From: Rubrivivax sp. A210
Lineage (GTDB): Bacteria > Pseudomonadota > Gammaproteobacteria > Burkholderiales > Burkholderiaceae_C
NCBI RefSeq assembly: GCF_904426505.1
Contig: NZ_CAJGBN010000001.1
Span: 186,001 to 250,000 of the forward strand
DNA length: 64,000 nt
Direction of reading: 5' to 3'
Position numbers and translations under genes: made by a program
The notes under the pieces: generated by a model
Told to the model about the DNA's origin: nothing
The model's database searches: none
Seen by the model: only the letters and a program-made list of their open reading frames with translations
Shown: in pieces, positions 1 to 64,000 of the stretch
Layout of the letters: every line of letters begins with the position of its first letter
Numbering within the stretch: the first letter of the stretch is position 1

Positions 1-106
1 GAAGGCGCAGGCGCCGCCTCTGGGGCAACGCCGGATGGTCGCCGCATCGTACAGCCTGCCTCGGGCGCTGCATTAAGAGAGGCGCCACCCAGGCCGGGCT
101 GACCCA

Positions 107-135
107 AGCAAAACGGCGCCCCTGGGGGCGCCGTT
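107..135 (-). terminator. Rho-independent terminator of the hemerythrin gene
   Basis: An 11-bp stem (112-122 with 125-135, two-base loop) is followed on the minus strand by four T residues. It lies just downstream of the hemerythrin-like gene, which ends at 162. The bases from 1 to about 105 show no gene that I can recognise. Confidence 0.7.
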
Positions 136-161
136 GCATGGGGGCAGGGGGCCGCCGGAAC

Positions 162-710
162 TCAGGCGGTGCGCGCCTTCTCGCCGGCATCCAGGGCCTC
201 GCGCGCACGTTTGGCGGCCGGATAGACCACGGTCTCTTCGAGCGCAATGTGCTCGTGGTGCAGCGCGGTGTAGATGGGCAGGGCGTTGCGAAGCATGGCC
301 AGGTCGTACCAGTTGTAGCCGGCGGCGATGCCTTCAATCTGGGGCGAGAGTTCGTGCCAGTCTTCGTCGAGCCAGCCGTGGTCTTGCTGCAGGCGGTGGA
401 CATGCTGCACCAGTTCGGCGTCGCCACTGGCCAGCAGCACCGGGAACACCTGGGCTTCTTCCTGCGCGTGGTGGTCGCGGCCGGGGCCGTTGAAGAAATC
501 GAGGATTTCGCGGGCGCTGGCACGGGCGGTGTCGTCGAGGCCGCGGTCGTCGAGATGGGCAATCAGGCGGTCGAAGGCTTCCAGCATCTCGAGGGCGGCG
601 CGGTGGGCCTGGTCGAGCTTGGCAAACTCCGGCAGCGGCGGGGCCGGCGAACGGGCTGCACGGGGCTGGCGCGGGGCGCGCGGGGCGGGGGCGGCGGATG
701 CGGCGTTCAT
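162..710 (-). CDS. Hemerythrin HHE domain protein
   Basis: This 182-residue cytoplasmic protein belongs to the hemerythrin/HHE cation-binding family, whose four-helix bundles hold a di-iron centre that binds O2 or NO or senses oxygen. The first 27 residues are a low-complexity Ala/Pro/Arg tail. The expected metal-ligand pattern follows: an early HRAALEML helix, HHAQEE, HRLQQDHGWLDEDW and HHEHIALEE near the C-terminus. The start has a clear AGGAGA ribosome binding site about 7 bases upstream. The next upstream gene on the same strand starts 994 bases away, with only 73 bases between the two coding regions, so co-transcription is possible. The physiological role (oxygen sensing, NO protection or iron storage) cannot be told from sequence. 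Confidence 0.85.
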   Translation of the reverse strand: MNAASAAPAPRAPRQPRAARSPAPPLPEFAKLDQAHRAALEMLEAFDRLIAHLDDRGLDDTARASAREILDFFNGPGRDHHAQEEAQVFPVLLASGDAELVQHVHRLQQDHGWLDEDWHELSPQIEGIAAGYNWYDLAMLRNALPIYTALHHEHIALEETVVYPAAKRAREALDAGEKARTA

Positions 711-783
711 GACTTCTCCTGGGGAATGTCGGTATTCTTCGGAGGCGGCCGGCGCGGGGCTTGCGCCGGATCAAACGAAGCGT

Positions 784-1704
784 TCAGGCCCTTGCGAGAC
801 GCCCGCAGAGGTAGGTCCAGACGAAGGCCGCCGCGGCCTGGCTGGTGATCTCGGCATGGTCGTAGGGCGGCGCCACTTCCACGCAGTCCATGCCCACGAA
901 GGGCAAGTCGGCCAGTTCCTCCAGCAGCGTCAGCACCTGGGCCGTGCTCAGGCCGCCGGGCTCGGGCGTGCCGGTGCCGGGGGCGTAGGCCGGGTCCAGG
1001 CAGTCGATGTCCAGGCTCAGGTAGACGGGCGGGTTGCCGTGCGCCGCCAGCCGCCGGCGTATGGCGTCGGTGATGGGCTGCAACTGGGACGGCGCAGCCA
1101 GGCCGCGCAGCGCGCGTGCGGTGAAGATCTGGCCGCCGCGCCGGGCGACGAACTCGCGCGCCTCGCGCAGCCCGGCCGAGCGGATGCCGATCTGGGTGAA
1201 GCAGGCGTCGACGACCAGGCCTTCCTGCATGGCCTCGTAGACCCAGGTGCCATGGCCGCTGGGCTCGCCGAAGTGGTCTTCCCAGGTGTCGCAATGGGCG
1301 TCGAAGTGGATCACCGCCAGCGGCTGGCCCAGCCATTGCCGGTAGGCGCGCAGCAGCGGCAGCGTGATCGAGTGGTCACCGCCCAGCCAGGCCATGTGGT
1401 GGCGGCGCAGCAGGGCTGCCGCTGCCGGCACCAGGGACTCGCGCATGGCGGTCAGCGAGGTGTTGGGCAGGGCTAGGTCGCCGACGTCACCGAGCCGGCC
1501 GATGGGACTGGTGTCGAAAAGCGGGTGGGTGCCGTCGCACAGCATGTGGCTGGCCTCGCGGATGGCACGCGGGGCGAGGCGGGCGCCGGGCCGGTTGGTG
1601 GTGGCGCCGTCCCAGGCGATGCCGGCCACGGCATAGGGCGTGGCCGCATCGGGCACGCCGACCTTGAGAAAGCGCTGGTCCGAGAGGAAGGCGAAGCTGG
1701 ACAT
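784..1704 (-). CDS. speB: Agmatinase/arginase-family ureohydrolase
   Basis: This 306-residue enzyme belongs to the ureohydrolase family, which hydrolyses guanidino compounds such as agmatine to urea and an amine in a manganese-dependent reaction. The binuclear metal motifs are present in order: GGDHS, DAHCDTW and SLDIDCLDPAYAPGTGTPEPGG. The GTGTPEPGG stretch is typical of agmatinases and guanidinobutyrases rather than arginases. I chose the ATG at 1704, which begins MSSFAFLSDQ. An upstream in-frame start would add 16 atypical residues. It is transcribed away from aceA, with which it shares a 402-bp regulatory gap. The substrate (agmatine, guanidinobutyrate or proclavaminate-like) is not settled by sequence, so the symbol is by family. 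Confidence 0.85.
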   Translation of the reverse strand: MSSFAFLSDQRFLKVGVPDAATPYAVAGIAWDGATTNRPGARLAPRAIREASHMLCDGTHPLFDTSPIGRLGDVGDLALPNTSLTAMRESLVPAAAALLRRHHMAWLGGDHSITLPLLRAYRQWLGQPLAVIHFDAHCDTWEDHFGEPSGHGTWVYEAMQEGLVVDACFTQIGIRSAGLREAREFVARRGGQIFTARALRGLAAPSQLQPITDAIRRRLAAHGNPPVYLSLDIDCLDPAYAPGTGTPEPGGLSTAQVLTLLEELADLPFVGMDCVEVAPPYDHAEITSQAAAAFVWTYLCGRLARA

Positions 1705-2106
1705 GCGGGCCCCGGTGGCTGGATGGCGGCGGATCATAAGCAGCACGCACATGCTGTCCGGCCGCCAGGCTGAGCCGGCCGGCCCAAGCCCCGGGGCCGG
1801 GCGAGAGCCCGCTCGCCAGACGCAGGCGCTGGCGTGTGCCAGTGGCCGATTTCGCCCTTTTTTCGCATCGTGCGGATGATTTCATATTGCGGGAAATCCC
1901 TGCGCTGCACTGCAGCATAATTCGCCATATGGAAAAACGCCGTTCCGCATTGCGGGATGTGCGCCTAAGTCATTGATTTATAAGTGTGAAATCTTTTGTC
2001 TTATATAAGACATAAGCCTTCACATCCATCGCGCCCCGCGTTACGCTGACGGCATGGATCGATGACTTCAACCCGGTCTTTTTTCAGCAACCCAGGAGAA
2101 CCGCCC
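1705..2106. promoter_or_regulatory. Shared upstream region of the ureohydrolase gene and aceA
   Basis: This 402-bp gap between divergent genes holds no convincing gene. Its right half is much more AT-rich than its surroundings. It contains a perfect 16-bp palindrome (1997-2012), an inverted repeat ATTTC-N9-GAAAT (1879-1897) and a direct repeat of ATTGCGGGA (1886-1894 and 1949-1957). It probably carries both promoters and binding sites for carbon-source regulators. I could not assign -35 and -10 boxes with confidence. Confidence 0.6.
1997..2012. promoter_or_regulatory. Perfect palindrome, candidate aceA operator
   Basis: TGTCTTATATAAGACA is a perfect 16-bp inverted repeat centred about 100 bp upstream of the aceA start. 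Its symmetry suggests a homodimeric repressor or activator of the glyoxylate shunt. The regulator is not identifiable here and no matching regulator gene lies in the window. Confidence 0.6.
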
Positions 2107-3405
<1,299 letters not shown>

Positions 3406-3443
3406 TCCCGCGCGGGCCGATCCGGCCCGCCGGTCGACAGCCA

Positions 3444-3481
3444 GCCGCCTGGCGGGAGCGCTCCCGCCAGGCGGCTTTTTC
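3444..3481 (+). terminator. Strong intrinsic terminator after aceA
   Basis: A perfect 16-bp inverted repeat (3444-3475) is followed directly by six T residues. It sits 38 bp after the aceA stop and isolates aceA from the lysozyme gene. Confidence 0.95.
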
Positions 3482-3593
3482 TCGTGCGGGGCGCTTTCAT
3501 CCGCGGGATGCCCGGGGCACGGCAGAAGCACCAGAATGCGCGGCGACGCGGCCCTTGCGCCGATGCCCCGCAGCCCTTCAGGAAGGAAACGCC

Positions 3594-4205
3594 ATGCCAC
3601 TGCCCGCCGACATCCGCTCCGAAGTTGCCCGCAAGCTCGAGGAATACGAGGGACGGCTCAACCACCTCTACCTCGACTCGGTGGGCAAGGTCACGGTGGG
3701 CGTGGGCCACCTCGTCGCCTCGCGCGCCGCCATCGCCGCCGTGCCGCTGTACCAGGCCGTCAACGGCGTGGCCACGGCACAGGAGGCCACGCTGGCCGAG
3801 AAGCAGGCCGATTACGACGCCGTGGCCGCCCAGGCCGTGGGCTTCAAGGCTTCGAACTACCGCAAATACACCAAGCTGGTGATGCGCGAGCCTGACATCG
3901 ATGCCCTCAACCTCAAGCACATCGATACCTTCTATGGCGAGTTGTCCAACGCCTACCGCAAGAGCGCGGGCGCGACGATGGATTTCGACGCCATGCCGCG
4001 CAGCGTGCAGATGGCCCTGTTCGACATGGCCTTCAATCTGGGCGTGCCCAAGCTGGTGAGCGTGTTCCAGAACTTCACCAAGCAGATCCGCGCCGGTAAC
4101 TGGAAGGGTGCGGCCGAGCAGTGCGACAGGCCGCAGATCGGCGCCGCGCGCAATCAGTACGTCAAGGGCCTGCTGCTGGCCGCGGCACAAGCCGCCGCCA
4201 AGTGA
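3594..4205 (+). CDS. T4-type lysozyme (GH24 muramidase)
   Basis: This 203-residue protein resembles phage T4 lysozyme, which hydrolyses the MurNAc-GlcNAc bond of peptidoglycan. The catalytic triad and its spacing are kept: Glu19, Asp28 and Thr34 in LEEYEGRLNHLYLDS and VTVGVGHL, matching Glu11/Asp20/Thr26 of T4 lysozyme. A later segment (MALFDMAFNLG) matches the substrate-cleft helix of the family. There is no signal peptide or membrane segment. The ATG has a GGAAGG site 7 bases upstream. No holin, spanin or phage structural gene is nearby. The gene overlaps by one base (TGATG) a gene for a secreted protein. It could be a domesticated phage enzyme or an exported effector. Confidence 0.85.
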   Translation: MPLPADIRSEVARKLEEYEGRLNHLYLDSVGKVTVGVGHLVASRAAIAAVPLYQAVNGVATAQEATLAEKQADYDAVAAQAVGFKASNYRKYTKLVMREPDIDALNLKHIDTFYGELSNAYRKSAGATMDFDAMPRSVQMALFDMAFNLGVPKLVSVFQNFTKQIRAGNWKGAAEQCDRPQIGAARNQYVKGLLLAAAQAAAK

Positions 4206-4879
4206 TGCGCCTGGCCCCTCTGAAGCCTGTCCTGGCGCTGGCCCTGGCGCTGCTGACCGCCCATGCGGCACAGGCCGAAGCGCCGCCGCCCACTCGCAAC
4301 TTCAGCAGCTTCAACCTGCGCGCCTTTGCCGGCCTGGTGTCGGCGCCGGATGCCGGCGAGGCGGTGCTGGACATTGCGCTCGACGACAGCGCCGGCGTCG
4401 AGATCACCTTCAAGAGCTGCGCCCAGGTGCAGGTCACGCCCGAGGCGCGCATCGCCGAAAGCCAGTTCGCGCTCTTCCGCCTGCTCACGCTCAACTGCCT
4501 GGCGCTGGCGCGCTGGCAGCATAGCCAGCCGGCGCGCGGCAGCCACTTTCCGGCGCAATTGAATGCCAGGCTCCTGGCCGCCCTGCCAGCCGCGGCCGTG
4601 CCGCGGCTCAACGACGAAGACCTGGCGCGCCGCGCCGGCAAGACGCTGGGGGCTTTTGAGAAGGCGCTGCGCGTCGAACTGCGCCCCGATGGCTCGGCCC
4701 TGGCGCGCTCGCGCGGCGACGAGCGCGTCTACACCGTGATGGCGCGCGCCGATTTTGACGGCGATGGCTTCGAAGACCTGCTGCTGCGCGCCCAATCGCG
4801 TGCGGGGCGCGCCAGCGACCTGTTGCTGGTGGCCAAGACCACGCCCACCGGCGCGATCAAGCTGATCTGGCGGCCCTGA
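4205..4879 (+). CDS. Secreted protein of unknown function with EF-hand/FG-GAP-like loop
   Basis: This 224-residue protein starts with a clear Sec signal peptide (about residues 1-24, cleaved near AHAAQA-EA), so it should be periplasmic or exported. The C-terminal quarter holds DFDGDGFEDLLLR, a calcium-binding loop of the EF-hand/FG-GAP type. I do not recognise the rest. Two cysteines in the mature part could form a disulphide. Its start codon overlaps the lysozyme stop codon, so the two are translationally coupled and probably work together. A role as the periplasmic partner or immunity protein of the lysozyme is conjecture. Confidence 0.75.
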   Translation: MRLAPLKPVLALALALLTAHAAQAEAPPPTRNFSSFNLRAFAGLVSAPDAGEAVLDIALDDSAGVEITFKSCAQVQVTPEARIAESQFALFRLLTLNCLALARWQHSQPARGSHFPAQLNARLLAALPAAAVPRLNDEDLARRAGKTLGAFEKALRVELRPDGSALARSRGDERVYTVMARADFDGDGFEDLLLRAQSRAGRASDLLLVAKTTPTGAIKLIWRP

Positions 4880-5776
4880 TCAGGCCCCGCGCTGGCGCCA
4901 GACCACCAGCCCGGCAAAGCAGGCCACGGCGAGCAGCAGGCCGCCAACCAGCGTGGGCGAGGCCAGTGCCGCCAGCGCGGCGCCAAGGTCGTGCCAGGCC
5001 CAGCCCGGCAGGCCTTGAAGCGCTGTCGAGGGCCCCGAGCCGGTGGGAACCGCCAGGCTGCGCCCGCCGGCGCCAATCAACGCCTGGCTGCCGCCACGCA
5101 CCAGCGTGGCCAGGGCATCGGCCAGCATGGGCTGGCCGAAGATGCGTTCAAGCACCACGCCGCCCAGGCCCAGGCCCACGGCCAGGATCACCAGGCCCCA
5201 ACGCTTGAACAGCGCCGTCGCCAGCATCACCAGCAGCATCAGTGGCAGCAGCCACAGTGCCGCCAGGGGCACACCGGCCAGCAGGCGCATGCCCAGCGCC
5301 AGGCTGGCCGCCAGCAGATCGCCCCAGGGCAGGGTGAACCAGTCGGCGAAGCCGGCCACGCGCGCCACCAGGGCCAGCGAGAGCGCCAGGCCGCCCAGCG
5401 CCCCGGCCGCCAGCGCCGCGGCCGGCACCAGCAGCATGTGTACCAGCAGCGGCACGGCCAGGCTATGCGCGTGGCCCACGGGCAGCGAGAGCCAGAACTC
5501 GATGGAGCGGTCGTTGTGGTCGCGTCGCGGCAGGCCGCTCAGGATGACGGCCGAGGTGGTGAGCAAGGTGAGGAAGACGAGGGTGGTGCCGCCGGCGATG
5601 CCGGCCATGGCCACCAGGGGCAGCGGCAACTCGGTCAGGCCGTCGTCGTCGTCGAACTGCACCTCGCCGAAGGCCACCAGCACCAGGGCCAGGGCCAGCG
5701 GCACGAGGGTCAGCAGGGTCCAGCCGGTGCGGTGCTGCAACCATTCGCGGCGCATCAGGGTCTTGATCAGCAACAT
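4880..5776 (-). CDS. ABC transporter permease
   Basis: This 298-residue integral membrane protein has about six predicted hydrophobic segments and is probably the permease partner of the ATP-binding protein encoded just upstream (14-bp gap). An acidic insert (QFDDDDGLTELP) lies in the first extracytoplasmic loop. The ATG at 5776 has a GGAGGC ribosome binding site. It is the third gene of a GntR-ATPase-permease operon of the kind governed by YtrA-type regulators. Such systems often respond to cell-envelope stress or antimicrobial peptides. The cargo cannot be read from the sequence. Confidence 0.85.
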   Translation of the reverse strand: MLLIKTLMRREWLQHRTGWTLLTLVPLALALVLVAFGEVQFDDDDGLTELPLPLVAMAGIAGGTTLVFLTLLTTSAVILSGLPRRDHNDRSIEFWLSLPVGHAHSLAVPLLVHMLLVPAAALAAGALGGLALSLALVARVAGFADWFTLPWGDLLAASLALGMRLLAGVPLAALWLLPLMLLVMLATALFKRWGLVILAVGLGLGGVVLERIFGQPMLADALATLVRGGSQALIGAGGRSLAVPTGSGPSTALQGLPGWAWHDLGAALAALASPTLVGGLLLAVACFAGLVVWRQRGA

Positions 5777-5790
5777 GGGGGGCCTCCGGC

Positions 5791-6687
5791 TCAGAACTGG
5801 GTGCGGTCGAGTTCGGGCTTGCGCGTGAGCGCGACGAAGAGATCGGCCAGGCTGGGCCGCACGCGCCGGCCCAGGGCCTGCAGGTGCGCCGGCGGCTCGC
5901 CGTCGAAGAGCGACGCGCTGGCCCCCGGCCCGGTGCGGTAGCGCAGCAGCGGGTGGGCCGCCGCCATCTCCTCGGCCACGGCAGCGTCGTGGCTCAGCGC
6001 GACGAAGCGGCGGTCGATGTCCTCGAGGCTGATGGAAAGCGCCAGGCGGCCCTCGTTGAGCATCAGCACGTCGGACAGCAGGCTCTCGATCTCCTCGACC
6101 TGGTGGGTGGAGATGATCACGCTGCGCTGACCGTCGCACCACTCGTCGATCAGCATCTCGTAGAAGGCCTTGCGCGACAGCAGGTCCAGGCCCAGCGTGG
6201 GTTCGTCCAGGATCATCAGCCGCGCATCGATGGCGGCGATCAGCGCCAGGTGGGCCTGTACCACCATGCCCTTGGACAGCGTCTTCACCTTGTCGGTGAG
6301 GCCCACGCTGGTGCGGCGCAGCAGGGTGCGTGCGCGCTCGGCCGAGAAGCGCGGGTGCAGGCCGCCCATCAGCTCGATCAGGTCGCCGACGCGTGCCCAG
6401 CGCGGCAGGATGGCGACGTCGGGGATGTAGCAGGCCGATTGCAGCAGCGCGACGCGCTCGCGCCGGGGGTCCAGGCCCAGCACCTGCAGTTCGCCTTCTG
6501 CGCGGGCAAGGCCGACCATGGCCTTCAACAACGTCGTCTTGCCAGCGCCGTTGTGGCCCAGCAGGCCGACCACGCGGCCCGGGGCGATGCCGAAGTTGAG
6601 GTCGTCTACGGCGCGGCGGGCGCCGTAGCTGATGCTCAGGCTTCTGGCCTGCACCAGCAGGGCGCCATCGGTGGCGGGGGCGTTCAT
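5791..6687 (-). CDS. ABC transporter ATP-binding protein
   Basis: This 298-residue ATPase has a Walker A motif GHNGAGKTT at about residues 44-52, a signature segment in degenerate form (TLSKGM where LSGGQ is usual), a Walker B motif LMILDEPTLGLDLLSRK and the switch histidine in ISTHQVEEIE. About 80 residues after the nucleotide-binding domain form a C-terminal extension. The degenerate signature LSKGM is common in this drug/peptide exporter subgroup. Its ATG overlaps the stop codon of the GntR gene upstream (ATGA), and the permease follows after 14 bp, so the three are one operon. Confidence 0.9.
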   Translation of the reverse strand: MNAPATDGALLVQARSLSISYGARRAVDDLNFGIAPGRVVGLLGHNGAGKTTLLKAMVGLARAEGELQVLGLDPRRERVALLQSACYIPDVAILPRWARVGDLIELMGGLHPRFSAERARTLLRRTSVGLTDKVKTLSKGMVVQAHLALIAAIDARLMILDEPTLGLDLLSRKAFYEMLIDEWCDGQRSVIISTHQVEEIESLLSDVLMLNEGRLALSISLEDIDRRFVALSHDAAVAEEMAAAHPLLRYRTGPGASASLFDGEPPAHLQALGRRVRPSLADLFVALTRKPELDRTQF

Positions 6688-7037
6688 GGCTTGTCCTCCC
6701 AGTTCAATTCGTTTGCGGCAATGCCCAGCCGGCGCAGCCTCTCGCGCAGGCGCGGCCATTCGGTGGCCAGGAAGCGCTGGCGCTCGGCGGCACGCAGCCG
6801 CTCGCGGGCGCCCGGCATCACATAGAGGCCGAGACCGCGGCGGCTTTCGAGCAGGCCCTCGTCGCCCAGGGCCTGCAGTGCGCGGTTGACCGTGAGCGGG
6901 TTGAGCAGGTAGCGGCCGGCCAATGCCCGCACCGAGGGCATGGCCTCGCCCTCGGGCGGTTCGCCGTCCAGCAGCGCGGCGGCCAGCATGTCGGCGAGTT
7001 GCTGGTAGATGGGCTGCTTCTGGTCCCAGGCTTGCAT
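6684..7037 (-). CDS. GntR-family (YtrA-type) transcriptional regulator
   Basis: This 117-residue regulator has the N-terminal GntR winged helix (MQAWDQKQPIYQQLADMLAA, then MPSVRALAGRYLLNPLTVNRALQALGDEGLLESRRGLGLYV) and only a short C-terminal helix. That is the layout of the YtrA subfamily, which usually represses its own ABC-transporter operon. It leads the operon and overlaps the ATPase start by four bases. The start at 7037 was chosen because the fold begins there. The operator-like repeat GTGT-N12-ACAC lies 15 bp upstream. Inducers are unknown. Confidence 0.9.
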   Translation of the reverse strand: MQAWDQKQPIYQQLADMLAAALLDGEPPEGEAMPSVRALAGRYLLNPLTVNRALQALGDEGLLESRRGLGLYVMPGARERLRAAERQRFLATEWPRLRERLRRLGIAANELNWEDKP

Positions 7038-7052
7038 GGAACCCCCTCGGGC

Positions 7053-7072
7053 GTGTTGCTGATGTAGCACAC
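7053..7072. promoter_or_regulatory. Candidate GntR/YtrA operator
   Basis: GTGTTGCTGATGTAGCACAC forms a gapped inverted repeat (GTGT...ACAC, with inner GCT/AGC offset by one base) immediately upstream of the GntR gene. That is where an autoregulatory YtrA-type operator is expected. Confidence 0.5.
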
Positions 7073-7098
7073 CATAGCAGCGGGGCCCGCCCCGGCAC

Positions 7099-7118
7099 CA
7101 GTTCGGCGCGACGAACTG
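7099..7118. repeat. Inverted repeat CAGTTCG-N6-CGAACTG
   Basis: A perfect 7-bp inverted repeat with a 6-bp spacer lies between the mtfA stop and the GntR start. It has no T run on either side, so it is more likely a second protein-binding site or part of the GntR-operon promoter than a terminator. Confidence 0.45.
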
Positions 7119-7141
7119 CCGATCACGCCGATGAGCGGCAG

Positions 7142-7915
7142 TCAATCGCGCCGGCGCGGCGGCGGCATCTCGGTGGCCGGGTCCTGGCGGTAGCAGGTGG
7201 CGAGCAGGGCGTAGAGCGCCGGGTGTGCCGCCTGCAGCTCGCGCGGCAGCACGAAGAAGGCCTCGCTGGCGACGGCGAAGAACTCCTGCGGCGCCACCGC
7301 GCCATAAGGGTCGAGCAGGGTGTCTTCCTCGTTGACTTCACCGCCATCGACGCGGGCGCAGAAGCGCTCGTACTCGTCGTCGAGCACAGCCAGGCCCTGC
7401 TCGGGGATGAGGCCGGCGTAGTCCAGCACATGGGCGAATTCGTGGATGACCACGTTGTAGGCGCCTTCGCGGCCGGCGCTGTACACGTCGCGCCAGGACA
7501 GCATCACCGGCCCGCCGTCCACCGCCTCGCCGGCCAGGGCCTCGTCGTATTCGTGGACGACGCCGTCGTCGTCGGCCACGCTGCGGCGGGCGTTGACGGC
7601 GTCGGGGTGGACGACGATGCCGACGAAGCCGTCGTAGCGCGCCAGCCCCAGCCGCAACACCGGCAGCACGGCCTGGGCCGCGATGGCCACGACGATGGCG
7701 TCGGTCAGGCGCAGGCCACCGGCGGCGGCGAATTCCTTGCGGTCGAGAAAGAGGCTGCTCAGCCGGCGCAACTCGGCCTCCGCGGCGGCGTCGTGGCGGC
7801 GCAGAAAGGGGTAGCGCACCAGGGTGCGCTTCCACAGGTCGTCGGGGATGGCGCGGCGGGCCAGCGCCTCGTCTTCGCGCCGCGCACGCAGGCCCCGCCA
7901 CCAGCGCGCCAGCAT
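7142..7915 (-). CDS. mtfA: MtfA-type zinc peptidase
   Basis: This 257-residue cytoplasmic protein matches the MtfA/DgsA anti-repressor family. In Escherichia coli MtfA is a zinc aminopeptidase that binds the glucose-PTS repressor Mlc. The zinc motif HEFAH (VVIHEFAHVLD) is intact, and a downstream EEFFAV-like acidic segment (PQEFFAVASEAFF) supplies the third ligand region. Length is close to the E. coli protein (265). The ATG at 7915 lies 5 bases after the lpxH stop, so it is the last gene of the TPR-ppiA-ppiB-lpxH operon. The presence of an Mlc-PTS circuit here is not shown, so its target may differ. Confidence 0.9.
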   Translation of the reverse strand: MLARWWRGLRARREDEALARRAIPDDLWKRTLVRYPFLRRHDAAAEAELRRLSSLFLDRKEFAAAGGLRLTDAIVVAIAAQAVLPVLRLGLARYDGFVGIVVHPDAVNARRSVADDDGVVHEYDEALAGEAVDGGPVMLSWRDVYSAGREGAYNVVIHEFAHVLDYAGLIPEQGLAVLDDEYERFCARVDGGEVNEEDTLLDPYGAVAPQEFFAVASEAFFVLPRELQAAHPALYALLATCYRQDPATEMPPPRRRD

Positions 7916-7920
7916 CGCGC

Positions 7921-8718
7921 TCAGGCGGCGGCGGGTGCCACGCGCTCGAGGCGGTCGCGCGTCAGGCGCAAGACTTCGGCGCGCTGGCCGTGGTCCAGAT
8001 CCCAGTCGCTCAGCACATGGCGCTTGAAGCCGGGCGCCAGCAGGCTGCTGCCCGGGCGGTGGGTGTGGCCATGCACCAGCTCGGCCGCGCCCAGAGCGTG
8101 CAGCCAGCGCACCGCCTCGCCGGCATCGACATCGGCGCCGGCCATGCCCTCGAAGCGCTGGCGCTCGCTGCTGACGCGGCGGATCTCGGCCGCGATCCGC
8201 AGCCGCTCGGCCAGCGGGCGGGCCAGGAACTGCGCCTGCCAGGCGTCGCTGCGCACCTCGGCGCGAAAGGCCTGGTAGGGCGCGTCGTCCAGGCACAGTG
8301 CGTCGCCGTGGCTGAGCAGCAGGCGCCGGCCCCAGGCGCCCAGCACCGTGGGGTCGGGCAGGCCCATCATGCCGGTGGTGCCAAGCACGCCGCAGCTGGC
8401 CAGGAAGTCGCGGTTGCCCACCATGAAGCCGATGTGGCGGTGGCTGGCGGCGGCAGCCAGCGTTTCCAGGCAATGGCGCTCGAAAGGCCGTGTCGCAGCG
8501 TCGTCGCCGACCCAGACCTCGAACAGGTCGCCGAGGATGAAGATGGCGTCGGCCGGCGTGTGCTGCAGATGCGCGGCAAAGGCCTCGAAGGTGGCCGGCA
8601 TGGACTCGTTGAGGTGCAGGTCGGCGATGAAGTCGATGCAGTGCCAGGCGCGCGGCGCCTCGAACTCGTTCAGCGAGGGCAGCGCCGCCGGGCCGCCGCC
8701 AGCGGCGCGCTCGCCCAT
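7921..8718 (-). CDS. lpxH: UDP-2,3-diacylglucosamine diphosphatase
   Basis: This 265-residue metallophosphoesterase makes lipid X in lipid A synthesis at the inner membrane. All family motifs are present in order: ADLHL, GDLFEVWVGDD, GNRDF, LSHGDALCLDD and HGHTHRP. They bind a manganese cluster. It is slightly longer than the E. coli enzyme (240) because of about 20 extra N-terminal residues. An internal start nearer the first motif is possible but lacks a visible ribosome binding site. The start overlaps the ppiB stop by one base. Confidence 0.95.
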   Translation of the reverse strand: MGERAAGGGPAALPSLNEFEAPRAWHCIDFIADLHLNESMPATFEAFAAHLQHTPADAIFILGDLFEVWVGDDAATRPFERHCLETLAAAASHRHIGFMVGNRDFLASCGVLGTTGMMGLPDPTVLGAWGRRLLLSHGDALCLDDAPYQAFRAEVRSDAWQAQFLARPLAERLRIAAEIRRVSSERQRFEGMAGADVDAGEAVRWLHALGAAELVHGHTHRPGSSLLAPGFKRHVLSDWDLDHGQRAEVLRLTRDRLERVAPAAA

Positions 8719-9221
8719 CAGTCGACGACGCTGGCGGTTTCTATCACCACGTCTTCCAGCGGCACGTTCTCGTGGCCGCCGCGGTTGCCGGTGCGCACGC
8801 CCTTGATGGCGTCGACGACCTCGGTGCCCTCGACGACGCGGCCGAACACCGCATAGCCCCAGCCGCTGGCGTTCTCGGCGCGGAAGTCGAGGAAGTCGTT
8901 GTCGACGACGTTGATGAAGAACTGCGCCGTCGCCGAATGCGGGTCTCCGGTGCGCGCCATCGCCAGCGTGTACTTGCGATTCTTGAGGCCGTTGTTGGCC
9001 TCGTTCTTGATGGGCGCGGCGGTTGCCTTCTGCTTCATGCCGGGGGCGAAGCCGCCGCCCTGGATCATGAAGTTGGAGATGACGCGGTGGAAGATGGTGC
9101 CGTCGTAATGGCCCTTGGCGACGTAGTCGAGGAAGTTGGCCGCTGACAGCGGGGCCTTCTCGTCGTCGAGTTCGATCCGGAAGGCTCCGGCGCTGGTCTG
9201 CATCTGGACGAATTTGCTCAT
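8718..9221 (-). CDS. ppiB: Cytoplasmic peptidyl-prolyl isomerase (cyclophilin)
   Basis: This 167-residue cyclophilin catalyses cis-trans isomerisation of proline peptide bonds. It has the active-site segments [13 protein letters not shown] and [13 protein letters not shown], and no signal peptide, so it acts in the cytoplasm. Length matches E. coli PpiB (164). It lies 4 bases after the exported paralogue ppiA and is about as long as that protein's mature part. A tandem cytoplasmic and periplasmic pair is common in betaproteobacteria. Confidence 0.95.
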
Positions 9222-9225
9222 GGCT

Positions 9226-9783
9226 TCAGTTCTCCACGGTGGCCTTGCGGATGACGACGGGGGTGACCGGCACGTTCTGGTAAGGGCCGGCATTGGCGGT
9301 GGGCACGGCGCGGATCTTGTCGACCACGTCCATGCCCTCAAGCACCTGGCCGAACACGGTGTAGCCGTTGCCGTCGCGCGAATTGGCCTGGTCGAGGAAG
9401 GCGTTGTCGACGACGTTGATGAAGAACTGCGAGGTCGCCGAGTTGGGCGCATTGGTGCGCGCCATCGCCAGCGTGCCGCGCACGTTCTTGAGGCCGTTGC
9501 CGCTTTCCAGCGGGATCGGCGGCCGCGTCGGCTTTTCCTTCATGTCGGCGGTCATGCCGCCGCCCTGGATCATGAAGCCGGCGATGACGCGGTGGAAGAT
9601 CGTGCCTTCGTAGTGGCCGGCCTTCACGTATTCGATGAAGTTGGCGGCCGACTTGGGCGCTTTGGCGGCGTTGACCTCGACCACGATGTCGCCAGCCGAC
9701 GTGGCCAGTCTCACCTTCTGTGCCCAGGCGGGAAGGGCGAGCGCCAGTGCCGCGGCCAGCAGCAGGAAGCGGGGGTTCTTCAA
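9226..9783 (-). CDS. ppiA: Periplasmic peptidyl-prolyl isomerase (cyclophilin)
   Basis: This 185-residue cyclophilin has a Sec signal peptide ending at about ALPAWA-Q (residue 21), which places it in the periplasm. Active-site segments are [13 protein letters not shown] and [15 protein letters not shown] chose a TTG start at 9783: it is preceded at the right distance by GAGGTGA and directly begins the basic-hydrophobic signal sequence, whereas the nearest upstream ATG would add a long charged stretch. The gene lies 46 bp after the TPR gene and 4 bp before ppiB. Confidence 0.93.
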
Positions 9784-9829
9784 GGGTTCACCTCTGAGGG
9801 TTTCAAGGGATGGGAGATCGGGGGCGAGT

Positions 9830-10372
9830 CTAGCGGGCCGTGCGCGGCGCACCGCCGGCGAGCAGGGCGCGCGCTTCGTCGAGCTGGCGCTGCAGCGCCA
9901 CGTCCAGCGGACCCTGCGCGCCCAGCTGTTCCCAGGCCTGCACCGCCAGCAACAGGTGTACGCGGCCGAGATTGGCGCGTGCAATGCGGTGGCCGGGGTC
10001 GTTGCGCAGCGCTGCTTCCAGCGCCAGGCGCGCCGCCTCATAGTCACCGCGGCGGGCGCGCAGCAGCGCGATGTTGTTGTAGGGGTCGGGCAGTTCGGGC
10101 CAGCTCTCGGCCATGCGGATGTAGAGCGCCAGCGCCTCGGTATCGCGGCCCTGCTCCATCAGCACCAGGCCCAGCAGGAACTGCGCCGCCGCGTCGCCGG
10201 GCTGGGCCGTGGCCGCCTTCTCGGCGCGCTGCAGCGCCTGGGTCAACTCGCCGCGGGCCATCAGCGTGCGCACCGCGGCGGCCTCCTCGGCCATCCTGTC
10301 GGCACGCACAGGCGCGGCGGCCAGCAGCAGCGCGGCCAGGGCCAGGACAAGGGAGAAACGGGGCAGGGGCAT
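9830..10372 (-). CDS. Exported tetratricopeptide-repeat protein
   Basis: This 180-residue protein has an N-terminal signal peptide (about residues 1-23, cleaved near APVRA-D) and then about three TPR units (for example [55 protein letters not shown]). TPR arrays mediate protein-protein contacts, so it is probably a periplasmic adaptor. It is first in the operon with the cyclophilins, lpxH and mtfA. The start at 10372 was preferred because the signal peptide begins there. It is divergent from cysS across 172 bp. Confidence 0.85.
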
Positions 10373-10432
10373 GTGGGGGGATGGGGCTTGGCCGGACCTT
10401 GCGTCGGCGGCGGGCGGCAGCGTGGCCGCCGC

Positions 10433-10438
10433 TATACT
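10433..10438 (+). promoter_or_regulatory. Probable -10 box of the cysS promoter
   Basis: TATACT in GCTATACTGCC is a close match to the sigma-70 -10 element, about 107 bp upstream of the cysS start. The matching -35 region is GC-rich and weak. Confidence 0.45.
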
Positions 10439-10544
10439 GCCCGCGCATTCTATCGACGGCCCGGCCGCAGCCCTGCGCAGCCGGCCGCCGTTCCTCGGCG
10501 CAGTCCCCGGCGCCCCGTCCTGCGAGCGCCGCCTCGCACCAGCC

Positions 10545-11939
10545 ATGACCCTCCGCATCCACAACACCCTCACGCGCCGCCTCGAGGCCTTCACGCCCAT
10601 CACGCCGGGCCAGGTGCGCATGTATGTCTGCGGCATCACGGTCTACGACCTGTGCCATCTGGGCCACGCGCGCTTCATCCTGGCCTTCGACGTGGTCTAC
10701 CGCTGGCTGCGTGCCAGCGGCTATGCGGTGAACTATGTGCGCAACATCACCGACATCGAGGACAAGATCATCCGCCGCGCCCTCGAGCGCGGCATCAGCA
10801 TCCGCCAGCTCACCGACGAGATGATCGCGGCCATGCACCGCGACTTCGCCGCACTCGGCGCCGCCGTGCCCACCCACGAGCCGCGCGCCACCGACTACGT
10901 GCCGCAGATGCTGGACATCATCGGCCGCCTGCAGCAACGCGGCCTGGCCTACCAGGTGGCGACGGCAAGCAATGGCGGCGGCGACGTCAACTTCTCGGTG
11001 CGCCGCTTTCCCGGCTACGGCAAGCTCTCGGGCAAGTCGCTCGACGAGTTGCGCGCCGGCGAGCGCGTGGCGGTGCAGGACGGCAAGGAAGACCCGCTGG
11101 ACTTCGTGCTCTGGAAGTCGGCCAAGCCCGACGAACCCGCCGACGCCCAATGGCCCAGCCCCTACGGCCCCGGCCGCCCGGGCTGGCACATCGAGTGCTC
11201 GGCGATGAGCTGCGCCCTGCTGGGCGAGCCCTTCGACATCCACGGCGGCGGCCAGGATCTGCAGTTCCCGCACCACGAGAACGAGATCGCGCAGAGCGAG
11301 GGCGCCAGCGGCGGTGCCGAGTTCGTGCGCACCTGGATGCACAACGGCTTCCTGAACATCGACGACACCAAGATGTCCAAGAGCCTGGGCAACTTCTTCA
11401 CCATCGCCGATGTGCTGAAGAAGTTCGACGGCGAGACGCTGCGCTTCTTCATGCTGCGCACGCATTACCGCAGCCCGTTCAACTTCAGCGACAGCCTGCT
11501 CGAGGAATCGCGCAGCGCGCTCAAGCGCCTGTACACCGCGCTGGAGGCCGCGGGCGACCCCCCGGCGCTGGAGCACATCGACTGGGACGAGCCGCGCGCC
11601 GCCGCCTTCAAGGCGGCGATGGACGAGGACTTCAACACCCCGGGCGCCACCGCCGTGCTGTTCGAGCTGGCCAGCGAGATCAACCGTGGCCGCCATGAAG
11701 ACGCCGCGCTGCTGCGCGCGTTGGCCGCCACCGTGGGCCTGCTCGCCAGCCGCGCCGCCGACTATCTGCGTGGGGGCAGCGGCCTGGACGCCGCGGCCAT
11801 CGAGGCCCGCATCCAGGACCGCATCGCGGCCAAGAAGGCGCGCGATTTCGCGCTTGCCGACCGCATCCGCGACGAGCTGGCGGCCCAGGGCATAGAGCTC
11901 AAGGACTCGGCCCAGGGTACGAGCTGGGTCAAGGCCTGA
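10545..11939 (+). CDS. cysS: Cysteinyl-tRNA synthetase
   Basis: This 464-residue class I synthetase charges tRNA-Cys. It has the HIGH motif as HLGHAR, the KMSKS motif as [11 protein letters not shown], and the zinc-binding residues of the family (Cys in YVCGITVYD, Cys in GWHIECSAM, His in FPHHENE) that select cysteine. The C-terminal DALR-like helical domain ([21 protein letters not shown]) is complete. Length equals the E. coli enzyme (461). It begins a plus-strand run with alkA, accA, tilS and lysC. The spacing to alkA is 5 bp. Confidence 0.98.
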
Positions 11940-11944
11940 AGCCC

Positions 11945-12679
11945 ATGCCCCGGCTCCAGCGCGAAGCCGCGGCTGCGGCGGTGGATGCCGCGGTGGCGGC
12001 CACGCCAGCGCCAGGAGCGCCAGCCGTCACGTCGGTCGAGACCCCCGCCGAAACTCCCGGCTACTGGGACGAAGCCTGCCGCCACCTCGGCCGTCGCGAC
12101 CGCGTGATGAAGAAGCTCATCCCGCGCTTCGGCGAGGCCCGGCTCAGCACCCGTGGCGATGCCTTCACGACGCTGGCGCGCTCCATCGTCGGCCAGCAGA
12201 TCTCGGTGAAGGCGGCGCAGTCGGTGTGGCTGCGCTTCGTCGCCATCGCCAGCCCCCAGGGCCTGCCGCTGCGGCCGGCCGTGGTGCGCGAGCTGGCGGT
12301 GGACGCGATGCGCGGGGCCGGTCTCTCGGCGCGCAAGTGCGAGTACCTGCTTGACCTGGCGTGCCACTTCGGCGACGGTGCCGTGCACGAGGCCGACTGG
12401 CTGGCGATGGACGACGAGGCCATCATTGCCGAGTTGGTGGCCATCCGCGGCATCGGCCGCTGGACGGCCGAGATGTTTCTCATCTTTCACCTGCTGCGCC
12501 CCAATGTGCTGCCGCTCGACGACGTCGGCCTCATCAAGGGCATCAGCCTCAACTACTTCAGCGGCGAGCCGGTCTCGCGCGCCGAGGCCCGCGAGGTCGG
12601 CGAGGCCTGGGCGCCTTTTCGCTCGGTGGCCACTTGGTATATTTGGCGCAGCCTCGACCCCCTACCAGTGGAGTACTGA
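11945..12679 (+). CDS. alkA: DNA-3-methyladenine glycosylase II
   Basis: This 244-residue base-excision-repair enzyme removes alkylated purines. It has the helix-hairpin-helix-GPD signature [30 protein letters not shown], whose second Asp is the catalytic residue. The first ~35 residues are an Ala/Pro-rich extension. It lacks the N-terminal beta domain of the 282-residue E. coli AlkA, as do many proteobacterial homologues. There is no ada gene next to it. Its last codon precedes accA by one base, so the two are translationally linked. Confidence 0.92.
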
Positions 12680-12680
12680 T

Positions 12681-13652
12681 TTGTCCAAACGCCACTTCCT
12701 GGAATTCGAGCAACCCATCGCCGACCTCGAGTCCAAGATCGACGAGCTGCGCTATGTGCAGAACGAATCGGCGGTCGACATCTCCGACGAGATCGAGCGC
12801 CTGAGCCAGAAGAGCCAGCAGCTCACGCGCGATATCTACGCCAGCCTCTCGCCCTGGCAGGTGACGCAGATTGCGCGCCACCCGCAGCGTCCCTACACGC
12901 TGGACTACGTGCGCGAGATCTTCACCGACTTCGAAGAGCTGCACGGCGACCGCCATTACGCCGACGATCTTTCCATCGTCGGCGGGCTGGCCCGCTTCAA
13001 CGGCCGCGCCTGCATGGTGCTGGGCCACCAGAAGGGTCGCGACACGAAGGAACGCACCCAGCGCAACTTCGGCATGAGCCGCCCCGAGGGCTATCGCAAG
13101 GCGCTGCGCCTGATGAAGGTGGCCGAAAAATTCGGCCTCCCGGTCTTCACTTTCGTCGACACCCCCGGCGCCTATCCCGGCATCGGCGCCGAGGAACGCG
13201 GCCAGAGCGAGGCCATAGGCCGCAACATCTTCGAGATGGCCCAGCTTGAGGTGCCCATCGTCAGCACCATCATCGGCGAGGGCGGCTCCGGCGGCGCCCT
13301 GGCCATCAGCGTGGCCGACCAGGTGCTGATGCTGCAGTTCAGCGTCTACTCGGTGATCTCGCCCGAGGGCTGCGCCTCCATACTCTGGAAGACTGCCGAA
13401 CGCGCCTCTGACGCCGCCGAGGCCCTGGGCATCACCGCCCACCGCCTCAAGGCCCTGGGCGTGATCGACAAGATCGTCAATGAACCCGTCGGCGGCGCTC
13501 ACCGCGACGTGCCCTGGATGGGCGCCCAGCTCAAGCGGGCGCTGGCCGATGCGCTGCGCCAGAGCGCCGACCTTTCGGTCAAGGAATTGCTGCAGCGCCG
13601 CTACGAGCGCCTGCGCTCCTACGGCCGCTACAGCGACACCAAGGAAAGCTGA
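12681..13652 (+). CDS. accA: Acetyl-CoA carboxylase carboxyltransferase subunit alpha
   Basis: This 323-residue subunit pairs with AccD to transfer CO2 from biotin to acetyl-CoA, making malonyl-CoA for fatty acid synthesis. The family core [10 protein letters not shown] and the N-terminal helical segment ([19 protein letters not shown]) are intact, and the length fits (319 in E. coli). A TTG start at 12681 is preceded by GTGGAG about 8 bases upstream and begins the conserved N-terminus exactly. The stop overlaps the tilS start (TGATG). Confidence 0.97.
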
Positions 13653-14587
13653 TGCCGCCACCGCGCCGGGTGGCCGTGGCCGCCAGCGCGGGCCGCGACT
13701 CGACGGCGCTGCTGCACTGCACGCTGCGCGCCGCCCAGCCGCTGGGCATCGAAGTGCTGGCTCTGCATGTCCACCACGGCCTGATGGAGCAGGCCGATGA
13801 CTGGCTGCAGCAGGTGCGCATGCAGGCCCGGCGCTGGGGCGCGGTCTTCGACCACCGCCGCCTGCAAGGCGGCCCGGCCGCCGGCGACAGCCTCGAGGCC
13901 TGGGCGCGCCAGGGCCGCTATGGTGCGCTGGCCGAGATGGCGGCAGAGGCCGATTGCCCGCTGGTGCTGCTGGCCCACCATCGCCGCGACCAGGCCGAGA
14001 CCTGGCTGCTGCAGGCCCTGCGCGGCGCCGGTCCGGCCGGGCTCTCGGCCATGCCGCTGCAGGCCCATCGCGCCGGCATCGTCTGGGCCCGGCCCTGGCT
14101 GACGCTGCCGCGCGAGGCCATCGAGGCCTATGTGCGGCGCCACCGCCTGCGCCATGTCGACGACCCCAGCAATGCCGACCGCGATCTCGCACGCGGGCGC
14201 CTGCGGCGCGAGGTCTGGCCAGCGCTGCGGGCGGCCTTTCCCCAGGCGGAAACGGCGCTGGCAGCCGCAGCGGCACGCGCCCAGCAGTCGGCGCAGCTGG
14301 CCGAGGAAGTGGCGGCACTCGACCACCCCGCGGCCGTCGTCGAAGGTCTGCTCGCGATCGCCCCCTGGCGCGAACTGCCGCCGGCGCGGCGCCGCAACCT
14401 GTTGCGCGCCTGGCTGATCGACGCCACGGGCGTGCTGCCGCCCGAAACCCTGCTCGTCCGGCTGGAGCAGGAGCTGCCCGGCCCCGGCGCTCGGCGCTGG
14501 CCGGCCCCGGGCGGCGAACTGCGCCTGCAGCGCGGCCACTTGAGCTTCACGGCCGGGCCGGTCTGGCGGCGGGGCGCGCCCGGCTAG
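13652..14587 (+). CDS. tilS: tRNA(Ile)-lysidine synthetase
   Basis: This 311-residue PP-loop enzyme changes the wobble cytidine of the CAU anticodon of tRNA-Ile to lysidine, giving AUA decoding. The fold is clear (VAVAASAGRDSTALLHC, LHVHHGLMEQAD, LLAHHRRDQAETWLLQALRG). The P-loop reads SAGRDS instead of the usual SGGxDS. At 311 residues it is shorter than E. coli TilS (432): the C-terminal substrate domain is reduced to about 90 residues. It is coupled to accA by a one-base overlap. Confidence 0.93.
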   Translation: MPPPRRVAVAASAGRDSTALLHCTLRAAQPLGIEVLALHVHHGLMEQADDWLQQVRMQARRWGAVFDHRRLQGGPAAGDSLEAWARQGRYGALAEMAAEADCPLVLLAHHRRDQAETWLLQALRGAGPAGLSAMPLQAHRAGIVWARPWLTLPREAIEAYVRRHRLRHVDDPSNADRDLARGRLRREVWPALRAAFPQAETALAAAAARAQQSAQLAEEVAALDHPAAVVEGLLAIAPWRELPPARRRNLLRAWLIDATGVLPPETLLVRLEQELPGPGARRWPAPGGELRLQRGHLSFTAGPVWRRGAPG

Positions 14588-14641
14588 AATTGCCAGCTTT
14601 TGTGCATGGCAGCAAGCGCAGCGCGCTGCAAACAGACCGCG

Positions 14642-15919
14642 ATGGCATTGATCGTTCACAAGTATGGCGGCACCTCGATGGGCTCGACCGAGCGCATCCG
14701 CAGCGTGGCGCAGCGCGTCGCCAAATGGGCGCGCGCCGGCCACCAGATGGTGGTCGTGCCCTCGGCCATGTCGGGCGAGACCAACCGGCTCCTGGGCCTG
14801 GCCAAGGAACTGCTGCCCAATGCCAACACGCCGGAGGCGCTGCGCGAGCTCGACGCCGTGGCCGCCACGGGCGAGCAGGTCTCGGTGGGCCTGCTGGCGC
14901 TGGCGCTGCAGGCCCAGGGCGTGCCGGCGGTCAGCTACGGCGGCTGGCAGGTGGCCATCGAGACCGATTCGGCCTTCACCAAGGCGCGCATCTCGCGCAT
15001 AGACGACGACAAGGTGCGCGCCGACCTGTCTGCGGGCAAAGTGGTCATCATCACCGGCTTCCAGGGCATCGACAGCGAAGGCAATGTCACCACGCTGGGC
15101 CGTGGTGGCAGCGACACCTCGGCGGTGGCCGTGGCGGCGGCGCTCAAGGCCGACGAATGCCTGATCTACACCGACGTCGACGGTGTCTACACCACCGACC
15201 CGCGCATCGTGCCCGAGGCCCGGCGCCTGGCCACCATCAGCTTCGAAGAGATGCTTGAGATGGCCAGCCTGGGCAGCAAGGTGCTGCAGATCCGCTCGGT
15301 CGAGTTCGCCGGCAAGTACCGGGTGCCCCTGCGTGTGCTGTCGAGCTTCACGCCCTGGGACATCGACATCCAGGAAGAAGCCAATTCGGGCACCCTGATC
15401 ACTTTCGAGGAAGACGAGAAGATGGAAAAAGCCGTGGTGGCCGGCATCGCTTTCAATCGCGACGAAGCCAAGATCAGCGTCATCGGCGTGCCCGACAGGC
15501 CCGGCATCGCCTTCAGCATCCTGGGGCCGGTGGCCGATGCCAACATCGACATCGACGTCATCATCCAGAACGTCTCGCACGACGGCAAGACCGACTTCTC
15601 GTTCACCGTACACCGCAACGACTACACGCGCACGGTCGACGTGCTGCGCAACAAGGTGCTGCCGGCCATCGGCGCGGCCGAGGTGCGCGGCGACACCAAG
15701 ATCTGCAAGGTCTCCATCGTCGGCATCGGCATGCGCAGCCATGTCGGCGTGGCGAGCAAGATGTTCCGCACCCTCAGCGAAGAGGGCATCAACATCCAGA
15801 TGATCACCACCAGCGAGATCAAGACCAGCGTCGTGCTCGACGAGAAGTACATGGAACTCGCGGTGCGCGCGCTGCACAAGGCCTTCGGCCTCGACAACGA
15901 AGCCATCGCCGAAGGCTGA
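14642..15919 (+). CDS. lysC: Aspartate kinase
   Basis: This 425-residue enzyme phosphorylates aspartate, the first step to lysine, threonine and methionine. The kinase domain starts at the conserved VHKYGGTSMGSTERI and includes GRGGSDTSAVA and YTDVDGVYTTDPR. Two ACT domains fill the C-terminal third (for example VPDRPGIAFSILGPVADANI), giving feedback control by lysine and/or threonine. The start at 14642 directly precedes the conserved motif. A TAGAAT -10-like hexamer at 14585-14590, overlapping the tilS end, may give it its own promoter. Confidence 0.97.
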   Translation: MALIVHKYGGTSMGSTERIRSVAQRVAKWARAGHQMVVVPSAMSGETNRLLGLAKELLPNANTPEALRELDAVAATGEQVSVGLLALALQAQGVPAVSYGGWQVAIETDSAFTKARISRIDDDKVRADLSAGKVVIITGFQGIDSEGNVTTLGRGGSDTSAVAVAAALKADECLIYTDVDGVYTTDPRIVPEARRLATISFEEMLEMASLGSKVLQIRSVEFAGKYRVPLRVLSSFTPWDIDIQEEANSGTLITFEEDEKMEKAVVAGIAFNRDEAKISVIGVPDRPGIAFSILGPVADANIDIDVIIQNVSHDGKTDFSFTVHRNDYTRTVDVLRNKVLPAIGAAEVRGDTKICKVSIVGIGMRSHVGVASKMFRTLSEEGINIQMITTSEIKTSVVLDEKYMELAVRALHKAFGLDNEAIAEG

Positions 15920-15936
15920 GGGCTCAAGGATGCGGC

Positions 15937-15942
15937 TAGAAT
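15937..15942 (+). promoter_or_regulatory. -10 box of the tRNA-Ser promoter
   Basis: TAGAAT lies 13 bases before the mature 5' end of tRNA-Ser, as expected for a stable-RNA promoter. The -35 region overlaps the lysC stop and is not a clear match. Confidence 0.5.
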
Positions 15943-15955
15943 GGCCGTCTTCGCC

Positions 15956-16046
15956 GGAGTCGTGACCGAGTGGCCGAAGGTGCTCCCCTGCTAAGGGAGT
16001 ATGCGCCAAAAGCGCATCGAGGGTTCGAATCCCTCCGACTCCGCCA
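15956..16046 (+). tRNA. tRNA-Ser (anticodon GCT)
   Basis: This 91-base tRNA has a 7-bp acceptor stem (GGAGTCG with CGACTCC), discriminator G and an encoded CCA end. The anticodon stem CTCCC/GGGAG encloses CTGCTAA, with anticodon GCT at 15990-15992, which reads AGC and AGU. The long variable arm (ATGCGCCAAAAGCGCATC region) is the class II feature of serine tRNAs. The T arm GAGGGTTCGAATCCCTC is perfect. Confidence 0.98.
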
Positions 16047-16081
16047 AGTGCCCTGGCCCTGGTTCCAGGCACTTTGAAATC

Positions 16082-16104
16082 AACGCCCCACCGGGGCGTT
16101 TTTT
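16082..16104 (+). terminator. Intrinsic terminator after tRNA-Ser
   Basis: An 8-bp stem (AACGCCCC with GGGGCGTT, loop ACC) is followed by further T residues. A second, imperfect hairpin starting at the CCA end (16046-16075) precedes it. Only 14 bases separate the T run from the next start codon. Confidence 0.85.
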
Positions 16105-16118
16105 CATGGTGGTGCACG

Positions 16119-17396
16119 ATGTTCTGCAATCCGCCCCAAGCCCTGACGCGCCTGCGGCTGGCCCCCGATGTCGAATGCCGCATCGCGGATGGCAAGGCCG
16201 AGATGGTGGTCGGCGGACAGACTGCACTGGCGACCCATGATGAGCCCTCGCTGCGCCTGCTGGCTGCCCTACGGGCCGGCACCCAGCCCGCGGGCCATGG
16301 CCATGAACTCGCGGTGGCCGTGCGGCAGTGGTTGTCCGCCGGCGTTCTCTGCGTCGAGTTCCTGTCCACCGCTGCAGGCCCGGCCCTTGCGCGGCTGCAT
16401 TCCACCGGCTATGCCCAGGCCCTGCGCATCGATGAGCCGCCCGCAGGCTGGCGCTTGCGGAGGGGCGCGGTGCTGTGGGCCGAAGATGAGGGCTGGCGCC
16501 TGCGCCATCCGCTGTCGCGCTTTGAGGTGTGGTTCATGCGGGCGTCGATGCTCGATGAGTTGCGGGCCGGCGCAGGCTCGAATGCGTCGCTGGCGCGCGC
16601 TCTCTGGGCTGCCAACTTGCTGGAGGCCGCCGGCGAAAGCGCACCGCAGGCGACAGGCTGGAGCGCCGAAGACCTGCTCTTCCACGCCGCCACCCGTCGC
16701 CACGCTGACCATCGCGCCCGCGGCAAGCGCCTGATCCGGCCCGACTGGGCGCCACCACGGCCGGCGGTCGTGCCCAGCGCCGCCCCGAGCGAGGCCTTGC
16801 GCCAACGCCTGCGGGCCGTCTCTTTCGAGTCTGTGCTGGCCGCTCGCCGCAGCGTGCGCGGCCCCTTGCCGCCGCCATCCAAAGATGAATTGCTGGCCCT
16901 GCTCAACGCGGCTCAGGCCGAGCGTGGCGACAGGCCTACGGCACCCTGCCGCGCCTACCCGATGGCCGGCGGCCTGCAGGCCTCGGACTTTCATCTGGTG
17001 ATGGCGGCCGATGCGGACGCGCCGGCCATGCTCTACCGCCACGATGCCGCGGCAGGCCTCCTGCAGCCGGTCGCCGCGCCGGCCGGCAGCGCCGAGCGCC
17101 TGCTGGAAGAAGCCGGTCAGGCCTGGGGAGCCAGCCACGGCCGGCCTTGCGCGCTCATCGTCATCAGCACCCGCCTGGCCGAACTGGGTGCCCGCTACGA
17201 GGCCACGGCCTACCGCCTGGCCCTGCTGGAGGCCGGCGGCGCGCTGCTGCTGCTGAATCAGTTGGCCACGGCCTTGGGCCTGGGCGCCTGCGTGCTGGGC
17301 AATGGCGACAGCGAACTCTTTGCGCTGGCCTCGGGCCTGCCCGAGCATGAGGCGCCCGCCATCGCCGAGATCGCCATCGCCGGCCGCTTGGGCTGA
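16119..17396 (+). CDS. SagB-type azoline dehydrogenase (RiPP tailoring)
   Basis: This 425-residue protein matches the SagB/ThcOx family, FMN enzymes that oxidise thiazolines or oxazolines in peptides to thiazoles or oxazoles. The N-terminal part (1-180) is the poorly conserved adaptor typical of SagB proteins. It is followed by the family hallmark WSAEDLLFHAATRRHADH at 181-198 and by a nitroreductase domain from about 236 (VLAARRSVRGPLPPP, CRAYPMAGGLQASDFHLVM, LLLLNQLATALGLGACVLG). The start at 16119 has no good ribosome binding site and lies 14 bases after the tRNA terminator, so its promoter is unclear. It converges on the YcaO gene (3-bp gap), its likely partner. Confidence 0.85.
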   Translation: MFCNPPQALTRLRLAPDVECRIADGKAEMVVGGQTALATHDEPSLRLLAALRAGTQPAGHGHELAVAVRQWLSAGVLCVEFLSTAAGPALARLHSTGYAQALRIDEPPAGWRLRRGAVLWAEDEGWRLRHPLSRFEVWFMRASMLDELRAGAGSNASLARALWAANLLEAAGESAPQATGWSAEDLLFHAATRRHADHRARGKRLIRPDWAPPRPAVVPSAAPSEALRQRLRAVSFESVLAARRSVRGPLPPPSKDELLALLNAAQAERGDRPTAPCRAYPMAGGLQASDFHLVMAADADAPAMLYRHDAAAGLLQPVAAPAGSAERLLEEAGQAWGASHGRPCALIVISTRLAELGARYEATAYRLALLEAGGALLLLNQLATALGLGACVLGNGDSELFALASGLPEHEAPAIAEIAIAGRLG

Positions 17397-17399
17397 GGC

Positions 17400-18914
17400 T
17401 CAGCGGTAGGGATGGGGCCCCGGCGCGGGGGGCCAGCCCGCGGCCTGCCGGTCGGCCTCGGGCGTGCCGATGCGGCCGAAGTTGAACAGCGGCCAACCTG
17501 GCGCCAAGACGCGGTGAACATGGAAGCCGGCCGCCGCGATGTCGGGCGACTGGATCGCCACGACCACGGCGGAAGGGGCCGCCTCGGCCATCAAGGCCTG
17601 CAGCGGCGCCGCCCCTGCTTCGGTCGGCAGCGGGCCGGTCGGCCGCGTCGCGCGCCGAATGGCATCGACCAATGCGCGCCCGCGCTGCGGCCCGGCATGC
17701 CAGCGATGGTGCGAGGCGGCATCGTCCAGCATGCGCAGGCGCGGCTGCTTGCGCAGGGGCTCGGGGTTCCTGACCAAGCCCTGCCAGCCCGACGCCGCTT
17801 CGAGCAGGGCGGCATCGGCCGCGGCCTCGATGTGCAGGCGTGCCGCGCTGCCGACCAGGAACCACGGCGCCTCGTCGTGCCACAGCAGGGCGAGAGCGAC
17901 AGCCGCCTGCGGCGCCCGGCCCAGCAGCGAAACTTGCCACTGCACGCCCGCCGCGTCCAGGCGCTGGCCGAGTTCTCGCGCCGCCGCACCCAGGTGGGCG
18001 GCACCCAGGGCCTGGCCGAAGTCCTGCAGATGCCAGGCGCGCGTCATCGTGCGGCGTTCCCACAGTTCCAGCAGCGCGCGTTCGGTGGCCTGGGCCGCGC
18101 TCAGGTGGGCGGCCGTGCCGTGTGAGTTCTGCGGGGCGTAGCGCGGCTCGTCGGGCCGCCATTCGCGGCTGAGGTAGGCCGCCGCGGCCGGCACCCAGAC
18201 CTTGGCGCCGTCGCGCAGCCGTTCACCGCGCACCCAGCCTATGCGCTGGCGGCCATCGAGCCGGGTCAGGCCCGCGGCTTCGCGCTGGGCCTCCGAGAGG
18301 CCGAAAAGCTCCGCGCCCAGGCTTTCTCCGGGCGCCAGTTCGCCGCGCCGCGCCAGGCGGATGCGCGACAGATCGGGCCGCAGCGCGCTGTAGCGCTCGA
18401 CCGCCTCGCCCAGCAGGCCTTGCGCTGCCGCCTCGGGCGTGAAGCCGTGGCCGCGCACGCCGATCTGGTCTTGCAGCCGCGGCATGTGGACACGGCCCGA
18501 GAGGCCGTGGCACAGCGCGTCGGCATCGACGCCCGGCGTGCGGCGCTGCAGGTCCGACACCAGGCCCAGCAGCGGGTCGCGCAGCGCGGCCAGCGGCACG
18601 GCGGGCGCACCCTTGGTGGGACTCTTGGGTGCAGCCGAACAGGACGGGCAGCCAGGCACGGCCAGCAGGGCATGGACGAAGGCCTGGCCGCCGTCCAGGC
18701 GCAGCACCGGCGCCAGCCAGCCGGGGCCGGGGTCCTGGGCCGCCAGCAAGGCCTGCAGTTCGGCATTGGGCGCGGGTTCTATCGGGCCCTGGGGCGCGAA
18801 GCCGGCCTCGCGCAGGCGCTGGCCCAGGCAGGCGATGCAGGGGCCGCCGCGCCGCCGGCGCATCAGGCAGAGGCCGGCGCGCGTGCGCCAGCCCATCAGG
18901 GCAGGGGGCTTCAC
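17400..18914 (-). CDS. YcaO cyclodehydratase with N-terminal zinc tetrad (SagD-like)
   Basis: This 504-residue protein ends in a YcaO domain (about 105-500) of the thiazole/oxazole-forming type. YcaO uses ATP to activate peptide backbone amides so that Cys, Ser or Thr side chains cyclise to azolines. YcaO segments LGEAVERYSAL and QATERALLELWERRTMT are visible. The first 100 residues hold two CxxC pairs (GPCIAC at 26-29, CPSC at 89-92). That zinc tetrad is typical of the E1-like partner protein's C-terminus, so this looks like a shortened partner fused to YcaO. A GTG start at 18914 overlaps the upstream stop as GTGA. An ATG at 18896 is the alternative. Confidence 0.87.
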   Translation of the reverse strand: MKPPALMGWRTRAGLCLMRRRRGGPCIACLGQRLREAGFAPQGPIEPAPNAELQALLAAQDPGPGWLAPVLRLDGGQAFVHALLAVPGCPSCSAAPKSPTKGAPAVPLAALRDPLLGLVSDLQRRTPGVDADALCHGLSGRVHMPRLQDQIGVRGHGFTPEAAAQGLLGEAVERYSALRPDLSRIRLARRGELAPGESLGAELFGLSEAQREAAGLTRLDGRQRIGWVRGERLRDGAKVWVPAAAAYLSREWRPDEPRYAPQNSHGTAAHLSAAQATERALLELWERRTMTRAWHLQDFGQALGAAHLGAAARELGQRLDAAGVQWQVSLLGRAPQAAVALALLWHDEAPWFLVGSAARLHIEAAADAALLEAASGWQGLVRNPEPLRKQPRLRMLDDAASHHRWHAGPQRGRALVDAIRRATRPTGPLPTEAGAAPLQALMAEAAPSAVVVAIQSPDIAAAGFHVHRVLAPGWPLFNFGRIGTPEADRQAAGWPPAPGPHPYR

Positions 18915-21900
18915 CGGGGCGGCGGAGCGTCCAGATCTTCCAGATGGCGGCGCACACCGTTGCGGAAGGTGGCGCGCATCATCAGGCAGAAGTCGTCGTG
19001 CGGCTTGCCGGCGATGGAGCCGGTGGCGGCATGGCTTTGCGCCATGCAGCCGCCGCCGCACAGGCCTTCGACCTCGCAGCCGGCGCAGCCTGCCATGCCG
19101 CCGGCATGGCGGGCAGCCACGTCGTCGGGCACGGGGATGCGGTGCTCGGCGGCGACGCTGGCGAGATCGGCGTATTCACTGTCAGGCACGGCATGGCAGA
19201 CCATCAGGCCGCCCGCCGGCGTGACGTAGAGCTCGCGCCCGGTGACGCCGCAGAAGTGGCCGGTGGGCGTGCTGTCGGCGAGCAGCATCTCGTCGGCCAC
19301 GCGCAGCTCGCCGGTGACCGGCAGGCCCAGGCGCCGGCCCTGCGCCCAGGCGGCTTCCAGCGCCTGCAGCATCTCCTGCGCCTGGCCGGGCTGCAGCGCC
19401 GGGCCTATCACCGGCTTGATGCCGACCGACAGCGGCGCATCGGGGTGCTGGTAGCGCAGCGCCGCGACATGGTCCAGCAGAGCCGGCAGGCCGGCGGCGT
19501 TGAAGGGCGTCAGCGTCACCGCGATGACCAGCGGCACGCGCGCCGCCACCAGGGCACGCGCGGCGCGGTCCACGCGCTCGAAGCTGCCGCGCTGGTTGCG
19601 GAAGACGCGATCGCGGTCGTTCACCGCGCCCACGCCGTCCATGCTGAGGTAGACCAGCACGTCGCCGCCCAGGGCCTGCAGCGCTGCCACCTGTTCGTGG
19701 TGGATCAGGGTGCCATTGGTATTGACCAGCCAGCGCACCGCGCCCGCCGGCAGGCCCGCGGTGGCGGTGGCGAAGAGATGCTGCATCAGCGGCCAGTTGA
19801 GGAAGGGCTCGCCGCCGAAGACGCGGATGGTCGAGCCCGGCAGGTCGCGCGGCTCCAGCAGGTCGCGCCAGGCGGCGACGGCGCGGTCGGCGGTCTCCAC
19901 GCTCATGGCCTGCCGCTTCTTGTCGCCCTCGTAGCAGTAGCTGCAGCTCATGTTGCAGCCGCCCTCGATGGTCAGGCGCAGGTGGTAGCCGCGGCGCGGC
20001 GCCAGTTGGCCGGCGCGCCAGCGGCGCAGCAGGTCGGGGCCATTGGGCAGGGGGCGCACCAGGGCTTCGATGTCCTCGACCTCGAGATTGCGCTCCTGCA
20101 GCGCCGGCCAGGCCGCGGCGGTGGCAGGGTCCAGTTCCACGGGCCCGCCGATGATGCGGTGGTAGACGAGGGCGCGGCTGCCAAAGGCCAGCAGGCGCAT
20201 GGGCCGGGCAAACTGCGCCGGCGGGCGCAGGCGTGCCGCCAGTTCGGCCTGCCAGGCGGCCAGCAGCGACTGCAGATCCTGCCCCGCCAGGCCTTGCACG
20301 CCAGCGTGCAGCGGGAAGGCCGCGCTGCGCCCGCGCAGGCCGCGCGCCAGCAAGGCGTCCAGCAAGCCATCGAAGCCTTGGCCCAATCCCCGCACGAGGA
20401 AGTCGACGAAATCGTGCGCCAGCCGGTAGCCGGGGTTGTCGTCCACCGGCAGTTCGGAGAACTGCAGCAGCGTGCTGGCTGGGCTGCAGCCCTCGGCACC
20501 GGCCAAGCAGGCGGTGACGAATTCGGCAAAGGCCTCGGCATGGGGCAGGGCGCCGGCCAGGCGCTCGGTATCCATGGTGGCGCCGGAGGCCCATTCGCAC
20601 AGGCCTTCCTCCAGCCAGGTCGGCACGCGCAACCCGCGTTGGCGCAGCGCGACGTGGGCGAGCTCGTGAGCCAGTTGTTGCTGAAAGACGCGCAGCCGCG
20701 TGCGCCCACCTTGCCGCAGCACGGCGACGCAGGCCGGCCCCTGCAGCACCACCACGGAGGAGGCCACCGTGCCCGCCATCCAGCGCAGCCAGGGGGCATC
20801 GTCAGGCAACTGGGCGGCACGGGCAAAGCAGGCGGCATCGGCGGCAATGAAGACGGCGATGGGATCGACCACCGGCCGCAGCCGCGACGGCAGGCAGGCC
20901 ACGGCCTGTTCCAGATGCGGCGCCAGTGCCTGCGCGGTGGCTGCAGTGGGTGCATCGGCGGCACCCAGGAGCAGGCCGCAGAGGCGGGTGAGCGAGGCCT
21001 CGTGCGGCGCCAGCGTCTCGAAGCGCTGGAGATCATCGCTATCCGTGCCGGGCTGCAGGGCGCCCAGCAAGCGCAATTCAGCCAGCGATTCAGCCAGCGC
21101 CTCGGCGTCGAAGATCTCGGCCGCTGCTGCTGGCGTGGCGCCGGGCAGGAAGAAGTCGAGCAGGTCGACCACGCCCTCAGAGACCTCGATGCCGGCCGCC
21201 GGCCAGGCCGGGTGCTGCAGCCGCCATTCGCCGTCCTGCTGCGGCGTGGCCGCCAGGTGCAGCGCAGTGCGCAGGCGCTCGTGCTCGGGGCTGGCAAACA
21301 TGCGGGCGGCTCCTCGGGCCAGTTGGCATTCGGCGTCGGGCTGGGCCTGCACGCCGGCGTGGTAGCGCACCATCATGCGCAGATAGCCGCGGCATTCGCG
21401 CTCGATGGCGCAGCCGCGGCAGGGCGCGCAGACGGCGCGCCACTCGCGTTGCAGCTGTTCCTGCATGTCAGGTGCGATGGCCGCCGCAACGTGCTCGAAA
21501 TGGCGATCGGGGAAGTGAGGGCGGAAGACGCGGCCATCGGGCCGCACCACCACGCTCACTGGCAGCGCGGCCGCCTCGCCGGGTGGGCGGCTGCCGCTGG
21601 TCCAGGGCCCGCTGACCGAGATTCCCAGTGCCAGGGCGCGGGCGCGCGCCGCCATCAGTGCCGGCAGCACCTGCCCGGGCTGGCCTACGCCCTGACCCAC
21701 GGGGTCGTCGGGCAGGGCCAGGAAGACCTGGTCGCAGCCGGCTTCATGGGCGCGTTCCATCAGTGCCACCAGCCGGTGCAGATTGCTGCCGGTGATGACG
21801 ACATTGAGCTGCATCGCCACACCGGCCTGGTGCAGCAGGACCAGGCCGCGCAATGCGGCGCTCAGGCTGGCGGCGCCGCTGTGCAGGCGGCGCTGGGCGT

Positions 21901-22360
21901 TGGATTCGAGGTCGGGCCCGTCCAGGCTGACATGGGCCCGCGCGCCCAGCGTGGCCAGGCGCGCGGCCAGCGCCGCCGTCACCAGCGTGGCATTGGTGTT
22001 GACGATGGGCGTGAGGCTCAGGCCGCCAGCGCGCAGGGCCTGCACCGCGGCTAGCGCGGCCTCCAGGCCCTTGGGGTTGACCAGGGGTTCGCCGCCATAC
22101 AGCGATAGATCGAAATGCGCCACGCCGCGCTCGCCCACGCACTGCGCGAAATCGTTGATGGCCCGGCGCACCAACTCCGGGCTCATCACGCGCCGCCCCG
22201 GCCGCTGGCCCTCGGGTACGGCGCTGGCCTGCTGCTCGGCGTGGAAATGGCAGTAGCTGCAGGTCAGGTTGCAGCCGTCAGCCAGCAGCAGGCGCAGATA
22301 GGGCGCACTGGCCGTGCGGGTCTGCTCCACATGGGCCAGGGTGCCGGGCGCGGCGGCCAC
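18911..22360 (-). CDS. Radical SAM - metallopeptidase-like - radical SAM/SPASM fusion protein
   Basis: This 1,149-residue protein has four recognisable parts. First is a radical SAM domain with CxxxCxxC at Cys30/34/37 and GGEPL at 89-93, followed by a short cysteine cluster (311, 314, 317, 323). Next is a small segment at about 380-440 that may be a winged-helix leader-binding module (inference). Then comes a gluzincin-like peptidase region with HELAH at 565-569 and WLEEGLCEW at 582-590. Last is a second radical SAM domain with Cys802/806/809 and GGEPF at 849-853, ending in a SPASM region (Cys1037, 1055, 1092, 1095, 1101, 1105, 1125). Radical SAM enzymes make thioether, C-C or epimer modifications in peptides. 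The GTG start lies 25 bp after the precursor stop. The exact reactions are unknown. Confidence 0.9.
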   Translation of the reverse strand: MAAAPGTLAHVEQTRTASAPYLRLLLADGCNLTCSYCHFHAEQQASAVPEGQRPGRRVMSPELVRRAINDFAQCVGERGVAHFDLSLYGGEPLVNPKGLEAALAAVQALRAGGLSLTPIVNTNATLVTAALAARLATLGARAHVSLDGPDLESNAQRRLHSGAASLSAALRGLVLLHQAGVAMQLNVVITGSNLHRLVALMERAHEAGCDQVFLALPDDPVGQGVGQPGQVLPALMAARARALALGISVSGPWTSGSRPPGEAAALPVSVVVRPDGRVFRPHFPDRHFEHVAAAIAPDMQEQLQREWRAVCAPCRGCAIERECRGYLRMMVRYHAGVQAQPDAECQLARGAARMFASPEHERLRTALHLAATPQQDGEWRLQHPAWPAAGIEVSEGVVDLLDFFLPGATPAAAAEIFDAEALAESLAELRLLGALQPGTDSDDLQRFETLAPHEASLTRLCGLLLGAADAPTAATAQALAPHLEQAVACLPSRLRPVVDPIAVFIAADAACFARAAQLPDDAPWLRWMAGTVASSVVVLQGPACVAVLRQGGRTRLRVFQQQLAHELAHVALRQRGLRVPTWLEEGLCEWASGATMDTERLAGALPHAEAFAEFVTACLAGAEGCSPASTLLQFSELPVDDNPGYRLAHDFVDFLVRGLGQGFDGLLDALLARGLRGRSAAFPLHAGVQGLAGQDLQSLLAAWQAELAARLRPPAQFARPMRLLAFGSRALVYHRIIGGPVELDPATAAAWPALQERNLEVEDIEALVRPLPNGPDLLRRWRAGQLAPRRGYHLRLTIEGGCNMSCSYCYEGDKKRQAMSVETADRAVAAWRDLLEPRDLPGSTIRVFGGEPFLNWPLMQHLFATATAGLPAGAVRWLVNTNGTLIHHEQVAALQALGGDVLVYLSMDGVGAVNDRDRVFRNQRGSFERVDRAARALVAARVPLVIAVTLTPFNAAGLPALLDHVAALRYQHPDAPLSVGIKPVIGPALQPGQAQEMLQALEAAWAQGRRLGLPVTGELRVADEMLLADSTPTGHFCGVTGRELYVTPAGGLMVCHAVPDSEYADLASVAAEHRIPVPDDVAARHAGGMAGCAGCEVEGLCGGGCMAQSHAATGSIAGKPHDDFCLMMRATFRNGVRRHLEDLDAPPPR

Positions 22361-22385
22361 GTTCAGCCCCCGGCGCCCGCGCCAC

Positions 22386-22625
22386 TCAGCCGCGCACGCA
22401 GCAGGCTATGCAGTCGGTCAGGCCCACGCGGCGCCCTGTGGTGAGCCACTGCGAGGTCTTGGCCGTGGTGAGGTCCATCTCGAGGCTGGCAGCGGCCAGG
22501 TCCGTGCCCCGCGCTGGCGTGAAGGCCAGCTCAGCGGGCACCGGCACCAGCTCGGTCACCACGGTGACATTGGCGGGCACCTTGATGCGCAGCTTGACGA
22601 CCTTTTTGATCGGAGGTTGGGCCAT
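22386..22625 (-). CDS. Candidate RiPP precursor peptide
   Basis: This 79-residue peptide is the first gene of the operon with the fusion protein and YcaO. The ATG at 22625 has a GAGG ribosome binding site at proper spacing; a longer frame upstream has none. Residues 1-40 are basic, valine- and proline-rich (KKVVKLRIKVPANV) and would be the leader. Residues 41-69 are Thr/Ser-rich with a single Trp60. The tail is LTDCIACCVRG with all three cysteines (72, 75, 76) of the protein, a fitting core for azole or thioether formation. I recognise no known precursor family. Its role is inferred from size, position and the cysteine tail. Confidence 0.8.
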   Translation of the reverse strand: MAQPPIKKVVKLRIKVPANVTVVTELVPVPAELAFTPARGTDLAAASLEMDLTTAKTSQWLTTGRRVGLTDCIACCVRG

Positions 22626-22672
22626 GAATTCCTCGCTTGGGTTGACGGACGCTGGGTCCGGGTGAAAGACAA

Positions 22673-22702
22673 AGTATGGAGCGGCGCCGCGCGCCCTGTC
22701 CA
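22673..22702 (-). promoter_or_regulatory. Probable promoter of the RiPP operon
   Basis: Reading the minus strand, TGGACA (22702-22697) is followed after 18 bp by CATACT (22678-22673). This is a reasonable sigma-70 pair about 50 bp upstream of the precursor start codon. Confidence 0.5.
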
Positions 22703-22777
22703 TCCCCGCGCCGCCGGAGATCCCCGCGGGCCGCGGGCGACTATGCTGCGCCACTCCCATCCCGGACGGCGCCGCCC

Positions 22778-24367
22778 GTGAAGCTCTGCCTGCTGTCGAT
22801 CAACTGCAACCACCGGCACTATTCGCTTGGCGTCTACGTGCTGGCGGCCATGGTGCGCCAGCACCTGCCGGAGGTGGGCGTGCGCGTCCACAACCATTCG
22901 GTGCGCACGACGCCGCGCCAGTTGCTGTTCGATGTGATGGCCGAGCCCGCCGACGTCTACGGCTTGTCGGTACACCACGGCCATGGCGACAGGGTGGTGG
23001 CGCTGGCGCGCGACATCCGGCGCCTGCAGCCTGGGGCGGTGGTCGTGATCGGCGGCGTCGATGTCGCGACGCTGGACGGCGCCAGCCTGGGTGGCTGCGT
23101 CGACTGGTGCGTGGTCGGCGAGGGCGAATGGGCCCTGGTGCATCTGTTGCAGGCGCTGCAGCGCGGCGAAGAGCCGGCGCCGCGGCCGGGCCTCGTGCGG
23201 CCGGGCCAGGCCACCGCGGCCGTGGGTGCCAAGCTGCTGCAACAGACCCATCTCGACGACTTCCCGTCGCCCTACCTGAACGGCGCCTTCGACGCCTGGG
23301 ACCGCCACCCCACGGCCTATGTCGAGACCTACCGCGGCTGCGTCTGGAACTGCAATTTCTGCCACGAGGGCCGTGGCCGCAGCGGCATCGCCAGCTATTC
23401 CGAGGCTCGCATTCGCGCCGAGCTCAACCTGCTGCTGGCGCGGCCCGAGGTCAGGCTGATCGAGTTTTACGACACCATCTTCAATGTCGAGGCGGCGCGC
23501 ACGCGCTGGCTGCTGCGCCACCTGATCGAGCACAACGCTCGCGGCGTGCGTTTCATCGGCGAGTTCATGCTCGAATGGCTGGACGACGAGGAGATCGCGC
23601 TGCTGGGCCAGGCCCGCTTCGCACTGATGGAAGTGGGCCTGCAGAGCAGCAATCTGCGCACGCTGCGGCGCAGTGGCCGCAAGACCGACCTGGACCGCTT
23701 CGCCGAGCGCGCCCGCGCCGTGCTGGAGCGCACCGACACCGATTTGTGCATCGACGCCATGTACGGCCTGGACGACGAGACGCTGGACGACTTCACGGCC
23801 ACGCTGGACTGGATAGGGCACCTGGAAGGCAGCAACGGCCGCCGCCCCACGCCCATCCTCTTTGCCACCCATGTCCACCCGGCGACGCGGCTGTTTCGCC
23901 GCAAGGGCCAGACCATGCTGCTGGACGCAGCCCGCGGCGGCCGCCCGCTGACGACGGCCACGCTCGCGCTGCGCGACACCGAGCGCTTCTACGAGATCTT
24001 CTACGGCTACCTCTGCCTGCGTGCCACCTTCCCGCGCAGCATGAACCGCGTCACCGGCGCACTGCTGCACCTGGCCGGCATCGAGCTGTCGCAGGTCTAT
24101 GCCGGCGTGGCGCGCGTGCTCAAGGCCGATGCCGAGACGCGCGTGGTCTTTGAGCAGGCCGACTGGAGCGAATTCCGCTCCAACCCCATGCTGCGGCTCT
24201 ACCTCGACGCCATCGACCGCCGCTACCTGCTGGCGGTGGCCGATGAACTGGGCGCCGCGGGAGATGGCCTGATCGAGGAATTGCAACGCTGCATCGCGCT
24301 GGAGCAAGGCGAGCCCGCCGCTCCATTGGAGCCCGACCCGCGCGGGGCCAGCACCGCCGCCGCGTGA
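22778..24367 (+). CDS. Probable B12-binding-domain radical SAM enzyme
   Basis: This 529-residue protein has an N-terminal Rossmann-like half (about 1-130, with VIGGVDVATLD and WCVVGEGEWAL) of the B12-binding type seen in class B radical SAM methylases, then a radical SAM core with Cys188/192/195 in YRGCVWNCNFCHEG. The C-terminal ~180 residues are helical and unassigned. Such enzymes often methylate unactivated carbons or rearrange peptides. The classical DxHxxG cobalamin-ligand motif is not obvious, so the domain may fold without binding B12. A GTG start at 22778 begins the fold. It is divergent from the precursor gene (152 bp), so it probably belongs to the same pathway. Confidence 0.82.
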   Translation: MKLCLLSINCNHRHYSLGVYVLAAMVRQHLPEVGVRVHNHSVRTTPRQLLFDVMAEPADVYGLSVHHGHGDRVVALARDIRRLQPGAVVVIGGVDVATLDGASLGGCVDWCVVGEGEWALVHLLQALQRGEEPAPRPGLVRPGQATAAVGAKLLQQTHLDDFPSPYLNGAFDAWDRHPTAYVETYRGCVWNCNFCHEGRGRSGIASYSEARIRAELNLLLARPEVRLIEFYDTIFNVEAARTRWLLRHLIEHNARGVRFIGEFMLEWLDDEEIALLGQARFALMEVGLQSSNLRTLRRSGRKTDLDRFAERARAVLERTDTDLCIDAMYGLDDETLDDFTATLDWIGHLEGSNGRRPTPILFATHVHPATRLFRRKGQTMLLDAARGGRPLTTATLALRDTERFYEIFYGYLCLRATFPRSMNRVTGALLHLAGIELSQVYAGVARVLKADAETRVVFEQADWSEFRSNPMLRLYLDAIDRRYLLAVADELGAAGDGLIEELQRCIALEQGEPAAPLEPDPRGASTAAA

Positions 24368-24426
24368 ACGACGCTGGCGTGACATCCTGGCGCCCCCGCC
24401 GGCCGCCCCTGGCCTAAGCTCGGCCC

Positions 24427-24729
24427 ATGGGTAGTTTCTCCTCCATCGCCGTGTCCGGCATGAATGCCGCGCAAGCGCGGCTGGACGCGGCGGCGCACAA
24501 CATCGCCAATGCCCAGACGCCGGCGCTGCGTCGCCTGCAGGTGGTGTCGGCCAGCCAGCCCCAGGGCGGCGGCGTGTCGACCGCGGTGTCGCAGCGCGAG
24601 GTCGACAACGGTTCGCTGGAATCCGACATGGTCGACCAGATCGTCGCCAAGCACAGCTTCCTGGCCAACCTGGCGGTCTTCCGCGCCGGCGACCGCATGC
24701 TGGGAACGCTGCTCGACGAGCGCGCCTGA
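24427..24729 (+). CDS. Short flagellar basal-body rod-like protein
   Basis: This 100-residue protein joins the N-terminal motif of axial flagellar proteins (SGMNAAQARLDAAAHNIANAQTP) directly to the C-terminal helix (GSLESDMVDQIVAKHSFLANLAVFRAGDRMLGTLLDE), leaving out the middle domain of FlgB, FlgC or FlgG. No other flagellar gene is near. The N- and C-helices are the parts that form the coiled rod core, so it could be a minimal rod subunit, a regulator of assembly or a remnant that is still open. It sits between the RiPP locus and fhs with no clear tie to either. Confidence 0.75.
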   Translation: MGSFSSIAVSGMNAAQARLDAAAHNIANAQTPALRRLQVVSASQPQGGGVSTAVSQREVDNGSLESDMVDQIVAKHSFLANLAVFRAGDRMLGTLLDERA

Positions 24730-24840
24730 GCCCTGAGCCTGGGCGCCGCGCATCGCGGCAATCCCGGGGGCGACAGGGTCGGCGCAGCCCGCACAATCGC
24801 CAGCCATCACCTCCGCCACCCGCCGCTGCCAGGAGCTGTC

Positions 24841-26517
24841 TTGCCCGACAACGACATCGATATTGCGCGCGCCGCGCACTTGCACCGCATCACCGACATT
24901 GCCCGCCAGCGCCTGGGCATAGACGACGAACACCTCGTCCCCTACGGCCACCACAAGGCCAAGCTGGCACTGCCTTTCATCGCCTCGTTGGCGGCGCGGC
25001 CACGGGGCCGCCTGGTTCTGGTGACGGCGATCAGCCCGACGCCGGCCGGCGAAGGCAAGACCACCACCACCATCGGTCTGGGTGATGCGATGGCGCAGAT
25101 CGGCAAGAAGACGCTGATCGCGCTGCGCGAGCCCTCGCTGGGCCCGGTGTTCGGCCTCAAGGGCGGCGCCACCGGCGGTGGCCGCGCCCAGGTGGCGCCG
25201 ATGGAGGACATCAACCTCCACTTCAACGGCGATTTCCACGCCATCGCCTCGGCCCACAACCTGCTGGCCGCGGCCATCGACAATCACATCCACCACGGCA
25301 ACGCGCTCGACCTTGACCTGCGCCGCATCAGCTGGCGCCGCGTGATGGACATGAACGACCGCGCTCTGCGCCAGACCACCATCGCCCTCGGTGGCCCGGG
25401 CGCGGGGTTTCCGCGCCAGGACGGCTTCGACATCGTCGCGGCCTCCGAGGTGATGGCCATCCTCTGCCTGTCGGAATCGCTGGCCGACCTGAAGCAGCGC
25501 CTGGCGCGCATCGTGGTGGCCGAGACACGCTCGCGCCGGCCTGTGCTTGCGGCTGAACTGGGCGTACACGGCGCGATGGCGGTGCTGCTGAAGGACGCGC
25601 TGGCGCCCAACCTCGTGCAGACGCTCGAGAACAACCCGGCCCTGGTACATGGCGGGCCCTTCGCCAACATCGCCCACGGCTGTAACAGCGTGCTCGCCAC
25701 GCGCGCTGCGCTGCACCTGGCCGACTATGTGGTTACCGAAGCCGGTTTCGGTGCCGACCTGGGGGCCGAGAAGTTCATCGACATCAAGTGCCGCGCCAGC
25801 GGCCTGCGCCCGGCGGCGGCGGTGCTGGTGGCGACGGTGCGCGCGCTCAAGTTCCACGGCGGCGTCGAACTCGCCGACCTTGGCCGCGAAGACCTGCCGG
25901 CGCTGCAGCGCGGCATGGCCAATCTCGAGCGCCATCTGCACAACCTGCGCGAGGTCTTCGGCCTGCCCTGCGTGGTGGCCATCAACCATTTCGCCGGCGA
26001 CACCGAGGCCGAGCACGCGCTGCTGCGCCAGCACATCGGCGGCCTTGGCGTGGCGGTACACACGGCGCGCCATTACACCGAGGGCGGGCGCGGCGCCACC
26101 GCACTGGCGCAGGAAGTGGTGCGCCTGTGCGAGCAGGTGGCCGAGCCGCGCCTGGCCTATGCCGACGGGGAGACCCTGTGGGACAAGATCAACCTGCTCG
26201 CCACGCGCATCTATGGCGCCGCCGGCGTGCGCGCCGCGCCCGCGGTGCGCGCCCGCATCGAGGCGCTGCAGGCCGCCGGCCATGGCCATCTGCCGGTCTG
26301 CGTGGCCAAGACCCAGTACAGCTTTTCCACCGACGCCAAGCTGCGCGGCGCGCCCAGCGGCCATCTGCTGGACGTGCGCGAGGTGAGGCTGGCGGCCGGT
26401 GCCGGCTTCGTGGTGATGATCTGCGGCGAGATCATGACCATGCCCGGACTGCCGCGCTCGCCCGCGGCCGAGCGCATCGATCTGGACGAGGCGGGCGAGA
26501 TCGTCGGCCTGTCCTAG
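24841..26517 (+). CDS. fhs: Formate-tetrahydrofolate ligase
   Basis: This 558-residue enzyme joins formate to tetrahydrofolate with ATP, giving 10-formyl-THF for one-carbon metabolism. The ATP-binding segment [18 protein letters not shown] and the GPAGxR-like core ([22 protein letters not shown]) are present. Length equals the family norm (about 557). The TTG start at 24841 follows AGGAGC by 5-6 bases and begins at the conserved N-terminus. The 110 bp upstream show no riboswitch that I can recognise. It converges with the RND pump gene. Confidence 0.97.
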
Positions 26518-26527
26518 GCGGCGCGCT

Positions 26528-29500
26528 TCATGCCGATTCGGCCTCGGGCGTCAGCACCGGCCCGCGGCCGCTCCAGCGGTCGAGCGCGAGGTAGATCACC
26601 GGCGTGATGTAGAGCGTGATGGCCTGGCTGAAGACCAGGCCGCCCACCACGGCCAGGCCCAGCGGCTGGCGCAGTTCGGCGCCGGCGCCAATGCCCAGCG
26701 CGATGGGCAGGGCGCCCATCAGCGCCGCCAGCGTGGTCATCATGATGGGGCGGAAGCGCAGGATGCAGGCCTCGCGGATGGCATCTGCCGGCGCCATGCC
26801 GCGGTGGCGCTGGGCATCGAGCGCGAAGTCGATCATCATGATCGCGTTCTTCTTGACGATGCCGATCAGCAGCAGGATGCCGATGGTGGCGATCAGCGTC
26901 AGATCCTGGCCGAAGAGCATCAGCGTGGCCAGCGCGCCTACCGCGGCCGAGGGCAGGCCGGCCAGGATGGTGAGCGGGTGGATGTAGCTCTCGTAGAGCA
27001 CGCCCAGCAGCACGTAGATGACCAGCAGCGCGGCCACGATGAGGATGGCCTGGCTGCCCTGCGAGCTCTTGAACACGGCCGCATCGCCGCCATAGCTGGT
27101 GATCACCGAGGCCGGCATGGCGATGGCCTCGCGCACGCGGTCGATGCGCGCCGTGGCGTCGCCCAGGGCGGTGCCGGGGGCCAGGTTGAACGACACCGTC
27201 ACCGCCTGCAGCTGGCCGACGTGGTTGATGGCCGTGGGGCCGACGCCGCGCTCCACCGTGGCAAAGCTCGACAGCGGCACCAGGGCGCCGCCGCTGGCGC
27301 GCACGTAGATGCCGGCGAGTGCGCTCTCATCCTGCCTGGCCTCGGGCGCCACTTCCATGATGACCTGGTAGCTGTCGGCGGCGCCGTAGATCGTCGACAC
27401 CTGGCGCTCGCCGAAGGCGCTGAACAGCGCCGAGCGCACCGATTCGATGGAGACGCCCAGGGTGTTGGCGCGGTCGCGGTCTATCTTCAGCCGCGCCTGC
27501 AAGGCGCGCAGCTGGGCATCGCTGGTGACGTCGCGGAACAGCGGGTCGGCGCGCAGGCGGTCCTGCAGCTTGTTGGCCCAGTCATTGAGACCTTCGGACT
27601 GCACGCTCTGCAGGATGTACTGGTACTGCGCCCGGCTCTGGCGGCCGCCCAGCTGCAGGTTCTGCACCGGGCGCATGAAGACATTGATGCCGGCCACCTC
27701 GCGCAGCTTGCGCCGCAGGCCTTCGACCACCTGCTTCATGGCCGCCCGCTCGGCGCGCGGCTTGAGGCTCACGAACATGCGGCCGGTGTTCTGCGAGCCG
27801 CTGCCGCCGTTGAAGGAGCTGACGGCAAAGACATTCGGGTCGGCGCGGAAGATGGCCGCGGCGCGCTCCTGCAGGCGCACCATCTCGGGGAAGGACGTGT
27901 CCTCGGCGGCCTCGGTGCTGACCTGGATCTGGCCGATGTCCTCTTCCGGGAAGAAGCCCTTGGGGATGAGCACGAAGAGCACCGCGGTGGCGGCAAAGGT
28001 GGCCAGGGCCACCAGCAGCACCGTCTTGCGGTGGCGCAGCGCGGCGTCCAGCGTGCGCGTGTAGGCGGCCAGCAGGGCCAGGAAACCGCGCTCGAAGCCG
28101 CGCACCAGGGCGCCAGGCGGCTTCTTGTGCGCCTCGTCCCCCAGGAAGCGGCTGGCCAGCATGGGCACCAGGGTCAGCGACACAAAGGCCGAGACCAGGA
28201 TGGCCAGGCCCACCACCACTGCGAACTCGTGGAACAGCAGGCCTATCACGCCCGGCATGAAGAAGATGGGAATGAACACCGCCACCAGCGAGGTGGAAAT
28301 GCTGATGATGGTGAAGCCGACCTCGCGCGAGCCACGCAGCGCCGCCTGGAAGGGCGGCACGCCGTCCTCGACGTGGCGGATGATGTTCTCGAGCATCACG
28401 ATGGCGTCGTCGACCACCAGGCCCACGGCCAGGGTCAGGCCCAGCAGCGAGATGTTGTCCAGGCTGTAGTTCAGCCCCCAGAGCAGGGCCACCGCGCCCA
28501 CCAGCGAGACCGGCAGGCTCAGGGCCGGAATCACGGTGGCGACGAAGCGGCGCAGGAAGAGAAAGATCACCAGCACCACCAGCGCGATGGTGCCGGCCAG
28601 CGTGAGGCTCACGTCGTGCAGCGCGTCGCGCACCGAAACCGAGCGGTCGTTCACCGGCGTCAGCGCCACCGACTGCGGCATCTGGGCCTTGAGCGCCGGC
28701 AGCGCGGCGCGCACGGCGTCGACCACGCGCACGGTGTTGGCGCCGGGCTGGCGCAGCACGGCCAGGGTGATGGAGTTCTCGCCGTTGAGCGTGGCCCAGC
28801 TCTTGAGTTGCTCGACGCTGTCCAGCACCGTGGCCACGTCCTTGAGCCGCACCGAGGCGCCGTTGCGGTTGGCGACGATGAGCTCGGCAAACTCGGCCGC
28901 ATTGGCCAGCTGCCGGTTGGCCTGCAGCGTGAGTGTCTGGCGCGGGCCATCGAGCGTGCCCACCGGCGTGTTGACATTGGCCGCGCGCAGCGCCGCGCTC
29001 AGCTCATCGAGGCCGATGTTGCGCGCCGCCAGCGCCTCGGGCAGCACGCGCACGCGCACCGCGTAGCGCTTGGGCCCGAAGATGTTGACCTGGGCCACGC
29101 CGTCCAGCGTCGACAGCGTCGGCGTGATCAGGTGCTCGGCATAGTCCTGCAGCTCGCTCGGCGCCAGCGCGGGCGAGGTGAGGGCGATCAGCAGCACCGG
29201 TGCATCGGCCGGGTTCACCTTGCGGTAGGAAGGCGGCGAGGTCATGTCCTGCGGCAAGGCGCGCTGCGCACGCAGCAGCGCCGCCTGCACGTCCACCGCC
29301 GCCGCATCGACCGAGCGGCCTTCCTCGAACTCCAGCGTCAGCGAAGTGCTGCCCAGGGTGCTGGACGAGCTCAGCGTCTTGAGGCCGGGGATGGTCTGGA
29401 ACTGCTTCTCGAGCGGCAGCGCCACCGAACTGGCCATGGTTTCCGGGTTGGCACCGGGCAGCGCGGCCGAGACATTGATGACCGGCGTGTCGTAGCTGGG

Positions 29501-29611
29501 CAGGGCCGCCACCGGAATGCTGCGGTAGCCGATGACGCCGGCCAGCACGATGGCGGCGTTGAGCAGCACCGTCGTGACCGGGCGGCGGATGAAGAGCTCG
29601 GACAGGTTCAC
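26528..29611 (-). CDS. RND multidrug efflux transporter (HAE1 family)
   Basis: This 1,027-residue inner-membrane proton-driven pump is of the AcrB/MdtB type. It has twelve transmembrane segments in two pseudo-repeats. TM4 carries the paired aspartates of the proton relay (GLVVDDAIVMLENI), and the segment GFFPEEDIGQIQV is characteristic of the MdtBC/MexF-like branch. The GTG start at 29611 overlaps the adaptor gene stop (GTGA), so the two are coupled. No outer-membrane channel gene follows, so it must recruit a TolC-like protein encoded elsewhere. The substrate range is unknown. Confidence 0.93.
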   Translation of the reverse strand: MNLSELFIRRPVTTVLLNAAIVLAGVIGYRSIPVAALPSYDTPVINVSAALPGANPETMASSVALPLEKQFQTIPGLKTLSSSSTLGSTSLTLEFEEGRSVDAAAVDVQAALLRAQRALPQDMTSPPSYRKVNPADAPVLLIALTSPALAPSELQDYAEHLITPTLSTLDGVAQVNIFGPKRYAVRVRVLPEALAARNIGLDELSAALRAANVNTPVGTLDGPRQTLTLQANRQLANAAEFAELIVANRNGASVRLKDVATVLDSVEQLKSWATLNGENSITLAVLRQPGANTVRVVDAVRAALPALKAQMPQSVALTPVNDRSVSVRDALHDVSLTLAGTIALVVLVIFLFLRRFVATVIPALSLPVSLVGAVALLWGLNYSLDNISLLGLTLAVGLVVDDAIVMLENIIRHVEDGVPPFQAALRGSREVGFTIISISTSLVAVFIPIFFMPGVIGLLFHEFAVVVGLAILVSAFVSLTLVPMLASRFLGDEAHKKPPGALVRGFERGFLALLAAYTRTLDAALRHRKTVLLVALATFAATAVLFVLIPKGFFPEEDIGQIQVSTEAAEDTSFPEMVRLQERAAAIFRADPNVFAVSSFNGGSGSQNTGRMFVSLKPRAERAAMKQVVEGLRRKLREVAGINVFMRPVQNLQLGGRQSRAQYQYILQSVQSEGLNDWANKLQDRLRADPLFRDVTSDAQLRALQARLKIDRDRANTLGVSIESVRSALFSAFGERQVSTIYGAADSYQVIMEVAPEARQDESALAGIYVRASGGALVPLSSFATVERGVGPTAINHVGQLQAVTVSFNLAPGTALGDATARIDRVREAIAMPASVITSYGGDAAVFKSSQGSQAILIVAALLVIYVLLGVLYESYIHPLTILAGLPSAAVGALATLMLFGQDLTLIATIGILLLIGIVKKNAIMMIDFALDAQRHRGMAPADAIREACILRFRPIMMTTLAALMGALPIALGIGAGAELRQPLGLAVVGGLVFSQAITLYITPVIYLALDRWSGRGPVLTPEAESA

Positions 29612-30903
29612 GGCGCGGCGTCCTGGCCGGCCGGCGCGGTGCGGCGCGGCGCTGAGGCGCCCGACGCGGCGCTGGTGCCACCGCGGGCACCGCTACCGCC
29701 GCCACCAGCGCCTTTTTCGCCACCCTCGCGATTGCGTTCCACCACGGCGGCGCCCGGGCGCAGGTTCTGGCGCCCGTCGAGCACCACGCGCTCGCCGGCG
29801 CGCAGGCCGCTCACCGCCGCATCCTCGCCCTGGGCAAAGAGCAACTGCACCGGCCGCGCCGCGGCGCGGCCTTCTTGCACCACGTAGACCAGGGGGCCGC
29901 GCGCACTCTGCACGATGGCCGCCTGCGGAACCACCACGGCGCCAGCCAGCGAACGCACGGTGAGCGCCACGTTGACGAAGGCACCCGGCCACAGCTTGCC
30001 GCCGCGGTTATCGAATTGGGCCTTGACCTTGACCGTGCCCGAGGTGGCATCAACCGCGTTGTCGACGAAGCGCAACCGCCCGGAAAGCGGCGTGCCACCC
30101 TCAGGCAGGGTGGCGCTGACCGCGGCGCCGCCGCCCTGCAGCGCCACCAGCGCATCGGCCAGATGGCGTTGCGGCAGGTTGAAGGCGATGGCGATGGGGT
30201 CGAGCTGGGTGATGGTGACCAGCGTCGTCTGGTTGGCCTGCACCGAGCTGCCGACATAGACATTGATCGCGCCCACGCGCCCGGCGCCGGGCGCGCGCAC
30301 GCGGGCATAGGACAGCGGCACCAGGGCGGCGTCGACGGCGGCGCGGTCGGCCGCCACCAGTGCGGCCTGGGCATCGACCGCGGCCTGGTTGGCGTCGAGC
30401 GCGCCCTGCGAAACGAAGTTCTGAGCCAGCAGCTCACGGCTGCGCGCGAGCTGGCGCCGCGCGTCGGCCAGGCCGGCCTCGTCGCGCGCCAGCTGGGCGC
30501 GGGCGCGGGCGACATTGGCCTCGTCGGCACGGGCGTCGAGGGTGAACAGCGGCTCGCCCGCGCGCACGAACTGGCCTTCGCGGATGTGAACCTGGGTCAC
30601 CACGCTGCTGACCTGGGGCTTGACCTCGACGCTGGACAGCGGCGCCACAGTGCCGGTGGCGGTGAGTTGCACCGGCACGTCCTTGAGCTGCGCGCGCACG
30701 GTGGTGACCGACACCGGCGGAGCCGAGGCCGCCGCGCCCGTGCCTGACGCCGGGCTCGATGCGGCGCTGGCCGCCGACGACACCGGCGCAGCGGCATCTC
30801 GCGGACTGCAGGCGCTGCACAGCAGCGCCAACAGCAGGGCACAGGTCAGGCGGTGGGTCAGGGGGCGGGGCGGGGGGAAGGGAAGGGCAAACGGGGCAGT
30901 CAT
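29608..30903 (-). CDS. RND efflux periplasmic adaptor
   Basis: This 431-residue membrane-fusion protein links the RND pump to an outer-membrane channel. It has an N-terminal signal sequence (LTHRLTCALLLALLCSACS), possibly a lipoprotein signal though the lipobox is not canonical. Then come a barrel/lipoyl half (VSVTTVRAQLKDVPVQLTATGTV), a long helical hairpin (about residues 125-190, ARAQLARDEAGLADARRQL) and beta-barrel domains. The C-terminus is a disordered Gly/Ala/Ser-rich tail of about 45 residues. Several in-frame ATGs cluster at 30903-30915. I used 30903. Confidence 0.92.
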   Translation of the reverse strand: MTAPFALPFPPPRPLTHRLTCALLLALLCSACSPRDAAAPVSSAASAASSPASGTGAAASAPPVSVTTVRAQLKDVPVQLTATGTVAPLSSVEVKPQVSSVVTQVHIREGQFVRAGEPLFTLDARADEANVARARAQLARDEAGLADARRQLARSRELLAQNFVSQGALDANQAAVDAQAALVAADRAAVDAALVPLSYARVRAPGAGRVGAINVYVGSSVQANQTTLVTITQLDPIAIAFNLPQRHLADALVALQGGGAAVSATLPEGGTPLSGRLRFVDNAVDATSGTVKVKAQFDNRGGKLWPGAFVNVALTVRSLAGAVVVPQAAIVQSARGPLVYVVQEGRAAARPVQLLFAQGEDAAVSGLRAGERVVLDGRQNLRPGAAVVERNREGGEKGAGGGGSGARGGTSAASGASAPRRTAPAGQDAAP

Positions 30904-30986
30904 CGCGCCCATCATGCGCGAAGCGCCGTCTTCGGCACGCAACTTTGCGAAGTGCAACACGGGCCCAGGGTGGCCACGGCCGCAGC

Positions 30987-32360
30987 TCACAAGGTCGCCA
31001 GCGCGATGAGCGGGGCCACTCCGTCGGCTTCGCCGACCGTCAGCGCTGCGGTCCAGGCGCGCGCCGCCTTGTCGTCGCCCAGCACCGGCGCGGCCTGGTC
31101 GACGAACTTGGCGCGCAGCTGGGCCTGGCTCAGGGGCCGCTGCTGGCTGCCCACCGCGTGCTCGACGAAGCAGTGCAGCTCGCGGCCGTCGCGCAGCTTC
31201 ACCGTGATGTCGGCCGCGGCCTCGTCGATGGCCTCGTCGACGATGGCCTCGACGCGGTCGCGCAGCGCAATGACCTCGGGCCGCCGCACCACCTCGTCGC
31301 TGTACTCGTGCTCGCCGGCACGGCCGTAGATCAGGCCCACGGCGCAGGAGTGGTAGACGCTGAACTTGGCCAGCAGGCCATCGGTGGGCGTCTTCTTGCC
31401 GGTGAGCTCGAGCACCAGCGAATGCACGCGCAACCTCACCTTGGCAATGTCTTCCGCACGCAGGCCGTGGGCCTCGCGCAGCTGCACGCAGCCATCGATG
31501 CTGGGGTGGATCACGATGCCGCAGGCGAAGGGCTTGTAGGTGTTGAGCGACACCTCCCAGGTTTCGCCCAGCCCGTCGACGATGGCCGACCAGTCGGTCT
31601 TGTCCGAGAACACCTGCAGCAGGCCGCGCGGCGCTTCCAGCGCACGGGGCGACGCGGTATAGCCGTGGCGCGCCATCAGCGCCGACATCAGGCCGGCACG
31701 CGCCGCACCGCCCGGGTGGAAGGGCTTGGTCATGCTGCCGAACTGCTCGCGCACGCCGATGGGTTGCGAGGCTGCAATGCCCAGAGCCATCTGGGTGGCG
31801 CGGGCGTCCAGGCGCAGCAGGCGCGCGCAGGCGGCGGCGCTGCCCAGCATGCCGGTGGAGCCGGTGATGTGCCAGCCACGGTCGTAGTGGTCGGGGTAGA
31901 TGGCATTGCCGACGCGGCACGAGACCTCGATGCCCAGCACCAGCGCGTCGATCAGCTCGCGCCCGCTGCGCCCCAGATGCTCGGCCAGCGCCAGCGCTGC
32001 CGGTGCCACCGGCCCGGCGGGGTGGATGATGGTGCGCAGATGGGTGTCGTCGAAGTCCCAGGTGTGAGAGGCAATGCCGTTGACCAGGGCGGCACTGGCG
32101 ATGTCGACGCGCTCGCGCCGCCCCAGCACCGCGGCCTGAGGCGCTGGCGCCAGTTCCTGCACTGCGGCCAGCGCCGCCTTGACGGTCTCGTGGCCACTGG
32201 GACCGATGGCGCAGCCCATCCAGTTGGCAAAGGTGCGATGGGCCTCGGCCTCGACCGCATCGCTCCAGCCGCGCGAAGCATGCTGGGCGACGAAGCGCGC
32301 CAGCGCCGCGGTGACGGGCGGGGCCTGGGTGTCGGCCTGGACGACCTGGTTGCGGACCAT
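30987..32360 (-). CDS. MmgE/PrpD family protein
   Basis: This 457-residue protein belongs to the MmgE/PrpD fold, which includes 2-methylcitrate dehydratase and itaconate-pathway decarboxylases. The family pattern is clear (HTWDFDDTHLRTIIHPAGP, TGSTGMLGSAAACARLL, SMTKPFHPGGAARAGL, KPFACGIVIHPSIDG). The absence of prpB, prpC and acnM nearby argues against a dedicated methylcitrate role. It lies 26 bp after nadC on the same strand and is probably co-transcribed with it. The substrate is unknown. Confidence 0.9.
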   Translation of the reverse strand: MVRNQVVQADTQAPPVTAALARFVAQHASRGWSDAVEAEAHRTFANWMGCAIGPSGHETVKAALAAVQELAPAPQAAVLGRRERVDIASAALVNGIASHTWDFDDTHLRTIIHPAGPVAPAALALAEHLGRSGRELIDALVLGIEVSCRVGNAIYPDHYDRGWHITGSTGMLGSAAACARLLRLDARATQMALGIAASQPIGVREQFGSMTKPFHPGGAARAGLMSALMARHGYTASPRALEAPRGLLQVFSDKTDWSAIVDGLGETWEVSLNTYKPFACGIVIHPSIDGCVQLREAHGLRAEDIAKVRLRVHSLVLELTGKKTPTDGLLAKFSVYHSCAVGLIYGRAGEHEYSDEVVRRPEVIALRDRVEAIVDEAIDEAAADITVKLRDGRELHCFVEHAVGSQQRPLSQAQLRAKFVDQAAPVLGDDKAARAWTAALTVGEADGVAPLIALATL

Positions 32361-32386
32361 GTGCTGCTCCTGTCCTGTGGGGTTGC

Positions 32387-33289
32387 TCAGGCAGCGATGC
32401 GCATCGACAGATCGACGGCGCGCACATCCTTGGTCAGCTTGCCGATCGAGATGCGATCAACGCCCGTGGCGGCAATGGTACGGATGCTGTCGAGATCGAC
32501 GCCGCCCGAGACCTCGAGCACGGCGCGGCCTGCGTTGATCACGCAGGCCTGGCGCATGTCGGCGAGCGAAAAATCGTCGATCAGGATGTTCTTGGCGCCG
32601 GCGGCCAGGGCCTGTTCCATTTCAGACAGGCTCTCGACCTCGATCTGCACCGAGACGCCGGCATCGAGCGCGAAGGCCGCCTGCAGCGCCGGTGCGATGC
32701 CGCCGGCGGCCGCGATGTGGTTTTCCTTGATCAGGATGCCATCCCACAGCGCCAGGCGCTGGTTCTGGCCGCCGCCGACGCGCACCGCGTACTTCTGCGC
32801 CTGGCGCAGGCCGGGCAGGGTCTTGCGCGTGTCCAGCACGGCGCAGCCGCGCGGATTGGGCGAGAGCCCGGCGATGGCGTCGACGTACTGGCGCGTCAGT
32901 GTCGCCACCGCTGACAGCATTTGCAGGAAGTTGAGGGCCGGTCGTTCGGCGCTGAGCAGGGCGCGCGCACGGCCTTCGATGCGGCACAGTTCGGTGCCGG
33001 CGGCCACGGCCTCGCCCTCGCGCACCGCCCAGGCCACGCGCGCCTCGGCATCGAGCGCGGCGACGCAGGCCTCGAACCAGGGCTGGCCGCAGACGACCGC
33101 GGTCTCCTTGGCCACCACGCGCGCCAGCGCCTGTCGATCCATGGGCACCAGCAGCGCGGTCCAGTCGCAGCGGCCTATGTCTTCCAGCAGCGCATCTCGC
33201 ACATTGCGTGCGCGCGCCTCGCTCAGGGTTTCGTTGTGTTCGTGCATGGGCTGGCGATTGTGCCGGCTGTTCATGGTGGACATCGGCAT
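32387..33289 (-). CDS. nadC: Nicotinate-nucleotide pyrophosphorylase (carboxylating)
   Basis: This 300-residue enzyme converts quinolinate and PRPP to nicotinate mononucleotide in de novo NAD synthesis. Conserved segments include EGRARALLSAERPALNFLQ, DTRKTLPGLR, KYAVRVGGGQNQRLAL and ILIKENHI, with the C-terminal EVSGGVDLDSI barrel edge. ATG 33289 is preceded by AAGGG at good spacing. Downstream ATGs at 33274 and 33247 are alternatives. Its start lies 15 bp from a LexA-type box, so SOS control of nadC cannot be ruled out. nadA and nadB are not in the window. Confidence 0.95.
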   Translation of the reverse strand: MPMSTMNSRHNRQPMHEHNETLSEARARNVRDALLEDIGRCDWTALLVPMDRQALARVVAKETAVVCGQPWFEACVAALDAEARVAWAVREGEAVAAGTELCRIEGRARALLSAERPALNFLQMLSAVATLTRQYVDAIAGLSPNPRGCAVLDTRKTLPGLRQAQKYAVRVGGGQNQRLALWDGILIKENHIAAAGGIAPALQAAFALDAGVSVQIEVESLSEMEQALAAGAKNILIDDFSLADMRQACVINAGRAVLEVSGGVDLDSIRTIAATGVDRISIGKLTKDVRAVDLSMRIAA

Positions 33290-33303
33290 GCTTGCCCTTG
33301 AGG

Positions 33304-33319
33304 CTGTATGTATGTACAG
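33304..33319. promoter_or_regulatory. LexA-type SOS box
   Basis: CTGTATGTATGTACAG matches the enterobacterial LexA operator CTGT-(AT)4-ACAG with two substitutions and keeps the CTG-N10-CAG frame. It lies 21 bp before the small ORF at 33340 on the plus strand. A TTGCCC-N17-TACAGT promoter-like pair overlaps it. nadC starts 15 bp away on the other strand. Confidence 0.75.
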
Positions 33320-33339
33320 TCAATTGCGTGGAGGTCAGC

Positions 33340-33423
33340 ATGAAGCACTCGTTCAGACAGCACTACCAACCCAAGCACAGCCGCGTCCCGGCCTGGCTCA
33401 GGCGCATCTGGCTCTGGCTTTGA
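33340..33423 (+). CDS. Small cationic 27-residue ORF under a LexA box
   Basis: This short ORF begins with ATG five bases after a perfect GGAGG. It encodes a 27-residue peptide rich in His, Arg and Trp that ends in RRIWLWL. Its placement 21 bp after a LexA box and 17 bp before the DUF2277 gene suggests an SOS-induced peptide or a translational leader for the next genes. I know of no family match. Size alone makes it uncertain, but the strong ribosome binding site supports translation. Confidence 0.5.
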   Translation: MKHSFRQHYQPKHSRVPAWLRRIWLWL

Positions 33424-33440
33424 GAGGGCATTGGGCCGCC

Positions 33441-33728
33441 ATGTGCCGCAACATCAAGACGCTCTTCAATTTCGAGCCCCCGGCTTCCGAACTCGAGATC
33501 CGCGATGCCGCGCTGCAGTTCGTACGCAAGCTCAGCGGATTCAGCGTGCCGTCCAAGGCCAACGAGGCCGCCTTCGAAGCCGCCGTCGACGAAGTCGCCG
33601 CAACGGCGAGGCGCTTGATGCAGGCGCTGGTCACCAGCGCCGAACCTCGGCAGCGCGAGGTCGAGGCCGCCAAGGCCAGGGCACGGTCGGCGCAGCGCTT
33701 CGGCGACTCGACCACGCGCTCGACGTGA
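33441..33728 (+). CDS. DUF2277 family protein
   Basis: This 95-residue protein begins MCRNIKTLFNFEPPAS, the hallmark of DUF2277, a small family of unknown function found in many bacteria. The sequence is helical (EIRDAALQFVRKLSGFSVPSKANEAAFEAAVDEVA), with a conserved MCRNI start. It has no signal peptide. Its stop overlaps the next gene's GTG start (GTGA), so the two are translationally coupled, and both lie downstream of the LexA-type box. Confidence 0.88.
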   Translation: MCRNIKTLFNFEPPASELEIRDAALQFVRKLSGFSVPSKANEAAFEAAVDEVAATARRLMQALVTSAEPRQREVEAAKARARSAQRFGDSTTRST

Positions 33729-34000
33729 AGGGTAAGCCGATAGCCGAATTGCCAAATTTCGGCCCCAAGTCGCAGCAGATGCTGGAGCGGGCCGGCATCA
33801 AAACGCTGGAAGAACTGCGGCGCCTGGGCTCGGTCGCGGCCTATGTCCGGGTCAAGCGCTGCGGCGCGAGCACCAGCCTGAATCTGCTCTGGGCCATGGA
33901 GGGGGCGTTGACCGGCATCTCCTGGCAGGAGGTTGCACGCGAGCACAGAACCAGCTTGATCCTGGCGCTGGATGAGTTCGAGCGTGGTGGCCGCGATTGA
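33725..34000 (+). CDS. TfoX/Sxy C-terminal domain protein
   Basis: This 91-residue protein consists of the C-terminal domain of TfoX/Sxy competence regulators (ELPNFGPKSQQMLERAGIKTLEELRRLGSVAAYVRVKR), a helix-hairpin-helix-like fold. It lacks the N-terminal TfoX domain. Stand-alone copies of this domain are widespread and of unknown function. A GTG start overlaps the DUF2277 stop. Because this pair appears to follow a LexA box, a role in DNA damage or DNA uptake is possible but unproven. Confidence 0.85.
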   Translation: MKGKPIAELPNFGPKSQQMLERAGIKTLEELRRLGSVAAYVRVKRCGASTSLNLLWAMEGALTGISWQEVAREHRTSLILALDEFERGGRD

Positions 34001-34274
34001 CTTGGCAGTACGACACAGGCCACTCCTTGGCATGCCTCTGCCGAGTCACTGATTCAGGCATCATTGCTTTTTTGTAGTTTACATAATATACATTGTGCGA
34101 AATTAAATAGAGCGTGGCTATCATTCCAACTGTCGATGCGCTTGACAGCCGCCAGGCCTGTCGTCCCCCCATGTGCCGCAAGTCGCTGCCAAGGCGACGG
34201 ATTTTTGAGCCGGATCAACATTTGCTTGTGCCTGCGCCCAACAGCCCGCGGCCTCGCGCGGTCGAGCTCCCGAT
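34001..34274. other. AT-rich intergenic stretch
   Basis: No gene is seen here. A stretch near 34065-34115 is distinctly AT-rich (TTTACATAATATACATT) against the GC-rich background and probably contains a promoter for the gene at 34275. A weak hairpin (GTCGC/GCGAC, 34182-34198) followed by five T residues could end transcription from the DUF2277-TfoX operon. Confidence 0.4.
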
Positions 34275-35057
34275 TTGAACGTGAACAGTCCTCGCCACCC
34301 ACGCCCGCTGATCAGCCTTGCCATCGCTTGCGCGGCGATGTTGGGTGCTGGCGCGACCGCCAGCCCCGAGCGCCGGGTGGATGAGTTCTTGCCGGCCCAG
34401 CCCCGACGCGCAGCCGAAGCCTTCCCCCTGGTACCGCAACGGCCTGAACTCGCCGGGCTGCAAGAGCCGCCTCAAACTGCCGCTTCCAGCCCTGATCCAG
34501 GCTTGAAGCGCCATGCCGCGTTGGCGGGCATGGACGCCCGACGACGTGCCACCGAAGGCCAGGCTGGCGCCGATCCGGCAATGGGCAGCAGACGGAGTTC
34601 AGGCGGTGAGAGCAAGCAGCCGGAGCAGAAGTTCGCGCTCTTCGGCCTCGGGGCCATTCCTCTGGCAAGCGCGAGGGAAATGCCAAGGCGACGATCCGAG
34701 TCAGACAGCGATGGCATCGAAGCCCGCCCGCCCGCGCGTGACCCCGCGCCGCGTTGGCGCGCCACGCAAGAACCGGCCTTCGAGCTTCAATTGGGCGAGG
34801 CCATGCCCGTCATCCAATCGGTTGGCCTCTGGACCCGCACGCATCGCGAACTGGTGATGGCGTTATCTGCGGGCGTGCTTGCCCTGGTCTGGGCCTGGGC
34901 CCGGCGTGCGGAGCGGCGCCGATTGGCAACGCCGCGGCCTGCGGAGCTGGCCTCCCGCTCCCGCGGCTCACGCCGGCGGCGCCACGGCAGCCGCCATCCG
35001 GCTCATTCGCGGGGTACGTCGTCCTCGTCGTCGCGTTCGAGGCTGGACGTCGCCTGA
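34275..35057 (+). CDS. Hypothetical protein with signal sequence and C-terminal membrane segment
   Basis: This 260-codon ORF (TTG at 34275 or GTG at 34281) starts with a signal-peptide-like stretch (LISLAIACAAMLGAGATAS). It continues through a long disordered Pro/Arg/Ser-rich region and ends with one hydrophobic segment (ELVMALSAGVLALVWAWA) followed by a basic, serine- and arginine-rich tail. I recognise no family. Its last 55 bases overlap a well-supported small gene on the other strand, so the 3' part or the whole may be spurious. Confidence 0.45.
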   Translation: MNVNSPRHPRPLISLAIACAAMLGAGATASPERRVDEFLPAQPRRAAEAFPLVPQRPELAGLQEPPQTAASSPDPGLKRHAALAGMDARRRATEGQAGADPAMGSRRSSGGESKQPEQKFALFGLGAIPLASAREMPRRRSESDSDGIEARPPARDPAPRWRATQEPAFELQLGEAMPVIQSVGLWTRTHRELVMALSAGVLALVWAWARRAERRRLATPRPAELASRSRGSRRRRHGSRHPAHSRGTSSSSSRSRLDVA

Positions 35058-35203
35058 TTGCCGCCCGGCGCGGGCCTGTCGAGCGGACGGCAGAGATGCC
35101 GGTTCAGCTGCCCGAGCCGCTCGGACTTTTCCACGGCGGCAATGATCACCTCCGGGTGCAGCATGAGCATGAAGGGGTTGCGCTCCGCGATGGGATGGGC
35201 CAT
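35003..35203 (-). CDS. Small conserved hypothetical protein
   Basis: This 66-residue protein begins MAHPIAERNPFMLMLHPEVIIAA and contains LGQLNRHLCRPLDRP, a pattern that I recall from short conserved proteins of Burkholderiales without known function. The ATG is preceded by a strong GAGGAG site at 8 bases. It lies 143 bp downstream of tatD on the same strand and may be the tail of that operon. It has no signal peptide or membrane segment, and the last 20 residues are acidic. Confidence 0.65.
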   Translation of the reverse strand: MAHPIAERNPFMLMLHPEVIIAAVEKSERLGQLNRHLCRPLDRPAPGGNQATSSLERDDEDDVPRE

Positions 35204-35346
35204 TTCGACGCTCCTCAGGCCAGTACCGGCCTGGGTTCACTCTACGCCGCGAGCGCGGATTTTCATTGTCACCGCAGCGCCAAACGGCTTGTCGGATGAC
35301 TTCTGACACGAAGCGTCCCGAGCGGCCGGGGCTCGCTGCGCGATTT

Positions 35347-36141
35347 CTAGGCCGGCGCAGCGCCCGATGGGGCCGCGCGGTCGAAAAGCCTTTCGAAATT
35401 CGCGCTCGTGACACGGGCCACGTCCTCGACCGACAGGCCCTTGATCTGCGCCAGCTTGGCTGCGACGTGCGCCACCCAGGCAGGCTGGTTGCTGCGGCCT
35501 CGGTGCGGCACCGGAGCCAGATAGGGGCTGTCGGTCTCGATCAGGCAACGCTCCAGCGGCACCATGGCCGCGACTTCCTGGATCTCGACCGCGTTGCGGA
35601 AGGTCAGAATGCCTGAGAAGGAGATGTAGAAGCCCAGGTCCAGTGCGGCGGCAGCGATGGCCGGGGTCTCTGTGAAACAGTGGAAGACACCCGAGGTCGC
35701 CCCTTCGTCGGCCAGCATCGTCACCGTGTCGGCACCGGCGGCGCGGGTGTGTACCACCAAGGGCAGGGCCGCATGGCGGGCGGCGCGGATGTGGACGCGG
35801 AAGCGCTCGCGTTGCCAGGCCATGTCGGCCAGGCTGCGGCCGTTGAGGCGGTAGTAGTCCAGCCCGGTTTCACCGATGGCCACGACGCGCGGCAGGGCGG
35901 CGCGCCCGAGAAGATCGTCCAGCGACGGTTCCAGCACGCCCTCGTTGTCGGGGTGGACGCCCACGGTGGCCCAGAAGTTGGTGTGGGCGAGCGCGATGCC
36001 GTGGACCTCGTCGAACTCTTCCAGCGTGGTGCAGATGCACAGCGCGCGATCAACCCTTGCGGCGGCCATCTCGGCACGGATCTCGGGCAGCCGCTCGCGC
36101 AGGCCGGGAAAGTTCAGGTGGCAGTGCGAATCGACGAACAT
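35347..36141 (-). CDS. tatD: TatD family metal-dependent hydrolase
   Basis: This 264-residue TIM-barrel hydrolase belongs to the TatD/YcfH deoxyribonuclease family. The metal ligands are visible: HCH in MFVDSHCHLN, GETGLDYYR, the His of LPLVVHTRAAGAD, VFHCFTE and the final ETDSPYLAP. Its position after tmk, holB and pilZ matches the ycfH locus next to holB in many bacteria. The ATG at 36141 starts the first metal motif. An earlier TTG would add two residues. Confidence 0.93.
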   Translation of the reverse strand: MFVDSHCHLNFPGLRERLPEIRAEMAAARVDRALCICTTLEEFDEVHGIALAHTNFWATVGVHPDNEGVLEPSLDDLLGRAALPRVVAIGETGLDYYRLNGRSLADMAWQRERFRVHIRAARHAALPLVVHTRAAGADTVTMLADEGATSGVFHCFTETPAIAAAALDLGFYISFSGILTFRNAVEIQEVAAMVPLERCLIETDSPYLAPVPHRGRSNQPAWVAHVAAKLAQIKGLSVEDVARVTSANFERLFDRAAPSGAAPA

Positions 36142-36192
36142 GCGCAAGGCGGGCCTGGCTCCGTCCGGCTCATGCCGGTCAGGCCACGCCGC

Positions 36193-36606
36193 TCAGATGG
36201 TCTGGGTGGGCTTGGACGAAGAGATCTGGGTGCCCAGCGCTTCTTCGATCTTGATCTTGAGCTGGCGCGATTTTTCGTCGTTGGGGAATCGCACGCCCAC
36301 CCCTTGTGTGCGCCCGCCCGACGCGTTGGCCGGCGTGATCCAGGCCACCTTGCCGGCCACCGGAAAGCGTTGCGGATCGTCGGGCAGCGACAGCAGAAGG
36401 TAGATGTCGTCGCCGAGCCGGTATTCGCGGTTCGTCGGCACAAAGAGCCCGCCCTCGGTGAGAAGCGGGATGTAGGCGGCATAGAGCGCGCCCTTCTCGC
36501 GGAACATCAGCTGGATGACGCTGGGGCGGCCAGGGGCACCGGCGGGGACGGGGCCTGCAGCGGGCGGGCCGAGGCCGCCGGATCGGGTGGACGCGCGATC
36601 AGTCAT
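36193..36606 (-). CDS. PilZ domain protein
   Basis: This 137-residue protein has a PilZ domain from about residue 30 (IQLMFREKGALYAAYIPLLTEGGLFVPTN, LLLSLPDDPQRFPVAGKVAWITPAN, GVGVRF). It lacks the RxxxR c-di-GMP motif at the domain start, as does PilZ of Pseudomonas, which acts in type IV pilus assembly rather than binding c-di-GMP. The start overlaps the holB stop (ATGA), as in the classic holB-pilZ pair. Confidence 0.92.
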   Translation of the reverse strand: MTDRASTRSGGLGPPAAGPVPAGAPGRPSVIQLMFREKGALYAAYIPLLTEGGLFVPTNREYRLGDDIYLLLSLPDDPQRFPVAGKVAWITPANASGGRTQGVGVRFPNDEKSRQLKIKIEEALGTQISSSKPTQTI

Positions 36607-37712
36607 CGGGGAAGTGTATCCAAGCGCCGGACTGCGGGTGATGCTGCTGACCCGGCCTGTGGCGTGCGTCGCGCGCAAGCCGCCAGCGCCTGCGCGGCGC
36701 CCTGCACCAGGGCGTCGACCAGCAGGGCTTCCTGCCAAGGGTGTTCGTCATGGCGGGCAATGCGATCCAGCTCGCGCGACCACGCGCTCAGCGCCGGCAG
36801 CGCGGCCTGGGCCGGCACGGCGTCGGCGGCGAAGAAGGTGGTCGGCGCGCCGCAGGCGCGGGCCATCGCGTCATGGCAGAGCTTGTGCAGCGTGTCGACG
36901 ACGCGCGGCACGGGCCAGCCCGCGAAGACACCGCCCTGCCCTCGTGCCACCGCCGGCGGCACCGCGGCCCAGGCGCGGGCGTCGACGCCCGCACGCGCCA
37001 GCGCCAGGGCATCGAGAGCGCGGCCGCTGCAGGCCGCCAGCAGCACCTCGGGCGCGGCCACGCCCTGGTGCGCCAGCCAGGCCGCGGCCTGCTCGCGCGG
37101 CGGGTCGGCCAAGCGCAGGCGCTGGCAACGGCTCAGCACCGTGGGCAGGATCTGCGCCGGGTCGGCCGTGGTCAGCAGCACGCGAGTGCCGGCCGGAGGC
37201 TCTTCCAGCGTCTTGAGCAGCGCATTGGCCGACTGCAGGTTCAACACATCGGCCGGATGCAGCAGCGCCACCTTGCCGTGGCCGCGGGCGCTGGTCTTGT
37301 AGACCCAGTCGATGAGGCCGCGGACCTCGTCGACGCGGATCTGGCGGCTCGGCTTGCGCTTGCCCTCGTCGCCCTCGGGCTTGTCGTCGGCCAGCGGCCA
37401 GTCGTGCTCGCGGCGCAGGGTTTCGGGCAGCAGCACGCGCAGGTCGGGGTGGACGCGGGCCTGCACCAGATGGCAGCTGCCGCAGCGGCCACAAGGCCGG
37501 CGCGCGCCCCCAGCCACCCCGCCCACTTCGCACAACCAGGCCTGGGCCAGCGTCAAAGCGAACGGCAGCGCGCCCGAGCCCGGCGCGGCGTGCAGCAGCA
37601 GGGCGTGACCACGCTGCGTGCCCAGGGCCGCGGCCAGTGCATCGGCGATCCAGGGCAGAGGCAGCTCGCCGTCCTCGCCCACCATCAAACCGGCGCCGGC
37701 GTCTACCACCAT
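36603..37712 (-). CDS. holB: DNA polymerase III subunit delta'
   Basis: This 369-residue clamp-loader subunit has a degenerate P-loop ([13 protein letters not shown]), the zinc module ([18 protein letters not shown]), the segment [26 protein letters not shown] and an SRC-type arginine (LSRCQRLRL). The degenerate P-loop fits delta', which does not hydrolyse ATP. A charged insert ([16 protein letters not shown]) follows the zinc module. The ATG at 37712 overlaps tmk by 10 bases. An alternative start lies nine residues inside. Confidence 0.95.
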
Positions 37713-38320
37713 GCGCGCCGACGCATCTCGGCCTCGATCTGGGCCCAGACCGCGGCCCGCTCCTGCACCGCAGCGATGCGCGCGAAGCGCTCGGGCGCGG
37801 CGGCGGCGCGCGCTGCATAGCCGGCAATCACGCGCTCGAAGAAGGCGGCGTCCTGGGCTTCGAAGCGGTCGGGTGCGCGCGCCGCGCCGCGTCGCTGGGC
37901 AGCCGTGGCGGCGGGCAGGTCGAACCAGAAGGTCAGATCCGGCGTGCGCCCGGCCTGCACCCATTGTTCAAGTTGAGCCAGCACCGCCAGGTCGAAGCCC
38001 CGCCCGCCGCCCTGGTAGGCGAAGGTTGCGTCGGTGAAGCGGTCGCACAGCACGGTGGCGCCGCGCGCCAGCGCCGGTGCGATCAACTGGACGAGGTGGT
38101 CGCGCCGCGCGGCGAAGACCAGCAAGGCCTCGGTCAGCGCGTCCATCGGTGCGTGCAGCACCAGTTCGCGCAGCCGCTCGGCCAGTGGCGTGCCGCCGGG
38201 CTCGCGCGACACCACGACCTCGTGGCCACGCTCGCGCAGCCAGGCCGCCAGCGTCTCGATGTGCGAGCTCTTGCCGGCGCCGTCTATGCCTTCGAAGCTG
38301 ATGAAGCGCCCGCCGCTCAA
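37703..38320 (-). CDS. tmk: Thymidylate kinase
   Basis: This 205-residue enzyme phosphorylates dTMP to dTDP. The P-loop [11 protein letters not shown] is at residues 9-19, followed by the DR(T/E) region [11 protein letters not shown] and the LID/Asp-Arg segment [17 protein letters not shown]. Length matches other bacterial Tmk proteins (about 205-213). The start overlaps the mltG stop as ATGA and the stop overlaps holB, so it is in the middle of the mltG-tmk-holB-pilZ-tatD operon. Confidence 0.97.
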
Positions 38321-39333
38321 TGCCGGGCTCGCTGGTATTGGTTCACCGCCCGATTATGTTCGGCCAGGGTCTCGCTGAAGGCACTGCTGCCGTCGCCGCG
38401 GGCCACGAAGTAGAGCGCTCGCGTCGCCTCGGGCTTGACCGCGGCCAGCAGGCTGGCCATGCCGGGCAGCGCGATGGGGGTGGGCGGCAGGCCGGCGCGC
38501 GTATAGGTGTTGTAGGGGCCGTCGGTGAGCAGGTCGCGCCGGCGCAGATTGCCGTCGAAGGCAGCGCCCAGGCCGTAGATCACCGTCGGGTCGGTCTGCA
38601 AGGGCATGCCGATGCGCAGACGGTTGCTGAAGACGCCGGCCACACGTCCGCGGTCGTCCGGTGCCCCGGTCTCCTTTTCGACGATGGAGGCCAGGATCAG
38701 CGCCTGGTCGGGACTCTTCAGCGGCGTGGCTTCGGCGCGCTGGGCCCAGGCCTCGGCCAGGCGGCGCTGCATCGCGGCGTGGGCGCGCCTGAGCACCGTG
38801 AGGTCGCTGACGCCGCGGCTGTAGACGTAGGTGTCGGGGAAGAAGCGGCCCTCGGCGGCTTGGCCTGCGGCGCCCAGCGCCTCCATCAGCTGGGCCTCGC
38901 TCAGGTCGGCAGTGGCCGGGCGCAGATAGGGCGCGGCGGCCAGCGCAGCGCGCAGCTGGCGCAGCGTCCAGCCCTCGATGACGCGCACTCGCTCCAAGGT
39001 CTCGTCGCCCTGCACCATCTTCTCGAGCAATCGGCGCGGCGTGGTGCCGGCGGCAATTTCATAGCTGCCGGCGCGGATGCGGCGCGCCTGGCCGGAGGCA
39101 CGGAACCAGGCATAGAGCAACTCCGGCGAAGTCTGCACGCCGGCGTCGACCCAGGCCTGGGCCACCTGGCGCGGCGCCGTGCCGGGCTCGATGGAGAGCT
39201 CGGCGTGGGTCGCGGCCAGCGGCAGCGGGCGCTCCAGCCACCACCAGGCCGCACCGGCCATCGAAGCGGCCAGCAGCGCCATCACGGCCAGCGGGGCCAG
39301 TGCGGGACGAAGACCTGGGGAACGGCTTGCCAT
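38317..39333 (-). CDS. mltG: Endolytic transglycosylase MltG
   Basis: This 338-residue inner-membrane enzyme cuts nascent peptidoglycan and sets glycan strand length. It has one N-terminal membrane anchor (about 13-30), a LysM-like subdomain, and the YceG catalytic core with the Glu of ASIVEKETG and the [20 protein letters not shown] and [19 protein letters not shown] motifs. The start at 39333 was chosen because the anchor begins there. It is divergent from ygfZ with only 23 bp between the starts. Confidence 0.96.
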
Positions 39334-39356
39334 GGGGCGCCGATGATAATCAGGCC

Positions 39357-40304
39357 ATGATCTCAACGACCCCTTCCGCCCTGCCCCAAGGCAGCGTCCG
39401 CCTGAGCGACTGGGGCCTGATCCGCGCCCGGGGCGAGGACGCCGCGAGCTTTCTGCATGGCCAGCTGACCCAGGACATGAGCCAGCTCCAGGCCGGACAG
39501 GCGCGGCTGGCCGGCTATTGCTCGGCCAAGGGCCGGCTGCTCGCCACCTTCGTGGTCTGGCGCCCGGCCGACGACGAATTCCTGCTCGCCTGCAGCGCCG
39601 ATCTGCTGCCGGCCGTACTCAAGCGCCTGACGATGTTCGTGCTGCGCGCCAAGTGCAAGCTGAGCGACGCCACGGCCGAACGGGCGCTGTGGGGCGCTGC
39701 CGGCAGCGCAGTGGGCGAGCTCTGCGCAGGGGCAGATGCCGCTGCAGCGTGGACCTGCATCAAGGGGCCGGCGGGTGACGCCATCGTGCTGCCGGCCGCC
39801 GTGGTCGACGGACTGTCTATCCCGCGCGTGTTGCTGGCGCGTGCGCCCGATGCGCCGCTGCCGCAGACGCTGGCACCCGCGGCCTGGCAGTGGCTCGAAG
39901 CGCGCAGCGGCGTGGCGCGGGTGATGGCGGCCACGTCCGAGCAGTTCGTGCCGCAGATGGTCAATCTCGAACTTGTCGGCGGCGTCAATTTCCAGAAAGG
40001 CTGCTACCCGGGCCAGGAGGTGGTGGCGCGCAGCCAGTACCGCGGCACGCTCAAGCGCCGCGGCCTCGTCGTCGACAGCGCCACGGCGCTGCAGCCGGGC
40101 CAGGACATCTTCCACAGCGCCGACCCCGGCCAGCCGGCCGGCATGGTGGTGCTGGCGGGATCGCTGGGCGAAGACCGCCATGCGGCGTTGGTCGAGCTCA
40201 AGCTCGCGGCCATGACCGGCGGAAGTCTGCATGCCGGCAGCGCTGACGGCCCGCTGCTGCAACTGGGCGAATTGCCTTACGAGATTCCGGCCGAGGCGGC
40301 TTGA
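39357..40304 (+). CDS. ygfZ: YgfZ tRNA-modifying/Fe-S maintenance protein
   Basis: This 315-residue folate-binding protein is related to GcvT and supports Fe-S enzymes such as the tRNA methylthiotransferase MiaB. The signature KGCYPGQEVVAR is intact. The N-terminal domain (GEDAASFLHGQLTQDMSQLQ, AGYCSAKGRLLATFVVW) fits the family. The ATG at 39357 directly precedes the fold. Its stop overlaps the start of the next gene (TTGA). Confidence 0.95.
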   Translation: MISTTPSALPQGSVRLSDWGLIRARGEDAASFLHGQLTQDMSQLQAGQARLAGYCSAKGRLLATFVVWRPADDEFLLACSADLLPAVLKRLTMFVLRAKCKLSDATAERALWGAAGSAVGELCAGADAAAAWTCIKGPAGDAIVLPAAVVDGLSIPRVLLARAPDAPLPQTLAPAAWQWLEARSGVARVMAATSEQFVPQMVNLELVGGVNFQKGCYPGQEVVARSQYRGTLKRRGLVVDSATALQPGQDIFHSADPGQPAGMVVLAGSLGEDRHAALVELKLAAMTGGSLHAGSADGPLLQLGELPYEIPAEAA

Positions 40305-40576
40305 GCGGCGAGATCTTCGTCTACTGGCGCGTGGGCCCCGAGGCTGCGCCAGCCGCCATCGCTGCGGCACGCGATTTTCAGGCTGCGCTGCAAGCCTCTC
40401 ATCCAGGATTGGCGGTGCGCTTGTACCGCCGCGTCGACGTCGCCCGCGGCCAGGTCACGGTGATGGAGACCTATGCAGCGCCGGACGTCGTGAGTGAAGC
40501 GCTGTTGGGCCGGGTGCGGGAGGCCGCATGGTGCCCCGCCGAGCGTCACGTCGAGGTCTTCGAAGCCCTGGCCTGA
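40301..40576 (+). CDS. DUF4936 family protein
   Basis: This 91-residue protein matches DUF4936, a small betaproteobacterial family usually found after ygfZ. Typical features are the N-terminal FVYWRVGPEA strand and the METYAAP motif. The TTG start overlaps the ygfZ stop, giving translational coupling. The 3' end overlaps the convergent thioesterase-acetyltransferase gene by 31 bases. Function is unknown. Confidence 0.85.
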   Translation: MSGEIFVYWRVGPEAAPAAIAAARDFQAALQASHPGLAVRLYRRVDVARGQVTVMETYAAPDVVSEALLGRVREAAWCPAERHVEVFEALA

Positions 40577-41445
40577 TCCAGGCGCAGGCGCATCGCCTGG
40601 TGCGGCAGGCCGGCTTCGACGTAGACGGGGCCTTCGGCGACGAATCCGGCGCGGCTGTACAGCGGCACGGCATCGATGGCTGCTTCAAGCCTCACCTCGG
40701 TGCAGCCACGTTCGGCCGCCGCGCCCAGCAAGGCTTCGAGCATGGTGCGGCCTACGCCGGCGCCGCGCACGCCGGGCAGCGCGGCCATGCGGGCAAGCCG
40801 CGCCACCCTGCCCTCGTCGGCCCGCTCGTCCATGCTCAGCCGGCCGCAGCCCACCGCCGCGCCCATCCGGTTGAGCGCCAGCAAGTGCAGGGCCGGTACG
40901 TCGCTTTCGTCGCCCGCCAGCTGCGCCGGCAAGCCTTGCTCGTCCACCAGAACGGCCTGGCGCACGGGGCTGATCTGCGCGCCCAGCGCCGCCCAGTCGC
41001 CCAGTTGCAGCGTCACCATCGCCGCGCCCGACTCAAACGCCAGGATGGCCTCGCGCAGCGGTGCCGGCAGCGGCCTGGCGGTCTGCGTTGCCGGGTCAGC
41101 ATAGACGTAGACCAGCTCACCGTGTACCAGGCGCCGCTCGCCGCGAAAGACGGCTGCCTGCAGGCGCATCGAGCTGTTGCCCTGGTGGATGCAGCGCACG
41201 CCGATGTCCAGCCGCTCATCGAAACGCGCCGAGCCCTCGTAGTCCAGCGTCGCCTTGCGCACGAAGAGATCGCCCCCCAGGCCGGCCAGCGTCTCGGCAT
41301 AGGGCAATGCGAGCGCGCGCCACCAGCCGGCCACCGCAGTGTCGACGTACATCAGGTAATGGCCGTTGAAGACGATCTTTTGCAGGTCGACCTCGGCCCA
41401 GCGCACGCGCAGGCGTTCGAGGTGGCGGAAATCGCTGCGTTTCAT
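40546..41445 (-). CDS. YbgC-type acyl-CoA thioesterase fused to a GNAT acetyltransferase
   Basis: This 299-residue protein has two domains. Residues 1-140 form a hot-dog thioesterase of the YbgC/FadM type (VRWAEVDLQKIVFNGHYLMYVD, with the Asp of the catalytic loop). Residues 150-299 form a GNAT N-acetyltransferase (LALNRMGAAVGCGRLS, RMAALPGVRGAGVGRTMLEALLGAA, DAVPLYSRAGFVAEGPVY) resembling ElaA. The two domains are in one uninterrupted frame. The start overlaps the stop of the alpha/beta hydrolase gene (ATGA). The substrate of neither domain can be inferred. Confidence 0.88.
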   Translation of the reverse strand: MKRSDFRHLERLRVRWAEVDLQKIVFNGHYLMYVDTAVAGWWRALALPYAETLAGLGGDLFVRKATLDYEGSARFDERLDIGVRCIHQGNSSMRLQAAVFRGERRLVHGELVYVYADPATQTARPLPAPLREAILAFESGAAMVTLQLGDWAALGAQISPVRQAVLVDEQGLPAQLAGDESDVPALHLLALNRMGAAVGCGRLSMDERADEGRVARLARMAALPGVRGAGVGRTMLEALLGAAAERGCTEVRLEAAIDAVPLYSRAGFVAEGPVYVEAGLPHQAMRLRLDQARASKTST

Positions 41446-42389
41446 GTCGGGCTGGCCTGGCGCAATGCCGCGGCCGCGGCGTCCAGGGCGGTCACGGCTT
41501 CCTTCAGAGCACGCCCCATCTTGATGAAGTCGTGCGTCACGCCGCGATAGAGCTCCAGTTGCACCGGCACGCCAGCCATGCGAAGGCGGTCGCCATAGGC
41601 CAGGCCCTCGTCGACCAGCGGATCGCACTCGGCCAGCACGATGCACGCGGGTGCAACGCCGTCGAGATCGGCCTCCAGCGGGGCGAAGCGCCAGTCGCGC
41701 CGGTGGTGGTGGGGGATGGTGTGGTCGAACATCCAGGCGATGGTCACGGCGTCGAGCAGAAAGCCGTTGGCAAAGAGGCGGTGCGACGCGGTGTCGGCGT
41801 GGGCCGTGGTGCCGGGCGTGATCAGCAACTGCAGCGCCAGCGGCAGGCCGCGGTCGCGCGCATGCAGGGCGCTCACGGCCGCCAGCGTGCCGCCGGCGCT
41901 GTCGCCACCGACGGCGGCGAGCTTGGCGATGCCGTGTCGGGCCGGGTCGGCGGCCAAGGATTCCATCGCGGCCCAAGCATCGTCGACCGCGGCCGGAAAC
42001 GGGTGTTCGGGCGCCAGCCGGTAGTCCAGCGCCACCACGGCCCAGCCGCTGCGCCGCGCGAGCTGGCGGCACAGGCTGTCGTGGGTCTCCAGGCTGCCGA
42101 TGACGAAGCCGCCGCCGTGCAGGTAGAGCAGCGCGGGTCGCGGCTCGGGGCCGGCTGCATAGAGACGGGCCGGGCGCGGCGCGCCGCCGCCACCCGGCAG
42201 GGTGAAGTCCTCGACGCGGGCCAGCGGCGCGCGTGGCAGATCCAGCACCTCGGCGGCGCGTTCGTAGGCCTGGCGAGCCTCGGGCGGCGTCATCGCGTGC
42301 AGCGGGGTGCGGACGGCGCGCTGGATGCGGTCTAGCAGGCCGGCCATCTGCGGGGTGAGAAGCTGGGTGGTCATCGCTGCCGAGAGCAT
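41442..42389 (-). CDS. Alpha/beta hydrolase of the hormone-sensitive-lipase family
   Basis: This 315-residue esterase has the HSL-family oxyanion motif LYLHGGGFVIGS, the nucleophile motif GGDSAGG, the catalytic Asp in ECDPLVDEG and the His in GVTHDFIKM. These enzymes hydrolyse short-chain acyl esters. I preferred ATG 42389, which has GGAG 8 bases upstream, over 42374. It is translationally coupled to the thioesterase fusion and divergent from the alcohol dehydrogenase across 32 bp. Confidence 0.92.
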   Translation of the reverse strand: MLSAAMTTQLLTPQMAGLLDRIQRAVRTPLHAMTPPEARQAYERAAEVLDLPRAPLARVEDFTLPGGGGAPRPARLYAAGPEPRPALLYLHGGGFVIGSLETHDSLCRQLARRSGWAVVALDYRLAPEHPFPAAVDDAWAAMESLAADPARHGIAKLAAVGGDSAGGTLAAVSALHARDRGLPLALQLLITPGTTAHADTASHRLFANGFLLDAVTIAWMFDHTIPHHHRRDWRFAPLEADLDGVAPACIVLAECDPLVDEGLAYGDRLRMAGVPVQLELYRGVTHDFIKMGRALKEAVTALDAAAAALRQASPT

Positions 42390-42421
42390 ACTTTCAGCTC
42401 CGCATCCGCACACCGAAGGCC

Positions 42422-43570
42422 ATGGCGCGCATCCTCTACCTGACCCAGATTGACATCGACCACGGCGCCGTGCGCCTGCTGGCGACCGAGTGCCAGCGCA
42501 TCGGCATGCGGCGGCCTCTGGTGGTGACGGACGCCGGCGTGCGTGCCGCCGGCGTGCTGCAGATGGCGCTGGATGCGCTGGGCGACCTACCGCACGCGGT
42601 GTTCGACGGCACGCCGTCCAACCCCACCGAGGCCGCCGTGTACGCCGCGGTGGCAGTGCTGAAGGAAGCAGGCTGCGACGGCCTGGTGGCGGTGGGCGGC
42701 GGCTCCAGCATCGATCTGGCCAAGGGCGTGGCCATCGCCGCCACCCACGAAGGGCCGCTGAAGACCTACGCCACCATCGAAGGCGGCAGCCCCTTGATCA
42801 GCGACCGCGTGCTGCCGCTGATTGCCGTGCCCACCACGGCCGGCACCGGCAGCGAGGTGGCGCGCGGGGCCATCGTCATCGTCGACGACGGCCGAAAGCT
42901 CGGCTTCCACAGCTGGCATTTGATGCCCAAGGCGGCCCTGCTCGACCCTGATCTCACCGCCGGCCTGCCGCCGGGCCTGACGGCGGCCACCGGCATGGAC
43001 GCCATCGCCCACTGCATGGAGACCTTCATGGCACCGGCCGTCAACCCGCCGGCCGACGGCATTGCGCTGGACGGCCTGGCGCGCGGCTGGGGCCATATCG
43101 AGCGCGCCACGCGTGATGGCACAGACCGCGAGGCGCGCTGGAACATGATGAGCGCCAGCATGCAGGGCGCGCTGGCCTTCCAGAAGGGCCTGGGCTGCGT
43201 GCATTCACTCAGCCACAGCCTGGGCGGCGTCAACCCGCGCCTGCACCACGGCACGCTGAACGCGATGTTCATGCCCGCGGTGGTGGCTTTCAATGCCCAG
43301 GCCGACAGCATCCGGCGCGAGAAGCGCCTGCCGCGCATGGCGCAGGCCATGGGCCTGGCCGGCTGCGACGAGGCCGGCACCGAGCTGATCGCGGCATTGC
43401 GGGCGATGAATGCACGCCTGGGCCTGCCGGCCGGCCTGGCTGCGATGGGCGTGGGCGAAGACGTTTTCGAGCGCGTGATAGCCGGCGCGATGGCCGACCA
43501 CTGCCACAAGACCAATCCGCGGCTCGCCAGCTGCGACGACTACCGCGCGTTGCTGGCCGCCTCGATGTAG
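42422..43570 (+). CDS. Iron-containing alcohol dehydrogenase
   Basis: This 382-residue group III dehydrogenase has the NAD-binding GGGSSIDLAKG segment and PTTAGTGSEVARGAIV. Its metal ligands lie in GMDAIAHCMETFMAP, CVHSLSHSLGG and LHHGTLNAMFMP. The closest known activities are 4-hydroxybutyrate, 1,3-propanediol or maleylacetate reduction; which one applies is not decided. The ATG at 42422 begins the conserved core. It shares a very short divergent control region with the hydrolase-thioesterase operon. Confidence 0.92.
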   Translation: MARILYLTQIDIDHGAVRLLATECQRIGMRRPLVVTDAGVRAAGVLQMALDALGDLPHAVFDGTPSNPTEAAVYAAVAVLKEAGCDGLVAVGGGSSIDLAKGVAIAATHEGPLKTYATIEGGSPLISDRVLPLIAVPTTAGTGSEVARGAIVIVDDGRKLGFHSWHLMPKAALLDPDLTAGLPPGLTAATGMDAIAHCMETFMAPAVNPPADGIALDGLARGWGHIERATRDGTDREARWNMMSASMQGALAFQKGLGCVHSLSHSLGGVNPRLHHGTLNAMFMPAVVAFNAQADSIRREKRLPRMAQAMGLAGCDEAGTELIAALRAMNARLGLPAGLAAMGVGEDVFERVIAGAMADHCHKTNPRLASCDDYRALLAASM

Positions 43571-43603
43571 CGGCCGGCCCGGGGACCGGCCGGCCCCCGG
43601 GCG

Positions 43604-45906
<2,303 letters not shown>

Positions 45907-45910
<4 letters not shown>

Positions 45911-46263
45911 GCGGCCTCCATAATGCATTGCAGCGGGTGTCCTTCACGGCGGGCCGCCGTGAGCACCAGTTCGACCTTCGTCGCGGCGACGTCCTTGGGG
46001 TAGACGCCGCAGATGCCGCGCCCTTCGTGGTGGATCTTCAGCATGATGTGCGTGGCAGTATCCGCATCACGCTGGAAATAGTGCTGCAGCACCATCACGA
46101 CGAATTCCATCGGTGTGTAATCGTCGTTGAGCAGCACCACCTGGTACAGCGATGGCGGCTTGACGCGCGCCGCCTTGCGCTCGGCCACCACCGAACCGCC
46201 GCCGTCCTGATCGGGTGTCACGGGGGGCTGCGTAGGTGGCGATGGCGGTGTTTCCTCGGGCAT
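45907..46263 (-). CDS. clpS: ClpS N-recognin adaptor
   Basis: This 118-residue adaptor delivers N-end-rule substrates to ClpAP. The core [20 protein letters not shown] holds the conserved Asn-Asp that bind the substrate amino terminus. The adjoining histidine pair region ([21 protein letters not shown]) is intact. The N-terminal 35 residues are a Pro/Thr-rich flexible tail. The ATG at 46263 was preferred to an upstream in-frame start. It is first in the clpSA operon. Confidence 0.97.
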
Positions 46264-46462
46264 GAGGCATTCTATCGAGTTGGGTTCTGGCTGCACGGTG
46301 CCGGGATTAAGGCCGGCCGATGGCGTGATGTTGGACTGATTCGGCGGCCTTCAAGTCGGCAATCTGCAACCGTCCGGATACATCCGCTTGCAAGCAACGG
46401 GCCACCCTGAGCATCGAGATGCCAGTTAGATACATGCCAGCGGTGGCAATCTCGTCAAATTC

Positions 46463-46492
46463 TTGACACCTTTTCCACGGCACGCGCAGAAT
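46463..46492 (+). promoter_or_regulatory. Promoter of the cold-shock gene
   Basis: A perfect TTGACA (46463-46468) is followed after 18 bp by CAGAAT (46487-46492). Transcription would start near 46499, leaving an untranslated leader of about 20 bases, much shorter than the long thermosensing leader of E. coli cspA. The rest of the 254-bp gap shows nothing else clear. Confidence 0.65.
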
Positions 46493-46517
46493 TTGCCGCT
46501 GTCAGAAGGGGCACATC

Positions 46518-46781
46518 ATGATGTCAGGCACGGTCAAGTGGTTCAACGACGCCAAGGGCTTCGGTTTCATTGAACCCGACGGCGGCGGCGCCGACGTCTT
46601 CGCCCACTTCTCGGCGGTGCAGATGGAAGGCTTCCGCACCCTCAAGCAGGGTGGTCGGGTGAGCTACGAATTGGTGCAGGGCCCCAAGGGTGACCTGGCC
46701 CAGAACATCCGCGCGCTCGTCGCCGACGGCGATACCGCGGCACCAACTTCGCCGCAGACGGCGGTCGGCACGATAGCCTGA
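46518..46781 (+). CDS. Cold-shock domain protein
   Basis: This 87-residue protein has one cold-shock OB-fold domain (about 2-68) with RNP1 KGFGFI and RNP2 VFAHF, which bind single-stranded RNA or DNA and melt RNA structure. A tail of about 20 Ala/Thr/Pro-rich residues follows. Two adjacent ATGs (46518, 46521) are possible, with AAGGGG upstream. The short leader and single copy leave open whether it is cold-induced or constitutive. Confidence 0.95.
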
Positions 46782-46791
46782 ACCGCGCGGC

Positions 46792-48612
46792 TCAGGCCGC
46801 TTCCAACCGCCACATCCCGAAGGCCGGCCCCGACGCTGGCAGGGTGATGCAGTCGTCGGCATCGGCACGCAGGTCTGCCGTGCCGGCGATTCCCGCAAGT
46901 TCTGCCCCAAGCACCGCCACCGGCAAGCGCACCGGCGCGTGTACGGCCCGGGCGGCATGCACCAGGATGGACTCGCCTGGCGCCTCGCGCAAGAAGGTGA
47001 TCGCGTCGTCGGCCACGTTGAGCCAGCGCAGGCCACCGCGTCGCAGCGCCACGCTGCCGGCGCGGGCCGTGAACAACGCCCGCGTGTGGGCCAGGCGGCG
47101 CGGATCCCAGCGCTGAGCTTGCGCCCAGGGCATGGGGATGCGGGCTTGCTCAGGCCCCAGGGCGGCCAGCCCGATCTCGTCGCCGGCATAAATCATGGGC
47201 ACGCCGGGATAGGCGGCCAGCATGCCGAAGGCGACGTCGACGAGGCCGGCATCACCCAGCAGCGATGCGACGCGGTGGGTGTCGTGCGAGCCGATCAGGT
47301 TCATCGCGTGCAGCGTGCCCTGCCAGGGCGTGACACCGGCGAACTCACGCATGGCCTCCACCACCAGGCGGCCCGCCAGATTGGGCAGCGTCGGGTACTT
47401 GCCGTGGGCATAGGGCCGGGCCTGGGGCGGCAGCAACCATTGCCACAGCGGCCGCGTGAAGGCGGCGTAGTTCATCGTGCCCTGGTAGCCGTCGCCCAGC
47501 AGGTCGCGGCTGGCGTCATGGTTGGACTCGGCCTGCAGGAAGGACTCTTTCGCCACCTGCGCCATCGTGCGCCGTATGGTGGTGGCCACCTGATGGCTGA
47601 GGTTGATGTCGCCGTGGATGCCGGTCATGTTGGCGACGTCGATACGCCAGGCGTCCAGTGCATGCGGGCCCAGCCACCGGGCCACCACCGAATCGGGCCC
47701 GTCGTAGAGGCGGCGGCGCAATTCGGCGCTGCGGTGATCGAAGATGGGCATTTCCTTCATGCCCCACCAGCCAGCGTACTTGTCGGGATGCTGCTCGAAG
47801 AAGAAGAAGCCGGCCTCGGGTGATTTCGGGTCGGCCACCGCGGCGCGGAACCACTCGTGGGTGTCGCCGCCGTGGTTGGTGGTGAGGTCTCCCATCAGCC
47901 GCATGCCGCGCGCACGGGCGGCGGCGGCCAGGCGGGCCATGGCTTCGTCGCCACCCAGCAGCGGATCGACGCGGCCGAAGGTCGAGGCGTTGTAGCGGTG
48001 GTTGGATGCGGCCGGAAAAAAGGGCGTGAGGTAGATCGTGCCCACGCCCAGCGAGGCGATGTGGTCGAGATGGGCCGCGATGCCGTCGAGATCGCCGCCA
48101 TAAAGCTGGCGCGGCGTGTCGGGGCCAACGCCGATGACCGGGTCGTCCCAGGCCGCCGGCCGGGCCCAGGGCGGCGCCGGGCGCTCGCAGGACTTGGCAA
48201 AACGGTCGGGAAAGATCTGGTACATGGTGCCGGTGGCCCAGTCGGGCGGCGGCGTGTAGGTGCTGAGCCTGAAATCGGCCGCGTCAGCGACATCGCGGCC
48301 GTGCAGGCCCGTGCCGTTGAGCCACTGATAGCCCTGGCTGCCGCCGTCCAGCAGCCAGCGGTAACTGAGCACCGGGTTGACGACGGGCACGCGGGCTCGT
48401 AGCCAGGTGTCGCGGCTTTCCCGGCGGTCAACCGTGGCAGGCACCAGTTCGGGCTCGCCGTCGCTGATCACGCGCACCCAGGCCTGGCTGACATCGCTGG
48501 CGCGCGGAACGCGCAGGAAGACGTCGACCTTGCCGCCGAGCCTGGGCGTCGGATCCGGCACATAGAGCGCCGACCCGTCGTGGTGGGCGCGCGTCCAGTC
48601 GGCAGCCTGCAT
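46792..48612 (-). CDS. malZ: Maltodextrin glucosidase-like GH13 enzyme
   Basis: This 606-residue enzyme resembles E. coli MalZ (605) along its length. An N-terminal beta domain (1-125) precedes the (beta/alpha)8 barrel starting at TMYQIFPDRFAKS. The catalytic nucleophile is the Asp of DAWRIDVANM, the acid/base is the Glu of FLQAESNHD, and the stabiliser is the Asp of LIGSHDTHR. It has no signal peptide, so it acts on imported maltodextrins in the cytoplasm. It lies 33 bp after pgi, so glucose release and entry into glycolysis are encoded together. Neopullulanase or cyclomaltodextrinase activity is also possible. Confidence 0.88.
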   Translation of the reverse strand: MQAADWTRAHHDGSALYVPDPTPRLGGKVDVFLRVPRASDVSQAWVRVISDGEPELVPATVDRRESRDTWLRARVPVVNPVLSYRWLLDGGSQGYQWLNGTGLHGRDVADAADFRLSTYTPPPDWATGTMYQIFPDRFAKSCERPAPPWARPAAWDDPVIGVGPDTPRQLYGGDLDGIAAHLDHIASLGVGTIYLTPFFPAASNHRYNASTFGRVDPLLGGDEAMARLAAAARARGMRLMGDLTTNHGGDTHEWFRAAVADPKSPEAGFFFFEQHPDKYAGWWGMKEMPIFDHRSAELRRRLYDGPDSVVARWLGPHALDAWRIDVANMTGIHGDINLSHQVATTIRRTMAQVAKESFLQAESNHDASRDLLGDGYQGTMNYAAFTRPLWQWLLPPQARPYAHGKYPTLPNLAGRLVVEAMREFAGVTPWQGTLHAMNLIGSHDTHRVASLLGDAGLVDVAFGMLAAYPGVPMIYAGDEIGLAALGPEQARIPMPWAQAQRWDPRRLAHTRALFTARAGSVALRRGGLRWLNVADDAITFLREAPGESILVHAARAVHAPVRLPVAVLGAELAGIAGTADLRADADDCITLPASGPAFGMWRLEAA

Positions 48613-48645
48613 CGCCGTCTCCTCGGTGGGTTCTGCCAGGTCGGG

Positions 48646-50250
<1,605 letters not shown>

Positions 50251-50281
50251 GGTGTTCTCCGTTCTAGGCATTCAGAGGGAC

Positions 50282-51736
50282 TCATTGTTCTTCGCCCCAG
50301 ACAAAGCCGTCGCGCGCCACCAGGGCGCTGGCCGCGGGCGGGCCCCAGGTGCCGGCGCCATAGGGGCGCGGGCCAGCTTCGTCGGCCTGCCAGGCGGCCA
50401 GGATGGGCTCGACCCAGCGCCAGGCCTGCTCCTGCTCGTCGCTGCGCACAAAGAGGTTGAGCCGGGCCGCGATGGCGTCGAGCAGCAGGCGCTCGTAGGC
50501 GCCGATGCGGTCGGCCGGGAAGGCGCGGTCGAAGTCGAGGTCGAGGAAGACCGGCGCCAGCGCGTCGGTGGTGCCGCTGCCCTTGGCGGCCAGCAGGTGC
50601 AGTTCCAGCCCGTCCTCGGGCTGCAACTTGATGACCAGCTTGTTGGGCGTGTGGCTGCCGGGGAAGATGGGGTGGGGCACGGGGCGGAAGTTGACGACGA
50701 TCTGGGCGTCGCGCGCCGCCAGGCGCTTGCCGGTGCGCAGGTAGAAGGGCACGCCGGCCCAGCGCCAGTTCAGAACCTCGGCGCGCAGCGCGACGAAGGT
50801 CTCGCAGCGGCTGTCGGCCGGCACGTTGATCTCTTCCAGATAGCCCGGCACCTTGGCGCCGTCCACCGTGCCGGCCTTGTACTGGCCGCGCACGACATCG
50901 CGCGCCACGCTCTCGGCCGTGAAGGGGCGCAGCGCGTGCAGCACCTTGAGCTTCTCATTGCGGATGGCGTCGGCGTTGTTGCTGGATGGCGGCTCCATCG
51001 CGATCATGGTCAGCAACTGCAGCGCGTGGTTCTGGATCATGTCGCGCAACGCGCCGGTGCGGTCGTAGAAGTCGCCGCGCGTGCCCACGCCCAGATCCTC
51101 GGCCAGCGTGATCTGGATGTTGGCGATGCTCTCGCGCCGCCACAGCGGCTCGAACAGCGCATTACCGAAGCGTAGCGCCATCAGGTTCTGCACCGCCGAC
51201 TTGCCCAGGTAGTGGTCGATGCGCAGCGCCTGCTGCTCGCTGAACACCGCCTGTACGGCGCGGTTGATGGCCTGGGCGCTGGCAAGGTCGTGGCCCAGCG
51301 GCTTCTCGAGCACGATGCGCACGCGCGGCCCGTTCAGGCCGCTGGCGCCGAGCTGCTGGCAGACCATGGGAAACAGATGCGGACTGGTGGCCAGATAGTG
51401 AACCACGGTGCTGGCCGCGCCGCCGGGACGGCCATCCACCCAGACGTGCAACTGCTGGTAGTCGTCGGTCTGGGACAGGTCCATGCGCCGGTATTGCAGC
51501 AGCGCGAGGAAGCGGGTGAACGCATCCTGGTGAGGCAGGCGGTCGGAGACGCCGTCGTCGAAGCGTTTTTGCAGCCAGGCGCGGTAGCTTTCGTCGCCAT
51601 GCTCGTCGCGCGCCACGGCGAGGATGCGGCCGTCAGCCGGCAGGCGCCCCTTGCGGAAGGCGCGGAACAAGGCCGGCATGAGCTTGCGCCAGGCCAGGTC
51701 GCCAGTGCCGCCGAAGAGGATCAGATCGAAGGACAT
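50282..51736 (-). CDS. zwf: Glucose-6-phosphate 1-dehydrogenase
   Basis: This 484-residue enzyme oxidises glucose-6-phosphate to 6-phosphogluconolactone, feeding the pentose phosphate or Entner-Doudoroff pathway. It has the NAD(P) motif FGGTGDLAWRKLMPAL, the active-site RIDHYLGKSAVQNL and the DYR-like EKPLGHD segment. It is first in the operon with pgi and malZ. Two operator-like repeats lie 140-180 bp upstream, so it may answer to the LacI-type maltodextrin regulator. Confidence 0.97.
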   Translation of the reverse strand: MSFDLILFGGTGDLAWRKLMPALFRAFRKGRLPADGRILAVARDEHGDESYRAWLQKRFDDGVSDRLPHQDAFTRFLALLQYRRMDLSQTDDYQQLHVWVDGRPGGAASTVVHYLATSPHLFPMVCQQLGASGLNGPRVRIVLEKPLGHDLASAQAINRAVQAVFSEQQALRIDHYLGKSAVQNLMALRFGNALFEPLWRRESIANIQITLAEDLGVGTRGDFYDRTGALRDMIQNHALQLLTMIAMEPPSSNNADAIRNEKLKVLHALRPFTAESVARDVVRGQYKAGTVDGAKVPGYLEEINVPADSRCETFVALRAEVLNWRWAGVPFYLRTGKRLAARDAQIVVNFRPVPHPIFPGSHTPNKLVIKLQPEDGLELHLLAAKGSGTTDALAPVFLDLDFDRAFPADRIGAYERLLLDAIAARLNLFVRSDEQEQAWRWVEPILAAWQADEAGPRPYGAGTWGPPAASALVARDGFVWGEEQ

Positions 51737-51880
51737 GCTGAGGCTCCGGGTCTGGGTGTCCGGCTGGCGGCCGTCACCGCGCACGCGGCCGGCCGCCGGG
51801 GGAAGGCGCCGAAAGTGCCGCACAGGGCAACGGCCCGGGCCCTGCCGTGCTACCGATAAGGTGGTGAATCTTGCGCATCA

Positions 51881-51914
51881 AAAGCGCTTTGAATGATATC
51901 CCAAACGCTTTGGG
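51881..51914. promoter_or_regulatory. Paired LacI-type operators upstream of zwf
   Basis: Two palindromes lie next to each other: AAAGCGCTTT (51881-51890) and CCCAAACGCTTTGGG (51900-51914). Between them on the minus strand lies TATCAT, a possible zwf -10 box. The AAA-CG-TTT core is the LacI-family signature and matches the site before the maltoporin gene. Confidence 0.6.
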
Positions 51915-51951
51915 CATCACTCAGGACTTTTTTGCAGAACCTGCGGGGCCC

Positions 51952-53412
51952 TCAGACCGGCGTCGCCACGCGCTCGTAGAGGGCCAGGTAGCGCGCCGCC
52001 GCGGCGTCCCAGTCGAAGTGCTGGGCCATGGCGCGGGCCTGCACCAGGCGCCAGTCGGCGGTGCGCCGGTACAGCGCGATGGCGCGGCGCAGCGCGGAGA
52101 CGAAATCGGCGCGCTCGAAGCGGTCAAAGACCATGCCGGTGGCAAGGTCGTCGTCCAGGCTTTCCAGCGTGGCGTCGACCACGGTGTCGGCCAGGCCACC
52201 AACGCGGCGCACCAGCGGCAAGCTGCCATAGGCCAGTCCGTAGAGCTGCGTCAGGCCGCAGGGCTCGAAGCGCGAGGGCACCATGATGACGTCGGCGCCG
52301 GCGACGATGCGGTGGGCCAGGGCCTCGTCATAGCCCAGGCGCAGCGCCACCTGTTCCGGGTGTTGCGTGGCCGCGGCACGCAAGGCGGTTTCGAGAGCCG
52401 CGTCGCCACTGCCGAGCACCACCAATTGGGCGCCGCGCTGCAACAGGTCGGGCAGGCCGGCCAGGACCAGGTTCATGCCCTTTTGCTCGGTGAGCCGGCT
52501 CACGACGCCGAAGAGCGGCGCCGCGGTCTGGTCGCCGAGGCCGAACTCGGCCTGCAGCGCGGTGCGGCAGCGCGCCTTGCCGGCCATGTCCCGGGCACTG
52601 TAGTGGGCGGCGATGTGGCTGTCGGTGGCCGGGTTCCAGACCGCCGGGTCGACGCCGTTGAGGATGCCGCTCAGGTCGTGGGCGCGCGCCCGCGTCACGC
52701 CGTCCATGCCGCAGCCCTGCTCTTCGCCCTGGATCTCCTGGGCATAGGTGGGGCTCACCGTGGTCACCTTGTCGGCATAGACCAGGCCGGCCTTCATGAA
52801 GCTCACCTGGCCGTGGAATTCGAGCCCCTGGACGTGGAAGAAGTCGCCCGGCAGGCCCAGTTCGGGCACGACGCCAAGCGGAAACAGGCCCTGGAAGGCC
52901 AGGTTGTGTACGGTGTAGACCGAGCCCGCCAGGCGCACGCCCCGCCGCGCCGAGGTTTCCTGCAGATAGGCCGGCGCCAGGCCGGCATGCCAGTCGTGGC
53001 CGTGGACGACCTGCGGCTTCCAGCTTGCATCCAGCCCGTCGGCCAGCATGGCCGCGGCACTGCCCAGCATGGCGAAGCGCAGATGGTTGTCGGCATAGGC
53101 CAGACCATCGGCGCCGGCATAGGGGTTGCCTTCGCGCTCATAGGCGGGGTGGTCGACCAGAACGCAGGGCGTGCCGTCGGGCAAACGGCCCTGCAGCAGC
53201 CGCGTGCCGGGCAGAGGCAGATGGCCCGGCAGGCCCTCGGCCAGCGGCCTCACATCGGCCACGCCGCGCTTCACGGCCGGAAATGCCGGCAGCAGCACGC
53301 GCACCTCGCAGCCGCGCGCTCGCAACGCCGCCGGCAGCGCGCCGCAGACATCGGCCAGGCCGCCTGTCTTGAGCAGCGGAAACAACTCTGCGCAAACCTG
53401 CAGTACCTTCAT
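51952..53412 (-). CDS. glgA: Glycogen synthase
   Basis: This 486-residue GT5 enzyme transfers glucose from ADP-glucose to glycogen. It has the N-terminal ADP-glucose motif KTGGLADVCGALP, HGHDWHAGLAPAYL and the C-terminal PSRFEPCGLTQLYGLAYGS with its catalytic Glu. Length is close to E. coli GlgA (477). No glgB, glgC or glgP lies in the window. It ends 215 bp before zwf. It is 61 bp after the SHOCT gene and may share its transcript. Confidence 0.96.
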   Translation of the reverse strand: MKVLQVCAELFPLLKTGGLADVCGALPAALRARGCEVRVLLPAFPAVKRGVADVRPLAEGLPGHLPLPGTRLLQGRLPDGTPCVLVDHPAYEREGNPYAGADGLAYADNHLRFAMLGSAAAMLADGLDASWKPQVVHGHDWHAGLAPAYLQETSARRGVRLAGSVYTVHNLAFQGLFPLGVVPELGLPGDFFHVQGLEFHGQVSFMKAGLVYADKVTTVSPTYAQEIQGEEQGCGMDGVTRARAHDLSGILNGVDPAVWNPATDSHIAAHYSARDMAGKARCRTALQAEFGLGDQTAAPLFGVVSRLTEQKGMNLVLAGLPDLLQRGAQLVVLGSGDAALETALRAAATQHPEQVALRLGYDEALAHRIVAGADVIMVPSRFEPCGLTQLYGLAYGSLPLVRRVGGLADTVVDATLESLDDDLATGMVFDRFERADFVSALRRAIALYRRTADWRLVQARAMAQHFDWDAAAARYLALYERVATPV

Positions 53413-53473
53413 GGCCTGGTCCTCCGGTGGATGGGGCGCCTCTGTTCCCGCAGCGCCTGCGGACCTGACGGTT

Positions 53474-54415
53474 TCAGAGCGAGTTCAGGATCTCGCGCCG
53501 CTTGTTCTGGTATTCGGTCTCGTCGATCAGGCCCTGCTCGCGCAGGCGCTTGAGGCCCTTGAGCCTTTGCTCCTGCTGCTCATAGAAGGCGGCGTCGCGG
53601 GCCGCGGGCGGAGCGGGAGCTGCGGCGGCCGCCGGCGCCAACGCAGGCAGGGCAGCGCCCGCCGGCACGGCCACGGCCGGAATGGCAACCGCGGCGGGAG
53701 TGACGGCGGCGGGGGCCGCGGCAGCCGGCGCCGCCAGCGGCAGCGCGAGCCAGTCGCCACGCACCTCTGTGGCACGCGCATGGCGCAGCACCGCAGCGCC
53801 CTGCTTTGAACGCGAGCCGTAGCTGAACTCGGGTGTGCGGTTGCTGCCCCGCATCGCGTTGTAGAACTCGAAGCGCGTGTCGCGCACGATGAGCTGCAGC
53901 CGGCCCTCGGCCACGAAAAGCCGCGCCGTCACCGCGATGGGTTGCATCATGCGGACTTCGCCGCGCCGCGCACTGCTGACCAGCAGCAGATCTTCTTGCG
54001 GGCCGGCCTGTCCCAGTGCCTCGGCCAGGGGCACGGCCAGTTCGGCAGCCTCGTCGGCATCGAACAGTGCGCGGCGGCGGCCACCGTCATCGAAGGTGAT
54101 ATCGATCAGTTGCCGACGCAGCCACTCGGGCTCGAGCGCCGCCGGGTGCTGGTTGGGCACGACGCCAGCCTCGCGTGGCACGAGCCGAATTTCGCTCTGA
54201 TCCCGGATGACCCACAGGCGCTGCGTCGCTGGCGCGCGCCGGCCCGAGACATCAGCCGCCGCCAGCACCATGACGGGCTCTGCAGTTGCGGCGACCGCGG
54301 GGGTGGAAACGGCTACCTGGCCACTGGCCATGGCCGCGCACAGGGCCAGCGTGCCCGGAAGCCGCGCGGCACGCTGGCAGCGCATGGCGCGTCGTGTGAA
54401 CTCGAAGTCATTCAT
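53474..54415 (-). CDS. Exported protein with a C-terminal SHOCT domain
   Basis: This 313-residue protein has a signal-like N-terminus (about 20-43, ending near AVAA), a mixed domain of about 170 residues that I do not recognise, then a long Ala/Pro-rich linker (about 215-270) and a C-terminal SHOCT motif (EQRLKGLKRLREQGLIDETEYQNKR). SHOCT is a short helical module thought to mediate oligomer or protein contacts. The start at 54415 may be too early; residue 11 (MRCQRAARL) is an alternative. It is divergent from the maltoporin gene, so a cell-envelope role is possible. Confidence 0.75.
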   Translation of the reverse strand: MNDFEFTRRAMRCQRAARLPGTLALCAAMASGQVAVSTPAVAATAEPVMVLAAADVSGRRAPATQRLWVIRDQSEIRLVPREAGVVPNQHPAALEPEWLRRQLIDITFDDGGRRRALFDADEAAELAVPLAEALGQAGPQEDLLLVSSARRGEVRMMQPIAVTARLFVAEGRLQLIVRDTRFEFYNAMRGSNRTPEFSYGSRSKQGAAVLRHARATEVRGDWLALPLAAPAAAAPAAVTPAAVAIPAVAVPAGAALPALAPAAAAAPAPPAARDAAFYEQQEQRLKGLKRLREQGLIDETEYQNKRREILNSL

Positions 54416-54831
54416 GCAGTTGCCCGAAGTTGGGCTCGGGCACGGCGCGCAGGCCGCCGTCGAGCGAAGGCCGGAAAGGCGGGCACTGTAGTCGAATTCA
54501 TGCAGGGCGCAGCCACCGCTGACGCCCGCGCGTGGTTACGTGAAGGTTACATGTTGCTTGCGCGCACACCTAGCGCAAACCCGAGTTGGGGCGCGGGTCA
54601 AGCGATGCCTACATTGCCGACCGTCTTCGATGAGGATGCTGATCGGAGGTCGGATGTTGCGGGACTGATCAACCAGCCTGCGATTGAGGGCCTGGCTTCC
54701 CGACAACGACGGTACGACCTTGTCCTGTCCGGATCAAGTCCGGTGGGACATCGGAAACCGGCGGTGCCGCCGACACTTCGCGATCGACGGCAATGCCGTG
54801 TTTTTTCCAAAACGTTTTGAGGAGATAAACA
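54416..54831. promoter_or_regulatory. Upstream region of the SHOCT gene and the maltoporin gene
   Basis: This 416-bp gap holds no gene that I can support. It contains the LacI-type operator at 54808-54819, just before the maltoporin ribosome binding site, and a GGTTAC repeat near 54535-54550 (GGTTACGTGAAGGTTACATG). Several GC-rich inverted repeats (for example CGGCGGTGCCGCCG) lie near 54760. Promoter boxes are not clear. Confidence 0.5.
54808..54819. promoter_or_regulatory. LacI-type operator before the maltoporin gene
   Basis: CAAAACGTTTTG is a perfect 12-bp palindrome with central CG. Its last base begins the ribosome binding site GAGGAG of the maltoporin gene, so a bound repressor would block elongation or start of translation-competent mRNA. 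Confidence 0.65.
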
Positions 54832-56040
54832 ATGAAATTCCGGACCACCTTTCTTGCCGCTGCGGCGCTGAGTGTCCTTTCCACCGCCGCCAGCGCCGTC
54901 GACTGGGGCGGCTACACCCGCATCGGCCCGGGCCAGAAGTCGACCTGCTACAACGGCGGCGGCGCCAGCGGTTTCGGTTCGCAGGCGCCCGGACACGGCG
55001 GCATCGGCCGCCTGGGCAATGAATGCGAGACCTATGGCGAGTTCGCGCTCAGCCAGGGCATGGATGCCGGCGGCGTCAACTACAAGGCCCTGCTGATGAC
55101 CAACTTCTTCAGCTCCGGCTCGACGCCCCTGCGCAACACCGACCCCACCGGCGGCAACAACGACAACACGCCGCGCATCGCGCAGCTCTATGTCGAAGGC
55201 AAGGGTTTCGACGTGATGCCCAACGCCAATTTCTGGGTCGGGCGCCGCTTCTACCATCGTGCTGACGTGCATTGGGACGACAGCTTCTACGTGATGGGCG
55301 GCCTGCAGGGCAGCACCGGCGCCGGCGTCGACGGCATCTCGGTCGGTGGCGGCTCGCTGGGCGTGGCCATCTTCCGCTCGCCCGACGAGGCCTCGGTGAC
55401 CAATGCCGGCACACTGATCAACATCGATCTGCAAGGCATTTCGGTGAACCCGGGCGGCAAGCTGCGTGCAACGCTGTCGTTCAGCAAGTTCGGCGGCACG
55501 GGTGGCGAGAACGGCTCGGGCCTCAGCCTGCAGCACAACCAGTCCATCTTCGGCGGCGAGAACACGCTGTGGGTCCAGTACTCGCAAGGCTCGACCTGGC
55601 TGGACATGGGCTTTGCCGGTGCCACCGACGATTCGAGCAAGAAGCGCTGGCGCATCGCCGACAGCTTCGCGCTGCTCAACGGCCCGCTGACCGCACAGAC
55701 GCTGATCCACTACGGTGAGGTCGATGCCGACACCAACGGCAAGAAGGCCAAGACCTTCTCGCTCGGCGGCCGTGTCGCCTATGCCTTCACGAAGAACTTC
55801 AAGCTGCAGGGCGAGGTCGGCTACGCCACCACCAAGAACGAGCTGACCGGCAACAACAACGAGAACGTCACCAAGTTCACGATCGCCCCGACGCTGACGG
55901 TGGGCCCGAACTACTACGACCGTCCGGAACTGCGCTTCTACGTCACGCAGTACAGCATGAACGAGAACTACCGCCTGGCCAATGGCGCCGCCAAGAAGAA
56001 CAAGACGGCCTTCGGCTTCCAGGCCGAGATCTGGTTCTGA
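54832..56040 (+). CDS. lamB: Maltoporin (LamB family)
   Basis: This 402-residue outer-membrane protein has a signal peptide (cleaved after ASA, about residue 22), a glycine-rich start (VDWGGYTRIGPGQKS) and the C-terminal aromatic residue of outer-membrane barrels (EIWF). The family pattern SFYVMGGLQGSTGAGVDGI and the cysteine pair near the N-terminus (C39, C63) resemble LamB channels, whose greasy slide guides maltodextrins inwards. The ribosome binding site GAGGAG follows the operator. It stands alone, bounded by a bidirectional terminator, and would feed the malEFG transporter. Confidence 0.92.
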   Translation: MKFRTTFLAAAALSVLSTAASAVDWGGYTRIGPGQKSTCYNGGGASGFGSQAPGHGGIGRLGNECETYGEFALSQGMDAGGVNYKALLMTNFFSSGSTPLRNTDPTGGNNDNTPRIAQLYVEGKGFDVMPNANFWVGRRFYHRADVHWDDSFYVMGGLQGSTGAGVDGISVGGGSLGVAIFRSPDEASVTNAGTLINIDLQGISVNPGGKLRATLSFSKFGGTGGENGSGLSLQHNQSIFGGENTLWVQYSQGSTWLDMGFAGATDDSSKKRWRIADSFALLNGPLTAQTLIHYGEVDADTNGKKAKTFSLGGRVAYAFTKNFKLQGEVGYATTKNELTGNNNENVTKFTIAPTLTVGPNYYDRPELRFYVTQYSMNENYRLANGAAKKNKTAFGFQAEIWF

Positions 56041-56067
56041 TGCACTGACGGCATCGCGCCCCGTGCT

Positions 56068-56101
56068 GGCGCCGCAACCCAACCGGGTTGCGGCGCCTTT
56101 T
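56068..56101. terminator. Bidirectional terminator between lamB and the LacI gene
   Basis: A perfect 13-bp stem (56068-56080 with 56085-56097) with a four-base loop is followed by TTTT on the plus strand. It lies between two convergent genes, 4 bp from the stop of the regulator gene. Confidence 0.9.
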
Positions 56102-56104
56102 GCT

Positions 56105-57181
56105 TCATGTGGCCCGCTTCACCAGTTCCAGCGGCAGCTTGCGTGGCGTGGCGCCGTCGAGCAGCACGCGCACGCACAGCTCGCCCTTGCGGAAGGGGTC
56201 GTGCCTGATCGTCGTCAGGCCCGCGGCCGCGGCGGCCGGGATGTCGTCGAAGCCGACCAGGGCCACCACCTTGATGCCACGCCAGCCGCGCACCACGCGC
56301 TGGGCGGCCAGCGCGATGCGGTCGCTCATCGCCACCAGCGCCACGCGCGTGCCCGCTGCCAGCTGCGGGCGCAGTGCCGCCACCCGTTCGGCGGCCGTCT
56401 CGGGCGCCCAGTCGTCCACCGTCAGCCAGCGCATGCGTTCGCTCGGGAAGCCGGCCCGCAAGGCGCCCAGGGCATAGCCGGCGGCGCGCTCGGTGCCGAC
56501 GAAGGCGGTGGCGGGCACCTCGCGCAGCAGGCCGGCGCGCCTGCCGGCTTGCGTCCGCGGTGGCTCGGAATGCGGCAGGCTCAGCACCACCACCACGTCG
56601 GGTGCGGCGGCCAGGGCGTGCGCCATCGCCAGTGCCGCGCCCTCACGATCCGGGATGCCCACCGAGGCGAAACCCGCCACCATCGAATCGACCAGCACCA
56701 CCGGCTTGCCCGCCGCGTTCAGCTCGGGCACCAGCTCGGGGCCGATCTCGGCATGCACGATCATCGCGTCGGCCGTGGTCTGGAAGGCCGCGCCGAGCAG
56801 CAGCTTGCGGCCCATCTTGGGCACCAGCTGCAGTGTCAGCTGGCGCGCGTCAAGTTCCTTGGCGACGCCGGCCAGGAAGCGCAGGCTGGTCGGGTCCGAC
56901 AGCGCGTAGCTCAGATCGTGGTGGAAGATCACGCCAACCTCATGCAGCCCGCCGCGGCGCAGTGCCCGGGCCCTGGGATCGGGCCCCCAGTAGCCCAGCT
57001 CGCGCGCCTTGCTCAGGATGCTGTCGCGCAATTCTTCCGAGAGCTGGCCCGGCCGGCTGAAGGCATTCGACACGGTGGTGCGGCTGACCCCCATCGCCTG
57101 CGCCACATGCTTGAGGGTGAGCCTGCCGCCGCCGTGGGCGTGCGGGGATGGTGCGTTGCGCGTGGAAGGAGGAACGGCCAT
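56105..57181 (-). CDS. LacI-family transcriptional regulator (MalR-like)
   Basis: This 358-residue repressor has an N-terminal helix-turn-helix (RLTLKHVAQAMGVSRTTVSNAFS) and hinge (LGYWGPDPRARALRRG). A periplasmic-binding-like effector domain follows (VGVIFHHDLSYALSDP to TTIRHDPFRKGE). About 20 disordered residues precede the HTH. The start at 57181 is one of several in-frame candidates. It is convergent with the maltoporin gene and divergent from malE, with palindromes between, so it very likely controls the maltodextrin genes. The inducer is unknown; maltose or maltodextrin is the simple guess. Confidence 0.92.
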   Translation of the reverse strand: MAVPPSTRNAPSPHAHGGGRLTLKHVAQAMGVSRTTVSNAFSRPGQLSEELRDSILSKARELGYWGPDPRARALRRGGLHEVGVIFHHDLSYALSDPTSLRFLAGVAKELDARQLTLQLVPKMGRKLLLGAAFQTTADAMIVHAEIGPELVPELNAAGKPVVLVDSMVAGFASVGIPDREGAALAMAHALAAAPDVVVVLSLPHSEPPRTQAGRRAGLLREVPATAFVGTERAAGYALGALRAGFPSERMRWLTVDDWAPETAAERVAALRPQLAAGTRVALVAMSDRIALAAQRVVRGWRGIKVVALVGFDDIPAAAAAGLTTIRHDPFRKGELCVRVLLDGATPRKLPLELVKRAT

Positions 57182-57306
57182 GACGGGTTGGAATCTGTGT
57201 GCGTCAGCGGGCATTCCGGGGCCCGCTGCTGCCGGCTCGAATGCTGACGAGCTTTCGCCGCGGCGCAAGCCCGGACAGCCTGGGGAAAGCCCGGAGCAGG
57301 GGCAGA

Positions 57307-57335
57307 TTGACTTTGTTCTTGATCGATCAAGAATA
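57307..57335 (+). promoter_or_regulatory. malE promoter overlapping an 18-bp palindrome
   Basis: TTGACT (57307-57312) and AGAATA (57330-57335) form a plausible promoter with a 17-bp spacer. A perfect 18-bp palindrome, TTCTTGATCGATCAAGAA (57316-57333), fills the spacer, which is ideal for repression. Confidence 0.6.
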
Positions 57336-57351
57336 GCGCGATTCGACAGCG

Positions 57352-57367
57352 TCCGAACCGTTTCGGA
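57352..57367. promoter_or_regulatory. LacI-type operator before malE
   Basis: TCCGAACCGTTTCGGA is a 16-bp inverted repeat with one mismatched pair and central CG, 27 bp before the malE start. Its flanks differ from the AAA-rich sites before zwf and lamB. Confidence 0.55.
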
Positions 57368-57393
57368 TGCCGCTCATTCTTCAGGAGAGCAAG

Positions 57394-58590
57394 ATGGCAA
57401 AGACGATGACGCCGCGCAGCGTGGCGACTTTCGGCGCGGTGGCCTTGCTGCTGGCACCGGCCCTGCCGGCCGGCGCCGCCGAAGCCGGCAAGCTGCTGGT
57501 GTGGTTCAGCGTCGACGGCTCCAAGGGCGTGCAGAAGCTGGCCGAGGAGTTCACCAAGAAGACCGGCGTGCCGGTGACGGTGGAAGCGCCCGAGGACGGC
57601 CCCGGCAAGTTCCAGCAGGCCGCGGCTGCCGGCAAGGGCCCCGACATCTGGATCTGGGCCCATGATCGCATCGGCGAGTGGATCTCCGGCGGCCTGCTGC
57701 AGCAGGTGTCGCCCAGCAAGAAGCTGCTGGCCGACATCGACCCGCTGGCCCAGAAGGCCTTCACGGTGGGCGGCAAGCTCTGGGGCTATCCCTTCTCGAT
57801 CGAGGCGGTCTCGCTGGTCTACAACAAGGCCCTCGTCAAGACCCCGCCCAAGAGCTTCGAGGATGTGATGGCGCTGGACAAGCAGTTGTCGGCCCAGGGC
57901 AGGAAGGCCATCCTGTGGGACTACACCAACACCTATTTCACCTGGCCGCTGCTGGCCGCCAACGGGGGCTATGCCTTCAAGCTCAAGCCCGACGGCACCT
58001 ACGACGCCAATGACACCGGCGTCAACAACGCCGGCGCGCTCAAGGGCGTGGAACTGCTCAACAAGCTGCTGCGCGAGAAGTACATGCCCGAAGGCAGCGG
58101 CTATGCCGAGATGGAAGGCGGCATGGCCCAGGGCAAGGTCGCGATGATGATCAACGGCCCCTGGTCCTGGGACAACCTGCGCAAGGCCAAGATCGACTTC
58201 GGCGTGGCCCGCATCCCGACCGTCGGCGGCAAGAAGGCCGCGCCCTTCGTCGGCGTCAAGGGCATCATGATCAACAAGGCCACGCCCAACAAGGATCTGG
58301 CCGTGGAGTTCATCGAGAACTACATGCTCACGCCCAAGGGCCTGAAGACCATCAACGAGGCCGAGCCCATCGGCGCGCCGGCGAGCAAGGCCTTCTACGC
58401 CGAACTCAAGAACGATCCCAACATCGTGGCGGTGATGGAGTCGGCACAGGATGGCGCACCCATGCCCAACAACCCCGAGATGGGCCGCTTCTGGTCGGCC
58501 ATGGTGTCGGCCCTGGGCAATGTGATGGAGGCCCGCCAGTCGCCCAAGGAAGCGATGGACGGCGCGGCCAAGCGCATCCTGTCCAAATAA
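57394..58590 (+). CDS. malE: Maltose/maltodextrin-binding protein
   Basis: This 398-residue periplasmic receptor has a signal peptide (cleaved near AGA-AEA, about residue 27) followed by the family start [29 protein letters not shown]. The typical [15 protein letters not shown] and [17 protein letters not shown] segments match E. coli MalE (396). It binds maltodextrins and delivers them to MalFG. The ATG at 57394 follows AGGAGA. It heads the malEFG cluster. Confidence 0.96.
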
Positions 58591-58602
58591 GGCTGCCGGC
58601 CT

Positions 58603-58621
58603 GCCGGGAAGGCCTCCCGGC
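58603..58621 (+). other. malE-malF intercistronic stem-loop
   Basis: GCCGGGA and TCCCGGC (58603-58609, 58615-58621) can pair around a five-base loop, 13 bases after the malE stop. No T run follows, so it is more likely an mRNA-stabilising or attenuating element that keeps MalE more abundant than MalF than a full terminator. Confidence 0.5.
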
Positions 58622-58680
58622 GGGGCCCATGGGTCTCGCCGGAGTCCTGCAGCGCGCGCATGTCCATGCGGAAGGCAATC

Positions 58681-60219
58681 GTGAGCAAGCCATCATCTGC
58701 AAGCCGCCTTGTCGGCCCCGCGCTGGTCGTCCTGGTCTGCCTGGCCGCGCTTTACCTGATAGGCCTGGTCTACGCCGTCGGCCAGACACTGCTGGCGGCC
58801 ACGCTGCTGGTGATCGTGGCGCTGGCGCTGTGGACCTACACCTCGCGCCATACCTTGGCATTGCGCTACCTGTTCCCCGGCGTGGCCGCGGCAGTGATCT
58901 TCGTGGTCTTCCCGATGATCTACACGGTGGCCACCGGCTTCACCAACTACAGCTCGCGCAATCTGCTCGACCTCGAACGTTCGCGCCAGTACCTGCTCGA
59001 CGAGACGATACGTGACGAAGGCCCGGCCTACGGCTTCACCCTGCACCGCGACCTGCACCAGTACCGCCTGCGCCTGGAGGACCTGGATGACGACAAGCGC
59101 GCCTTCGTTTCCAGCCCGCTGGCGCTGGCCAGACGCGCCGCGATCACCGTCGAGTTGCTGCCCGAGGCCGACGCCAAGACCGTGCTGGGCGACGCACTGA
59201 CGCTCAAGGACGTGATCGCGCAACAGGCGGATTTGAAGAGCCTCGCCCTCAGGCTGCCCGACGGCAAGCTGCTGCGCATGACCTCGCTGCGCGAATTCGC
59301 CCAGGTGCGGCCGGCCTACAAGGTCAACCCCGACGGCACGCTGGTCAGCCAGGCCGACGGCGGCGTGCTCAAGCCCAATCCCACCACCGGCTTTTTCGAG
59401 ACCGCCGCCGGCGAGGCCAAGGGCCCGGGGTTCAAGGTCAACATCGGCTTCGCGCACTACGCGCGCATCTTCACCGACCCCAAGTTCAGCGAACCCTTCA
59501 TTCGCATCTTCATCTGGACGGTGCTGTTCTCGGGCCTGACCATCGTCTTCGCCGCCAGCATCGGCGTCTTCCTGGCCGTGCTGCTCAACTGGGAAGGCCT
59601 GCGCTTCAAGGGCGTCTACCGCCTCATGCTCTTCCTGCCCTATGCCGTGCCGGGGGTGATCTCCATCCTCATCTTCAAGGGCTTGTTCAACCAGAACCTG
59701 GGCGAGGTCAACCAGATCCTGGGCGCGCTGTTCGGCATCAAGCCGGCCTGGTTTGCCGATCCGCTGCTGGCCAAGACCATGCTGCTGATCGTCAACACCT
59801 GGCTGGGCTTTCCCTACATGATGGTGGTCTGCATGGGACTCATCAAATCGATCCCGTCAGACCTCTACGAGGCCTCGGCCGTGGCCGGCGCCGGGCCGTT
59901 GACCAATTTCTTCGTCATCACCGCGCCGCTGATCCTGAAGCCGCTGACGCCGCTTCTCATCGCTTCCTTCGCCTTCAATTTCAACAACTACGTGCTGATC
60001 GCCCTGCTCACCGGCGGCCGGCCCGACTTCCTGGACATCAGCGTGCCCGGCGGCACCACCGACATCCTGGTGTCCTACACGCTGCGCATGGCCTTTGGCG
60101 ATTCGGGCCAGCAGTTCGGCCTGGCCTCGGCCATCTCGACGGTGATCTTCCTCATCGTTGCCGCCATCACCCTGCTGCAGATGCGCTTCACGCGCCTGGC
60201 GCAGGACGACAAGCGCTGA
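58681..60219 (+). CDS. malF: Maltose transporter permease MalF
   Basis: This 512-residue membrane protein has about eight transmembrane segments and the large periplasmic P2-type domain between segments three and four (about residues 85-270), like E. coli MalF (514). The ABC permease EAA motif is seen as YEASAVAGAGPLTNFFVITAPLI. I chose a GTG start at 58681 because GGAAGG lies 6 bases before it. ATGs at 58660 and 58666 are alternatives that lack such a site. Confidence 0.94.
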   Translation: MSKPSSASRLVGPALVVLVCLAALYLIGLVYAVGQTLLAATLLVIVALALWTYTSRHTLALRYLFPGVAAAVIFVVFPMIYTVATGFTNYSSRNLLDLERSRQYLLDETIRDEGPAYGFTLHRDLHQYRLRLEDLDDDKRAFVSSPLALARRAAITVELLPEADAKTVLGDALTLKDVIAQQADLKSLALRLPDGKLLRMTSLREFAQVRPAYKVNPDGTLVSQADGGVLKPNPTTGFFETAAGEAKGPGFKVNIGFAHYARIFTDPKFSEPFIRIFIWTVLFSGLTIVFAASIGVFLAVLLNWEGLRFKGVYRLMLFLPYAVPGVISILIFKGLFNQNLGEVNQILGALFGIKPAWFADPLLAKTMLLIVNTWLGFPYMMVVCMGLIKSIPSDLYEASAVAGAGPLTNFFVITAPLILKPLTPLLIASFAFNFNNYVLIALLTGGRPDFLDISVPGGTTDILVSYTLRMAFGDSGQQFGLASAISTVIFLIVAAITLLQMRFTRLAQDDKR

Positions 60220-60234
60220 AGGGGGGCCCACACC

Positions 60235-61125
60235 ATGGCCATGGTCGTCGACAAGTCCCAGCGCTGGCGCGTGCTGGCCGCGCACGCCTTCCTGATCTGC
60301 TTGTGCCTGCTGGTGATCTTCCCCTTCCTGGTGGTGCTTTCGGTGTCGTTCCGGCCCGGCAACTTCGCCTCGGGCAGCCTGCTCCCCACCACCATCAGCT
60401 TCGAGCACTGGCGCTATGCCTTCGGCCTGCCCTACCAGGCGGCCAACGGCCAACTGGTCGAGCCCGACCTGCCGGTCCTGCGCTGGCTCTGGAACTCCAT
60501 CAAGGTGGCCACGCTCTCGGGCCTTGTCACGCTGCTGCTGTCCACCACCGCGGCCTATGCGCTGGCGCGCATGCGCTTCAAGGGGCGCTCACAGGTGCTC
60601 ACCGGCCTGATGCTGATGCAGATGTTCCCGGCCGTGCTGGCCCTGGTGGCCATCTACGCCATCTTCGACCGCATCGGCGCGGCCTTCCCGGCCTTCGGCA
60701 TCGATTCGCACTGGGCCTTGCTGCTGGCCTACTCGGGTGGCCTGGCCATGCATGTGTGGACCATCAAGGGCTATTACGAGACCATCCCGTATGAGATCGA
60801 AGAGGCGGCCAAGGTCGACGGCGCCTCGCCCTGGCAGGCCTTCCGCCTGGTGCTGCTGCCCATGGCCCTGCCCATCCTGGCGGTAGTCTTCCTGCTGTCC
60901 TTCATCGGCGTGGTCATCGAATACCCGGTGGCCTCGGTGCTGCTCAATCAGCAGGAAAATCTCACGCTGGCGGTGGGCATCAAGCTCTTCGTCAACGAGC
61001 ACAACTTCAAGTGGGGCGATTTCGCCGCCGTGTCCATCCTCTCCGGCCTGCCCATCACGGTCGTCTTCCTGCTTGCGCAGAAATGGATGATCGCCGGGCT
61101 CACCGCGGGCGGCACCAAAGGCTGA
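60235..61125 (+). CDS. malG: Maltose transporter permease MalG
   Basis: This 296-residue inner-membrane permease has six transmembrane segments, the EAA motif (PYEIEEAAKVDGASPWQAFRLVLLPM) that docks on the MalK ATPase, and the usual C-terminal end facing the cytoplasm. Length equals E. coli MalG. It starts 15 bp after malF behind a GGGGGG purine run. No malK follows in the window, so the ATPase must be encoded elsewhere. Confidence 0.95.
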   Translation: MAMVVDKSQRWRVLAAHAFLICLCLLVIFPFLVVLSVSFRPGNFASGSLLPTTISFEHWRYAFGLPYQAANGQLVEPDLPVLRWLWNSIKVATLSGLVTLLLSTTAAYALARMRFKGRSQVLTGLMLMQMFPAVLALVAIYAIFDRIGAAFPAFGIDSHWALLLAYSGGLAMHVWTIKGYYETIPYEIEEAAKVDGASPWQAFRLVLLPMALPILAVVFLLSFIGVVIEYPVASVLLNQQENLTLAVGIKLFVNEHNFKWGDFAAVSILSGLPITVVFLLAQKWMIAGLTAGGTKG

Positions 61126-61174
61126 GCGCCCGCGTCTTCCAGAGCCATTTCCAACACGCATGAGGAGTCAACGC

Positions 61175-61618
61175 ATGAGCTTCCAACGCCATTCACTCGC
61201 CCGCCTGCTGGCCGCTGCCGGCCTCGCGCTGGCCGTTTCCGCGCCCGCACTGGCCGCGCCGCCCGAAGGCAAGATCGTCATCAACTACAACCGCTGCGAC
61301 AAGAACTATGAGGGCTGGGGCGCCCACCTCTGGAAGTACCCCAGCTTTCCCCTGGAAGGCATCGAGTGGGGCAAGCCCATGCCGCCCAGCGGCACCAACG
61401 ATTTCGGCGTCTTCTGGCAGGTTGACCTGGCCGCCTTCGGCAGCACCGGCAGCGTCAACTACATCATCCACAAGGGCGACATCAAGGAGCAGGGCGGCAA
61501 GGACATGAAGTTCGACGGCAAGACCAAGCGCGAGGCCTGGGTGCTCGGCGGCGACAGCAAGATCTATTTCAGTGCCGAAGACGCCGCCAAGGCCCGCGGC
61601 GAAAAGCCCTGCCCCTGA
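61175..61618 (+). CDS. Stand-alone secreted CBM41 (pullulanase-associated) domain
   Basis: This 147-residue protein has a signal peptide (cleaved near APALA-A, about residue 27) and then only a CBM41-type domain (VINYNRCDKNYEGWGAHLW, DFGVFWQVDL, VNYIIHKGDIKEQ, REAWVLGGDSKIYF). CBM41 modules bind alpha-glucans and usually sit on pullulanases. The ATG at 61175 is preceded by AGGAG. It lies between malG and two GH13 genes, so it probably binds starch or maltodextrin for them or for the transporter. A lone module is unusual. Confidence 0.85.
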   Translation: MSFQRHSLARLLAAAGLALAVSAPALAAPPEGKIVINYNRCDKNYEGWGAHLWKYPSFPLEGIEWGKPMPPSGTNDFGVFWQVDLAAFGSTGSVNYIIHKGDIKEQGGKDMKFDGKTKREAWVLGGDSKIYFSAEDAAKARGEKPCP

Positions 61619-61638
61619 GCCGCGGCCGGCCCTGTCCG

Positions 61639-63297
61639 ATGGCTCTGCCGCGCGCCTTCCGCGCCCCAAGCGCCTGCCTGGCCTCGGCCCTGCTGTGCGG
61701 CGCGCTCGCGGCCTGCGGCGGCGGGGGGGGCGGTGGTGCGGCGACCGAGCCACCGCCGGTAGACGTATCGGCCGTGGCCGCGGCCGACCCGGGCACGGCG
61801 CTGCCGGCCAGCTGGAAGAACGGCGCCTTCATGGAGATCCATGTGCGCGCCTACAAGGACAGCGACGGCGACGGCAAGGGTGACCTGCGCGGATTGATCC
61901 AGAGCCTGGATTACCTGCAAGGCCTGGGCATCACCGGCCTGTGGCTGATGCCCGTCACCGACAGCCAGGACCGTGACCACGGCTATTCGGTCAGCAATTA
62001 CCGCGGCATCGAACGCGATTACGGCAGCCTGGCCGATTTCGACGAGTTGCTGGCCCAGGCCCATGCCCGCGGCATCGGCGTGATCATCGATTACGTCATC
62101 AATCACAGCGCCTTCGACAACCCGATATTCGCCCATTCGCGCAACTCGACGGCCAATGCCTACCGCGACTGGTACGTCTGGCAAGCCGTCGTGCCTGCCG
62201 GCTGGAGCATCTTCGGCAGCAACCCCTGGTACGGTGCCGGCACGGGCGCCTACTTCGCCGCCTTCTTCAGCCAGATGCCCGACTTCAACCTGCGCAACAC
62301 GCAGGTGCTGGACTACCACCGCAGCAACCTGCGCTTCTGGCTCAACCGCGGCGTCGACGGCTTTCGCTTCGATGCCGTCGGCAACCTGGTCGAGAACGGC
62401 CCCGCGGCCTGGGAGAACCAGCCCGAGAACGATGAAGTGATGAACGCGATGCGCCAGGTCGTGGCCGGCTATGCCAACCGCTACATGGTCTGCGAGGCGC
62501 CGGGCGCGCCGCAGCGCTATGCCGCGCCCACCTCCTGCGGCGGCTCCTTTGCTTTCGGCCAGCAGTTCAACATGGTGAACGCGACCAGCGGCGATGTAGC
62601 AGCAGTGGCTGCCACTGCAACCTACTACAACACCGGTCCGACGAATCCCTCGGCGGCCACCTTGGCCGGTTTCCTGAGCAATCACGACAGCTTCGCCAGC
62701 TTCAATGGAAATCGTGTCTGGGACTGGGTCGGCGGCAACGCGGCCCGTTACCGCCTGGCCGCCGCCACCAATCTGCTGCAATCGACCACGCCCTTCATCT
62801 ATTACGGCGAGGAAATCGGCATGGCGGGTGGCGCAGGCCTCAGCGGCGACCCGAAGCTGCGCACGCCGATGAGCTGGAACGGCAACGCCGTCAACGCCGG
62901 GTTCACGACCGGCCGGCCCTTCCGCGCACTCTCGGCCAATGTCGCTGCCAACAACGTGGCGGCACAAGAAGCCGACGCGAATTCGCTGCTCAGCTTCTAC
63001 AAGGCAGTGATCTCGCTGCGCAAGTCGCGGCCCTCGCTGATGAGCGGCAGTTACGTGGCGGGTACGGCCAACGGCACCTTGGCGAGCTTCCGCCGCGTAT
63101 TGGGTGCCGAACAAACCCTGGTGGTCTTCAATTACGGCAGCACGCCGGCCACGGCCACCATCGATGGCCTGCCGGCCGGCGTCACCCTGCCCCGCCTCTG
63201 GCCTGCCAGCGGCGGGGCGGGCAGTGTGGATGTCGCCGGCCAGGCCCGCATCGATCTGCAGGCCCAGAGCTTTGCCGTTTTCGCGGTCGGGCCCTGA
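61639..63297 (+). CDS. GH13 alpha-amylase/glucosidase, lipoprotein
   Basis: This 552-residue enzyme has a lipoprotein signal (lipobox LAAC at 22-25, followed by a poly-Gly linker) and a complete GH13 barrel. Motifs are MEIHVRAYKDSDGDGKGDL, DYVINH, GFRFDAVGN with the nucleophile Asp, MVCEAPG with the acid/base Glu, and LSNHDS. A beta-sandwich C-terminal domain closes it. It is probably anchored in the envelope and produces maltodextrins near the porin or transporter. It starts 20 bp after the CBM41 gene. The precise linkage specificity is unknown. Confidence 0.93.
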   Translation: MALPRAFRAPSACLASALLCGALAACGGGGGGGAATEPPPVDVSAVAAADPGTALPASWKNGAFMEIHVRAYKDSDGDGKGDLRGLIQSLDYLQGLGITGLWLMPVTDSQDRDHGYSVSNYRGIERDYGSLADFDELLAQAHARGIGVIIDYVINHSAFDNPIFAHSRNSTANAYRDWYVWQAVVPAGWSIFGSNPWYGAGTGAYFAAFFSQMPDFNLRNTQVLDYHRSNLRFWLNRGVDGFRFDAVGNLVENGPAAWENQPENDEVMNAMRQVVAGYANRYMVCEAPGAPQRYAAPTSCGGSFAFGQQFNMVNATSGDVAAVAATATYYNTGPTNPSAATLAGFLSNHDSFASFNGNRVWDWVGGNAARYRLAAATNLLQSTTPFIYYGEEIGMAGGAGLSGDPKLRTPMSWNGNAVNAGFTTGRPFRALSANVAANNVAAQEADANSLLSFYKAVISLRKSRPSLMSGSYVAGTANGTLASFRRVLGAEQTLVVFNYGSTPATATIDGLPAGVTLPRLWPASGGAGSVDVAGQARIDLQAQSFAVFAVGP

Positions 63298-63324
63298 GTC
63301 ATCACCCACCTTGACGCAGCGGCC

Positions 63325-64000
63325 ATGAAGAACCTGCATCCCCGGCTTGCCACCGCCCTGCTGCTGGCCGCCTTGCTGGCCGCTTGTGCGGCGCCGCAGT
63401 TCAGCCCCCCTGCCGCTCCCGCGTCACCTGTTGCCACTGCACCCACCGCCGCTGCACCGGCCCCGGCCGCCGCCCCCGCGCCGCGCCTGCCGCTGCAGGT
63501 GCCGGGGAGCTTTGCCGACAACCCCATCGTCTACTTCGTCGTCACCGACCGCTTCTACAACGGCAACCCCGGCAACGACGGCGCCTACGGCCGCAGGCGC
63601 GAGGACCAGCCCAAGGACGACGTCGGCACTTTCCACGGCGGCGACCTCGCCGGCCTCACGGCCAAGCTCAAGGAAGGCTGGTTCAAGGCCCTGGGCGTCA
63701 ATGCGATCTGGATCACCGCGCCCTATGAGCAGATCCACGGCTGGGTGGTGGGCGGCAACAAGGAATTCAAGCATTACGCCTACCACGGTTATTACGCGCT
63801 CGACTACACCGTGCTCGACCGCGCCATGGGCACGCCCGACGAGCTGCGCGAAATGGTGGACACCGCCCACGCCCAGGGCATACGCATCCTCTTCGACGTG
63901 GTGATGAACCACCCGGGCTATCTCGACATCCAGACTGCGGTGGACCTGAAGGTGCCGGTGCTGTGGCCGGGGGCGCTGGAAAAGGCCAATCTGACGAACT
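63325..64000 (+). CDS. GH13 alpha-amylase, lipoprotein (cut by window end)
   Basis: The first 225 residues of a second amylase are present. It starts with a lipoprotein signal (lipobox LAAC, about residues 18-21) and a Pro/Ala-rich linker. The catalytic barrel then begins with NPIVYFVVTDRFYNGNPGND, FHGGDLAGL, VNAIWITAPYEQIHGW and ILFDVVMNHPGYLD. The pattern resembles the periplasmic alpha-amylase MalS. The catalytic Asp and Glu lie past the end of the window. It follows the previous gene by 27 bp. Confidence 0.9.
   Translation, partial: MKNLHPRLATALLLAALLAACAAPQFSPPAAPASPVATAPTAAAPAPAAAPAPRLPLQVPGSFADNPIVYFVVTDRFYNGNPGNDGAYGRRREDQPKDDVGTFHGGDLAGLTAKLKEGWFKALGVNAIWITAPYEQIHGWVVGGNKEFKHYAYHGYYALDYTVLDRAMGTPDELREMVDTAHAQGIRILFDVVMNHPGYLDIQTAVDLKVPVLWPGALEKANLTN

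Follow-up and report, generated by a model that had tools for sequence, protein, structure and literature searches.

The question raised by this locus is whether a short peptide with a cysteine-bearing tail, encoded beside azole-forming enzymes and three radical SAM cores in Rubrivivax sp. A210, is the precursor of a modified product, and what that product might be. We analyzed the whole 64,000-nucleotide stretch of contig NZ_CAJGBN010000001.1 (positions 186,001 to 250,000), hereafter the window. All five genes proposed in the initial annotation (peptide, fusion protein, YcaO, SagB-type oxidase and B12-type radical SAM protein) were observed directly at the locus, with the SagB-type gene convergent with the operon and the B12-type gene divergent from it, as described there. 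Its reading as a RiPP-type locus was borne out by the three radical SAM cores, two of them fused, the YcaO protein and the conserved CC-tailed peptide. The locus is probably a rare, conserved RiPP cassette in which YcaO would form azol(in)e rings in the Cys tail while the fusion and the B12 enzyme likely cross-link, methylate and release the product. Its features, in window coordinates, are as follows.

15956..16046, plus strand: tRNA-Ser(gct), at the cassette edge (ARAGORN, Rfam tRNA)
16119..17396, plus strand: SagB-type FMN oxidase (TIGR03605 below cut-off)
17400..18914, minus strand: YcaO protein, 504 aa (PF02624 over cut-off)
18911..22360, minus strand: fusion protein, 1149 aa (PF04055 twice; AF2 model; 15-row alignment)
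18932..20209, minus strand: second winged helix and radical SAM/SPASM half of the fusion (seven SPASM cysteines, complete)
20216..21013, minus strand: HExxH domain of the fusion (HELAH at 20654-20668; Glu585 of WLEEG at 20606-20608)
21050..21274, minus strand: first winged-helix (RRE-like) segment of the fusion, residues 363-437 (AF2 model)
21326..22309, minus strand: N-terminal radical SAM half of the fusion (CNLTCSYC; PF04055 at residues 27-203)
22386..22625, minus strand: precursor peptide, 79 aa (profile family, n=53; a 57% identical peptide at the equivalent place of locus L104)
22389..22415, minus strand: peptide tail DCIACCVRG, the presumed core (Cys72, Cys75, Cys76)
22673..22702, minus strand: promoter-like site upstream of the peptide (consensus match only)
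22778..24367, plus strand: B12-binding radical SAM protein (PF02310, PF04055)

The YcaO start, previously placed at 19061, is the GTG at 18914, which overlaps the TGA of the fusion gene by 4 bases (GTGA). For the B12-radical SAM protein, GTG 22778 is the more likely start, because the homologue in Piscinibacter (now Pseudideonella) sakaiensis begins at the equivalent residue. The promoter-like site is the single sigma-70-like match within 16000-24900 (shuffle mean 0.3), and a terminator-like match (22696-22679) overlaps it. An Rfam scan at gathering score revealed no riboswitch, the tRNA being its sole match. None of the five cassette proteins reached the cut-off of an NCBIfam model (for two of them, among the best 25 of 77 and the best 25 of 29 matches).

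Exploring the peptide, we found a conserved strand-like leader (residues 8-27), a conserved MDLTxxKTxxWL segment and the DCIACCVRG tail. A two-row profile matched 53 precursors, counting that of the window, at E≤1, and because 52 of them were matched at E≤1.3e-14 the family is more than a product of chance. The CCVRG ending was the same in every precursor; just ahead of it, Asp71 was conserved in 94% and Cys72 in 98% of them, a cysteine in front of the tail occurred in only 2 of the 53, and conservation extended through leader and middle. An unusual nucleotide constraint on the peptide gene was considered and rejected (synonymous codon change of 0.29 versus 0.28-0.41 in its neighbours). Searches with the peptide gave no match in plasmids and 26 pattern matches in viral contigs, none of which was confirmed.

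The cassette system is rare. A protein search yielded, besides these precursors, 15 fusion proteins including that of the window, and a profile of these 15 rows (E≤1e-40) matched 2 of 399 genomes in the family sample, one of them the window's own. The same profile found a single genome, again the window's own, in each of the genus (81 genomes), class (369) and phylum (398) samples. A second family search with the peptide profile matched 2 of 319 genomes, the identical pair, the second genome being that of P. sakaiensis. There the order is as in the window, a B12 gene diverging from peptide, fusion and YcaO, and the 4-base overlap is kept as well (YcaO start at 12791, fusion stop at 12792-12794); order and tight coupling were thus observed directly in two genomes. 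Identity between the two was 55-63% for the fusion, the peptide and the B12 protein and 47% for YcaO. The initial annotation had made the co-occurrence of YcaO, SagB and a short CC-tailed peptide with the fusion the test of its reading; in P. sakaiensis, the sole other locus that could be read, the peptide and YcaO accompany the fusion, and a search of the genome gave no SagB match.

Further pairs were sought through contig size. For five of the other 14 fusion proteins the longest contig is equal in size to that of a precursor (10313, 13514, 103470, 6103 and 71078), a pairing deduced from size; the remaining nine, including that of Roseibium sp. M-1, had no such tie. The match at 1402 bases, which links two precursors with the same class of tail, could be due to chance. 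The YcaO gene was seen to adjoin the fusion gene in only two genomes; distant G1241 has no YcaO, and in G1242 it lies on another contig. In two Desulfobacterales loci, distant fusions (24-31% identical by piece) likewise have two radical SAM halves flanking an HExxH domain, and a peptide frame with Cys repeats lies upstream. A contig scan retained 80 loci, with the cassette proteins compared on five of them and ORFs listed for four: the double fusion is kept in L021 and L022, one radical SAM stretch matches in L023 and in L027, and two separate neighbouring ORFs match in L037. Radical SAM matches occurred in 61 of the 100 relatives, a count that includes the genome of the window, and were discarded, their single-domain coverage outside the window being superfamily background. 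Among plasmids, 40 records matched the fusion, none at 80% coverage, and the one neighbourhood inspected held no such cluster.

With regard to ring formation, the YcaO protein scored 126.5 bits against PF02624 (cut-off 25.7), identifying it as a YcaO cyclodehydratase, and 115.3 of 219.25 bits against the SagD-family model. Its EAVERYS- and ELWER-type segments align with LynD (weak match, E 0.0075). An N-terminal Cys-pair piece resembles the end of TOMM C proteins (TIGR03882, 20.6 of 36.9 bits, best stretch 94-128 of 164); this C protein end alone was seen, and no leader-binding domain was recognised in the protein. In plasmids, YcaO matched 5 records, none at 80% coverage; the best match adjoins a SagB gene on pTiL51_94, where an IS3 transposase gene separates two YcaO-like ORFs. 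The SagB-type protein reached 64.9 bits against TIGR03605 (cut-off 78.4), and its profile matches CyaGox (161.5 bits). SagB lies outside the conserved core and is not an obligate part of the system, because a search of the P. sakaiensis genome gave no match; in two nearer relatives SagB is found on contigs equal in size to that of the fusion. All 12 close SagB homologues have RY in place of the KY motif, and it is therefore uncertain whether azoles rather than azolines are formed. Overall, the initial interpretation is only partly borne out.

What the putatively modified tail is for can be approached from its conservation. YcaO and SagB form the classical linear azol(in)e peptide set and several contig sizes seem to carry two precursor variants, as expected if the product were an ordinary antibiotic or bacteriocin of this type and the cassette a weapon. 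We regard this as rather unlikely, given that all 53 precursors share CCVRG within a nearly fixed tail and that no transporter, exporter or immunity gene was recognised within the window's cassette or among the scanned ORFs of locus L104; the nearest transporter, an AcrB-type pump (26528-29611), lies beyond a formate-THF ligase gene. Such an unvarying tail end is suggestive less of a weapon than of a product serving one set function, for example as a cofactor or metallophore. More specifically, and as a possible if doubtful proposal, the C(C)CC-VRG tail may yield a metal-binding oligo-thiazol(in)e, either cofactor or metallophore, that would be the ribosomal equivalent of thiazoline chains like those of pyochelin or yersiniabactin. 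It would represent a new RiPP class, centred on a single protein that combines leader binder, two radical enzymes and releasing peptidase.

To characterize the fusion we read its domain order directly: radical SAM, winged helix, HExxH/WLxEG domain of peptidase-MA type, then winged helix and radical SAM/SPASM (AF2 model of the whole protein: pLDDT 82.3, pTM 0.79). The N-terminal half carries additional cysteines (Cys314, 317, 323 and 345), its cysteines being retained in at least 90% of alignment rows, and residues 363-437 are modelled as strands followed by three helices. The C-terminal CxxxCxxC (C802, C806, C809) and the SPASM cysteines (C1037, C1055, C1092, C1095, C1101, C1105 and C1125) are invariant in the 15-row alignment. 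CteB was the best fold match to residues 718-1143, and the matches shown for the whole model were all radical SAM proteins. Against the PapB model the fusion scored 180.7 of 340 bits, below cut-off.

The metallopeptidase-like domain that had been proposed proved real, though its profile match in the window is weak (Peptidase_MA_2, PF13485, at best 20.1 bits, cut-off 32.4). In the alignment, 14 of the 15 fusion proteins have HExxH at the corresponding position, where P0015 has a gap, and WLxEG is present in all 15, giving the HExxH and downstream Glu of the Peptidase MA (gluzincin-like) type; the PF13485 gathering score, not reached in the window, was exceeded in relative L113 (33.5 bits), and L021 scored 22.2. 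Slices of the domain matched a flagellinolysin metallopeptidase weakly (best E 0.013), while its profile against solved structures returned two chance-level matches alone (E 0.71 and 1.8). A structure model of the slice (3 rows) was discarded at pLDDT 41.3. Alternatively, the domain might be an alpha-ketoglutarate-dependent hydroxylase of the ChlB/ChlH type, with the leader cut by a protease encoded elsewhere. There is precedent in the accessible text of PMC12636437, where a radical SAM-fused HExxH protein once annotated as metallopeptidase was found to act as a hydroxylase, and where the largest cluster in the network of the alphaKG-HExxH family consists of radical SAM-fused members. Here, however, the corresponding model, TIGR04267, matched neither the domain slices nor, at E≤1, the fusion locus of any of the 5 genomes searched, a search that had no positive control, the control genomes likewise giving none over cut-off; Peptidase_MA_2 matches instead, and the Glu of WLxEG is always kept, which makes hydroxylation unlikely. 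It is also improbable that the peptide stays whole as a small protein in which the radical enzymes install a metal or redox site, like the quinohemoprotein gamma subunit: leader and middle are conserved as well as the tail and the fusion scores 142.7 of 453 bits against the quinohemoprotein maturase model, but the fused HExxH domain with WLxEG points to cleavage and no gene for a partner enzyme was recognised in the cassette.

Both domains of a B12-dependent enzyme are present in the divergently encoded protein (PF02310, 39.1 bits, cut-off 32.1; PF04055, 52 bits, cut-off 29.5), which has a 63% identical homologue in locus L104 and TokK and CysS as solved relatives. Its score against the RiPP C-methyltransferase model TIGR03975 was below cut-off (60.7 of 281.85 bits).

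For the cassette as a whole, we infer its chemistry in full from sequence. The leader strand KKVVKLRIKVPANVTVVTELV would align as a further strand with the winged-helix domains of the fusion; these would also serve YcaO, itself without a recognised leader-binding domain. The CC (or CCC) cysteines would become thiazolines through the action of YcaO; where SagB is encoded, it may oxidise them further to thiazoles. The CteB/PapB-like SPASM half could form a thioether from the separate first cysteine, Cys72, the B12 enzyme would methylate the peptide, perhaps at the invariant Val77 beside the rings, and the HExxH domain of the fusion would cut the leader. If this is right, a single polypeptide partnered by YcaO recognises the leader, performs two radical reactions and removes the leader, as a compact assembly line. 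Because P. sakaiensis, a named species, has the core operon, the question is open to direct testing. Judging from the wider radical SAM-HExxH family, with its Cys-bearing peptide frames in Desulfobacterales, the fused HExxH module appears to recur alongside different precursors.

Comparison with known systems shows how the cassette is related to them. The earlier statement that no class combines azole-forming and radical SAM enzymes was too strong, nostatin A and bottromycin being precedents. According to the accessible text of PMC11583998, nostatin A involves a thiazoline/oxazoline-forming cyclodehydratase, an oxidase, a PoyD-like epimerase and a class B cobalamin radical SAM methyltransferase, and that of PMC4603692 describes stand-alone YcaO paired with radical SAM proteins in bottromycin clusters. 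Both thus share with the cassette an azoline-forming enzyme alongside radical SAM enzymes, and nostatin A also the oxidase and the methyltransferase; as far as these texts go, their precursors differ, nostatin A has the PoyD-like epimerase and a LanM-like protein as further enzymes, and a fusion of the present kind is not mentioned. The radical SAM-HExxH-radical SAM fusion, the CCVRG precursor family and the whole combination appear to be new, no description having been found in the searchable literature. ChlB/ChlH fusions, in the accessible text, likewise combine radical SAM and HExxH in a single protein whose substrate is a RiPP precursor; unlike them, the present fusion has no TIGR04267 match, a peptidase-MA signature, two radical SAM halves and a YcaO partner. 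The ranthipeptide maturases CteB and PapB have the winged helix, radical SAM and seven-Cys SPASM in common with the C-terminal third of the fusion, CteB being the best solved match, whereas here a second radical SAM half and the HExxH domain are added and the PapB cut-off is missed. With TOMMs (microcin B17, CyaGox-type oxidases) the cassette shares YcaO, the SagB-type oxidase, a Cys-bearing C-terminal tail and the C-protein piece on YcaO; unlike in TOMMs, the leader-binding C protein is unrecognised, SagB is missing in one genome and has RY for KY, the radical SAM fusion dominates the operon and the tail end is invariant.

The precursor peptide, the radical SAM-HExxH-radical SAM fusion and the YcaO protein are encoded in a single operon, which the other two cassette genes adjoin in convergent and divergent orientation:

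22386-22625, minus strand: precursor peptide, 79 aa, first gene of the operon
18911-22360, minus strand: fusion protein, 1149 aa, second gene
17400-18914, minus strand: YcaO, third gene
16119-17396, plus strand: SagB-type oxidase, convergent with YcaO at a spacing of three bases
GTG start at 22778, plus strand: B12-binding radical SAM protein, divergent from the peptide
15956-16046: tRNA-Ser at the cassette edge, adjoining an aspartokinase-type gene

The peptide and fusion genes are 25 bases apart, the GTG start of YcaO is overlapped by the TGA stop of the fusion, and 152 bases separate the divergent B12-radical SAM gene from the peptide gene. On the other flank lie a short flagellar-rod-like ORF, a formate-THF ligase and an AcrB-type pump. 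The tRNA-Ser directly adjoins the cassette and is a possible insertion site; 80 of the 81 genomes sampled from the genus gave no match to the fusion gene.

The fusion is rare. Searching a collection of 5.8 billion proteins and scoring only the 7995 candidates with the most shared words, we found a family of 15 members including that of the window, the other 14 being 40-80% identical to it; the fusion of Piscinibacter sakaiensis (currently Pseudideonella sakaiensis in the NCBI taxonomy) was absent from the 15. Surveys with a profile built from all 15, in overlapping genome samples, detected carriers (the window genome included) in 1/81 genomes of the genus, 2/399 of the family, 1/369 of the class and 1/398 of the phylum, the sole further carrier being P. 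sakaiensis, the PET-degrading species. In its locus the B12 protein (63% identity), peptide (57%), fusion (55%) and YcaO (47%) keep the order and orientation seen in the window; peptide and fusion are 26 bases apart if the fusion starts at ATG 9159, and the YcaO start, ATG 12791, overlaps the fusion stop (12792-12794). The flanking genes, a LuxR-type regulator (PF00196) and a Tat-signal-like protein named by eye and lacking an NCBIfam match, differ from those of the window, indicating that the cassette sits in another chromosomal setting. The initial annotation had asked whether a short CC-tailed peptide, YcaO and SagB accompany the fusion; the peptide and YcaO do so in this second genome, and YcaO stands beside the fusion in both genomes whose loci were read. 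SagB is not a steady companion, since TIGR03605, which detects the SagB of the window, had no match anywhere in the sakaiensis genome.

A two-row profile run on 240 candidates collected 53 precursors at E<=1, 52 of them at E<=1.3e-14, including those of the window and sakaiensis. All 53 end in CCVRG; L12, P17, N19, D51, L52, K56, T57, W60 and C75-G79 are invariant, Asp71 (94%) and Cys72 (98%) nearly so, and only two precursors carry a cysteine upstream of the tail. The tail has three cysteines in 24 precursors and four in 29, and three classes account for 50 of the 53 (P0079, P0080 and P0081 fall outside):

Class 1: [IMLTV]ACC, 24 precursors, including that of the window
Class 2: DCNCCC-type, 11 precursors
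Class 3: DC[GSA]NCCC or DCTSSCCC, 15 precursors

P0081 is a 137-aa variant (E 0.038) with an N-terminal extension that retains KVPANVTV, DLTSAKTxxWL and CACCVRG. ACC- and NCCC-tailed precursors seem to be co-located on single contigs, class 1 and class 2 members sharing contig sizes 8534, 3536, 1612, 977 and 4232; two class 3 precursors share 71078 and two of class 1 share 1402, the latter possibly by chance. The ACC/NCCC pairs look as if two products, or one two-part product, were made. In the window and sakaiensis genomes a single precursor each was detected.

Co-occurrence in metagenomes was deduced from equal size of the longest contig, not from reading gene neighbourhoods. By this measure, of the 14 further fusion proteins, five agree in contig size with a precursor (fusion/precursor records P0002/P0062, size 10313; P0004/P0046, 13514; P0005/P0075, 103470; P0006/P0057, 6103; P0008/P0072 and P0077, 71078) and two with a SagB (P0002/P0027 and P0004/P0021), while nine, including that of Roseibium sp. 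M-1 (6.6 Mb contig), had no precursor on a contig of matching size. In the few cases seen, SagB accompanies precursors that belong to the branch of the window and have ACC or NCCC tails; it was not seen with class 3, in sakaiensis by whole-genome search and on contigs 71078 and 103470 by size only, contig 6103 being too small for a verdict.

YcaO exceeds the PF02624 cut-off and falls well below that of the SagD family; its N-terminal part, with two cysteine pairs and a partial, below-cut-off TIGR03882 match, we interpret as a C protein of which only the end is left. The SagB-type protein of the window scored 64.9 bits (model cut-off 78.4). Of its 13 homologues 12 are close (45-68% identity) and one, P0028, is distant (31%); an 11-row profile matches CyaGox, a thiazoline oxidase, at 161.5 bits. 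Lys-Tyr is catalytic in McbC-type enzymes; CyaGox and P0028 have K-Y, the window SagB and its close homologues R-Y. On the Rhizobium Ti plasmid pTiL51_94 (L118:9286-12472), two YcaO-like ORFs flank an IS3 transposase gene, with a SagB gene adjoining. The B12 protein exceeds the cut-offs for both B12-binding and radical SAM domains, and its solved relatives, TokK and CysS, are cobalamin-dependent methylases.

Beyond this branch, a fusion-type protein was found in 3/291 Desulfobacterales genomes at E<=1e-50. Two (G1241 and G1242) have the layout of the window at 24-31% identity by piece; the third (G1515) has a shorter protein with the HExxH domain and one radical SAM half, the N-terminal half being absent:

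L021, 601-4287: fusion, peptide frame upstream
L022, 9872-13633: fusion, peptide frame upstream
L113 (G1515), 9945-12756 and 15224-16978: HExxH-radical SAM protein and downstream frames

The upstream peptide frames combine an N-terminal hydrophobic stretch with PCGGx repeats, cysteine recurring mostly every fifth residue; that of L021 had no NCBIfam match. In G1515 the neighbouring downstream frame encodes an 83-aa GGACGG (GG-Cys) peptide, and within 3 kb lies a frame judged by eye to be ABC-exporter-like. Cysteine-bearing peptide frames thus appear to be repeated neighbours of the HExxH-radical SAM unit. YcaO had no match in G1241 and one in G1242, on a different contig from the fusion, and as partner of this unit it appears only in the branch studied here.

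For the HExxH domain we favour a peptidase, which would probably target the leader. Peptidase_MA_2 (cut-off 32.4 bits) matches the window fusion weakly, at best at 20.1 bits, and the relatives in L021 and L113 at 22.2 and 33.5 bits; the Glu of WLxEG, presumably the third metal ligand as in gluzincins, is kept in 15/15 fusion proteins. An alphaKG hydroxylase is less favoured: HExxH enzymes of RiPP loci can be such hydroxylases, among them radical SAM-fused ones once taken for metallopeptidases (PMC12636437, PMC13060819), but the family model TIGR04267 had no match at the locus in 5/5 genomes, control genomes likewise giving no positive over the cut-off. In the proposed mechanism, the leader strand would dock on the winged helices of the fusion, YcaO would form thiazolines at CC or CCC of the tail, SagB, where encoded, would perhaps oxidise them, the SPASM half would tie Cys72 through a thioether, the B12 enzyme would methylate, perhaps at Val77, and the HExxH domain would release the tail. 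Given the invariant tail end, and since no exporter or immunity gene was recognised inside the cassette, a product with a fixed role (metallophore or cofactor) is no less likely than an antibiotic.

The initial annotation knew of no described RiPP class that combines these parts. The fusion and the CCVRG precursor family were named in no title or abstract opening of the literature searched, a silence of little weight with subscription papers mostly uncovered, and both appear new. The combination is not wholly so: nostatin A (PMC11583998) and bottromycin (PMC4603692) are precedents for portions of the pairing of azole enzymes with radical SAM proteins.
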